From Desulfobacula sp. (GTDB taxonomy: Bacteria > Desulfobacterota > Desulfobacteria > Desulfobacterales > Desulfobacteraceae): DNA of 42,669 nt. Numbering within the stretch: the first letter of the stretch is position 1; each line of letters starts with the position of its first letter. Below the pieces are notes generated by a model. It did not search any database. It was not told the origin of the DNA and saw only the letters and a program-made list of their open reading frames with translations. Shown piece after piece: positions 1 through 42,669 of the stretch. The stretch spans positions 1 to 42,669 of the forward strand of contig JABGOU010000035.1 of assembly GCA_018645325.1 (NCBI GenBank), given 5' to 3'. Made by a program: the position numbers and the translations under genes.

Positions 1-173
1 CCATCATGGAGATCGACATCGACACACAAAGAACGCTTGCAACTGATTATATGGTGCAAAGTATTCCTACTTTGATCATCTTTCAGGACGGTCGGGAAGT
101 CAGACGGCTGGTAGGACTCCAATCTGAAGCAGTTCTTGAAAAAAATCTGAATGAAGCTTTAGAAAATAGATAG
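1..173 (+). CDS. Thioredoxin family protein, C-terminal part (5' end outside window)
   Basis: An open frame enters from the left edge (codons from position 3) and stops at TAG 171-173. The visible 56 residues contain the thioredoxin cis-proline segment SIPTLIIFQDGREV followed by a C-terminal helix (SEAVLEKNLNEAL). This matches the second half of the thioredoxin fold, after the CxxC active site, which lies outside the window. The likely role is a protein disulfide reductase in the cytoplasm. The next gene starts 32 bases downstream on the same strand, so the two may be co-transcribed. A thioredoxin beside a cysteine-rich redox protein is suggestive but not proof of partnership. Whether the active site is intact cannot be seen. 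Confidence 0.85.
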   Translation, partial: IMEIDIDTQRTLATDYMVQSIPTLIIFQDGREVRRLVGLQSEAVLEKNLNEALENR

Positions 174-205
174 GAAGTATAAAAAATACATATTAGGAGA
201 AGAAA

Positions 206-2287
206 ATGGGCACTTGCATCAACCACCCTGAAATCCAGACCAGCTATCTTTGTATGAAACATAATATATACCTTTGCGACAAATGTCTGGTATGTCGAGA
301 TCCGGATATTTATTGTAAATTTCGTTCTTCCTGTCCCATTCACTTTATCTCCACAAAAGACTTTGAATCCAAGCCGGATGAAATACGGTCAAAAGAATTC
401 TCTATTGTATTTCAACCGGGTGATGTCAAGATAAGTGTACCCAAAGGTACGAACTTGCTTGAAGCTTCTAAAAAAGCAGATTTATACGTAAATGCATCCT
501 GCAACGGCAAGGGGTCTTGTGGGAAATGCAAGGTAATTATTGAATCCGGGACTATAGAAAAAAACAAAACCTCCTTGCTTAGCGATAAAGAACAAAAAAA
601 AGGATATGTTCTTGCCTGCCAGACACAAGTCACAGACAATCTTGTTATTAAAATACCAGAAGAGACTTTGGAGAAAAAACTTCAGACTGTCGGGATGGGT
701 GAAGAAGCTACTAAAAAACTTTCAGGTCTTGTGGTAGACATTGATCCTATGGTAAAAAAATATACCATCCAACTTGAACCTCCCACAATGGAAGATACTA
801 TCAGCGATCTTGAAAGATTGAAACGAAATCTTAAGCAGGGTGGATGTGATACCTCTAAAATGAGTTCAGGGATCAGGGTAATGAGACAATTGGCCAAAGC
901 TGTAAGAGATGACAATTGGAAAGTGACGGTTTCGGTGCTCCAAAAAAAATGTTCATCGGAAATTGTGGACGTCCGTCCTGTCTCCAAGGATGACAGGTCG
1001 CTTGGCATGGCAGTAGATCTGGGGACCACTTCAATTGTTGTATACATTGTTGATATGCAAACAGGAGAGGTGCTCAGTGCGGCATCCGGCCACAACAGCC
1101 AGGCTTCCTGCGGCGATGACGTAATCAATCGTATTGTCTGCTCCGAAAAGGAAGGTATAAAAAAATTACAAAAAATGGCACTTTCAACCATCAACAATCT
1201 ATCCCAGAGAGCGCTTGAATCTCTTGCCCAAACTCATAAAAATATTGAAAACATCACCATATCCGGGAATACAACCATGGTCCATCTTTTACTGGGAATT
1301 GATGCCCGATATATCAGAAGGGAACCCTATATTCCGACCATTACTGAATTTCCTATTATTAAGGCCGGGCATATTGGGTTAAAAGCCGCACATTATGCCG
1401 GTGTCTTTGTTATGCCTGGACCTGCCGGTTATGTAGGCGGAGATATCGTATCGGGTATTCTTTATACAGGTTTTCATAATACGAATGACCTGACACTTTT
1501 CATTGACGTGGGTACCAACGGAGAAATAGTACTTGGAAACAATGAATTTCTTATGACCGCTGCATGTTCAGCAGGACCTGCTTTCGAAGGAGGGGGAATA
1601 AGATGGGGAATGCGGGCTGAAACCGGAGCCGTTGAAAAAATATTACTTGATCCTGAAACCTTTGAACCTGAATACGAAACAATTGAAGGTAAGACGGCTC
1701 GGGGAATCTGTGGGTCCGGAATGATCGATCTTTTATCTGAAATGCATATGAAAGGCGTTCTAGGCCAGGACGGCCGATTCAGAATAGACAGCAGTCATCC
1801 AAGGATGACAATTTTTAATAATGAGCTGGCGTTCATCATTGAGTTTGCAAAAAATATTGATACTGAAGAGGATATTATATTTACTGAATCAGATATCAAA
1901 AGCTTGACGCTGAGCAAAGCGGCTGTTTATGGAGGCTTTACAGTCCTTCTTGAAGAGATAGGTATGAATTTTTCAATGGTTAGCCAAATGATTATTACCG
2001 GTGGGTTTGGGCAATACCTTGATATCGAAAAAGCCATATCAATTGGTCTTCTCCCCGATATTGAAAGGGGAAAATTCAAATACATGGGCAATAGTTCAAT
2101 AGCAGGTGCTTACATGGCACTGCTTTCAAACACATATCGTCAACAATCCATACAAATATCAAACTCAATGACATATGTTGATTTCTCAAGTAACACCCGA
2201 TTCATGGAAGAATTCACAAAAGCGCAGTTTCTTCCTCATACGGACTCAAAATTATTTCCAAGTGTAACCAGATCCTATTTGAACTAG
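206..2287 (+). CDS. ASKHA-domain 2Fe-2S protein, RACo-like reductive activator of corrinoid proteins
   Basis: This 693-residue protein has three parts. Residues 1-50 hold seven cysteines (4, 16, 24, 27, 30, 37, 43) plus histidines, like a small zinc-binding domain. Residues 65-150 form a plant-type 2Fe-2S ferredoxin domain with Cys99, Cys105, Cys108 and Cys138. The rest is the ASKHA ATPase/activator domain with DLGTTS at 271-276, GNTTMVH near 354 and DVGTNGE at 434-440. Family members (RACo, RamA-like) use ATP and low-potential electrons to return inactive cob(II)alamin to cob(I)alamin on methyltransferase corrinoid proteins. The ATG is preceded by AGGAGAAGAAA. No methyltransferase or corrinoid protein gene lies beside it here, so the client is unknown. 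The cysteine-rich N-terminus is not part of the classic RACo layout. Confident family call, inferred client class. Confidence 0.85.
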   Translation: MGTCINHPEIQTSYLCMKHNIYLCDKCLVCRDPDIYCKFRSSCPIHFISTKDFESKPDEIRSKEFSIVFQPGDVKISVPKGTNLLEASKKADLYVNASCNGKGSCGKCKVIIESGTIEKNKTSLLSDKEQKKGYVLACQTQVTDNLVIKIPEETLEKKLQTVGMGEEATKKLSGLVVDIDPMVKKYTIQLEPPTMEDTISDLERLKRNLKQGGCDTSKMSSGIRVMRQLAKAVRDDNWKVTVSVLQKKCSSEIVDVRPVSKDDRSLGMAVDLGTTSIVVYIVDMQTGEVLSAASGHNSQASCGDDVINRIVCSEKEGIKKLQKMALSTINNLSQRALESLAQTHKNIENITISGNTTMVHLLLGIDARYIRREPYIPTITEFPIIKAGHIGLKAAHYAGVFVMPGPAGYVGGDIVSGILYTGFHNTNDLTLFIDVGTNGEIVLGNNEFLMTAACSAGPAFEGGGIRWGMRAETGAVEKILLDPETFEPEYETIEGKTARGICGSGMIDLLSEMHMKGVLGQDGRFRIDSSHPRMTIFNNELAFIIEFAKNIDTEEDIIFTESDIKSLTLSKAAVYGGFTVLLEEIGMNFSMVSQMIITGGFGQYLDIEKAISIGLLPDIERGKFKYMGNSSIAGAYMALLSNTYRQQSIQISNSMTYVDFSSNTRFMEEFTKAQFLPHTDSKLFPSVTRSYLN

Positions 2288-2316
2288 TCATATGTAAATT
2301 AATAAGGGAGTATAGT

Positions 2317-3852
2317 ATGTGGAGTTTTCTTGGTAAAATAACAAAAAATCTAACCATTGCCATTCCTATAATAATGGTTTCAGGATTTGTCTTTGGAATC
2401 ATTTTTAATGCAGGTTTTTTAAAAGGATTTATCATCCCTTTTACCTTTCTCATGGTTTACCCCATGATGGTTAATCTAAATTTTCAAAAAGTGCTTGAAA
2501 AAGGTGATAGTAAAGCACAAATTTTAACCCAGATCATTAACTTTGGGATTGTCCCGTTTCTTGCTTATTTCATAGGGCTGATATTTTTTAAGGACACCCC
2601 TTATATGGCCTTGGGGCTTCTATTGGTAGGTTTGGTCCCTACAAGCGGTATGGCCATTTCGTGGACAGGATTTGCAAAGGGAAATCTTGAAGCCGCTGTA
2701 AAAATGATGATTATCGGCCTTTTACTGGGATCAATTGCTACACCGTTTTATGTGAAATTTCTCATGGGATCGGCTATTGAAATTAATTTTTTTAAAATCA
2801 TGCAGCAGATTGCAATTATTGTTTTTATTCCTATGGCAGCAGGATTTATCACCCGCCAGAGCCTGGTAAAAAAATACGGACAAAAAGAATTTAGACAAAA
2901 TATCGGTCCCAAATTTCCAGCACTCTCAACCCTGGGCGTAGTCGGAATTGTGTTTATTGCCATGGCATTAAAAGCAAAGGGTATTGCTGCATCTCCTGGT
3001 ATGCTTTTATACATACTTGTTCCGTTGATTATTATCTACACCTTTAATTTTATTATAAGCAGTCTTATCGGGAAATTCTTTTTACCAAGAGGGGATGCCA
3101 TTGCGCTTGTATACGGGTCTGTTATGAGAAACTTGTCTATTTCTCTGGCAATCGCCATTAATGCCTTTGGCCAGGAAGGTGCAAACGCTGCACTGGTAAT
3201 AGCTATTGCCTATATTATTCAAGTGCAGTCCGCTGCATGGTACGTGAAATTTACTGATAAAATTTTTGGAACATCTGATTTAAAAAAAGAACATCCGGAA
3301 CTTTCTATTGCTCAGCCATATAAAGATAAGACTCATACAGGAAAGGAATTCTCCATGGTAGCTGATATCAAAAAGATATTATTTGCGACGGATATTTCCA
3401 AAACAGCAAAGTTTGCATCACGTTACGCATGCAGCATAGGAAACAGTTTCAATGCAGAGGTTTGGGTCATCCACGTTATATCTGATAAGCTGGAATCATA
3501 TTCATTTGGTGCAGGCATCAATGTTTCAGGCACTATGGATAAAAACCAAATAGATGATTTCAATAATGAAGCAATGGAGGATGCAAAACAAATTATACAA
3601 GAAAGGATTCGACATACATCCAAAAAAGTACTGGAAGAAATACCGTTCTGTCCTCTGGCTGAAGAAAAAGTTATCATTAAAACAGGAAACCCGGTTGATC
3701 AAATTGTAAAAGTGGCTGAACAGGATAATTTTGATCTGATTATCATGGGAACACACGGGCATGACAAATTTGAGGAAATAGTTTTAGGAAGCACAGCAAA
3801 CGGTGTTATGCTTAAATCCAAAGTGCCCGTGCTTGTGACACGGCCATCATAG
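2317..3852 (+). CDS. ACR3/SBF-type transporter fused to a universal stress protein domain
   Basis: The 511-residue protein has an N-terminal membrane part (about 1-320) with about ten hydrophobic segments in the pattern of the bile acid:sodium symporter / ACR3 arsenite permease superfamily, including GLVPTSGMAISWT and the late helix pair around RNLSISLAIAINAFG. The last 150 or so residues (from DIKKILFATDIS) form a complete UspA domain ending in the ATP-binding signature GTHGHDK...LGSTANGV and VPVLVTRP. Many USP domains of this type bind ATP or another adenine nucleotide. The fusion suggests transport gated by a nucleotide or stress signal. The substrate is not determinable; arsenite, an organic anion or a bile-acid-like compound are options. 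ATG follows GGGAG. No ars regulator or reductase is nearby, which weakens an arsenic-resistance reading. Confidence 0.8.
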   Translation: MWSFLGKITKNLTIAIPIIMVSGFVFGIIFNAGFLKGFIIPFTFLMVYPMMVNLNFQKVLEKGDSKAQILTQIINFGIVPFLAYFIGLIFFKDTPYMALGLLLVGLVPTSGMAISWTGFAKGNLEAAVKMMIIGLLLGSIATPFYVKFLMGSAIEINFFKIMQQIAIIVFIPMAAGFITRQSLVKKYGQKEFRQNIGPKFPALSTLGVVGIVFIAMALKAKGIAASPGMLLYILVPLIIIYTFNFIISSLIGKFFLPRGDAIALVYGSVMRNLSISLAIAINAFGQEGANAALVIAIAYIIQVQSAAWYVKFTDKIFGTSDLKKEHPELSIAQPYKDKTHTGKEFSMVADIKKILFATDISKTAKFASRYACSIGNSFNAEVWVIHVISDKLESYSFGAGINVSGTMDKNQIDDFNNEAMEDAKQIIQERIRHTSKKVLEEIPFCPLAEEKVIIKTGNPVDQIVKVAEQDNFDLIIMGTHGHDKFEEIVLGSTANGVMLKSKVPVLVTRPS

Positions 3853-3907
3853 TTTTCCCTTAAATATTAATGCCGGGTATAAAAATTACGGGTTTTGCGC
3901 AGCCATT

Positions 3908-3946
3908 ACCAAACAGTTGGACCAAACAGTTGGACCAAACAGTTGG
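3908..3946. repeat. Three perfect tandem copies of a 13-bp unit
   Basis: The unit ACCAAACAGTTGG is repeated exactly three times (3908-3920, 3921-3933, 3934-3946). Each copy has CCAA/TTGG at its ends and is therefore partly palindromic. The block lies in the intergenic region ahead of the exporter operon that starts at 4096, so it may be a multi-site operator. It could equally be a neutral replication-slippage product. Confidence 0.8.
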
Positions 3947-3976
3947 AATTGATGAGTTGGTTTATATGATCAATTC
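3946..3976. promoter_or_regulatory. 8-bp inverted repeat abutting the tandem repeats
   Basis: GAATTGAT (3946-3953) and ATCAATTC (3969-3976) are a perfect inverted pair separated by 15 bases, sharing a base with the last 13-bp tandem unit. It sits about 120 bases upstream of the exporter ATPase gene. It could be an operator or a weak terminator for the preceding transporter gene. No strong U-tract follows, so an operator seems slightly more likely. Confidence 0.35.
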
Positions 3977-4095
3977 TATTGTATAGCAGCACTTAATTAT
4001 TGAATGGTTATTTAAAAAGGTTGGATTTTTTTAAATAATGATTATTTTGTTCAAAAAAGATTTTCCATATAAAAATATATTAAAAGGAGACTGTT

Positions 4096-4767
4096 ATGGC
4101 TCTGGTTCAAATCGAAAACATTTCAAAGATATATAAGACGGGTGATGTTGAGGTTGCTGCTTTAAGCAATATTAATCTATCCATAGAAAAATCTGCTTTT
4201 GTTTCTTTTGTTGGCCCCTCCGGAAGCGGAAAGACAACCATGTTAAACATGATAGGGTGTCTGGATAAACCGTCTTCGGGTCAAATTCTGGTTGACGGCA
4301 AACAGGTGGGCAGTTTTGATCGTAAACAGCGCGCTGCCTTCAGGGGCGATGTTGTTGGGTTTATTTTTCAGTCTTTCAACCTTTTTCCGGTTTTGACAGC
4401 TTATGAGAACATCGAATACCCCCTTGTCATGATTAAGAACGAACCTGTAGAGAAAAGAAAAGAAATGATTCTTTCAGTTCTTGATTCCGTGGGGATGCTG
4501 AATCAGAAAGATAAATTTCCCGATCAATTGTCAGGTGGGCAAAAACAAAGAATCGCCGTGGCAAGAGCCCTGGTTACCCAACCCAAACTTGTTATGGCAG
4601 ATGAACCCACTGCAAATCTTGACAAGGCATCTTCCATTAATGTGATTCGCCTGATGCGGGATATGAAAGACAAGTTTGGCACCACCTTTATATTTTCCAC
4701 CCATGACCCGCGTATTATGGAAGAGGCGGAAATCACACATACCCTTGTTGACGGAAAACTGTCTTAG
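4096..4767 (+). CDS. ABC transporter ATP-binding protein, LolD/MacB type
   Basis: This 223-residue ATPase has Walker A GPSGSGKTT, signature LSGGQKQRIAVARAL, Walker B LVMADEPTANLD and the switch histidine in STHDPR. Its length and IYKTGDVEVAALSNINL opening are typical of the LolD/MacB/FtsE subgroup. These ATPases act as mechanotransmission motors with FtsX-type permeases and do not import solutes. It starts at ATG after AAAAGGAG and is followed 18 bases later by the FtsX-type permease, so it is the first gene of the 4096-8136 operon. Cytoplasmic face of the inner membrane. Family assignment is firm; the substrate (lipoprotein, lipid or outer-membrane component) is inferred from the downstream LolA-like and barrel genes. 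Confidence 0.92.
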   Translation: MALVQIENISKIYKTGDVEVAALSNINLSIEKSAFVSFVGPSGSGKTTMLNMIGCLDKPSSGQILVDGKQVGSFDRKQRAAFRGDVVGFIFQSFNLFPVLTAYENIEYPLVMIKNEPVEKRKEMILSVLDSVGMLNQKDKFPDQLSGGQKQRIAVARALVTQPKLVMADEPTANLDKASSINVIRLMRDMKDKFGTTFIFSTHDPRIMEEAEITHTLVDGKLS

Positions 4768-4785
4768 GCAAAAGGAGATAAGAAT

Positions 4786-6039
4786 ATGTATCGAATATTT
4801 ACAATAGCTTTTCGTAATCTTTTAAGATACAAACGAAGAACAATGCTGACCTCTCTTTTAATTACCCTGGGTATTGTTCTGGTAATTTTGTTTTCCGGTC
4901 TTGCCGGTTCTTTTAAAACCATGATGATCGGACAGATTACAGATTCTAATCTGTCCCAGATGCAGATCCATAAAAGAGGATATGTATCGTCAATTGATAC
5001 CATGCCGTTACATCTCACCTTGGATGCAAAGCGATATAAAAAAATTGAAGGCCTGCTTTCAAACAACAGTGAAATAAAAGCCTGGGCTCCCAGGATTAAA
5101 CTCAATGCCATGCTGAGTAATTTTACCGAGACCACCAATATCCGGTTAAATGCTATAAACCCTGAAAAAGAGGTGCTGGTCTGTCCGGATGTAGCCACCC
5201 GGATGACATTTGATGAAAAAAGAGAACCCGGGATGCTGCTCAATAAAGGGGAAGTTATCATCCCGGATAAACTGGCCAAGGGCATGAAGTTGAAAATCGG
5301 TGATGCCATCGTATTGGTTGCAAACAATAAAGACGGCAGTGTGAATGGGTTGAACTTCAAAGTTGCCGGGATTATCGAGAGCATTCTTGGTCCCCAGGGA
5401 AAAGAAGGGTATATGCATATAAAAGATGCCCAGGAACTATTGCGTATGGATAAACCTGAAATGATTGAAGTGGCCATTCGCTTACATGATTTTGATAAAC
5501 TTGGAAAAGTCTATGCTGACATATCTTCAAAACTGGCAGAATTTATTAATAAAAAAGGTATGCCGGAATTTGAAATTCACACCTGGGATAAGCTGTCTCC
5601 TTTTTCCAATATCGCTAAAATGATTGATTTCATGACCATTACAATGAAAATTATTATGATTGCCATTGTGCTCATCAGTATTTTGAACGTGATGATGATG
5701 TCTGTTTATGAACGTGTCAGGGAAATCGGGACCATGTCTGCAATCGGGACCGCTCCTTCACGAATCATGGGTCTTTTTCTTGCAGAAGGGCTTTTGCTGG
5801 GACTGATCAGTACAATTATCGGTAATGTTATTGGACTGGCAGGTATTTTTGTATTGAATATTTATAAAATCAGTTTTGCCTTTGGACGCCAGGACAACCT
5901 GTTGCTTGCGCCTACAGTGAATATAACTGAGCTGTTGTGGGTATCCTGCATTGTTCTTCTGATCTCTGTGTTTGCCAGTTTGCAACCCGCTTATAAAGCA
6001 TCGAGAATGGAACCGGTTGATGCACTGGGGCATGTTTAA
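4786..6039 (+). CDS. FtsX/LolE-type ABC transporter permease
   Basis: The 417-residue protein has one N-terminal membrane helix (about 20-42, LLITLGIVLVILFSGLAGSF), a large periplasmic domain and three C-terminal helices starting near residue 280. The last part contains the FtsX-domain pattern VYERVREIGTMSAIGTAPSRIMGLFLAEG. This is the MacB/LolC/LolE topology. It pairs with the ATPase encoded just upstream, and an AAGGAG site precedes the ATG. With the LolA-like protein and barrel that follow, it probably extracts or moves a lipid-anchored or lipid substrate from the inner membrane toward the outer membrane. Only one permease gene is present, so the complex would be a homodimer, like MacB or LolF systems. 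Confidence 0.9.
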   Translation: MYRIFTIAFRNLLRYKRRTMLTSLLITLGIVLVILFSGLAGSFKTMMIGQITDSNLSQMQIHKRGYVSSIDTMPLHLTLDAKRYKKIEGLLSNNSEIKAWAPRIKLNAMLSNFTETTNIRLNAINPEKEVLVCPDVATRMTFDEKREPGMLLNKGEVIIPDKLAKGMKLKIGDAIVLVANNKDGSVNGLNFKVAGIIESILGPQGKEGYMHIKDAQELLRMDKPEMIEVAIRLHDFDKLGKVYADISSKLAEFINKKGMPEFEIHTWDKLSPFSNIAKMIDFMTITMKIIMIAIVLISILNVMMMSVYERVREIGTMSAIGTAPSRIMGLFLAEGLLLGLISTIIGNVIGLAGIFVLNIYKISFAFGRQDNLLLAPTVNITELLWVSCIVLLISVFASLQPAYKASRMEPVDALGHV

Positions 6040-6070
6040 TTTAATGAATAATTTAATGAAGGTGGCACAT

Positions 6071-6802
6071 ATGAGAAAAATAATCGTCATTGTTTTGCTG
6101 GGTCTGTTTTACTCTACCCTGGTGTTTGCTCTGGATGGAAATGAAATACTCAAGAAGGTGGACAGAAATCTGAACCCTGAAAGTTTTGAAATGTACAGGA
6201 AACTGATAAATATAGAGCCGGATGGCACCAAAAAAGAGTTTGTCATGTTTTCTGTGAAAAAAGGTAAAGAAAAAATTGCATCAGTATTTCTTTCTCCGGC
6301 CAGTGAAAAGGGGCGAGGTACGCTGCGTATCGGAGAAAATATGTGGCTGTATATTCCCAATGTTGGAAAACCCATTAGAATAACAAGTCTTCAATCTGTT
6401 ACAGGTGGGGTGTTTAACAACTCGGATATCATGCGGGTAGACTATAACAGTGAATACAATTGTGAAAAAATAGAAACAACAGATAAAGGGTATACCCTTT
6501 ATTTAAGGGCAAAGTTAAAAAATGTGGCCTATGAAACCCTGACCATGTTTATTGATTCAAAACGATTTCTTCCATATAAAATCGAGGCCTATGCCGCATC
6601 AGGTATGTTAATAAAAAATCTTTATTTTAAGGAAGTTAAAGATTTTGGTGATGGGATCATCCGACCTTCAATTATCGAAACAGACAGCCCGCTGTACAAG
6701 GGGTATAAGTCTTATATTGTTTTTGCAAATGTAAAAAAACGAGAGCTGGCCAGTGAAATTTTCAGTTTGAACTATATGGACAAAATTGAGGGATTACGGT
6801 AA
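6071..6802 (+). CDS. LolA-like outer-membrane lipoprotein-sorting protein
   Basis: I place the start at ATG 6071 because GAAGGTGG lies just upstream and the product then begins with a clear signal peptide (MRKIIVIVLLGLFYSTLVFA). An upstream in-frame ATG at 5972 lies inside the permease gene and would mask the signal. The mature protein is about 220 residues. It resembles the LolA/LolB-fold family annotated as outer-membrane lipoprotein-sorting proteins, with features such as GRGTLRIGENMWLYIPNVGKPIRI and NSDIMRVDY. It is predicted to be periplasmic and to carry the hydrophobic substrate released by the 4096/4786 transporter. It lies 31 bases after the permease and 2 bases before the barrel gene. 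Family call moderately firm; substrate unknown. Confidence 0.8.
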   Translation: MRKIIVIVLLGLFYSTLVFALDGNEILKKVDRNLNPESFEMYRKLINIEPDGTKKEFVMFSVKKGKEKIASVFLSPASEKGRGTLRIGENMWLYIPNVGKPIRITSLQSVTGGVFNNSDIMRVDYNSEYNCEKIETTDKGYTLYLRAKLKNVAYETLTMFIDSKRFLPYKIEAYAASGMLIKNLYFKEVKDFGDGIIRPSIIETDSPLYKGYKSYIVFANVKKRELASEIFSLNYMDKIEGLR

Positions 6803-6804
6803 TA

Positions 6805-8136
6805 ATGAGACTGGTTTGCCTTGTTTTTACCATTTGGGTTACAATTGTTTTTTTCAATCCATTGCCCTTGTTTTCACAGGACACGGACAATGGATTGACA
6901 GACCTGAACCTTGATTTCAAAATTGAGGAACTTGAAAAAAAACCATATTCGATCAATGCAGATATTGAAACAACAGAAACTATAAGATTTCTTGACCAGG
7001 ATGCGCTTTTGTTTAAACAAAAATATTTGAATAAAAAAAACGAAGATGTAACCTGGCAGACTGATCTTGATTTAATAGTTGAAGCCCAGTACCAGCAGGG
7101 CAGCATTAAATTGTACGGTCGGTTTAACGGCCTTTTCTATTATAATGACGATGAAAGTTTTGAATCGCAAAGAAAGGCTGAAGAAGCGTATGTATCTTTT
7201 CAGCCTTCTTTTTCTCTGGCAATAGATGCCGGGAAAAAAGTTCATAAATGGGGAAAAGGCTATGCATTCAGCCCGTCTGCTTTTTTTGCCAGGCCAAAAG
7301 ATCTTGATGATCCTGATGCAACATTGGAAGGGTATTATTCCGTCAGCGCGGATTACATAAAAAGTATGGAAGGCATCGTCCGTACAGTGGCTGTAACGCC
7401 GATTTTCATGCCCGTAACCCGGGACTTAAATCATGAGATTGGTTCAAAAGACGAACTCATCTGGGGAGGCAAAGTTTATGTTTTAGCCTATGATACAGAT
7501 GTGGACCTCATGTTTTCAATATCTGATAATTTAACTAACCGCGTCGGGTTTGATTTTTCTAAGAATCTTACCCCGTCATTTGAAGTTCACGGAGATGCAG
7601 CCTGGGTCAAGGATTATCGTCAATATATAATTGATGCTGCCGGAAATGTCAGTGAACAAGAGGATACCGTATTCAATCTTCTGTTGGGAATCCGGTATCT
7701 TTCAAGTCAGGACACAACCTATATATTTGAATACTATCGCAATGGGCAGGGATATACAGACTGGGAATATGAACAATATCTTACATTGATTGAAAACGGG
7801 TTTGACCAGTATATAAATACATCCAGTCAAACCCTGATTTCGAAAAGTAAGACTTATGCTGCGCATTATAATCAGCAAGCTGCCATGAAAAATTATTTGT
7901 ATTTAAAGATTTCTCAGAAAGATCCCTTTGATATTTTATATTTTGTCCCGGCAATCACTTTTATTTATAACATGGATGATAAAAGTGCTTCCATCACGCC
8001 CCAGCTTACTTATACGCCCGTGACAAATTTTACGATTGATCTGAAAACCGGATTCCTTTTAGGGGAAAGCAAAACCGAATACGGCGAAAAAATTAATACT
8101 GCAAAGGTCGTACTCTCCATGAGATATTATTTTTAA
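6805..8136 (+). CDS. Predicted outer-membrane beta-barrel protein of the LolA-like/FtsX operon
   Basis: The 443-residue protein begins with a signal peptide ending near PLPLFSQ. It continues with many short alternating amphipathic strands and ends in a terminal aromatic (MRYYF), the usual outer-membrane insertion signal. Segments such as WQTDLDLIVEAQYQQGSIKLYGRF and AKVVLSMRYYF look like barrel strands. I do not recognise a specific named family with confidence. It starts two bases after the LolA-like gene stop, so it belongs to the same operon. A barrel at the end of an ATPase/permease/periplasmic carrier series suggests it is the outer-membrane acceptor or exit pore, which is inference. It could also be an unrelated porin-like protein. 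Confidence 0.7.
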   Translation: MRLVCLVFTIWVTIVFFNPLPLFSQDTDNGLTDLNLDFKIEELEKKPYSINADIETTETIRFLDQDALLFKQKYLNKKNEDVTWQTDLDLIVEAQYQQGSIKLYGRFNGLFYYNDDESFESQRKAEEAYVSFQPSFSLAIDAGKKVHKWGKGYAFSPSAFFARPKDLDDPDATLEGYYSVSADYIKSMEGIVRTVAVTPIFMPVTRDLNHEIGSKDELIWGGKVYVLAYDTDVDLMFSISDNLTNRVGFDFSKNLTPSFEVHGDAAWVKDYRQYIIDAAGNVSEQEDTVFNLLLGIRYLSSQDTTYIFEYYRNGQGYTDWEYEQYLTLIENGFDQYINTSSQTLISKSKTYAAHYNQQAAMKNYLYLKISQKDPFDILYFVPAITFIYNMDDKSASITPQLTYTPVTNFTIDLKTGFLLGESKTEYGEKINTAKVVLSMRYYF

Positions 8137-8142
8137 AAACGG

Positions 8143-8913
8143 TTATGCCGCCTTTTCATTTCCAATGGGAACCACGATTGGAAATCCTTTATAATAGACA
8201 ATATCAACATTCACCCCATACACATCCTGGACGGTTTTGGAAGAAATATCTTTGACCAATCCTGCACCATAAATTATTTTATCCTTTAAAAGTAAACATT
8301 TATCTGCATATCGCAGAGCAGCATTCAGATCATGCATGGTCATGACGGCTGAAATTTGGTGCTCGATTACAATATTTTTAATCAGCTCCAGGATATGAAT
8401 TTGATTTTTAAGATCCAGGCTGCTTGTGGGTTCGTCAAGCAGAAGTATCCCTGTCTGCTGAACAAGAGCCCTTGCAATTGAGACTTTTTGAAGCTCTCCG
8501 CCACTCATTTGATCCAGGTATTTCAAGCACAGGTGGGACAGGTTTAGTTTTTTTATAATGGCATCCACTTTTTTTAAATCACTGTCGCATGTTTTAAAAC
8601 GGATGTGCGGGTGCCTTCCCATGAGGATGGCATCAAAGGCCGTAATCCTTGAGGAATCAATTCTTTGCCCCACATAGCTGATCTGTCTGGCAATTTGTTT
8701 GACCGTCATTTCCTTTATATTTTGATCGCTCACCATCACAGTGCCTTTCTGGGGTGTAAGGATTGAATTCAAGCATTTAAGAAGCGTTGTTTTTCCTACG
8801 CCATTAGGACCTAAAATAACGGTTATCTCACCTGGGTGAATAGAAAAATTAATATTTTTGAGAGCCTCATGGCTTTTATAACAAAATGCAAGATCATTTA
8901 CTTTAAGAATCAT
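8143..8913 (-). CDS. Iron-complex/cobalamin-type ABC importer, ATP-binding protein (FecE/BtuD family)
   Basis: A 256-residue ATPase with Walker A LGPNGVGKTTLL, signature MSGGELQKVSIARAL, Walker B ILLLDEPTSSLD and the switch histidine in MTMHDLNAAL. The region YVGQRIDSSRITAFDAILMGRHP is characteristic of the FecE/BtuD/FhuC group that energises siderophore, heme and cobalamin importers. It is the last gene of a minus-strand operon (substrate-binding protein, permease, ATPase) and overlaps the permease stop by 4 bases (TGA/ATG). Its 3' end faces the barrel gene with only 6 bases between, so the two operons converge tightly. The substrate cannot be fixed by sequence; a corrinoid, iron chelate or another metal complex is possible. 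Confidence 0.9.
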   Translation of the reverse strand: MILKVNDLAFCYKSHEALKNINFSIHPGEITVILGPNGVGKTTLLKCLNSILTPQKGTVMVSDQNIKEMTVKQIARQISYVGQRIDSSRITAFDAILMGRHPHIRFKTCDSDLKKVDAIIKKLNLSHLCLKYLDQMSGGELQKVSIARALVQQTGILLLDEPTSSLDLKNQIHILELIKNIVIEHQISAVMTMHDLNAALRYADKCLLLKDKIIYGAGLVKDISSKTVQDVYGVNVDIVYYKGFPIVVPIGNEKAA

Positions 8914-9980
8914 TTTTTGTTTCCTTTGAGAATTAAATAGAGAAATACGGGTGCTCCAAGAAATGAGGTGAAAATTGAAACCGGCAGGACATGGGGCAAA
9001 AGGATCAGTCTTGCGACAATATCGGCAACCAGTAATATGAGTGCACCCACGATGATAGTGGCCGGCAAAAGGAACCGTTGATCATCTCCGATCACCCGCC
9101 TGACGATATGGGGTGCTACAAGGCCCACAAAACCGATGATTCCGATAAAAGAGATAATAACGGCAGTGGCACAGGATGACGCCATCATTGCTGTCAGTCT
9201 CACTGCATCGGAATTTACACCAAGGCCTTTTGCGGTTTCATCTCCCATGTCCATGCTGTTATAATTTTTTGTGTTGGCCAGAAAATATAGCAGAATACAG
9301 ACGATTGCCACAAAAATTATCCAAAAATCTTCCCAGTCTGCCCGGGCAACATCTCCAAATGTCCAGAACACCATGGCAGCTAATTGAACATCATCTGCAA
9401 AAAATTGAAGAAACATTGTTCCGGCCATGAAGACAGATCCTAACGCCACACCTGTCAGCACCATGATTTCCGGAGAAGATCCTTTCAGTTTTGCAATGTA
9501 TGTGATCAGCAAAGCAGTTGCCATGGAAAAGCAAAAAGCAGACAGCAGCGTAACCATTCGGTTTGAAATATTAAAAGTATCATTTAAAGAACTTGTCAGG
9601 GTTGCAGAACCAAGAATCATGACGGAAAAAGCAGCGCCAAATGCAGCTGCATGAGCAATTCCAAGGGTAAAAGGAGATGCCAGTGGATTTCTTAAAACAG
9701 ACTGCATAACCGCCCCGGCCCCTGCAAGGCCGGCACCGGCAACCACAGCCGTCAACGTTTGCGGCAGCCTGATATTCCAGATAATGAGGTCAAACTGTCT
9801 GGATTCGGTATTTTTCAACAGGGTTTTGATCACGTCAACAAACCCGATTTGGACAGATCCAAGACAGATGCTGATAAGCATAACCAGAATCAAAATAATA
9901 AAAGCAAGGAGTATAAAAACATTTTTTTTTCGAATATACCCTGAATATTCAGCAGAGATTTCACCATGGTCAAAATGCAT
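8910..9980 (-). CDS. FecCD/BtuC-type ABC importer permease
   Basis: 356 residues with about ten membrane segments and the FecCD-family hallmarks: RLPQTLTAVVAGAGLAGAGA, LRNPLASPFTLGIAHAAA, and the coupling region FIGIIGFVGLVAPHIVRRVIG. It has a slightly longer N-terminal cytoplasmic tail than usual (MHFDHGEISAEYSGYIRKKN). It overlaps the ATPase gene downstream and lies 12 bases after the substrate-binding protein gene, so all three form one transcription unit. The homologous permease in the plus-strand corrinoid operon (16792-17799) shares the fold but differs clearly in sequence, so this is a paralogous importer rather than a recent copy. Confidence 0.92.
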   Translation of the reverse strand: MHFDHGEISAEYSGYIRKKNVFILLAFIILILVMLISICLGSVQIGFVDVIKTLLKNTESRQFDLIIWNIRLPQTLTAVVAGAGLAGAGAVMQSVLRNPLASPFTLGIAHAAAFGAAFSVMILGSATLTSSLNDTFNISNRMVTLLSAFCFSMATALLITYIAKLKGSSPEIMVLTGVALGSVFMAGTMFLQFFADDVQLAAMVFWTFGDVARADWEDFWIIFVAIVCILLYFLANTKNYNSMDMGDETAKGLGVNSDAVRLTAMMASSCATAVIISFIGIIGFVGLVAPHIVRRVIGDDQRFLLPATIIVGALILLVADIVARLILLPHVLPVSIFTSFLGAPVFLYLILKGNKK

Positions 9981-9992
9981 TTGGATACCCTT

Positions 9993-11105
9993 TTAATTTA
10001 ACTCTAAAGGTTGAAAAACAATGTCTTTAAACAATGATTTCATAGACTTGAACACTGGTTTTGAAACCAGGAACTCATAAATTTCATCCGCCTTTTTTTC
10101 CGGGGTAATATCCAGAAATTTTTCCGGGTACAGAATTTTGCCGATATACCACGCATTGGCAAGAATAGATCCAAAATTTTGTGTGTACCAGTTATAGGGA
10201 AGAACCCCATATACTTTATTTGCTTGAACTGCGGTCAACCCCTGGTAAACAGGATCATTTTTAAGTTCGTGCAAACCGTCTTGTCCTTCGCCCATTTGAA
10301 GTGTGGATAGATCAAGGAACATGATACTGGGATCAAGCTGAAGAATTTTTTCCTTGGAGAAATTGCTGTTACGGATGTTTTTCCCTGCCATATCTTTGGT
10401 TGCGGCGATGTTGTTTGCATTAACAAATTTAAAAGGCGGATAAGAAGGTTCTGTGGATTGGAAGCCATGGGGGCCTTTAAAAGCAATTCCCCCGACAAAA
10501 CATGTTTTTTTATCCGCAATGTCTCTGGTCCTGCTTTCAAGATCCTGAATATGCCGGTTAAAAAAATCAATCAGTTCGCTGGCCCTTGATTCTTTGTTCA
10601 GCACCTGCCCGATGACTTTTAATGAATTGAAAAACTGTTTTCTTCCTTTGTGAAGATCCCCATATTCAAGAATAACAACCGGGATTTCTGTCTTTCTCTC
10701 AAGTTCAACAGGATCATACCCCATAGTGGCAAATGTTTTAAAAATTATCTGAGGAGACTGTTTTAAACCTATAATTTTCTCGGGATCATCATTACCCCGG
10801 AACCCTCCAAAAACAGGAAAGCTTTTAAATTGGGGATTTGCCAGAGAATAGGGCCGGGCATCAAATTTGTTTGTTCTTGTCTCAATGTCATCCACTGCCA
10901 CAACTCTATCCTGGGCACCAAAATAGGTGATCAATCTCAAACATCCGGGCCCAGAGCAAATTATTCTGTCAATTTTTATGGGTATGGATACAACCCTATC
11001 GTTGCCATCTATTATTTGTCTCAACGGCTGGGATACGGAAACCGATGTTAAAAAAGCCAGGAACAACAGGATAAACACTGGTAATAAATATTTTTTTTCA
11101 GTCAT
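9993..11105 (-). CDS. Periplasmic substrate-binding protein of the minus-strand FecBCD/BtuFCD-type importer
   Basis: I take ATG 11105 as the start because GGAG lies 6 bases upstream; an in-frame TTG four codons earlier overlaps that ribosome site. The product (370 residues) has a signal peptide (MTEKKYLLPVFILLFLAFLT...) and a helical-backbone metal receptor fold: residues DGNDRVVSIPIKIDRII, then YFGAQDRVVAVDD, and the second-lobe pattern EKILQLDPSIMFLDLS. Length is larger than E. coli BtuF (about 270), matching the long FecB-like branch common in anaerobes. No lipobox cysteine is evident. It sits back to back with the B12-regulated operon, which makes a corrinoid substrate plausible, but its own leader lacks a cobalamin riboswitch. 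Substrate is uncertain. Confidence 0.85.
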   Translation of the reverse strand: MTEKKYLLPVFILLFLAFLTSVSVSQPLRQIIDGNDRVVSIPIKIDRIICSGPGCLRLITYFGAQDRVVAVDDIETRTNKFDARPYSLANPQFKSFPVFGGFRGNDDPEKIIGLKQSPQIIFKTFATMGYDPVELERKTEIPVVILEYGDLHKGRKQFFNSLKVIGQVLNKESRASELIDFFNRHIQDLESRTRDIADKKTCFVGGIAFKGPHGFQSTEPSYPPFKFVNANNIAATKDMAGKNIRNSNFSKEKILQLDPSIMFLDLSTLQMGEGQDGLHELKNDPVYQGLTAVQANKVYGVLPYNWYTQNFGSILANAWYIGKILYPEKFLDITPEKKADEIYEFLVSKPVFKSMKSLFKDIVFQPLELN

Positions 11106-11125
11106 TGCTGTCTCCAAAAATAAAA

Positions 11126-11182
11126 AAAGCTACAAAAGCAAAATTTCTCTTAAAATAAGAAATTGCAAGCTTTCGTAGCTTT
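11126..11182 (-). promoter_or_regulatory. Long hairpin with U-tract in the leader of the minus-strand importer operon
   Basis: Read on the minus strand, AAAGCTAC (11182-11175) pairs perfectly with GTAGCTTT (11133-11126), and inner AAAGC/GCTTT and AATTTCT/AGAAATT helices stack inside. The stem is followed at once by a run of seven T and then ATTTTT, only about 10 bases before the GGAG ribosome site of the gene starting at 11105. The shape is that of an intrinsic terminator placed inside a 5' leader, so attenuation is possible. I could not match it to a known riboswitch. On the plus strand it also ends in GTTTTT and might stop antisense transcription. Confidence 0.5.
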
Positions 11183-11216
11183 GTTTTTAATATGTATTAA
11201 TACTGCACTTTTATTT

Positions 11217-11271
11217 TTTGTCTACTGACAAATAGTAAAATATTTTTACGAAATAAGAATAGTTTTGTCAA
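11217..11271 (-). promoter_or_regulatory. Candidate promoter and palindromic operator of the minus-strand importer operon
   Basis: TTGACA (minus strand, 11271-11266) is followed after 17 bases by TAAAAA (11248-11243), a fair -35/-10 pair. About ten bases downstream lies a perfect 6-4-6 palindrome, TTTGTC-TACT-GACAAA on the plus strand (11217-11232), where a repressor would block transcription start. The regulator is not identifiable; the motif is not an obvious Fur box. Confidence 0.4.
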
Positions 11272-11382
11272 GTTGAGTTTTTTTATAACCGGATAGCAGA
11301 GGCTTTTTTAATAATTATACTGGCATGTATTTTGATAGTATCCATAATTAGGCACAAAAACCGTTATCTGAAAATAATCTTA

Positions 11383-11532
11383 ATGGAGATAAAAATAAAA
11401 ACATTGATTACATATTCCAGTCAAACCGAAAATACCCTCAAGCTTGCCCCAATCATTATCGTTTCAACTATTGGAAGATTGACAAGCTTATCAGATTCCC
11501 ATTCAACGATAAAATTATCTATTGACTTTTAA
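11383..11532 (+). pseudogene. Flavodoxin relic (N-terminal segment only)
   Basis: An open frame reads MEIKIKTLITYSSQTENTLKLA, which closely matches the first strand and FMN-phosphate loop of flavodoxins (ITYxSQTGNTxKLA). The glycine of the loop is replaced by glutamate. After this point the similarity disappears and the frame stops at 11530-11532, far short of the usual 140 or more residues. There is no ribosome site in front. I read it as the decayed 5' end of a flavodoxin gene between two importer operons. The match is short, so chance cannot be excluded. Confidence 0.45.
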
Positions 11533-11550
11533 GATGGTCGGCTCTAAATA
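11522..11550 (+). promoter_or_regulatory. Candidate promoter for the cobalamin riboswitch operon
   Basis: TTGACT (11522-11527), a 17-base spacer and TAAATA (11545-11550) precede the riboswitch aptamer by about 10 bases. The -35 is good and the -10 weak. Position is consistent with transcription starting just ahead of the aptamer. Confidence 0.4.
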
Positions 11551-11559
11551 AACAAACTA

Positions 11560-11720
11560 AGTTCAGGTGCTATGAATGCTTAATAGGGAACTCCTGTGTG
11601 AAACAGGGACGGGCCCGCCGCTGTAATCGAGGACGAAAACCGCAACCAATGCCACTGTAAGTTTTTACGGGAAGGCGCGGTAATTAGGATGATCCGAGAG
11701 TCAGAAAACCTGCCTGAATT
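11560..11720 (+). ncRNA. Cobalamin (AdoCbl) riboswitch aptamer
   Basis: The aptamer is closed by TTCAGG (11562-11567) pairing with CCTGAA (11713-11718). Inside are the conserved elements in order: the AGGGAA block, CGGGCCCGCCGCTGTAA, GCCACTGTAAG, GGGAAGGCGCGG, and finally the B12-box segment GATGATCCGAGAGTCAG followed by ACCTGCC. It lies 123 bases upstream of a BtuB-type receptor gene. By family knowledge, adenosylcobalamin or a related corrinoid binding switches off the downstream operon. Confidence 0.95.
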
Positions 11721-11778
11721 GTAGTTGCATGTTTTTTCGGACAAAAAAAACATACATGATCTTGAGTAAATTAGGGAC

Positions 11779-11814
11779 ACCCTGGATCGATTTTAATGGT
11801 CCGGGGTTTTTTTA
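11779..11814 (+). terminator. Rho-independent terminator, expression platform of the cobalamin riboswitch
   Basis: ACCCTGGA (11779-11786) pairs with TCCGGGGT (11800-11807, one G-T wobble) and is followed by a run of T up to 11812. Located between the aptamer and the receptor gene, it is the likely off-state of a transcription-terminating riboswitch. Confidence 0.8.
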
Positions 11815-11842
11815 TTCTCCGGGCTGATGTTTCGGAGGAGAC

Positions 11843-13873
11843 ATGAAAAAGACATTCTATTTAACCTTGATTTTTTTTCTTTTATTATTTTCGGCGATTG
11901 CTTGGGCTGAAAAAATTGTTTCAATGGATGAAGTGGTTGTCACTGCAACCAAGACAGAAGAGCAACGAAAAGATATTCCAAATTCAGTTATTACCGTGGA
12001 TGATATCGACATTGAAGCATCCCCTGCCACCAGTATTGGAGATTTTTTAGGCGGCGAACTTGGTGTTGACTGGCGAACCCGTGGTGATTACGGAGGCGCT
12101 GGCCAGGAATTGCATATTCGGGGAATGGGCGCAGATGGAACCCAGGTGCTCGTGAACGGACTTTCCATCAATTCACCATCTCTGGGATCAGCTGATCTGA
12201 GCAAGATATCTGCCAGTAATATTGAACGTATTGAAATTGTCAAAGGATCTGGATCTGTTCTTTATGGATCCGGTGCCATGGGCGGTACCGTGAATATTCT
12301 GACCAAAAGCCCTGAACAGGATCAAACCGATTTAATCATTAATACCGGATATGGATCAGAAGGGACCTATGGGGTCGGATTCCAAAACGGTATGTTTGTC
12401 ACCCAGACCCTTGGGTATTATCTGACAGCCAATACCTATGGTACGGATGGGTTCAGGGATAATGCCGATGGCCGGAACAAGGACGTCTCTTTAAAATTAC
12501 TCTTTGATAAAGGCAACGCCTTTAAATTGAGCCTATATGGTGATTATATTGATCGAGATAGCGGTCGCCCCGGCCCCAAACCACCCGAGGGAACCCAGCC
12601 TTTTTCTGTAAATGGTGTGGTTATATATAATGGCGATTCAGGCAGTTTGCTCAACACTGTCCAAGAAGAAGACAAGCACTTTATTTTAAAGATGGAAGAC
12701 GTCCCCTTGGATTGGCTGTCATATAATTTTCAAACCGATTATACCGATATGGTCAGCAATAATTATTCGCGATATTATAGTGCCTTTACCCTGGGAAATC
12801 TTCCGGGAAGCACGACAAAGGTATCCAATCAGGTGCAGGGATTTGAAGGGAACGTAACCCTTAAGCCCTTTGATGGAACCACTATCCTTTTGGGTATGCA
12901 ATATAAAGATTATGACTGGGAGAATATCTCCACCACTTTAGACGGTTACGGTAATGCAACCACAAGTCTTTCCGGCACGGCTAACCTTTATAGTACGGGG
13001 CTGTTTAGTGAACTCCAGTATCGGCCCTGCAAATTTATCAAAGGTAGTATCGGCATCCGGCATGAAAAACACTCGGAGTTTGGTGAAGAGCTTTTACCCA
13101 GGTTCGGTTTTGTGTTTAATCCATTCGAGACAACAGCCATTAAATTCAATACGGGCAAACATTTTAAAGCCCCAACCCCCAATGATTTGTACTGGCCCTA
13201 TGAAAACTGGGGCTGGGGAATGGGAGCCCAGGGGAATTCCGACCTTAAGCCGGAAACCGGCCGTCATACAGATATTGGGATTGAGCAGTCCCTTGCCGAC
13301 AATAAAATATTTTTAAATTTGAGCTATTTTACATGGGATATTGAAGATAAAATCGAATGGGTCCCTGATGCCAGTTTCTTTTATCGTCCGGAAAATCTTT
13401 CAACATATGAAGCATCCGGTTTTGAAGCCGGAGCAATTGTTGGGCCTTATCAAAACATGACCCTTTCGATTAATTACACCTATACGGATGCAAAAGAACA
13501 AAAACCAGGCGGAGCCAAACGACAATCCAGATATACGGCCAAGGATTTTTTCAAGGCCGGGCTGACCTATTGGTTTGATTTCGGTCTGGATCTGACTGCC
13601 ACATACCGGTATACGGGCAAACGTCCTGCTATCTATGCGGCAGATACAGACACGGAACCAACCCAATATCTTTCCGGCTATGACACCCTGGACCTAAAGG
13701 CAAGACAGGAAATATCAGAAAACTGGTCTGTGTCTGTTCAGGTTAATAATGTGTTTGATGAATCCTATGGAACTTATGTGGAGACATTTTATGATCAGAC
13801 TGGAACCGGTACATTGTCACAATATCCGGGTGCCGGGCGGTCTTATTATGCCTCGGTGACATATTCATTTTAA
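11843..13873 (+). CDS. btuB: TonB-dependent outer-membrane corrinoid receptor (BtuB-like)
   Basis: 676 residues: signal peptide ending in AIAWA, a TonB box/plug start MDEVVVTATKTEEQRK (about 28-43), the plug domain with ELHIRGMGADGTQVLVNG and IERIEIVKGSGSVLYGSGAMGG, and a 22-strand type barrel ending in a terminal phenylalanine (YYASVTYSF). This is the standard vitamin B12/siderophore receptor layout. Corrinoid specificity is inferred from the cobalamin riboswitch directly upstream and the BtuFCD-CbiZ genes directly downstream. ATG follows CGGAGGAG. It is the first gene of the operon running to tonB at 20521, which includes its own energising complex. Confidence 0.93.
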   Translation: MKKTFYLTLIFFLLLFSAIAWAEKIVSMDEVVVTATKTEEQRKDIPNSVITVDDIDIEASPATSIGDFLGGELGVDWRTRGDYGGAGQELHIRGMGADGTQVLVNGLSINSPSLGSADLSKISASNIERIEIVKGSGSVLYGSGAMGGTVNILTKSPEQDQTDLIINTGYGSEGTYGVGFQNGMFVTQTLGYYLTANTYGTDGFRDNADGRNKDVSLKLLFDKGNAFKLSLYGDYIDRDSGRPGPKPPEGTQPFSVNGVVIYNGDSGSLLNTVQEEDKHFILKMEDVPLDWLSYNFQTDYTDMVSNNYSRYYSAFTLGNLPGSTTKVSNQVQGFEGNVTLKPFDGTTILLGMQYKDYDWENISTTLDGYGNATTSLSGTANLYSTGLFSELQYRPCKFIKGSIGIRHEKHSEFGEELLPRFGFVFNPFETTAIKFNTGKHFKAPTPNDLYWPYENWGWGMGAQGNSDLKPETGRHTDIGIEQSLADNKIFLNLSYFTWDIEDKIEWVPDASFFYRPENLSTYEASGFEAGAIVGPYQNMTLSINYTYTDAKEQKPGGAKRQSRYTAKDFFKAGLTYWFDFGLDLTATYRYTGKRPAIYAADTDTEPTQYLSGYDTLDLKARQEISENWSVSVQVNNVFDESYGTYVETFYDQTGTGTLSQYPGAGRSYYASVTYSF

Positions 13874-13892
13874 CCTTTTGGGGAGATAAACC

Positions 13893-15890
13893 TTGAAAAT
13901 AATCAAAATGGTCTTGCTGGTGCTCGTATTCTTATATCTGCCAATGGGTAGTGCTTTTTCATTTTCAGTCAAATTTGTGGATGACAAAAATGATCCCTTT
14001 GTTTTAAGCCAAAGTCCTTCCCGGGTGGTTTCACTGGTACCCGCCATTTCGGAAATCATTTTTAAATTAGGTGTCCAGGATGCCCTAAAAGGCATAACCT
14101 ATCATTCCAATTTTCCAGGGGCATCCGGCAAGGCTATTGTGGGTGGTTTTTTTGGGCCATCTGTTACAGCTATCAATGAATTGAATCCGGATCTTATCTT
14201 TATTTCCAGTCTGCACACTGAGGTTAAAACGTATTTTAAAGATAAAGATGTCCTTCTCATTGAATTGAATACTACCTCTGTTTTAGATGGGATCAATACC
14301 ATATCCTTATTGGGAAAGATATTTGATAAGCAGGAACAGGCTCGGGTGATTAGATCGGGAATTGATGAACAAATCGATCTGATTACCAAAAAACTGAGCC
14401 GGATAGAGCCTGATCAGAAATTGAGGGTGATGCGGTTTATGGGAAGAGATCAGATGATGAGCCCGGGCAATGATTCGTTTCAAAATGATTTGATTCGGAT
14501 GTCCGGGGGCATTCCCCCTGATTTTGATAAAAAGGGAGCTATTGTATCGGTTACCAAAGACGAGTGGATGCACTTTAATCCCCAGGTTATTTATGGATGC
14601 GGGAAAGACAATGAGATTGAACAGCAGATCCTGACCCAGCCGGGATGGAAAGATGTGGATGCGGTGAAAAACAAACGGATCTATTATTTTCCCTGTGATC
14701 TGACCTGCAGGGCAGCCACCAATACGGGATATTTTATTCAATGGCTGGCATCTTCGATATATGGGCAACAATTTGCCCTCAAGGAAAACTTGATTTTCGA
14801 ACCCAAAATCATTGCCTCAAAATCCATTTCCCCGGACTTTGAATGTATTGAAACAATCCGTGTGGATGATACCCATATCCTTGATTTTGTAAACAAGAGT
14901 CTGGTGATAGATTTGAAATCTCCCATGGCAATTGTATCCACTCTTGAGGGCAGGCGCGAAGGCATTCGAACTATTGTCAATCACTATACACCGCCCCAGA
15001 ACTGGATGATTGATCATGGCCACGGCATTGATTTCATCCGCAGGCGCATCGCCACGGCATTGAATAAAAACCCGGACCACACCAGTGTGTTGATCACGGG
15101 GGCCAATATGGATAACCTGGCAGTCAAAACAGCCCTGTTCAAGGATCTTAAAGTGGGTGCTTTTGTTACGGCCGGGGTTAAATCCAATGCCATGCGCATG
15201 GGCAAAAGTAAGGGGCATTATTATGAACCCGGAACCATTAATATAATTCTTGTGACCAATATGAGGCTGTCCCCACGTGCCATGACCCGGGCCATTGTCA
15301 CGGCCACCGAGGCAAAAACAGCCGCACTGCTTGATATGGATATCAGGACAAGTTATGACGACGGAGCCTTCAGAGCAACGGGTACTGGCACGGACAATGT
15401 CCTTGTGCTGGAAGGGACCGGGCCTTTGCTGGACCATACCGGCGGCCATACCAAACTTGGGGAGATGATGGCCCGTGTGGTGTATGAGGGTGTTAAAGCG
15501 GCTGTCTTAAAACAAAACAGCCTGGATGCGGAACGTAATATTTTTTTACGCCTGAAAGAAAGAGGGATCTCCATATATGAGGTGATTTCTTTAGAAAAAG
15601 ACTGTGATTGCGCCCAGGGTAAGTCCCGGTTCGCAGGGGAGGTGGAAGAACTTCTGCTGGACCCCAAATATTCAGGTTTTCTTCAAATGGCTTTATCCAT
15701 AAGTGATGATTATCAAAAGGGGTTGATAAAAGATCTATCTTCGTTTGAGGCATTTTCCCGGAATATTGCAACAGATATATGCAGATGTGATATGGACGAA
15801 CTTAAACCCATGGTTCAAAAAGATCTGCCCCATGTGATCATCATGGGACTGAATGCCTTGTTAAACGGTACCCATTACAGGAACAAATAA
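13893..15890 (+). CDS. Secreted fusion of a BtuF-like corrinoid-binding domain with CbiZ adenosylcobinamide amidohydrolase
   Basis: 665 residues. TTG 13893 is taken as start: GGGGAG sits 6 bases upstream and the product begins MKIIKMVLLVLVFLYLPMGS, a signal peptide. An in-frame ATG at 13908 keeps the hydrophobic core. Residues 35-300 are a helical-backbone substrate-binding domain (SPSRVVSLVPAISEIIFKLG, LNPDLIFIS). Residues about 325-545 are CbiZ: AGVKSNAMRMG (427-437), GTINIILVTN (447-456), LSPRAMTRAIVTATEAKTAA, ATGTGTDN (495-502) and HTGGHT (515-520). A further 120 helical residues with a CDC motif follow and are unrecognised. CbiZ cuts the aminopropanol amide of adenosylcobinamide (or some cobamides) to give adenosylcobyric acid for salvage. 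Without a membrane segment between domains, the enzyme should end up in the periplasm. Domain calls are firm; location is inferred. Confidence 0.88.
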   Translation: MKIIKMVLLVLVFLYLPMGSAFSFSVKFVDDKNDPFVLSQSPSRVVSLVPAISEIIFKLGVQDALKGITYHSNFPGASGKAIVGGFFGPSVTAINELNPDLIFISSLHTEVKTYFKDKDVLLIELNTTSVLDGINTISLLGKIFDKQEQARVIRSGIDEQIDLITKKLSRIEPDQKLRVMRFMGRDQMMSPGNDSFQNDLIRMSGGIPPDFDKKGAIVSVTKDEWMHFNPQVIYGCGKDNEIEQQILTQPGWKDVDAVKNKRIYYFPCDLTCRAATNTGYFIQWLASSIYGQQFALKENLIFEPKIIASKSISPDFECIETIRVDDTHILDFVNKSLVIDLKSPMAIVSTLEGRREGIRTIVNHYTPPQNWMIDHGHGIDFIRRRIATALNKNPDHTSVLITGANMDNLAVKTALFKDLKVGAFVTAGVKSNAMRMGKSKGHYYEPGTINIILVTNMRLSPRAMTRAIVTATEAKTAALLDMDIRTSYDDGAFRATGTGTDNVLVLEGTGPLLDHTGGHTKLGEMMARVVYEGVKAAVLKQNSLDAERNIFLRLKERGISIYEVISLEKDCDCAQGKSRFAGEVEELLLDPKYSGFLQMALSISDDYQKGLIKDLSSFEAFSRNIATDICRCDMDELKPMVQKDLPHVIIMGLNALLNGTHYRNK

Positions 15891-15895
15891 ATGAT

Positions 15896-16792
15896 ATGTT
15901 AAATTTTCAAAACAGATGCTGCCAACTGCTGAATATGGTGCTGAGTCTGGTGCAGGGGGTCATCCTGGTGCTGATCATCCTGGTGCCGGGTCCCTCTTTT
16001 GCTACAGATCATGTGCCGGGGAAAATTGTGTCCCTTGGGCCCTTTATTACAGACATGATTTATCTTCTAAAAGCCCAAGACAAATTGGTGGCCGTAACCA
16101 GTTATTGCAAGCTTCCCGAGGACTCTGAACCCAAACAGATCATTGGCACGGTCATGCAGATGAATGTTGAAAAGATCATCAGCCTGGAACCGGACCTGGT
16201 ACTGGCCAATGCCCTGACCCGTCAGAAACAGATCGATGCGTTAAGAAAACAGGGCTTAAGCGTCATGCGGTTGCCAACGCCCAGGACATTTGATGATATC
16301 TGTCAACGATTGATCGATCTTGGCAATCTGATTGAAAAGCATGAAGAGGCTCTTGAAGTAGTCAATCAAGCCCGGAAAAACGTCAGCCGGATCAAAACAA
16401 AGGCTCTGGCCACCCCAAAAAGAAGGGTCTTTATTCAAATCGGTCTCAAGCCGCTCAAAACAGCAGCAAAGGATACCTTTATTAATGAATACATCGAATT
16501 TGCCGGGGGGATTAATGTTGCCTCACAAGCAAACGAAGGGGTTTACAGCAGAGAAAAGGTATTGGAACAGGATCCGGATGTTATCTTTATTGCCACCATG
16601 GGATCATCCAAAAAGGCCGGGACAAATGAAAAATCATCCTGGCAGCGGTTTACATTTTTAAAAGCGGTAAAAAACAATGAGATCCATATATTGGACCCTG
16701 ATATGGTCTGCAGTCCGACGCCGGAACAATTTTCAAAAGGGTTGCTGGAGTTTTTTCATCTGATTCATCCGATTAAGGGGAAAAACTTGTGA
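15896..16792 (+). CDS. btuF: BtuF-like periplasmic corrinoid-binding protein
   Basis: 298 residues with an N-terminal hydrophobic segment (VLSLVQGVILVLIILVPGPSFA) and a compact BtuF-type fold: GKIVSLGPFITDMIYLLKAQDKLVAV, then MNVEKIISLEPDLVLA and YSREKVLEQDPDVIFIA in the second lobe. An in-frame ATG at residue 14 is a possible alternative start; the first ATG has AGGAA about 12 bases ahead. It follows the BtuF-CbiZ fusion by 5 bases and overlaps the permease gene by one base. The operon therefore has two binding proteins for one BtuCD pair, one plain and one carrying the amidohydrolase. This plain copy probably delivers corrinoid to BtuC. Confidence 0.88.
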   Translation: MLNFQNRCCQLLNMVLSLVQGVILVLIILVPGPSFATDHVPGKIVSLGPFITDMIYLLKAQDKLVAVTSYCKLPEDSEPKQIIGTVMQMNVEKIISLEPDLVLANALTRQKQIDALRKQGLSVMRLPTPRTFDDICQRLIDLGNLIEKHEEALEVVNQARKNVSRIKTKALATPKRRVFIQIGLKPLKTAAKDTFINEYIEFAGGINVASQANEGVYSREKVLEQDPDVIFIATMGSSKKAGTNEKSSWQRFTFLKAVKNNEIHILDPDMVCSPTPEQFSKGLLEFFHLIHPIKGKNL

Positions 16793-17799
16793 TGGATAAA
16801 AAAATCAGACAATGGCTTATCGTGTTAATCCTCCTGGTCGTGTCTTTAATATTGGTCAGTTTTCTGGCACTGGCCATTGGCAGCAGTCAGATTCCTATAA
16901 CCGATATAATCGATATTGTCTTGAACCAGAAAGGGACGGCCTCCTACCATATTTTAACAGGTGTCCGTCTGCCCCGGATCATTGTTGCCATTGCCGTGGG
17001 CGGTTCTCTCGGACTGGCCGGTACTCTGCTCCAGGGTATGTTTCGAAATCCCCTTGTTGAGCCGTATACCCTGGGGATTTCCGGGGGGGCCTCTTTGGGA
17101 GTCTGTCTGACCATTGTTTTCGGTCTCCATGCAAAGATAGGGGTTGTGGCCTATCCGCTTTCCGGATTCATGGGCGCAGGGCTGGTGATTTTTGTCGTCT
17201 ATGTGTTAAGCCTTGAAAGCGGCGCTTTAAAACCGAACACCATGCTTTTGACCGGGGTGATGATCAGCTTTGTATCTTCATCTCTTGTCATGCTGTTGAT
17301 GGCGGTTTCCAAAAGTGATGACCTTCATAATATCGTTTTCTGGATCATGGGATCCTTAGATGAGCCGGACCTGACATTGATCACCATTGTGAGCGTGGGG
17401 GCTGTATTGGGACTTATCATTTCTCTTTTTCATTGCCATAATCTGAATGCACTGGCTCTTGGAGAAGAACAGGCTGCCTTTCTGGGCGTTAATACAACTC
17501 GAACCAAAAAAATCCTTTTTATCACCGCATCCATGCTTACGGGCTTAAGTGTTTCCGTTGCCGGTATTATCATGTTTGTGGGTCTGATTGTACCGCACTT
17601 CATGCGAATGGTGATTGGTGCAGATTATCGGATACTGGTCATCAGTTCCTTTCTGGGAGGGGCTGTGTTTCTCATCTTGTGTGATCTGTTTGCCCGGATC
17701 ATCATATCTCCCCTGGAACTTCCAGTGGGCGTGATCACCGGCATCATCGGAGGGATTGTATTTATTTATGTTCTGGGCAAAAAGCAGGTGAGACTATGA
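16792..17799 (+). CDS. btuC: Corrinoid ABC importer permease (BtuC-like)
   Basis: 335 residues from ATG 16792, which overlaps the previous stop as TGATG with AGGGG 11 bases ahead; a GTG codon just upstream is less likely. It has about ten membrane helices and FecCD-family signatures: GVRLPRIIVAIAVGGSLGLAG, MFRNPLVEPYTLGISGGASLG and the ATPase-coupling loop IIMFVGLIVPHFMRMVIGADYR. The neighbours (BtuF, BtuD, TonB receptor, riboswitch) make corrinoid import across the inner membrane the likely role. The downstream ATPase gene overlaps its stop by 4 bases. Confidence 0.92.
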   Translation: MDKKIRQWLIVLILLVVSLILVSFLALAIGSSQIPITDIIDIVLNQKGTASYHILTGVRLPRIIVAIAVGGSLGLAGTLLQGMFRNPLVEPYTLGISGGASLGVCLTIVFGLHAKIGVVAYPLSGFMGAGLVIFVVYVLSLESGALKPNTMLLTGVMISFVSSSLVMLLMAVSKSDDLHNIVFWIMGSLDEPDLTLITIVSVGAVLGLIISLFHCHNLNALALGEEQAAFLGVNTTRTKKILFITASMLTGLSVSVAGIIMFVGLIVPHFMRMVIGADYRILVISSFLGGAVFLILCDLFARIIISPLELPVGVITGIIGGIVFIYVLGKKQVRL

Positions 17800-18614
17800 G
17801 TGAAACAATATTGGAGTTAAACGGCCTTTGCATCGGATACAACCGGGCCAAAATCCTGAACAATATCAATTTTAATGCAGGCCGTGCAGAAATAGTCAGT
17901 ATTCTTGGCCCCAATGGCTCAGGGAAAACCACACTCTTAAAAACCATTGCCGGTGCCATAGACCCCATGGGCGGAAAGATCCTCTTGCAGGACCGGAACA
18001 CGCAGGATATCCCGCTGAAAGATCTGTCTCGGAAAATGGCGGTGGTCATGCAGTTTGAGCAGGCAGCCCATATGACGGTTGAAGAATATGTCATGATGGG
18101 AAGACTTCCGTTTTTCAAGTCGTTTCAATTTTTTGAAACCCAAAAAGACCGTGATATGGTAGATAAATATCTGGAACTCACCGATACCCTTGGATTAAAA
18201 GATTTGCCGTTCAACCAGATCAGCGGCGGAGAAAGACAATTGGTCTCCATTGCAAGGGCACTGGTCCAGGAACCCATGCTTTTGTTGCTTGACGAACCCA
18301 CTTCTCACCTGGATATCGGGCACCAAAAGCAGATTCTGGATTTGATTCACACCCTGAAAGAACACTTGAACATCAGTGTTGTGATTGTCCTTCACGACTT
18401 GAACCTGGCAAGTGAATATTCTGATACCCTGGTCATGATAGATGCCGAATCCCGGACTGTATTTGCTCAAGGAACGTCGGAAAAGGTAATGACAAAAGAA
18501 ATCATCCAGCAGGTATACCACACGGATGTCCTGATGATGAAACATCCGATAACTGACAGACCGGCTGTCTTTTTATCCAGACAAAAAAAAAGGATAGATA
18601 AAAATCAAGGATAG
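17796..18614 (+). CDS. btuD: Corrinoid ABC importer ATP-binding protein (BtuD-like)
   Basis: 272 residues with Walker A LGPNGSGKTTLLK, signature ISGGERQLVSIARAL, Walker B LLLLDEPTSHLD and switch histidine in VLHDLNLAS. It starts inside the permease stop (ATGA overlap), implying translational coupling. The C-terminal extension (VYHTDVLMMKHPITDRPAVFLS) is the usual FecE/BtuD tail. It drives BtuC and completes the importer of the riboswitch-controlled operon. A short Lys-rich tail (RQKKRIDKNQG) is unremarkable. Confidence 0.92.
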   Translation: MSETILELNGLCIGYNRAKILNNINFNAGRAEIVSILGPNGSGKTTLLKTIAGAIDPMGGKILLQDRNTQDIPLKDLSRKMAVVMQFEQAAHMTVEEYVMMGRLPFFKSFQFFETQKDRDMVDKYLELTDTLGLKDLPFNQISGGERQLVSIARALVQEPMLLLLDEPTSHLDIGHQKQILDLIHTLKEHLNISVVIVLHDLNLASEYSDTLVMIDAESRTVFAQGTSEKVMTKEIIQQVYHTDVLMMKHPITDRPAVFLSRQKKRIDKNQG

Positions 18615-18639
18615 ATAAAAAACAAGGAGAAAAAATCAT

Positions 18640-19266
18640 ATGGAAAAAATATTTTATAGTGGCGGCGTGTTGATGTTTCCGCTTTTGTTATGTTCTATCA
18701 TTTCTCTTACGGTTATCCTGGAGCGATCCCTATTCTGGATCGGGGTGGGAATGAAACGGAATAGAAAGGTGGTGGAACAGGTGTTTGACCTCTGTCTCAA
18801 AGAGGATTGGGAGGGGGTTCAACGAGTGACGGCCGGTTCAAAAAGCTATATTGCCCGGATATTGTTAAGCGGGGTTATGCACAGGCAGTATTCTCCCATA
18901 AAGGCCATGGAACTTGCAGCCGCAGATGAGATTTTTTCTATGCAGCGGTTTATGAACATATTAGATACCATCATCACCATTGCTCCGCTGTTGGGTATAT
19001 TGGGAACGGTTGTGGGGATTATTGAGACCTTTGATATGCTGGGCACATCAGGAATTGACAACCCACAGGCGGTCACGGGCGGGATTGCCAAAGCCCTGAT
19101 CACAACTGCCTCAGGTCTTGCCATAGCCATCATGACCGTCTTTCCGTATAATTATTTTAACACCCGTATCCAACGCGCTGCCCAGATCATAGAAAAATAT
19201 ACCACCAGTTTTGAGATTGATCAGGACAGAAGACTCTCATGCCCCGGGGACGACCATGAAGCTTAA
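18640..19266 (+). CDS. exbB: ExbB/TolQ-type proton channel subunit
   Basis: 208 residues with three predicted helices: an N-terminal one (GGVLMFPLLLCSIISLTVILE) and two C-terminal ones around LDTIITIAPLLGILGTVVGIIETF and GGIAKALITTASGLAIAIMTVFPY. This is the MotA/TolQ/ExbB core. The TolQ-like threonines (TTASGL) are present. ATG follows AAGGAG 25 bases after btuD, and exbD starts inside its last codons. It forms the proton-driven motor with ExbD that energises TonB. Its place in the B12 operon suggests a dedicated motor for corrinoid receptor uptake. Confidence 0.9.
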   Translation: MEKIFYSGGVLMFPLLLCSIISLTVILERSLFWIGVGMKRNRKVVEQVFDLCLKEDWEGVQRVTAGSKSYIARILLSGVMHRQYSPIKAMELAAADEIFSMQRFMNILDTIITIAPLLGILGTVVGIIETFDMLGTSGIDNPQAVTGGIAKALITTASGLAIAIMTVFPYNYFNTRIQRAAQIIEKYTTSFEIDQDRRLSCPGDDHEA

Positions 19267-19684
19267 TCTGCCGCCTGTCAAGAAAGCAAGGATCGAACTA
19301 TTGCCCTTAATGGACATTATTTTTTTACTATTGGTTGTCTTTATCTATTCCATGCTGTCCATGTCTGTCCATCATGGCATGCCGGTCAAATTGCCGATTT
19401 CATCCCTTGCCAAACCAGATAAAACCCTTGTATTGTCTGTAACGGTCAAGGCGGATAACCAGATCTTTGTGAACAAAAAACAGGTGGCCCTTGAAGATCT
19501 TGCATCCAGTCTCAAAGAAAAAGCCCAGGCCCGGAAAGATTCCGGGGTTCTCTTATTTGCCCATAAAGATATTTCCTATCAGCATCTTTTTCTTGTCCTT
19601 GATCAGATAAAGATGGCAGGGTTGTCTCAAATTTCTCTTCAGGCCCAATTTCAGGGTGACATCAAGAATTCCAGGATAAAATAA
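19256..19684 (+). CDS. exbD: ExbD/TolR-type motor subunit
   Basis: I choose ATG 19256, preceded by GGGGA and overlapping the exbB stop by 11 bases. The 142-residue product has the conserved membrane segment with the essential aspartate, ELLPLMDIIFLLLVVFIYSML, then a periplasmic domain with SVKADNQIFVNKKQV-like ExbD pattern. It couples proton flow to TonB movement together with the upstream ExbB. A longer in-frame start at 19211 lies in exbB and adds no recognisable sequence. Confidence 0.88.
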   Translation: MKLNLPPVKKARIELLPLMDIIFLLLVVFIYSMLSMSVHHGMPVKLPISSLAKPDKTLVLSVTVKADNQIFVNKKQVALEDLASSLKEKAQARKDSGVLLFAHKDISYQHLFLVLDQIKMAGLSQISLQAQFQGDIKNSRIK

Positions 19685-19687
19685 GAA

Positions 19688-20521
19688 TTGATTTTAAGCT
19701 CCCCGATAAGAGTTTTTCTGGCATTGCTGATTGCCGTATTCCTCCATTTAATGATTTTTGCATTCTTGCCATCCCTGTTAATCAAAAAGTCTGAAGAGGA
19801 CAGGCTCCAGATAAAATCAGTTACGATTACAATGGGGTATACTGTTTTGGAATCGGTCAAGCCACCTCCACCAATTAAAGAAAAGGTCCTGCCTAAAAAA
19901 AAGAAAAAGGCGTTGCCACAAGCAGTGAATAAACCAAGACAGGCGATGGAACCACCAAAAATAAAAAAAAAGTCGCCAAGCTCTACCATAAAAGTTTCGA
20001 AACAAAAAAAGAAAGTCCCGGCCGTCACGACGTCACTTGAAGCAATACCTTTAGCAGAAACGCCGGATGGACGTCACGATCCAACGCCGGAACCAACACC
20101 TGAACCAACACCTGATCCAATGCCGGAAATAGAAACAGTGTTAGAATCAGACAAGCCCCTGAACGATATACAACCTGCCCAAGAAGTAAAGGCCCATAAA
20201 CAATTTACAACAGTCAACATACCTTTAAAAAAATCAATTGAAATTTTAAAAATTACCGACCCTGAGTTTAAAAGTAATCCTTTGCCCAAATACCCTGAAA
20301 AGGCCAGGAAAAGAGGGTATGAAGGGCTGGTTGAATTGAAAGTGCTCATATCGATTGACGGACAGATTTCACAGATAAAAATTCATAAATCGGCGGGGTA
20401 TGCCATCCTTGATCGTCAGGCTATGAGAACTGTAAAAAAATGGAAATTCATCCCTCGAAAAAACAATGGCCAGGCCACCGAAACCTGGGTGATGATTCCG
20501 ATACGATTTAAGCTTAATTAA
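19688..20521 (+). CDS. tonB: TonB energy-transducing protein
   Basis: 277 residues with an N-terminal anchor (VFLALLIAVFLHLMIFAFLPSLL), a long Pro/Lys-rich linker that includes KPPPPIKEK and a short EPTPEPTPEPTPDP repeat, and a C-terminal TonB domain (LPKYPEKARKRGYEGLVELKV ... SAGYAILDRQAMRTVKKWKF). The start is TTG 19688, with AGGA about 11 bases upstream; no in-frame ATG exists before the anchor. It is the last gene of the operon and presumably contacts the TonB box of the receptor at 11843. A receptor, importer and own TonB/ExbBD set in one B12-controlled operon makes it self-sufficient. Confidence 0.9.
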   Translation: MILSSPIRVFLALLIAVFLHLMIFAFLPSLLIKKSEEDRLQIKSVTITMGYTVLESVKPPPPIKEKVLPKKKKKALPQAVNKPRQAMEPPKIKKKSPSSTIKVSKQKKKVPAVTTSLEAIPLAETPDGRHDPTPEPTPEPTPDPMPEIETVLESDKPLNDIQPAQEVKAHKQFTTVNIPLKKSIEILKITDPEFKSNPLPKYPEKARKRGYEGLVELKVLISIDGQISQIKIHKSAGYAILDRQAMRTVKKWKFIPRKNNGQATETWVMIPIRFKLN

Positions 20522-20631
20522 CCAAACTTTGGGTGCCGGATATTCTAATAAAAAATATCTATTTCAAATATTCTCCCCATGCAAATCAGAAAAAATAAAT
20601 TTCGAAACCTTGTTGAAAAGTTGTATAATAA

Positions 20632-20829
20632 TTTCAATGCCCAGTTCAGCCGGGCAAAAAAACATTCAAAGCAACAAAAAACCAACCATGGACAATTCTT
20701 GATAAAGTTGTGGATCGTTTGCGTGAGTATATTGCATCTGAAAAAATCAAGGATGATAATAGAGTTTTTCCTCTGGGATATACAAGTGCACGTGAGATTG
20801 TTAAAAATACTGGGGGATTGTTTTTTTAA
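20632..20829 (+). pseudogene. Relic of a phage-type tyrosine recombinase
   Basis: One frame reads QPWTILDKVVDRLREYIASEKI, then KDDNRVFPLGYTSAREIVKNTG, and stops at TAA 20827-20829. The pattern (linker, then RxFPxxYxxA) is typical of the catalytic-domain middle of integrases, just before the HxxR box. There is no start codon and neither the first catalytic Arg nor the HxxR/Tyr half remains. A different overlapping frame of 94 codons has no recognisable features and is judged non-coding. Confidence 0.5.
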
Positions 20830-20835
20830 TCCCCC
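20812..20835 (+). terminator. Perfect 8-bp hairpin, terminator-like
   Basis: GGGGGATT (20812-20819) and AATCCCCC (20828-20835) form a perfect stem with an 8-base loop. It lies about 290 bases after tonB. There is only a short T-rich stretch afterwards, so termination strength is uncertain. Confidence 0.45.
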
Positions 20836-21022
20836 TTATAACTATTTTTCACTCATGGCTTGAAATGCCAGTACCCACCCCGAGAAGGTCGTAAAATAGG
20901 CTGTTTTCATACACTATAATCACTTTTTTGCCACCTCAAAAACTTGCCCAAAAGTGGCTAAACCTTTGTCTAATTTTTTCTGCCGATGTTCTGAAAAAAA
21001 TAGAGTTCAAAGGTTTGTAGCA

Positions 21023-22801
21023 TCAGACAGGTAAACTGATTTTAAAACAGCTGCCGCTGCCTTTTGTACTGGTAACATCAATTTTACCATTATGATACTG
21101 GATAATATGTTTCACAATGGCCAGGCCAAGGCCTGTACCGCCTTCATTGCGGCTTCTGCCACGATCTACCCGATAAAATCTATTGAAGATCTTGGTCAGA
21201 TGTTCTTTTTTAATGCCGTTGCCATTGTCTTGTATCCTCATTTCAATATATGACCCCAGTTTTGTGACAGTGATCGTTATAGACTTGCCCTCTGGACTGT
21301 ATTTAATTGCATTATCCAGAAGGTTGATAATGGCCTGTTCCATTAAACTCGGATCAACCATGGCGGTAATATCTTCAGGATATTCGATGCTCACAGACAT
21401 ATTTTTTTTCTTAATATTACTGCTGCAGTTTTGAACAGCGGTCTGGATCAATGCGTTCATACTATATTCTTCAAGTTGAATATTCCCACCCTGAAGGCGT
21501 TCAAGTTTTGAAAGGGCTAAAAGGTCATTGATCAGATCGATCATCCGGTTTACATTTTTTTCAATAATTTTTAAAAACGCTTCACTTTCTTTGATCCCAT
21601 TGGCGGCCATCATCTGCTGGAGGGTTTCAACAAAGCCTTTTATGGTGGTAAGGGGCGTCTTTAGTTCATGGGACACATTGGCAGCAAACTCTTTGTGCAT
21701 GGTTTCAAGCCGCCTGATTCTGGTGATATCATGAAAGATGATCAGGGTCCCTATGCGCCTGTTCCTTGAATCATAAAGCGCGGTTGAATGGATATTTAAA
21801 ATTAACTCATCATCTCCAGCAATCACAATATCATCTTCCACGGGTTCATGGGTTTTTAAAGCCTTTTGAATAAATTTTTGAAGTTCAAAATGCCTTGCAA
21901 TCTCAAGAATATAGCGGGATTTTAATTGGGATGCGGAAAAACCGAAAATTTTTACGGCCGCATCATTGATTGTAATAATTCTTTCATTTTTATCGATGGC
22001 AATGACACCTTCCAGCATACTTGAGTGGATCGCCTCTAATTCCATGCTTCGCGTTTTAAAGTCCATGATTTTCTCATCAAGATTTTCAGCCATCTGATTC
22101 ATGGTGATTGCGAGTTCAGACAATTCTTCTGTCTCGGGAATGGCAATCCTTGTATTCAGATTCCCCTTGGCAAACTCTACAGTGCCTTTTTGCATCTCTT
22201 CAACCGGGCGGCTGATTCTTCTCGAAACATATAGACTTGTAAGGGCAGCAACAAGAATTGTAATCAGCAGAGCGAAAAGAATATTGTTTCTTATCATCTT
22301 AATTTCATTATCAATGGCAGAAACAGACACCGATGTTCTAACAACTGCCACAACCCCTGTGTCATCCATCACAGGTAATGCAATATACATCATGGTCTTA
22401 TCCAAAGTTACACTGTACCGGATGGAAACACCTTTGTTTTTTTTCAGAGCTTCACTGATTTCTGGCCGTTTCATATGGTTTTCCATGATTTTAATATCAG
22501 CAAAGGAATCCCCCACAACAACACCGGAAGGCAGAATTACGGTTACCCTATTGTCGGCTATCTTCCCTATATTTTTACAATGAATATCAATCTGGTGGGA
22601 TTGACCCGGCACATTTTTCAAAATGTCGGAAAAAGTTTTTCGCAGGAGTTTTGCCCTGATTGTAAGCTCTTTTTCTGAATTTATTAAAAAAAACTTTTTA
22701 AAATAACTGGTTGAATAAGAGGTAATCGCTGAAAGCGAAAGAACGGTAATTATAATGAACGATGGAAAAATTTGCCAGATCAGTTTCTTTTTTGTTTTCA
22801 T
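21023..22801 (-). CDS. phoR: PhoR-type sensor histidine kinase
   Basis: 592 residues: N-terminal helix (about 10-27), a periplasmic sensor loop, a second helix (NNILFALLITILVAALTSLYVS), HAMP (RRISRPVEEMQ...LNTRI), a PAS domain (LEGVIAIDKNERIITINDAAVKIFG) and the HisKA/HATPase core. The phosphorylated histidine is in FAANVSHELKTPLTT, the N box is LLDNAIKYSPEG and the G boxes are DNGNGI and GGTGLGLAIVKH. It lies 2 bases after phoB and ends the pst-pho cluster, so phosphate sensing is the likely role. It has a larger extracytoplasmic domain than E. coli PhoR, like PhoR/ResE-type kinases of other phyla. Confidence 0.9.
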   Translation of the reverse strand: MKTKKKLIWQIFPSFIIITVLSLSAITSYSTSYFKKFFLINSEKELTIRAKLLRKTFSDILKNVPGQSHQIDIHCKNIGKIADNRVTVILPSGVVVGDSFADIKIMENHMKRPEISEALKKNKGVSIRYSVTLDKTMMYIALPVMDDTGVVAVVRTSVSVSAIDNEIKMIRNNILFALLITILVAALTSLYVSRRISRPVEEMQKGTVEFAKGNLNTRIAIPETEELSELAITMNQMAENLDEKIMDFKTRSMELEAIHSSMLEGVIAIDKNERIITINDAAVKIFGFSASQLKSRYILEIARHFELQKFIQKALKTHEPVEDDIVIAGDDELILNIHSTALYDSRNRRIGTLIIFHDITRIRRLETMHKEFAANVSHELKTPLTTIKGFVETLQQMMAANGIKESEAFLKIIEKNVNRMIDLINDLLALSKLERLQGGNIQLEEYSMNALIQTAVQNCSSNIKKKNMSVSIEYPEDITAMVDPSLMEQAIINLLDNAIKYSPEGKSITITVTKLGSYIEMRIQDNGNGIKKEHLTKIFNRFYRVDRGRSRNEGGTGLGLAIVKHIIQYHNGKIDVTSTKGSGSCFKISLPV

Positions 22802-22803
22802 CT

Positions 22804-23493
22804 TTATTCTTTAAACCTGTAGCCGATGCCTCTGACAGTTTCAATGGCGGACGAATATTTTTTTAATTTTTTTCTCAACCCTACAATCATAACATCTATA
22901 CTTCTTTCCGTTACCGAATACCCTTCACCATGGATTGCATCAACAATCTGTTTTCTTGTGAATACCCAGCCCTTTTTGTTTAAAAGGAAGGATAGCAGTT
23001 CAAATTCAGAAAATGTCAGGTCCAGGGCCTTTCCTTCAATGGTAACAAGATGTTTTGCCCTGTCAACAAACAGATTCCCTTCCTGATTGATCCTGTCCCG
23101 TGTCTGGTCTATATCTTTTTTCCGACGGCGCAGTATGGCTCTGATTCTGGCAATCAGGACCTTGGGACTGAAGGGTTTTGAGATATAGTCATTGGCACCC
23201 ATTTCAAGCCCGATAACGATATCAGATTCTTCCCCTTTTGCTGTTAGCATAACGATGGGTATGTGATTGGTTTTGTCATTATTTTTAAGATGTCTGGTGA
23301 CCTCAAGGCCATCAATCCCTGGCAGCATCAAGTCGAGAACAATGAGGTCAGGCCGTGATTGTCTGGCCTCTTTTATGGCCTGTTCACCAGTGAGTGCCGT
23401 CAATATGGCATATCCTTCATTTTTCAGGTTATATTTAATCAACTCGACGATATCTTCTTCATCATCCACGATTAAAATGGTATCTTTTAACAT
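22804..23493 (-). CDS. phoB: PhoB-type response regulator
   Basis: 229 residues with a receiver domain (DDEEDI acidic pocket, phosphoacceptor Asp in LIVLDLMLPGIDGLEV, Lys in SKPFSP) and an OmpR/PhoB winged helix at the C-terminus (TFSEFELLSFLLNKKGWVFTRKQIVD ... VRGIGYRF). It follows phoU after a 266-base gap containing a perfect 21-bp inverted repeat, and phoR follows directly. It should bind the Pho box seen upstream of pstS. Confidence 0.93.
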   Translation of the reverse strand: MLKDTILIVDDEEDIVELIKYNLKNEGYAILTALTGEQAIKEARQSRPDLIVLDLMLPGIDGLEVTRHLKNNDKTNHIPIVMLTAKGEESDIVIGLEMGANDYISKPFSPKVLIARIRAILRRRKKDIDQTRDRINQEGNLFVDRAKHLVTIEGKALDLTFSEFELLSFLLNKKGWVFTRKQIVDAIHGEGYSVTERSIDVMIVGLRKKLKKYSSAIETVRGIGYRFKE

Positions 23494-23629
23494 TTTGGTT
23501 TTCCTTTTTAATGAAGGCAGAACACTGTTTTAATCAATTTTATAAACACAATATCATTTTTCTCTTTATTATACATCATCAGTTCAATAAATAAAAAATA
23601 GTAATTATTCAGCTCTTACGCTTGAAGCC

Positions 23630-23698
23630 GCCCTGTCTGATGGATATTTGTTTCGAGGCTAAACGCTTAATCTCCTGCAAATATCCATCAGACAGGGC
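23630..23698. repeat. Perfect 21-bp inverted repeat between phoU and phoB
   Basis: The 21 bases at 23630-23650 and 23678-23698 are exact reverse complements (outer GCCCTGTC, inner GATATTTG), separated by 27 bases. No mismatch in either arm. There is no clear U-tract on the phoU-to-phoB strand after it, so it is not a standard terminator. It could be a mobile palindromic repeat, a processing site separating the pst and phoBR parts of the transcript, or a partial terminator. Confidence 0.85.
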
Positions 23699-23759
23699 TT
23701 TGGGGATAACTTTTTTAACGGGTTAAACAATTACAAAAAATATTGAGAAATCCTATGAT

Positions 23760-24407
23760 TCAGGTATGTCGTACAATTTCTCCCTCAATCAAATAGATGA
23801 CCTCTTCTGCAATATTGGTCGTATGATCCCCAATCCGTTCCAAATGCCTTGAAATCAGGTACATGTTTATGATCTCACCTACCATATCCGGATGTTTTTG
23901 TATGTCTTGTTTCATTGAGTCATAGGCTTCATTTCTCATGATATTTACATCAGCATCCATGTCTCTGACCTCATATGCCATGTCCGCATCCATTCTCACC
24001 AGGGAATCAAGGCTCATCCTGAGCATTTTAGCTGTCTGTTCTCCCATGGCAGTATAATCATACCTGAACTTGTTGGGATTTTCAGAAGAGGTTTTAAATC
24101 TTTTTGCAATATTAACAGCATAATCTGCGATTCTCTCAAGGTCATTGTTTATTTTAATGATGGCCACAAGAACACGCAGGTCTGTTGCCACTGGCTGATA
24201 CAGTGCAAGAATTTTCAAGCATTCTTCTTCGATTTCGATTTCCAGTTCATCCACCTCAAAATCCGTATCAATGATTTGTTGAGCCAGAACAAGGTCTTCT
24301 GTCCGTATGGAGGAAACTGCTTTTTTAAATCGGTCTTCCACCAATGCCCCCAGGGACAGGATTTCTTTCTTTATCTTTTCTATTTCTCTTTGCAAATGGC
24401 CTGTCAC
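23760..24407 (-). CDS. phoU: PhoU phosphate-signalling regulator
   Basis: 215 residues, all helical, with the repeated PhoU pattern: first half ALYQPVATDLRVLVAIIKINNDLERIADYAVNIA, second half LISRHLERIGDHTTNIAEEVIYLIEG. The E/D-rich metal sites (DLERIAD, HLERIGDH) are intact. It is 11 bases downstream of pstB, as in most pst operons. It links PstSCAB transport state to PhoR and represses the Pho response when phosphate is plentiful. Confidence 0.95.
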   Translation of the reverse strand: MTGHLQREIEKIKKEILSLGALVEDRFKKAVSSIRTEDLVLAQQIIDTDFEVDELEIEIEEECLKILALYQPVATDLRVLVAIIKINNDLERIADYAVNIAKRFKTSSENPNKFRYDYTAMGEQTAKMLRMSLDSLVRMDADMAYEVRDMDADVNIMRNEAYDSMKQDIQKHPDMVGEIINMYLISRHLERIGDHTTNIAEEVIYLIEGEIVRHT

Positions 24408-24418
24408 AAGTTTTCTCC

Positions 24419-25180
24419 TTAACCGAATCTTCCGGTAATATAGTCTTCTGTCTGCTTTAGTCCGGGTTTTGTAAACAAGGTGTCTGTGTCATTGATTTCA
24501 ATGAGCTTTCCCATATAAAAAAATGCGGTTCGATCTGAGACCCGTGCGGCCTGCTGCATATTATGGGTAACAATAATTATCGTCAGCCTTGAAGACAGGG
24601 TTTTAATCAACTCTTCGATCTTTTGTGTGGCAATGGGATCAAGGGCGGAAGCCGGTTCATCCATCAGGAGCACATCCGGTTCGACAGCAAGGGCACGGGC
24701 GATGCACAACCGCTGCTGCTGGCCGCCTGAAAGACTCAGGGCTGATTCATTCAACCGGTCTTTGACCTCATCCCAGATAGCGGCCTGTTTTAAGCTTTTT
24801 TCCACACGCTGGGTTATTTTCCCCCGGTCTTTAACCCCGTTCACCTTTAATCCGTAGGCAATATTTTCAAATATGGATTTTGGGAACGGGTTGGGTTTTT
24901 GGAACACCATGCCGACTCTTCTTCTCAAGGTCACCACATCAATGGAAGGGTCATAAATATCTTTTTGGTCCAGCATGGCCTCACCCTTTACCCATATCCC
25001 CGGGATAAGATCATTCATACGGTTTAAACATCTTAAATAGGTACTTTTACCGCATCCGGACGGGCCGATAAGTGCGGTCACCTGATTTTCAATAAATTTA
25101 ATTGAAATATTGTAAAGGGCCTGGAAATCGCCGTAAAAAAAATCCAGGTCCCGGGTGTGCATTTTAACTTTGCTTTCCAT
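24419..25180 (-). CDS. pstB: Phosphate ABC importer ATPase PstB
   Basis: 253 residues with Walker [21 protein letters not shown] (the PstB-type continuation), signature [16 protein letters not shown], Walker [14 protein letters not shown] and switch histidine in VTHNMQQA. The [19 protein letters not shown] block is diagnostic of PstB. It lies between pstA and phoU in a tight operon. Confidence 0.97.
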
Positions 25181-25184
25181 ACAA

Positions 25185-26042
25185 CTAAATCCTTAATTTC
25201 TTTCTCATTTTAGACCGTAGGATAATCGCAGCCAGATTCATTCCAAATACCAGAAGAATCAATACAAGGGCTGTCCCATATTGCAGATGCCGTGTGGCTT
25301 CAATATTTGTTCCTGCCGTTGCCAGCACGTAAATATGATAGGGCAGTGCCATGACTTCATCTAAAATGGAACCCGGTAGATCCGGGGTAAAAAAAACAGC
25401 ACCCGTATACATAATCGGGGCAGTTTCACCCGCTGCCCGGCTCAGCCCCAGAATGGACCCTGTAATAATTCCGGGGAAAGCCGCTGGAAGCACCACTTTT
25501 TTGATGGTCTGCCATTTGGTTGCCCCCATGGCAAAAGAAGCTTCCCTATAAGTGTTGGGCACAGCTTTTAAAGCTTCCTCTGATGCGCCTATAATAACAG
25601 GCAGGGTCATGATTCCCAAGGTGAGGCCGCCGGCAGCAATGGAAACTCCCATCTTCAATACGATGCAGAAAAATGCAAGCCCGAACAGGCCGAATACAAT
25701 GGACGGCACCCCGGCCAGATTATTAATACCCAGGCGAATAATTCTGACAAGGGTTCCCTGTCTTGCATATTCATTCAAATATACAGCAGAACAGACGCCA
25801 ATGGGCAGGGCAACCATCAGGGTCATTAGGCAGAGAGAAGTTGTTCCCACAATGCAGGGGAGAATACCGCCGGCCGTCATGGAATCCTTGGGAGACTGCG
25901 TTAAAAAGTCCCATGAAATTGCGCGCCATCCCCTGGATACCATAAAATATAGAATCAATAGAAGGGCTGCGCCGTTCAGGCAAGCCGCCGTTTTAAAGGA
26001 TAAAAAGAAAACCTTCTGTGCCCATAATCGATGTTTTTTCAT
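25185..26042 (-). CDS. pstA: Phosphate ABC importer permease PstA
   Basis: 285 residues with six predicted membrane helices and the coupling region [38 protein letters not shown], the EAA loop of PstA. It also has [15 protein letters not shown]. It overlaps pstC by one base and precedes pstB by 4 bases, so the two permeases are probably translated together. Confidence 0.95.
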
Positions 26043-26929
26043 TATAAGGATGCCTCTCCCACCTGTCTGAATTTATAGGAAATATAATCGGCAATCAGAT
26101 TAAAAATAAAGGTGAATACAAACAATACGATGCCGATGGCAAAGAGTGCGTGGTAATGTTCGCTTCTGAACGGGGCTTCTGCCATTTCCGCTGCAATGCT
26201 TGCCGGCAGCGGCCTAACAGGGTCAAATATGGATGTGGGCATCATGGCAGCCCCGCCTGCGGCCATCAGCACCACCATGGTTTCCCCCAGGGCTCTTGAC
26301 AGCCCGAGAATGACCGCAGTACAGATGCCGGATAAAGATGCAGGGATAATCACCTTTACAATGGTTTCAAAGTGTGTTGCCCCAAGGGCAAAAGAAGCTT
26401 CCTTTAAAGCTCTGGGAACCGAAAATATGGCATCCTCTGAGAGACTGCAAATGGTTGGAATTGACATGAACGCAAGCATCAGCGAGGCATTGAACATATT
26501 TAAGCCCACCGGGATATTAAACAGCTTCTGAATAAAAGGTGCCACCACAACCATGCCGAAAAAACCGATAACAACCGACGGCAGGGAGGCCATGAGTTCC
26601 ACAATGGGTTTGACAATCTCAGCCACCCTTGGAGAGGCGATTTCTGCCAGATAAACCGCAGTCATTATCCCCAGCGGAATCGCCATCAAACCTGAGAGAA
26701 GGGTGACGCAAACAGACCCTGCAATAAGCGCAAGGATGCCGAAATCTGCCGGATCATCTGTGGGATACCAGTACTTGCCGAAAATAAATTCTTTGATATT
26801 GACGTGCTCTAAAATGGGTAGGCCTTCCATGAAAAGGAATACCATGATCAAAGACAGGGCGGTTATGGAAAAGAGTGCAACCAGCAGGAACCCTGACTGC
26901 ACTCCTTTATCGATATGCTGACGTTTCAC
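26042..26929 (-). CDS. pstC: Phosphate ABC importer permease PstC
   Basis: 295 residues with six predicted helices, LPSVVIGFFGMVVVAPF, and the EAA loop EDAIFSVPRALKEASFALGATHFETIVKVIIPASLSG. The N-terminal cytoplasmic segment and first helix match PstC. It follows pstS by 19 bases on the minus strand and overlaps pstA by one base. Confidence 0.95.
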   Translation of the reverse strand: MKRQHIDKGVQSGFLLVALFSITALSLIMVFLFMEGLPILEHVNIKEFIFGKYWYPTDDPADFGILALIAGSVCVTLLSGLMAIPLGIMTAVYLAEIASPRVAEIVKPIVELMASLPSVVIGFFGMVVVAPFIQKLFNIPVGLNMFNASLMLAFMSIPTICSLSEDAIFSVPRALKEASFALGATHFETIVKVIIPASLSGICTAVILGLSRALGETMVVLMAAGGAAMMPTSIFDPVRPLPASIAAEMAEAPFRSEHYHALFAIGIVLFVFTFIFNLIADYISYKFRQVGEASL

Positions 26930-26948
26930 TTGTTTCCTCCGTTATGCA

Positions 26949-27761
26949 TCAGAACAGCGGGATGGAGCCTGCTTCTTTTACCAGGTCCTGTCCTTTTTTT
27001 GACAGGATAAAAGACAGGAATCCCATGATATCTCCCGTGGGCCAGCCTTTTGTAAACATGAAAAGACCTCTGGAGATTGGAAAGGATCCGTTCAAGGTGC
27101 TTTCCTCTGATCCTGCAATGCCGTCTACCTTTACGGCCTTTATCCCATCGCTGAGATACCCTAAACCGACATAGCCTATGGCACCCGGCGTGTTGGCGAC
27201 CGCCTGGACAATACCGCCATTGGAGGGTACGGTCAGGGCACTGGGAATGACCCGTTCTTTTTTCATCACCAAATCTTTCCACACGCCAAAGGTTCCCGAA
27301 GAGCTGTCCCTTGAAATTACAACTATTTTACCCGGTGTCCCGCTGACTTCTTTCCAGTCTTTAATTTTTCCAAGATAAATATCTTTTAGCTGGGTAAGAG
27401 TCACATCGGTCACTGCATTGTTCTTGTTCACAACAGGTACAATGGCATCTAAAGCAATCCTGAAAGGCACAGGATAAACACCTTTAGTGCCTGCAAGATT
27501 GACCTCTTTTTGTTTGATGAAACGGGAGGCATTTCCAATGTTGGCAGTACCGTCAATTATCGCTTTGATTCCATTCCCGGATCCGCCGCCGGAAAGTGAT
27601 ATTTTTACATCAGGGTGCTCGGCCATATATGCTTCAGCAGCTTTCTGGGCAATGGGGAGGACTGTTGTGGAACCTTTAATTACCAGTTCTCCTGCAAAAA
27701 CGGTTGATGATACTGTTAATAAAAAAATGATTGATATGAATAACTCTGTATATTTGTTCAT
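26949..27761 (-). CDS. pstS: Periplasmic phosphate-binding protein PstS
   Basis: 270 residues with a signal peptide (ISIIFLLTVSSTVFA) and the phosphate-binding motifs IKGSTTVLPI, GGGSGNG and ISRDSSSGT. Its length matches the short PstS group common outside enterobacteria. AAGGAG precedes the ATG. It is the first gene of a seven-gene pst-pho operon whose promoter carries a Pho box, so it is expected to be induced under phosphate starvation. Confidence 0.95.
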   Translation of the reverse strand: MNKYTELFISIIFLLTVSSTVFAGELVIKGSTTVLPIAQKAAEAYMAEHPDVKISLSGGGSGNGIKAIIDGTANIGNASRFIKQKEVNLAGTKGVYPVPFRIALDAIVPVVNKNNAVTDVTLTQLKDIYLGKIKDWKEVSGTPGKIVVISRDSSSGTFGVWKDLVMKKERVIPSALTVPSNGGIVQAVANTPGAIGYVGLGYLSDGIKAVKVDGIAGSEESTLNGSFPISRGLFMFTKGWPTGDIMGFLSFILSKKGQDLVKEAGSIPLF

Positions 27762-27825
27762 ATTTTCTCCTTAAATCTATCGTTTATAATGCTTGTGACT
27801 GAGCAAATACTATCATTTGAAAGAG

Positions 27826-27870
27826 ATTCTACTATTTTTTTGTTAGAATTTTATTAGACTTGCGTTACAA
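27826..27870 (-). promoter_or_regulatory. Pho box promoter of the pst-pho operon
   Basis: On the minus strand three 7-base units, TTGTAAC, GTCTAAT and TTCTAAC, repeat every 11 bases (27870-27842) with AT-rich 4-base spacers. After exactly 10 more bases comes TAGAAT (27831-27826), a good -10. This spacing of 7-bp repeats and -10 matches PhoB-activated promoters that lack a -35. It lies 65 bases upstream of the pstS start. Confidence 0.75.
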
Positions 27871-28039
27871 CTATATTAAAATTTTGAGGATGTCTTATTT
27901 TTACTCGTGAGTATATATGGTATTTATGTAGCGAGTTTTTTTTGTTGCGAGTTCTACCCCGCATGACCAAATAAATTAAGGTCCCATGAAGCTATATTGG
28001 AGACTTGAGATTCCTGGAAATCCGAAGTCATTCATTTTT
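27871..28039. other. Spacer between the Pho promoter and the HTH relic
   Basis: I see no gene. A short imperfect direct repeat (GCGAGTTTTTTTT and TTGCGAGTT near 27932-27952) is the only structure I noticed. Confidence 0.5.
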
Positions 28040-28640
28040 TTAAATTATTCTCAGAATCTCCCCCAAATAGTAATGCACCTGTTCATCATAGGAGTTGCGT
28101 AAAAGATAAACTTTAAATCTTCCGTTTCCAATTACATTCTGAAAAATGGACTTCTTTTTTCTTGTATGAAATTTCAAAACCACAAATTTTAGAAAGTTTT
28201 TGGATTGATTTCTTAAGAGGTCTATGCTTTTCATTTTCCCAATTATGAATAGAGGAAGGATCAAATCCTGTGTATTTTGCAAAAGAAGTATTTTCATTCC
28301 GAAGAGATAACAACGGATATAATTAAGCCTGAGTGGTAATGTATTTGCTGTATGGTTATAAAAACAATAACCTAAAAAATTACTTATCATTTTGTATCGA
28401 TATGGTGGCGGTTCATATCTTCCAAGTTCCCAATTAATCAAGGTGTCAGTCGTTATTTTCAGCGTCTTAGCCAATTCTTTTAGATATAACCCATTATCTA
28501 ATCTTTTAGCTTTGATATGATCTCCTACAGTGAATAATTTTTAGGATAACCTTTAGGTTTGTGTAACGCTTTGATAATACAGGGTTTACAACATGGCAGC
28601 CTATATGCCGGTTGCCAACGCAGATAAAAGAGAAATTGCA
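28040..28640 (-). pseudogene. Frameshifted double helix-turn-helix (XRE-type) gene
   Basis: Three overlapping minus-strand frames together read as one protein. The first gives LHKPKGYPKN (around 28560-28530). The second gives GDHIKAKRLDNGLYLKELAK, then KITTDTLINWELGRYEPP and an FLGY block. The third gives FAKYTGFDPSSIHNWENEKHRP (within 28113-28313). Each of the last two holds an XRE helix-turn-helix with the usual INWE/HNWE recognition segment. At least two frameshifts, near 28525 and 28310, separate them and the C-terminal remainder is garbled. I call it a dead DNA-binding protein gene. Exact ends are uncertain. Confidence 0.6.
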
Positions 28641-29169
28641 TTGCAACTTGTCAGGGATACGGTAGACTCTAAACTCTGAAAATAATTTTCTGAAATTTTC
28701 GAAAATGTGATCTATATATATTGGTACTCTATAAAAATTACAGTTGAAGAATGACCTATAACACTGCTACAAGGTCATAAAGTTGAACCAAGAATCCAAA
28801 ACTGAAAAAAGTGTCATATACCATATGTTGGGGTTCCTAAATTTTGTCTGGACTGAGTCTTTAAAATGCCAGTGAACGCTGATAAATAGTGCCTCATCCT
28901 AGGCTGCTATAGACAATATAGTCGCCCAGCAGACATTAAATTTTCATCCTAAAACACTTGAGATTATATCTGGTATTCTTAAAAAGAATGTGATTCAGGA
29001 ATCTTTGAGATCGGACAATTATCCTTAACTGCGGAATCTAACAAATCAGATAACCAAGAACAAAAGAAGCCTGCACCAATTTAAACGATGACCTGGGTCA
29101 AAAAAGATAGTCAACACTTTAGGGTGTGAACGGATTATTTTTTGGTGGCAGTATAATAAAAATATTTCA
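28641..29169. other. Gene-free AT-rich stretch before the ileS leader
   Basis: No convincing gene on either strand. Short open stretches exist, for example 28592-28678 plus strand and about 28905-29025 plus strand, but I cannot match them to a family. A 6-bp inverted pair ATGACC/GGTCAT lies at about 28751-28780. It looks like decayed sequence continuous with the HTH relic. Confidence 0.4.
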
Positions 29170-29196
29170 TTGACTTTTCTTCCCAAATTCTACAAT
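29170..29196 (+). promoter_or_regulatory. Candidate promoter of the T-box/ileS unit
   Basis: TTGACT (29170-29175) and TACAAT (29191-29196) with a 15-base spacer lie just before the T-box leader. The short spacer makes this a moderate match. Confidence 0.4.
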
Positions 29197-29202
29197 ATTC
29201 CT

Positions 29203-29487
29203 GTCAAAGTGATGACGGAGAAGAGTAAAGCAGGGACTGTGCGATAAGAGAAAGCTGTTCATCGGCTGAAAGGCAGCTGGCATAAGTCTGTTTGAAAATC
29301 ACTCCTGAGCTGCCGGGCTGAACACTTGGACTGATCCTTATAAATAAGCTTGGCCGAATTACCAGCGTTAATGGTAAAGAGTGCAGCACAATATCTTGCT
29401 GAAGTAAGGTGGTACCGCGGAGAACCTTTTGTTTTTCGTCCTTATGTTTAATGATAACAGGGCGGATAGCAATCGGTTCTTTTTTTG
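29203..29487 (+). ncRNA. T-box riboswitch leader of ileS, specifier ATC (Ile)
   Basis: The leader has the T-box parts in order: the GATGACGGAGAAGAGTA opening (about 29210-29226), stem I with AGAGAAAGCTG and GGCTGAAAGGCAGC, a specifier region GAAAATCAC where ATC (29298-29300) is an isoleucine codon followed by the usual purine, and the near-invariant T-box AAGGTGGTACCGCGG (29406-29420). AAGGT can pair with ACCTT just after it as the antiterminator. Uncharged tRNA-Ile binding would let transcription continue into ileS. The class is unmistakable; the exact 5' end is estimated. Confidence 0.93.
29421..29487 (+). terminator. T-box regulated terminator
   Basis: AGAACC (29421-29426) pairs with GGTTCT (29475-29480), with an inner CGTCC/GGGCG helix, and is followed by a run of T. 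Its 5' arm overlaps the strand used by the antiterminator, giving the usual either/or switch. Confidence 0.7.
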
Positions 29488-29527
29488 TTTTCTGTCCTTT
29501 ATCCAAAACCATTAAAAGGAGCAGGAA

Positions 29528-32500
29528 GTGAAAACTATACCATCATCCGTACGCTTTCCTGATGTGGAAGAAGAAATTTTGGAGTATTGGAAAACCCAGG
29601 GCACCTTTCAAAAATCCCTTGATAAAAACCGCGGAAATGACCCTTACATTTTTTACGATGGTCCGCCGTTTGCAACTGGTATGCCGCATTATGGGCATAT
29701 TCTCACCTCTTATATCAAGGACACCATTCCCCGGTATTTTACAATGAAAGGACGATTTGTAGACAGACGGTGGGGTTGGGATTGCCATGGTTTACCAATT
29801 GAATATGAAATTGAAAAAAAATTAAACATCAGTGGGAAAGCAGCCATTGAAGCTTTTGGCATTGACAGGTTTAACAAAGAATGCAGCGATATTGTTTTAA
29901 AATATGCTGATGACTGGTGTGCCATTATTGATCGAATTGGACGGTGGGTGGACTTTGACCGTAAGTATCAGACAATGGATCTTGACTATATGGAAAGTGT
30001 TCTATGGATTTTTAAACTATTACACCAAAAAGGCCTGATCTATGAAAGTCTAAAAGTGGTAGCCTATTGTAATCGATGCCAGACACCATTGTCCAATTTT
30101 GAAACAGGACTTGATGATTCTTATCGGATTAAAGATGACCCTTCTGTCACTGTGGCTTTTGTGGATAAAAAAAATTCTGACATATCCTATCTGGCATGGA
30201 CAACTACACCATGGACCTTACCGTCAAATCTTTCTTTGGCAGTTCATCCTGACATTGATTACTGCCTTATTGAATCGGGAAAATGGGGTAAGGTTATCCT
30301 GGCAAAAGAGAGAATTGATTATTATGCCGGGCAGCTTTTAGACCATAAAATCTTAGAACAATTTAAAGGAAAATACCTGATTGGCAAAGAATATGTTCCC
30401 TTATTTGACTTTGCTGACAATGAAAATGCATTCAGAATCCTTGAAGGCAATTTCATAGATACAAAAACAGGTACTGGCATTGTACACATTGCACCGGCTT
30501 TTGGGGAGGATGATTTCAATATTTGCAGTAAAAATAGCATCCAAAGTTTTAATCCTGTGGGTTTGGATGGCCGTTTTACTGAAAAAGCTGGTTTTTTAAA
30601 GGGAATGGATGTTTTTGAATCAAACAAACCCATTATTGCTTACCTTAAAGAAAAAGGATTATTATTCTTACGAGAGAATTATCGACACAGTTATCCCCAC
30701 TGCTGGCGTTGTGACAATCCGCTTATCTACAGGACTATCAGCAGCTGGTATGTAAAAGTGACGGAATTTAAAGATAAAATGGTTAAGGCTAACCAGGATA
30801 TCAACTGGATACCCGGTCATATAAAGACAGGACGATTTGGTCAGTGGTTAGAGGGTGCCAGGGACTGGGCCATCAGCCGGAACAGGTTTTGGGGGAGCCC
30901 GATTCCTGTGTGGAAATGTGATCAATGCAAAACCGAATATGTGCCGGAATCCATCAAAGACCTGGAAGATCGATCCGGGCAGTCCATCACGAACCTGCAC
31001 AGACCTGATTGTGATAACATTTTTTTCCCATGCACCCAAAAGGGATGTTCCGGACAATTTGCACGCATACCTGAAGTTCTGGATTGCTGGTTTGAATCCG
31101 GTGCCATGCCATATGCCCAGGTACATTTTCCATTTGAAAACAAGGCAATGTTTGAGAATACATTTCCGGCTTCTTTTATCGTGGAGTATATTGCCCAGAC
31201 AAGGGGGTGGTTTTACACGTTAATGGTTGAATCCGCTGCGATCATGGGCAAACATCCTTTTGAAAATGCCATCTGTCATGGCGTTATCCTGGCCGATGAC
31301 GGCAGAAAGATGTCAAAAAGCCTTAAAAATTTTCCTGATCCCATGAAGGTGATCGATGAGCACGGCAGTGATGCTCTCAGGATTTATTTACTTTCATCAG
31401 CAGTTGTAAAAGGGACTGATATCAGATTTTCAGAAACAGGTGTTCGGGAAGCTGTGCGACGGTATCTTATTCCTCTTTGGAACTCATTTCATTTTTTCAC
31501 CTCATATTCAGGGTTTGTTAAAGGGTATTCGCCAAAAATCATTTTGTCTGGAACAAATACTGAAGATCGTCACATTTTGAGTGAACTTGAAAATTTGAAA
31601 ACAAATGTCAGCCAAGCCATTGAAAACTATGATCTGCCAAAATGCTACTCGCATATATTGTATTTTGTTGAAACGCTTTCAGGATGGTATATCAGAAATA
31701 ACCGGGAACGGTTCTGGGTGCAAAAAATAAATGAAGATGCAGCAAATGCCTTTAATACATTGTATACGGTGTTGTTTGAATTGAGCACCATTTGTGCCCC
31801 ATTTATTCCGTTTACCATGGAATACATATACCGGCATTTTACTGACAACTCGGTTCATTTGGCAGATTGGGCAGACCAGGTTCCGGAAAGAATAGATACA
31901 GCCTTGAACCAAGATGTTCTAAAGATAAGATCGGTAATTGAAGGCGGCAGAAGAATAAGAGAAAAGAACAGAATTAATTTGAGACAACCTCTCCCTAATA
32001 TTCGTGTGTCAGGCATCGCTCAAAATACCTTGGAACAATTTACGGATCTTTTAAAAAGTCAATTAAATGTGAAGCAGGTGTTGTATGAAAATAAACCAGA
32101 TACTTTTTCTAAAAAAAAGATCCAGCCAGATACAAAGAAACTCGGGCCAGTGTTGAGAAAAGATCTTAAAAAGGTTTTGGCACTGATACAAAAGTCAGAA
32201 TTTGAATATGGGAAAGATGGTCAACTTTGTGTTGACCAGTATAAAATTTTGGCATCAGATTATACGATTGGTTTTCAGGCTATATTTGAAGATGAAGATC
32301 TCTGGTATGAAAGGCAGCTTGTTGTCTCCCTTTGTCTGAGTATCTCAGAAGAACTGAAAATTGAGGGAACAGCAAGAAATTTGAACCGATATATCCAGGA
32401 TTTAAGAAAAGAATTGAAATTATCTTATGATGACAGAATCATCCTTTCGATTGAAGCTGTTGGAATTTACGGACAAAGCATATCTTCCCATAAAAGATGG

Positions 32501-32623
32501 TTAATGGAACAAAGTCTTGCAGTAGATTTGAAAAACACTGTGGAAGAAATTATGTTTGAGAAAAATGATGCTGAAGGCCAACTAAAAATTCAAGTACAGA
32601 AAGCAAAAATAGATCAAAAATGA
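29528..32623 (+). CDS. ileS: Isoleucyl-tRNA synthetase, long eukaryote-like type (IleS2)
   Basis: 1031 residues from GTG 29528, which has AAAGGAG 6 bases ahead. Class I synthetase motifs are present: the HIGH-type HYGH at 54-57 (DGPPFATGMPHYGHILTSYI), the editing domain with AWTTTPWTLPSNLSLAVHPD, and KMSKS at 594-598. The C-terminal anticodon-binding region is long and ends in a helical domain. The features HYGH, WGWDCHGLPIEYEIEKKL and overall length fit the IleS2 branch, which includes eukaryotic cytosolic and some Firmicutes enzymes. It lacks the C-terminal zinc-finger pattern of E. coli-type IleS1. IleS2 enzymes are typically insensitive to mupirocin. It is a single-gene unit behind a T-box, flanked on both sides by decayed mobile DNA. 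Confidence 0.95.
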   Translation: MKTIPSSVRFPDVEEEILEYWKTQGTFQKSLDKNRGNDPYIFYDGPPFATGMPHYGHILTSYIKDTIPRYFTMKGRFVDRRWGWDCHGLPIEYEIEKKLNISGKAAIEAFGIDRFNKECSDIVLKYADDWCAIIDRIGRWVDFDRKYQTMDLDYMESVLWIFKLLHQKGLIYESLKVVAYCNRCQTPLSNFETGLDDSYRIKDDPSVTVAFVDKKNSDISYLAWTTTPWTLPSNLSLAVHPDIDYCLIESGKWGKVILAKERIDYYAGQLLDHKILEQFKGKYLIGKEYVPLFDFADNENAFRILEGNFIDTKTGTGIVHIAPAFGEDDFNICSKNSIQSFNPVGLDGRFTEKAGFLKGMDVFESNKPIIAYLKEKGLLFLRENYRHSYPHCWRCDNPLIYRTISSWYVKVTEFKDKMVKANQDINWIPGHIKTGRFGQWLEGARDWAISRNRFWGSPIPVWKCDQCKTEYVPESIKDLEDRSGQSITNLHRPDCDNIFFPCTQKGCSGQFARIPEVLDCWFESGAMPYAQVHFPFENKAMFENTFPASFIVEYIAQTRGWFYTLMVESAAIMGKHPFENAICHGVILADDGRKMSKSLKNFPDPMKVIDEHGSDALRIYLLSSAVVKGTDIRFSETGVREAVRRYLIPLWNSFHFFTSYSGFVKGYSPKIILSGTNTEDRHILSELENLKTNVSQAIENYDLPKCYSHILYFVETLSGWYIRNNRERFWVQKINEDAANAFNTLYTVLFELSTICAPFIPFTMEYIYRHFTDNSVHLADWADQVPERIDTALNQDVLKIRSVIEGGRRIREKNRINLRQPLPNIRVSGIAQNTLEQFTDLLKSQLNVKQVLYENKPDTFSKKKIQPDTKKLGPVLRKDLKKVLALIQKSEFEYGKDGQLCVDQYKILASDYTIGFQAIFEDEDLWYERQLVVSLCLSISEELKIEGTARNLNRYIQDLRKELKLSYDDRIILSIEAVGIYGQSISSHKRWLMEQSLAVDLKNTVEEIMFEKNDAEGQLKIQVQKAKIDQK

Positions 32624-33079
32624 TTAGAGTGAACGATCATATATGGCACAGGGATGATAATGGCCGGGATCAAAGATTCTGGGCATTGTCATCCTTAAGT
32701 ATCCTTCTTGAAAGCAGCTATTTGTTTTGAAGGGAGACTAACCCGACTGTCGAAGTTCTACCTACACTAAAAATAAAGTTGTCACCACAATAAATTTTTT
32801 ATCAAATTAAATAAAAACAACCGAGTGCTAAAGGTATTATCTGTCAGGAGTCAAATTTGGCAATTTACTGAGCGTTTCTTTCATCAGTCCGGGTTTTTCA
32901 AAATTTACCATGGTACACATTCAACACCCTAAACACAAAAAGTTAAGGATTTTATCCAAAAAATAATTTATAGTTATTTTAGATAGTTAGTTTGATTAAT
33001 GCCAATCTTGAATGGCTTTTATTCGCTGAATGGTATTTAGCCTAGATTTTTCTAGAATTCTTTATTATGATACACCTCA
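32624..33079. other. Gene-free stretch between ileS and the transposase stub
   Basis: No gene is supported. The last part, from about 33000, probably includes the 5' untranslated end of the IS1634-type element, but I could not define its inverted repeat. Confidence 0.5.
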
Positions 33080-33388
33080 ATGAAAACAAAAAATATTGAG
33101 GTAAAAATGGAAAATCTGCCAGATATAGACGGATTCACAGTCCAGCACCTTCCTATTGTCACAGCATATGCACAAAAAATCGGTATTGTTGAGACTATCA
33201 ACACGTTGGTGCCGACTCAAATGGAAATTGATGCCGGCACGGTTATTCTCGGCATGGTGCTTGACACCTTGACCGGAAGAAACCCTTTATACAGACTGAA
33301 TAAGTATTTTGAGAACCAGGACACACAACTTCTACTGGGAAAGAAGATCGATCCGCTGAAGTTGCAGCTTATAGCAGTCGTCACCTGA
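33080..33388 (+). pseudogene. IS1634-family transposase, N-terminal stub
   Basis: The 102-residue frame begins with the N-terminal domain of IS1634-type transposases (DUF4277 pattern): FTVQHLPIVTAYAQKIGIVETI, then VPTQMEIDAGTVILGMVLDTLTGR and the run NPLYRLNKYFENQDTQLLLGKKIDP, each cut here from one continuous frame. After KKIDP similarity ends and the frame stops within ten codons. A full transposase of this type has about 550 residues including the DDE core, so most of the gene is lost. The RIT element begins 63 bases after the stop. Confidence 0.75.
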
Positions 33389-33451
33389 AAATATTGTGTG
33401 CAGAAGTGCGATTGATCTGGTTCATACCCCGCCATACAAGCCACAGGGCCG

Positions 33452-33484
33452 GGGTTATGGAAAGCTAAGGATAATGTAAAGTTG
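33452..33484. repeat. Left terminal inverted repeat of the RIT element
   Basis: Begins GGGTTATGGAAAGCTAAGG and runs through ATAATGTAAAGT. It is the reverse complement, with a few mismatches, of 36930-36962. Confidence 0.9.
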
Positions 33485-33612
33485 ACCTTTCTCAAGTTTT
33501 AAAATCCGCAATATTTCAAGACTTTTCCTTTTTTTTGATAGAATAACTTTCCATTATACTCTGATCTATAACTGGCACTCCGGTGCCCTAAAAACAGATT
33601 GGGGGTTATATA

Positions 33613-34860
33613 ATGAGTCGTCAAAAAGTTAAGCTTAATGAATTAATTGACAAGGTAAAGATTGAATTAAAAACCGTCCACTATTCGGATTTAACTATCA
33701 AAGGGTTTATCACGGTTTGGAATCGCCTGACGAACTACATGGTCAGTATTGACCAAACTGTTTATACAGCTAAAATCGGAATGGATTTTCTTGAGGCCGA
33801 GTACGGAATAACTGTATATAGAAAACTCACTCAAAAAAACAAGCGTTGTGCCAGGGCAATTAATTTACTTTCAGATTACTTGTTACATGGAATTATTTTC
33901 CCCAGAACAAAACAGGCAATACGAACTTATCATCCATCGTTCCAATTATTGTTCCAAGGGTATATCGACAAAAAAAGAGCCGACGGTCTTTCGGAAAAAA
34001 CACTAAAATCATATGAAATATACCTCCGCAGATTTTCTGATTACCTGAACAGCCGTGGAATTAAAGATATACGTGATATGGATGAAGTTGTGATTTCAGG
34101 TTTCACACAAACTTTTGTACGGTATTCACCCTCCATAATTCATAACACGCTATGCTCCCTGCGTACTTTTTTCCATTATCTGTTTCAGAACGGATTTATA
34201 TCCAAGAATTTTGCCTATATTGTTCCGCATGACGGGTATAGACAGAGGACAAAAGTTCCTTCTGCATATTCAAAAGAAGAGGTAGAAAAACTTTTAAAAT
34301 CAATTGACAGGGGAAACCCAAAAGGGAAGCGGAATTATGCAATAATACTGATTGCTGCAAGATTGGGCTTGCGGGCACAAGACATATGCAATTTGTCCTT
34401 TGATAACCTCAAATGGGAAATCAATACCATTGAGCTATTTCAGGAGAAAACTAAAAAGCCGATTATTCTTCCAATGCTGGAAGCTGTCGGCCTGGCAATT
34501 ATCGATTGTCTTAAGTATGCAAGACCAGAATGTAAATCAACCAAAGCAATTTTCTTGCGTTTAATCCCTCCCATAGGAAAACTGGAAGCACCTACTCTGC
34601 ATAGCATTGTTACTCAGCACATGCGTATCGCAGGAATAAATATACAGGATGGTAAAAAACATGGACCACACGCACTCCGCCATAGCCTGGCAAGTGCTTT
34701 GCTGGAAGAAAACACTCCATTACCAATCATATCGGAGGTGTTGGGTCATACAAATACAGAATCAACATCCGTATACTTAAAGATTGACATAAAACAGCTA
34801 AGAACATGCTCTTTGGAACCCCTGACATTTGATTGGAACAGGGGTGAGGAGGTGTTCTGA
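33613..34860 (+). CDS. ritA: RIT tyrosine recombinase A
   Basis: 415 residues. The N-terminal SAM-like core-binding region contains DKKRADGLSEKTLKSYEIYLRRF-type sequence; the catalytic domain has Arg in ARLGLRAQDICNL, the HxxR box in HGPHALRHSLAS, and LGHTNTESTSVYLKID with the final His and nucleophilic Tyr. All catalytic residues appear present, so the protein is probably active. It is the longest of the three, as is usual for the first RIT gene. Its stop codon TGA overlaps the ATG that sits behind the GAGGAGGTG site for the second gene. No obvious ribosome site conflict; GGGGG precedes its own ATG. Confidence 0.85.
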   Translation: MSRQKVKLNELIDKVKIELKTVHYSDLTIKGFITVWNRLTNYMVSIDQTVYTAKIGMDFLEAEYGITVYRKLTQKNKRCARAINLLSDYLLHGIIFPRTKQAIRTYHPSFQLLFQGYIDKKRADGLSEKTLKSYEIYLRRFSDYLNSRGIKDIRDMDEVVISGFTQTFVRYSPSIIHNTLCSLRTFFHYLFQNGFISKNFAYIVPHDGYRQRTKVPSAYSKEEVEKLLKSIDRGNPKGKRNYAIILIAARLGLRAQDICNLSFDNLKWEINTIELFQEKTKKPIILPMLEAVGLAIIDCLKYARPECKSTKAIFLRLIPPIGKLEAPTLHSIVTQHMRIAGINIQDGKKHGPHALRHSLASALLEENTPLPIISEVLGHTNTESTSVYLKIDIKQLRTCSLEPLTFDWNRGEEVF

Positions 34861-35842
34861 TGGCAAAAAAAAAAAAGCATTTGTTGGTGAATTTAAAGAA
34901 ATGCTGGAGGACTTTATAAAGCAAAAAAGAAGCCTTGGATATAAATATATCGTTGAACGAGATAGGCTTCGCAGATTTTCCGAATACACTGTCCATTGCG
35001 GGTCTGAGCACAAATTTTTAAGCAAAGAACTGGTATCTGGATGGACTGCAAAAAGAAAAAATGAATCAGTAAAGACATGGTTGCACCGTTCCAGTGATTT
35101 ACGGCAATTTGCGTTATATTTGCAGAGCCAAGGGCACGAAGCATTTATACCCCCAAAAAACCATAAGGTCAGACGGATGGAATACATACCGTATATATTT
35201 GCCCATGAGGAAATTGACTGTTTTTTTCAAGCAGTCGATACCATCTCGCCGACCTCCAGATCTAATAGCCACGAAATCTATCCATTACTATTCCGCTTAC
35301 TTTATTGCTGTGGCTTTAGAATTTCTGAAATTTGCCATCTGAAAATCTCGGATGTTGATTTTGATATCGGTGTGCTGTTCATAAGAGGGTCAAAATTTAA
35401 CAGGGACAGACTTGTACCGGTGTCTATACCTCTTGCAAATATGGTTATCGAGTATCATGCTTTGTTCAACAAAAATATTCCATCGGAAAATTATTTTTTC
35501 AGGAACAAAAAAGGAAGCTCTCTGACACGCGACCTGGTTTACAAGGTGTACCGTCAATTGTTGTGGAAAGCTAGGATTTCCCATGGTGGCAAGGGTAAAG
35601 GACCAAGACTCCATGATTTTAGGCATGCCTTTTGTGTACATACATTGGCAAATCAGGTAAAAGGCGGCGTTGACCTGTATGTCACACTGCCCATTCTGTC
35701 AGTCTATGTGGGGCATAATTCGGTGGGAGCCACTCAACGTTATCTCAGATTAACTGCAGAAGCATATCCGTACCTGATTAAAAAAGTCTCTAGGACATGT
35801 GCGTATGTGATCCCAGAGGAGGTCCAAGATGAAACCAACTGA
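34860..35842 (+). CDS. ritB: RIT tyrosine recombinase B, start separated from body by an A12 tract
   Basis: The body, from KKAFVGEFKEMLEDF onward, is a complete tyrosine recombinase: Arg in CCGFRISEICHL, HxxR in LHDFRHAFCVHTL, and VGHNSVGATQRYLRLT. The best start is ATG 34860, overlapping the ritA stop and 6 bases after GAGGAGGTG. In that frame the codons run ATG GCA, then adenines, and stop after about 19 codons, because 12 consecutive A (34865-34876) leave it one base off. A slip of -1 on the A-run, or one extra A in the transcript, restores MAKKKKAFVGEF. Otherwise initiation must use GTG 34844 or TTG 34829 inside ritA, which have weak sites. The stop overlaps ritC by 14 bases. Confidence 0.8.
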
Positions 35843-36845
35843 TTTCGCATATTATTTGACAAATTTTCTTTCCAAATACCTTCCGGGGACCGCAGGTCTT
35901 AGTCCCAATACCATAATGTCTTACAGGGACACTTTTAGTCTCTTCCTTGATTTTTGTTCAAATTATAAAAAAATAAAACCTGAAAAATTTTCTTTGAATA
36001 ACCTGAACAGGAAACTGGTTGAAGATTATTTGGCGTGGCTTGAGATAACCCGGAATTGTATTGCATCCACAAGAAACGTGCGCCTGTCTGCATTTCATTC
36101 TTTTTGCCGATATCTGCAGATGGAGTTCCCGGATTATATCCACCCTGCACAGCAAATACTTTTGATCCCCATGAAGAGGACAAAGAAGACATCTGTTGAA
36201 TACATAACTCTTGATGCTATGAAGCTTCTATTGGGAACACCAGATAAATTGACAAAAAATGGGCGCAGGAATATGGTTCTTCTTAGTCTACTCTATGATT
36301 CAGGGGCCAGAGTGCAGGAACTGGTAGATTTAAAAGTTGGCGATATTAGAGTGGCATATCCCTCAACAGTAAGACTAACAGGAAAAGGCAACAAAAGCAG
36401 AATTGTTCCATTAATGAAACCAATGTCTGAGCTTTTAAGGCAGTATTTAAAAGAGAATAATTTAACGGAACCATATACTTTCGAGTATCCTTTGTTTTGT
36501 AATTATTCTAAAAATAAACTAACCCGGGCAGGGATTGCATACATTGTTAAAAAATATGCTGGTGAAGCAATTAAAAATTCCCCAGAATTGTTTCCAAACA
36601 AACTATCACCACATTTTCGCCACTCCAAATCGATTCATCTTCTACAGTCCGGTATAAATCTTATTTATATCCGTGACTTCCTTGGTCATGTAGACGTTAA
36701 GACAACTGAAATTTACGCCAGGATTGATGGAGAAATGAAAAGAAAAGCCCTGGAAAAAAGTAATAATAATGTAGTGGTACAAAAAATGCCGGAATGGCAA
36801 AGCAATACAGAACTGATGAATTGGCTGAAAAACATAGGTAAATAA
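35829..36845 (+). CDS. ritC: RIT tyrosine recombinase C
   Basis: 338 residues starting at ATG 35829 behind GAGGAGG and overlapping the end of ritB. Catalytic residues are visible: Arg in YDSGARVQELVDLKVGDI, SPHFRHSKSIHLLQSG for HxxR, and FLGHVDVKTTEIYARID with the final Tyr. The N-terminal part contains a SAM-like domain (SPNTIMSYRDTFSLFLDFC). Closest in style to XerD-like recombinases that follow the other two in RIT elements. It ends about 85 bases before the right terminal repeat. Likely functional. Confidence 0.85.
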   Translation: MKPTDFAYYLTNFLSKYLPGTAGLSPNTIMSYRDTFSLFLDFCSNYKKIKPEKFSLNNLNRKLVEDYLAWLEITRNCIASTRNVRLSAFHSFCRYLQMEFPDYIHPAQQILLIPMKRTKKTSVEYITLDAMKLLLGTPDKLTKNGRRNMVLLSLLYDSGARVQELVDLKVGDIRVAYPSTVRLTGKGNKSRIVPLMKPMSELLRQYLKENNLTEPYTFEYPLFCNYSKNKLTRAGIAYIVKKYAGEAIKNSPELFPNKLSPHFRHSKSIHLLQSGINLIYIRDFLGHVDVKTTEIYARIDGEMKRKALEKSNNNVVVQKMPEWQSNTELMNWLKNIGK

Positions 36846-36929
36846 TTAAAAATATAATGGAAAGCTAAGTTTAAGAAATTAATGGGGATAATGCAAGTGT
36901 GACAGTGCGACCGCTGTGAATGAAGACAC

Positions 36930-36962
36930 TGACTTAACATTATCCTCAGCTTTCCATAACCC
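36930..36962. repeat. Right terminal inverted repeat of the RIT element
   Basis: Reads ACTTAACATTATCCTC then AGCTTTCCATAACCC at its outer end. With the subterminal copy at 36855-36898 it can fold into a long hairpin, because GGATAATGCAAGT there also pairs with ACTTAACATTATCC. Confidence 0.9.
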
Positions 36963-37145
36963 TATCCTCCGAGTGAATGGATAGATGACACCAACAAAAA
37001 GATGATTTGTCAATAATTTATATAAAAACAATCACTTATACAAGGAGAAGGTTATGTTTTTGATCTTAAAAGGACGAAAAACTTGACTAAAAATAAGAAG
37101 TCTGAGACATAGGGTAAAATGAGCGTCGATCAGTTCCAAAAAAAC

Positions 37146-37215
37146 TGGACGGAATGCTCTGGAACAGGTGGACGGAATGCCCGGAACGGGTGGACGGATT
37201 CACCGGAATACGCAC
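37146..37215. repeat. Solitary IS21-family (IS408-type) end with three subterminal repeats
   Basis: TGGACGGAATGC, TGGACGGAATGCCCGGAAC and TGGACGGATTCACCGG repeat with a period of 22-23 bases (starts at 37146, 37169, 37191), and the last ends in GGAATACGCAC. On the minus strand this begins GTGCGTATTCCGGTGAA, the typical edge of IS21-family elements whose ends carry tandem transposase-binding sites. No istA or istB remains in the window, so this is an orphan end. Confidence 0.65.
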
Positions 37216-37216
37216 T

Positions 37217-37246
37217 TAGGCCTGGTGGTAAAAACTGCCAGGCCTA
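37217..37246. terminator. Perfect 9-bp hairpin next to the IS21-type end
   Basis: TAGGCCTGG (37217-37225) and CCAGGCCTA (37238-37246) form a stem with a 12-base loop. It lies directly outside the IS end. No long U-tract follows, so terminator function is uncertain. Confidence 0.4.
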
Positions 37247-37276
37247 CCTTTATACTGCATGGGTAAAACAGCATGA

Positions 37277-38002
37277 CATTCTCTTGGGATAAAAGCGCGA
37301 CAATCTACAATAAGCGCTTCCGAAAACCTCTTAAGACAAGATTTATCCGCCATAGAATCCATTAAAGCAACCATTGAAATCATTGATTTGGAAATGGGCA
37401 AAGTGCCTGAGTATTTGACGGTGGGTAAAACACCCCTTGAAAGGGTGCATAAATTACTGTCAAAACTGCACTCCACTAAGGTTAGCAAGAATAGAGGCTC
37501 CATTGTATCCCGAGAGGCAGAGGCATTGTTTAACAATTTTGTTAAACAGGTGAAGCCTACCTTTAACAATCTCCCGAAACCCTTGAAGTGGCAGTCTTTC
37601 CTGTTACATGATCTGATTTTATTAACCGGCATTCCCTCCAACGTTCAAAAAGCATCTGTAAAACACAGTTTAAATAAAGCGCAGACTAAAGCTTTTGCAA
37701 AACTCGAGCTGGTATCTGAGAAGGCTTTTCACGATGTTACCCTGAAAAATTCTATCCCGTTTAAAGATCGAAATAATGAGCTTTTGGCAAAGCCTGCACT
37801 AAATGAATTCAGCGCAAGGGAAATCCAGGTATTTGCAGAAAATCTGGAAAAAGCAAACCAGAAAAAAGAACAAAAAAAAGATGAATCGCAACAGGAAATG
37901 AATACTGAAATCAAGATTGCCCTGATGACACGTCTTGGCATTCCTCTTGTTCGTATTGCCCAGAATATAACCAATCAAGATTTAAGTTCTTTTAGGACAT
38001 GA
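37277..38002 (+). pseudogene. Truncated unknown helical protein
   Basis: The frame is open from 37277, just after a TGA, to 38002, but has no start codon until TTG 37385/ATG 37388. The codons upstream of that (ASENLLRQDLSAIESIKATIEI) look protein-like, which suggests the real start was lost when the adjacent IS end arrived. The remaining product is Lys/Glu-rich and helical, with LPKPLKWQSFLLHDLILLTGIPS and a late charged coil (ENLEKANQKKEQKKDESQQE). It ends in ALMTRLGIPLVRIAQNIT, similar to the first half of a helix-turn-helix, and is cut off there, overlapping the 3' end of the convergent cyclase gene. I do not recognise the family; a transposon-associated protein is possible. Confidence 0.45.
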
Positions 38003-40629
38003 TAGACCGTAATCGTATCTTTTTTACCTTTTACCGAAGCTTTGCCAATTTTTTTAGTTTTAAAATGGTCTTTAACTTCCTTCCAAGTTGATTCGCTTAT
38101 TAATATATCGGTCGCCAGTTCTTTTGTTAGAGTCTCCAATCTTGAAGCGATATTGACACCATCTCCGATTACCGTATATTCCATTCGCCTTTCTGAACCG
38201 ATATTGCCTGATACAACTTCACCAGTACATATACCAATACCTATCCTAATGGGTATTTTACCTTTTAAGACCCTGTCTTTATTAAAACCCACAAGAGCTT
38301 CTCTCATTTGCAGTGCCGCTCTGACAGCTCTGATAGCATCGTCATCCTTTAAGAATGGAACCCCAAAAACCGACATAATTCCATCACCTATATATTTATC
38401 AAGAACACCCTTATTGACAAATATTATATCTACCATTAGGCTAAAATATTCATTCAAAAATTGCACAATCAATTCAGCGCTTAGCCTTTCAGACATCTCT
38501 GTATAACCTCTGATATCAGTAAAAACTATTGTAACTTTGCTACGGATTCCTCCCAAAGTCTGTCTTTTGGGATCATTGAGAATCTTCTCAACAATGTCTT
38601 TGGACATATAGCGAACAAGAGCTCCTTTCATTCTTTTTTCGTTTGTAATATCCTCAAATATAATGACCAGGCCTTTGTCTTCAGAAACGGAATCAATCAA
38701 AGGAACAATATTAATATTGATAAAATGACCTTCTTTTTCCTGTAATGTGATTCCAACATCATAGTCCATAAGTGAAGTGTCGGATGAATAGACTTTATTA
38801 ATGAGTTTTATTATATGTTTGTTTCCATTGCCAAGAATACTTCGAATATCTTTTTGGAACAGTTCTTTTTTAGTGAGTGCGAACATTGAAACTGCTGCTT
38901 GATTTGCGATCACAATCCTGTAATTATTATCAAGGGAAATTATAGTGTTTGTTATACTGTTTTGAACGCTGTTAAGATATTTTTTCATATTATTGGTGCG
39001 CTCAAACAATTGTGCGTTTTCAAGGGCAACAGCAATCTGGGATGAGATGGCAGATAAAAGATCTTCATCTTCTTTTTCAAAACATCCCTTTTTTTTATTC
39101 ATAACCTGGGCTACACCTATGATAACCTTGTCGCGGTTAATAACAGGAATGCACAATACTGTTTTAGTTTTAAAACCGGTTTTTTGATCAACAGAAACCG
39201 AAAAACGAGGATCTTTGTAAGCATCCTTAATATTTAGTATCTTGCCTGTTATAGCAGAATACCCTGCAAGTCCCTTGGTTATTGGAAAACGGATTTCCTT
39301 TATTTCAGATTGTTCTGCAACCTTTGACCAGAGCTCTTTAGATTCAGCATCCACCAAAAACAGAGAACTTCTTTGAGCATTAAGGCTCTTTGATATTTTT
39401 TTTACAATCATGTCACAAAGTGAATTAAGATCAAGTGTCTGAGCAACGGAATTGCTGATATCATAAATAATTGCAAGTTTTTCATGGTCTTCCATAACTT
39501 TCTGGTAAAGGCGAAAATTCTCAACGGATATTGCAGTTTGATATGCAAAAGCCTTAAAAAGGGTTTCATCAGAACTGCAAAAAATCCCACCTTTTTTATT
39601 TATCAACTGCAGGACACCAATTGTTTGTCCGTCCAGGTTTTTCAATGGCCCGCATAATATAGTCCTTGTTTTATATCCCAGATGCCTGTCCATGGAACTG
39701 TCAAATCTATTATCTTCGTAGGCATCAGTGATGTTTATAATTTCATTATTCCTGGCAACCCATCCTGCAATGCCTTTGTTTAAAGGTATTCTGATTTCTC
39801 TGCTCCCAAGTCCCATGGCAATTTTGGACCATAGCTCATTTGAAAAAGGGTCGAGAAAAAAAAGGGTTGCGCGTTCCGCATTCAATGCTTGGCTTGCTGT
39901 TGTAACTATCCGCTCTATCAAATTTTCAATTCCAAAACGAAGATTTGATATATCTGTCATGTCAAAAATATTTGATATGCTTTCTAAGGCTTTTTCTGTT
40001 TGGCGGGCCCTGATAACAACATCCTGTAAGTGGATATTTGTGCCCTTAAGTCTCAATGTTATCAGATTAAGAAAATTTCTGGTAAGGTTTGGAGAGGCCT
40101 CAATAAACTTTTCAAGATTATCATAACTGATCTTAAACAAATGACAGTCTGTTATTGTTTTTACTGATGCAAGCCTTCTTCCAGCGGAAAAATATCCCAT
40201 CTCACCGACACTATCACCAGGCTTGATAATCGAAAGGGGAATTTCTTCATTATAATCCCCTACTCTGTATACAAGCGCTTCTCCCGCGATCATTATATAA
40301 AAAAATTTTTCTTTTCCATCCTGGGAAATGAAGCGCTTGCCTTTTTTAAAACTAATTTCTTCAATCCCATTGCAAATAATTTCCAATTCAACAATAGTCA
40401 AAGAGGAAAATATATTACACAAACGTAACCTATCCATCGTCTGTTCTAAAACTACAGATTCACGCTCTTTTTCAGTAATAACCCCCTCATCAAAAAGTAT
40501 ATCGCCTATTCGTCTTGAATATTTTGTCCCTGAATCTTTCTTTTGTATTTCAAGATACTTGAGCATATCTTCCCGACTACATTTAAAATATTCACCAATT
40601 TTTTTAGAGTTATTTTCTGATGTATTCAT
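37975..40629 (-). CDS. Class III adenylate cyclase with cNMP-binding, two GAF and PAS domains
   Basis: 884 residues. Residues 36-65 resemble a MshEN/GspE-N motif ([19 protein letters not shown]). Residues about 72-195 are a cyclic-nucleotide-binding domain ([21 protein letters not shown]). GAF1 (about 228-375) and GAF2 (about 395-540) both carry the full NKx4Fx3DE motif: N344 K345 F350 D354 E355, and N511 K512 F517 D521 E522, seen in cyclic-nucleotide-binding GAF domains. A PAS domain (about 550-670) leads into the cyclase core: metal Asp705 and Asp749, Lys745 and Thr819 at the base-selecting positions (as in CyaB1-type adenylate cyclases), Asn826 and Arg830. All catalytic residues look intact, so it should make cAMP. 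Cytoplasmic; no membrane helix. Adenylate rather than guanylate specificity is inferred from Lys/Thr. Confidence 0.85.
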
Positions 40630-41015
40630 TTCAATAACCTGTCTGTATACTATTGATTAATAGATTAAAATCTTAAGTCGAGGAGTGTTAATCAGTATCT
40701 TTTCCATCCCAACTTCTCAATCGGATTAGCTTTGTCATTTATTATCAAGTTATTATGCCCACTATTAAACCTGAATTAATCTGTCAATAGTTAAAACCAC
40801 TTATGCTTGAAGAAAAAAACTATGTGAAATGACAGTTATCGGCAAAACCTTTTAATCATCACATACGGGAATTCAACACATCCTCCCTGGCAAAGTATAA
40901 ATGAGAACCCGCACCGGTCGGTAGCGGATTATGTTAAAAAGCAGATTAATCCTGACACAGTATAAAATTTCATGGTTGGAAATTATAATATCTTAAACCG
41001 GTATTAATCCTCTGT
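40630..41015. other. Intergenic region upstream of the cyclase gene
   Basis: No clear gene. A short plus-strand frame around 40836-40964 reads NLLIITYGNSTHPPWQSINENP and ends DYVKKQINPDTV before a stop. It has protein-like composition but no start codon or ribosome site, and I cannot identify it. It may be the 3' relic of a lost gene. Confidence 0.35.
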
Positions 41016-41606
41016 CTAATTTATTTGCCTCATTCCTTTCACATTTCTATAAAAAGATTTCATTCTTGAAATATCTTCTTCCATATTTGCTGTTGGATAA
41101 AAAGGGGTGGAAAAAGTGATATTTTTTTTAGCATAATCAAAAGAGACCATAGCAATAGGAATTTTCGCTAATTTAGCAATCCAGTAAAAGCCTGTTTTCC
41201 ATTGTCCTGTGTTTGAACGGGTTCCTTCGGGTGCAATTCCTAAAATAAATTGACTCTCTTTATTTATAATTTTAACAATATAATCTACTTGGTTGTAATG
41301 TTTACCTCTCTTCACAGGGTATCCGCCTAATTGATAAAAAATCCATCCCCATGGTGCCTGAAATAAAATTTCTTTACCCAAATATTTTACTTTCAATCCA
41401 ATGGCAAATTTAGCTACAATTCCAAGAATAAAATCAACGTTGGATGTGTGAGGCGCAACAATAATAATATATTTTTTCTCATTCGGAGGAGTGCCTGATA
41501 TTCTCCAGCCTATCATATTAAGTATACATTGAAAAATTTTTTGTCTCCACAATTTTCCACACCTCTCAATACTGTCTCTTATTATAATAGCCGTCCTGCA
41601 AGCCAT
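41016..41606 (-). CDS. PlsC-type acyltransferase
   Basis: 196 residues with the glycerolipid acyltransferase block I motif HTSNVD (His53, Asp58, HX4D), block II/III around GGYPVKRGKHYNQVDYI, and EGTRS (127-131). This is the PlsC/LpxL-like fold that transfers an acyl chain to a lysophospholipid or related hydroxyl at the inner membrane. It is shorter than E. coli PlsC (about 245 residues) and resembles small 1-acylglycerol-3-phosphate acyltransferase homologues. The ribosome site before its first ATG is weak, and an internal Met (MIGWRISGTPP, residue 31) could be the true start. It stands alone between two gene-poor stretches, so its pathway partner is unknown. Confidence 0.8.
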   Translation of the reverse strand: MACRTAIIIRDSIERCGKLWRQKIFQCILNMIGWRISGTPPNEKKYIIIVAPHTSNVDFILGIVAKFAIGLKVKYLGKEILFQAPWGWIFYQLGGYPVKRGKHYNQVDYIVKIINKESQFILGIAPEGTRSNTGQWKTGFYWIAKLAKIPIAMVSFDYAKKNITFSTPFYPTANMEEDISRMKSFYRNVKGMRQIN

Positions 41607-42227
41607 TCCACTCTATATACAATAAGTTCTTATATGTCACCTGGCTGAAATTATATATCTTTTTTTTATGATTAATTTTGTATCAAGAGAAATTACTATT
41701 GCAAAGCAAGACTGATTTTTATCTGGCACTGAATAAAAATTTAATTTCGAATATATAAAAACTAAAGAATACGTGTATATGCTAAAATCATTTTCCAACA
41801 AAATTTTGGTAATGTATCTTTTTGGTATCTTAAAAACTCCACAATAAGTTTACAGAAAATAGCCCGGGGTCTTTTGGGAACCTGAAAGGGCCAGATTTAA
41901 GAGGATAATCCACATTTTTTGGAATTCGAAAAACTCAAACCTGTAACCACGAAGTCAACACCTGAGACATATCAAGATTTGATCCCGTATCACCAGCTTC
42001 ATTTGGCATGTTGAAAATTTACAATACACAATTGCGATCCCCCCCCTTAGAAAGTTCATTTTAGTATCAATCTAAGGCCATCTCCTACACTGTTTTCTGC
42101 CGGTGGCGGTTGAAATCAAGTGGATTGATGCCTCCCGTGATCAAAGGGTGAATACTCCTTGATTTCTTTAAAGGCAAGACCTATTATTTTAAGCTTATTT
42201 TGAATGATATTTTTTCGGAGTAGACTG
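41607..42227. other. Gene-free AT-rich stretch
   Basis: About 620 bases with no open frame I can support on either strand. A run of eight C (about 42039-42046) and a 9-bp inverted pair GAAATCAAG/CTTGATTTC (42112-42120, 42158-42166) are the only structures noted. It looks like degraded sequence. Confidence 0.5.
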
Positions 42228-42626
42228 TCATATTTCAAGTTTAGATTTTGCAGTACTGGCAAAAGAAGTCAACGCCCTTAGATAAAGGGGTTCGCCCCAT
42301 AATGATAGACATTCAATACTTTTCGATCTAAATGTTGTGCTGTTTTTTGAGTTATCCAAAATAGAATTAAGCAGCCTTCGATAGTCATTTGTAATTTTAT
42401 AGAACTCGTTGAATGGCGATGCCCGTTTGATCAGCGATAGCCATAGCGAAATTGATGTCAGCGGCGGAAAAATTCCTAATGTCAGAAGAGAGCAACCGCA
42501 ATATACCAATGACATCTTCACGAAAAGAAATCGGTACGGCAAGAACACTTCGGATACCTTCGGCTTCAGCCTCTTTGTGATAAACGGTATGAATATCTTT
42601 TTGAGTGTTAATCACCGCAATAAAAT
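42228..42626 (-). pseudogene. Broken GAF-domain gene
   Basis: The minus-strand frame from GTG/ATT near 42615 reads INTQKDIHTVYHKEAEAEGIRS, then VLAVPISFREDVIGILRLLSSD, IRNFSAADINFAMAIADQTGIA and QRVL. This is the second half of a GAF domain. It then hits a stop, while the neighbouring frame carries on with EFYKITNDYRRLLNS, the usual coiled helix that follows a GAF. So at least one frameshift is present (about 42400). The front half of the domain and any start codon are absent before the window edge, with a stop upstream. It probably was a GAF/PAS-type signalling protein. Confidence 0.6.
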
Positions 42627-42669
42627 AAACAGAAAAGGTGTATAATTTTCAAAATCTATTGACTAAAAG

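Follow-up and report, generated by a model that had tools for sequence, protein, structure and literature searches.

Organization of the operon and architecture of the fusion protein

The stretch of DNA analysed here (the window) comprises 42,669 nucleotides of contig JABGOU010000035.1 from a Desulfobacula genome. It carries an operon with the gene order btuB-fusion-btuF-btuC-btuD-exbB-exbD-tonB and a cobalamin riboswitch at its front. The features referred to below are:

11549-11731 (+), cobalamin riboswitch opening the operon (Rfam RF00174, 102.9 bits, cut-off 31.5)
11843-13873 (+), btuB-type TonB-dependent receptor (Plug and barrel Pfam domains above cut-off)
13893-15890 (+), fusion gene encoding a leader, a BtuF-like domain, CbiZ and a CobZ-like C-terminal domain (ORF and Pfam)
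13893-13955 (+), predicted Sec signal peptide, residues 1-21 (hydropathy 2.16 over 19 residues)
13971-14792 (+), class III periplasmic binding domain, residues 27-300 (Pfam and fold)
14874-15527 (+), CbiZ domain, residues 328-545 (Pfam, AF2 and Foldseek)
15207-15209 (+), Ser439, a position held by Asp in 71 of 73 fusions (alignment)
15231-15236 (+), Gly447-Thr448, predicted self-cleavage site and nucleophile (41 of 41 CbiZ; ArgJ/S58 register)
15528-15887 (+), C-terminal domain akin to the CobZ portion of CbiS, lacking PPFLDD, residues 546-665 (hhalign 90.8-92.2%)
15896-16792 (+), plain BtuF (Pfam; both Glu aligning with those of NLE and SRE in E. coli BtuF)
16789-17799 (+), BtuC-type permease (FecCD, E 1.4e-92)
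17796-18614 (+), BtuD-type ATPase (ABC_tran)
18640-19266 (+), ExbB-like protein (by eye, from ORF and position)
19211-19684 (+), ExbD-like protein (by eye, from ORF and position; the start as given falls within exbB and is perhaps too far upstream)
19688-20521 (+), TonB-like protein (by eye, from ORF and position)

The btuB-type receptor scores 175.6 bits against the NCBIfam TonB-B12 model, under the cut-off of 599.7. Elsewhere in the window, genes for another class III uptake system (a binding protein, a permease of the FecCD type and an ATPase; 8143-11117, minus strand) lie divergent from the riboswitch operon, and a T-box leader (29203-29446, 110.8 bits, cut-off 93) precedes a gene at 29528-32623 (+) for a class I aminoacyl-tRNA synthetase, by its domains probably isoleucyl.

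The fusion ORF encodes 665 amino acids without an internal stop. Its start codon is TTG, with GGGGAG 7 bases upstream, and the stop of btuB lies 19 bases before it. Pfam places Peripla_BP_2 at residues 45-267 (E 1.1e-20, 74.5 bits, cut-off 27.5) and CbiZ (PF01955) at residues 341-534, spanning profile positions 2-191 of 191 (E 2.5e-52, 178.1 bits, cut-off 27). The highest 19-residue hydropathy in the protein is 2.16 (residues 3-21), and segments starting past residue 26 all stay at or below 1.38, so that no membrane segment is expected between the binding domain and CbiZ. The ORF, the Pfam matches and the hydropathy profile thus agree with the claim of an earlier note on this DNA that a single open frame joins a leader, a BtuF-like domain and a full CbiZ without a membrane segment between them. 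The description in the note stopped at about residue 545; residues 546-665 constitute a third conserved domain. AF2 returned confident models of the full-length protein (pLDDT 88.8, pTM 0.86) and of residues 303-665 (pLDDT 89.9, pTM 0.88).

Distribution and phylogeny of the fusion in Desulfobacterota

The fusion was sought in two genome sets. Among 395 genomes sampled from the phylum, identified as Desulfobacterota through named relatives, 81 have a CbiZ match and 57, that of the window included, carry the fusion. Five of these 57 fusions are partial or reduced: G112 stops at a contig end, G313 is split over two frames, and G219, G241 and G377 retain only the C-lobe side of the binding domain. 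The other 24 CbiZ genomes have cytoplasmic-looking proteins of about 390 amino acids (15), stand-alone CbiZ (six), CbiS (one) or short divergent proteins (two); the 390-residue form also occurs in six fusion genomes. The genome of the window (4.39 Mb in 157 contigs, with a completeness of about 90%) contains no CbiZ match other than the fusion.

A scan of named genomes gave at least 411 relatives, and the best 80 of these all hold the fusion architecture at 38-58% identity; being the best-scoring loci, they give no frequency. Their titles are mostly Desulfobacterota or Deltaproteobacteria, some only bacterium or Proteobacteria, with one Bacteroidales and one Nitrospirae. Isolates with the fusion include Desulfosarcina widdelii PP31, Desulfogranum marinum DSM 2058, Desulforhopalus singaporensis DSM 12130 and strain NaphS2. 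The fusion closest to that of the window among the best 80 (L032, 58%) is on a contig labelled as a Bacteroidales MAG; a binning error is likely there, because a near-equal copy sits in a Desulfobacula MAG from the same sample series. In L129 (genome G252) two different fusion genes lie in opposite directions on one contig, at 4248-6284 (-) and 10997-13012 (+). A chance or chimeric frame, or an assembly join, is ruled out by the conservation of the architecture (80 of 80 retained loci, 57 of 395 genomes).

Of the 80 named loci, many of which end at contig ends, 68 contain one or more homologues of the uptake genes in the operon (E 1e-8) and 12 contain none; a BtuB homologue is present in 54 and a further binding protein in 34. 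In 18 named fusion loci, the 5 kb upstream of the fusion were scanned for a same-strand cobalamin riboswitch, which was identified in 16, the exceptions being L041 and L101.

Three alignments were used. A1 holds 27 of 30 loci, omitting L011 (truncated), L019 (a near copy of L017) and L023 (start unsure); A2 holds 73 sequences, namely that of the window and 72 fusions from 71 of the 80 loci (L041 gave two, and nine truncated or odd-length loci were omitted); and A3 holds 60 of the 73 in A2. A plasmid search returned 15 CbiZ records, three of which were taken as reference. Mean pairwise identity among aligned fusions is 59.9% in the CbiZ part, 49.7% in the binding domain and 39.4% in the C-terminal domain. 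In a tree of 41 hand-picked CbiZ proteins, 16 fusions including the short ones (98/98), five stand-alone proteins (100/99) and 14 of the 390-residue form (98/96) make up separate groups, and the closest row to the window fusion is from a Desulfobacula MAG.

Evidence for export

All leader calls were made from hydropathy and reading by eye. The predicted cleavage site of the window fusion is after Ala21 or Ser23 (by eye). A hydrophobic stretch ahead of residue 30 is found in 73 of 73 aligned fusions, the window copy included, and the fusion L175 has a lipobox-like leader. In cytoplasmic-type CbiZ proteins the strongest 11-residue segment scores at most 1.75 in 13 of 14, and 2.19 in one (L120); the same crude measure fails two proteins of the leader-bearing groups, L165 (no leader seen) and L173 (leader outside the measured stretch). 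Three proteins of one family (L168, L169 and L170; f86), nested inside the fusion clade of the CbiZ tree, have lost the N-lobe of the binding domain and retained the leader and a full CbiZ. Stand-alone CbiZ occurs in six genomes, with a leader in five of the six; none is seen in frame in G327, and the protein of G246 has an internal gap. Leader-bearing stand-alone proteins without a binding domain (L118:2739-3557, L119:2822-3652, L128:2429-3352 and L164:1813-2658) form a clade of their own. Leader-bearing CbiZ thus occurs in 62 of the 81 CbiZ genomes, as 57 fusions (two with the gene start not intact) and five stand-alone proteins.

Export of the fusion, as read from these sequences, is well supported, in line with the earlier note, which had assigned the CbiZ protein a signal peptide. 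Leader and CbiZ outlast the N-lobe in three proteins, and five of six stand-alone CbiZ carry a leader; both observations suggest selection for exporting the enzyme itself.

The binding domain

The solved proteins that match the binding domain best, in sequence and fold searches alike, bind iron, haem or siderophores; BtuF ranks lower (Foldseek best E 1.0e-15; V. cholerae BtuF 2.3e-13). Against the NCBIfam BtuF equivalog (cut-off 234) the fusion reaches 29.5 bits and the plain BtuF of the operon 104.2, both below the cut-off. The fusion has in common with BtuF the class III binding fold and the corrinoid operon, and from the operon only we infer the corrinoid specificity of the BtuF-like domain. 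It differs from BtuF in its low equivalog score, in the apparent absence of the first docking Glu from the window copy and in carrying an enzyme domain.

Two Glu residues of BtuF have a docking role. Matched by eye to E. coli BtuF, the first of these positions is E in 21, D in 20 and K in 12 of 73 fusions, and Thr in the window copy; in the second docking region, also by eye, E or D stands at 223 in 58 of 73 and E at 224 in 53 of 73. The earlier note had pointed out a second, plain BtuF in the operon, and that protein is indeed present with both docking-type Glu retained, a distribution of residues that would suit a hand-over from the fusion to plain BtuF.

Cys236 and Cys272 are conserved in 73 of 73 fusions and Cys268 in 72 of 73 (codons 14598-14600, 14706-14708 and 14694-14696 in the window). 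Presumably two of them could pair as in BtuF; the third would then be free, and perhaps close to the ligand.

The CbiZ domain is predicted to belong to the DmpA/OAT hydrolases

The fusion shares the complete domain and conserved residues of CbiZ, the amidohydrolase of adenosylcobinamide and pseudo-B12 (PF01955), and differs from it in its predicted export, in being joined to a binding protein and, in the window copy, in Ser439. The fusion adjoins corrinoid transport genes, as cbiZ is known to do in other bacteria (the accessible part of PMC8620254). Ten residues are invariant in 41 of 41 CbiZ proteins (Thr402, Thr426, Gly428, Asn432, Gly447, Thr448, Gly497, Thr498, Thr500 and Asp501), and the fusion retains the TGTGTD stretch. 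The earlier note had raised the loss of catalytic residues as a possible objection; the window copy retains the conserved residues except at position 439, which is Asp in 71 fusions, Glu in one and Ser in the window copy.

Searching PDB sequences with the CbiZ-containing part of the fusion gave no relative beyond one chance-level match. For the AF2 model of residues 303-665, all 42 PDB chains found by Foldseek at E 1e-3 or better are hydrolases of the DmpA/OAT type (best E 5.8e-7; TM-scores 0.30-0.39). They include NylC and other nylon hydrolases, BapA, ornithine acetyltransferase, ThnT, a Burkholderia beta-aminopeptidase and PH0078, which we take to be of the DmpA/OAT type. Enzymes of this group cut themselves before a Ser or Thr, which then becomes the nucleophile. 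In the portions of the papers available, MtArgJ cleaves itself between Ala199 and Thr200 (PMC5887547) and NylC before Thr267 (PMC6021441).

When a profile of the 41 CbiZ proteins is aligned with ArgJ (25 proteins) and with S58 (27 proteins), Thr448 coincides with the nucleophile in both cases. Compared with column shuffles, its S58 score is above 100 of 100, and its ArgJ score is above 89 of 100 (11 of 100 as high), which is not significant; the accepted pair ArgJ-S58 scores about as CbiZ does (21.5), and a binding-protein profile used as a negative control scores 13.1 and 14.7. Other settings and subsets agree in part. When gaps were treated by a different rule, the S58 match was best over the last helix instead of the nucleophile; that with ArgJ started at the nucleophile and scored 16.9. 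A profile of fusions only retains the Thr448 register with S58, its best ArgJ stretch pairing Thr402-Gly403 with the ArgJ STG motif, presumably the oxyanion hole. With a profile of non-fusion CbiZ, the best stretches are the last helix (S58) and the STG region (ArgJ), neither covering Thr448. At a laxer setting, both alignments with ArgJ become longer and, at low confidence, bring Thr448 (or the residue equivalent to it) opposite the nucleophile; the one of the fusions also runs through Asn363. The loop 434-446, just ahead of Gly447, is the only stretch under 50 pLDDT in the full-length model and is above 50 in the model of residues 303-665.

Taken by sequence alone, the kinship of CbiZ to DmpA/OAT enzymes is weak. 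CbiZ shares with NylC, BapA, ThnT and ornithine acetyltransferase the predicted fold and, with the 41-sequence profile, a putative nucleophile register; it differs in having no significant sequence similarity to them and in that its self-cleavage is a prediction. In our judgement, CbiZ likely has the DmpA/OAT fold and probably cuts itself before Thr448, the predicted and fairly likely nucleophile. This fold match, with the invariant Thr448 on or near the nucleophile of self-cleaving hydrolases, is what is new here, and it offers a concrete catalytic hypothesis for an enzyme with no solved relative found by sequence.

The C-terminal domain and a possible CbiS-like ancestor

Pfam gives no match on the C-terminal part of the fusion alone. 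Compared by hhalign with the CobZ half of a CbiS protein (L117), this domain gives 92.2% and a score of 42.4, the maximum of 100 shuffles being 19.4; the PPFLDD segment of L117 faces LPHVIIMG in the fusion. L117 itself scores 146 bits against TIGR03161 (cut-off 152.5), with PgpA slightly under its cut-off, and the fusion scores 90.6 bits against the NCBIfam CbiS equivalog, under the cut-off of 250. A kinship of the C-terminal domain with the tail of the cytoplasmic CbiZ of about 390 amino acids was unsupported (hhalign 0.1%).

In CbiS, the bifunctional CbiZ-CobZ protein, CbiZ is followed by a CobZ-related domain as in the fusion; the one example, L117, is without a BtuF domain or leader, and the fusion is without the PPFLDD segment. 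The hhalign match, together with the position of this one CbiS sequence near the fusions in the CbiZ tree, suggests, if thinly, that the fusion was derived from a CbiS-like ancestor. Most likely the C-terminal domain is what remains of that ancestor and now has a structural role.

Probable cobamide rebuilding in the host genome and the relation to CbiR

One stretch of the genome of the window encodes CobU, CobS, CbiB and CbiR together with a decarboxylase resembling CobD (270 bits, cut-off 290.55); three BtuR and a CbiD were also found. With this set of genes the organism can probably rebuild cobamides and perhaps make them. CbiB uses cobyric acid, the product of CbiZ, and is encoded by 54 of the 57 genomes with the fusion, compared with 196 of the 338 without it (Fisher p 5e-9, ignoring shared ancestry and draft gaps).

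CbiR, a phosphodiesterase, initiates cobamide remodelling (the accessible part of PMC7733943) and thus resembles the fusion in beginning this process. It is set apart by its AP endonuclease 2 superfamily fold, the other bond that it cuts and the lack of known export. The two rarely co-occur: CbiR is above cut-off in 2 of 57 fusion carriers and 64 of 338 others (p 0.002), and within CbiB genomes in 2 of 54 carriers and 49 of 196 others (p 2e-4), both tests ignoring shared ancestry and draft gaps. The genome of the window is one of the two with both. Its CbiR (L114:8268-9089, minus strand; G000:C70) scores 258.7 bits (cut-off 105) beside cbiB, the cobD-like gene, cobS and cobU. With CbiR also present inside the cell, the exported step would not be this organism's sole entry to remodelling.

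Proposed function of the fusion protein

We propose that the fusion is an exported, probably self-processing corrinoid amidohydrolase acting ahead of import, a reading to which we give roughly two chances in three. The protein would be exported by Sec and work in the periplasm, where the BtuF-like domain would capture a corrinoid delivered through BtuB. The tethered CbiZ, of DmpA/OAT fold, would cut itself before Thr448, and this residue would then serve as nucleophile in hydrolysing the amide that bears the aminopropanol or nucleotide arm, yielding cobyric acid. The trimmed corrinoid would pass to BtuCD, probably via plain BtuF, and inside the cell BtuR, CbiB, CobU and CobS would rebuild it with the cell's own lower ligand. 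We infer the activity, the substrate, the order of events, the self-cleavage and the hand-over. Periplasmic trimming ahead of the importer had been suggested in the earlier note; the leader, the corrinoid context and the plain BtuF agree with it, and the part concerning corrinoid capture by the BtuF-like domain derives from the operon.

Several points count against this reading: Ser439 in the window copy at a position that is nearly always Asp, CbiR in the same genome, TM-scores of only 0.30-0.39, a sequence match to ArgJ that is not significant, and a binding domain nearer to iron and haem binders than to BtuF. A further point is that CbiZ is known from assays with adenosylated substrates, whereas adenosylation takes place in the cytoplasm.

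It is unlikely, in our estimate, that the exported CbiZ is largely or wholly inactive as a hydrolase and acts within a large receptor as an additional module for binding corrinoids. Ser439, the loss of PPFLDD from the adjoining CobZ-like domain and the CbiR of this genome would suit such a module, but the CbiZ part is the best conserved of the protein, with Gly447, Thr448 and TGTGTD retained, leader and CbiZ outlast the binding domain in three proteins, and an enzyme would fit both the rarity of CbiR and the frequency of CbiB among the carriers. We give slightly less weight still to an exported amidohydrolase that cleaves another corrinoid amide or conjugate, or that spoils foreign cobamides for competitors instead of feeding import. 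The first docking Glu (matched by eye) is poorly kept in the fusions, so that they may not dock to BtuC; the riboswitch, the import operon and the CbiB link point instead to own use, and the product could be passed on to plain BtuF, which has both Glu. Quite improbable is a true start past the hydrophobic stretch, an objection foreseen in the earlier note that would make the protein a cytoplasmic CbiZ joined to a binding fold: CbiZ is generally held to be cytoplasmic and, of the downstream in-frame ATGs (13908 and 13944), that at 13944 would yield a leaderless protein, but it lacks a clear ribosome site, whereas GGGGAG matches the TTG at 13893, and the leader is found in every aligned fusion, lipobox-like in L175, while nearly all cytoplasmic-type CbiZ score low.

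Our literature search found no BtuF-CbiZ fusion, periplasmic CbiZ or CbiZ treated as an Ntn enzyme; the primary CbiZ papers were outside its scope and a prior description is possible. An exported CbiZ is not described in the accessible portions of PMC8620254, PMC3541065, PMC7733943, PMC4285132, PMC8269236, PMC13390414, PMC5723603, PMC6461909, PMC11321594, PMC5887547, PMC6021441. Within those portions, cbiZ is already known to adjoin transporter genes (PMC8620254), CbiZ has been proposed to be coupled to uptake (PMC7733943), and the presence of CbiZ serves to predict bacteria able to remodel B12-type cofactors (e.g. PMC6461909). Another tie to a part of the corrinoid importer is the ATPase-CbiZ fusion of Bacillus, presumably of the YvrA type (example L181, Cytobacillus, 489 amino acids); joined to a cytoplasmic ATPase, its CbiZ would lie on the other side of the membrane from that of the window fusion.

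Remodelling of B12 relatives is normally placed inside the cell. In this relative of the sulfate reducers, a B12-type receptor and a B12-trimming enzyme are united in one predicted exported protein, and remodelling may start outside the inner membrane. More broadly, we lean, if only somewhat, towards the view that in much of the phylum it does so by way of an exported receptor-enzyme, assembled from a binding protein and a CbiS-like ancestor, that captures foreign corrinoids and strips the arm before import, and that CbiZ as a whole is an unrecognised DmpA/OAT branch with Gly447-Thr448 as cleavage site and nucleophile. If this is true, Gly447-Thr448 would give CbiZ its missing mechanism. If most CbiZ genomes of the phylum have the leader-bearing form, models of corrinoid sharing would need a periplasmic step: the importer would meet cobyric acid instead of whole cobamides, and the cut corrinoids and their released arms might leak out to be shared.
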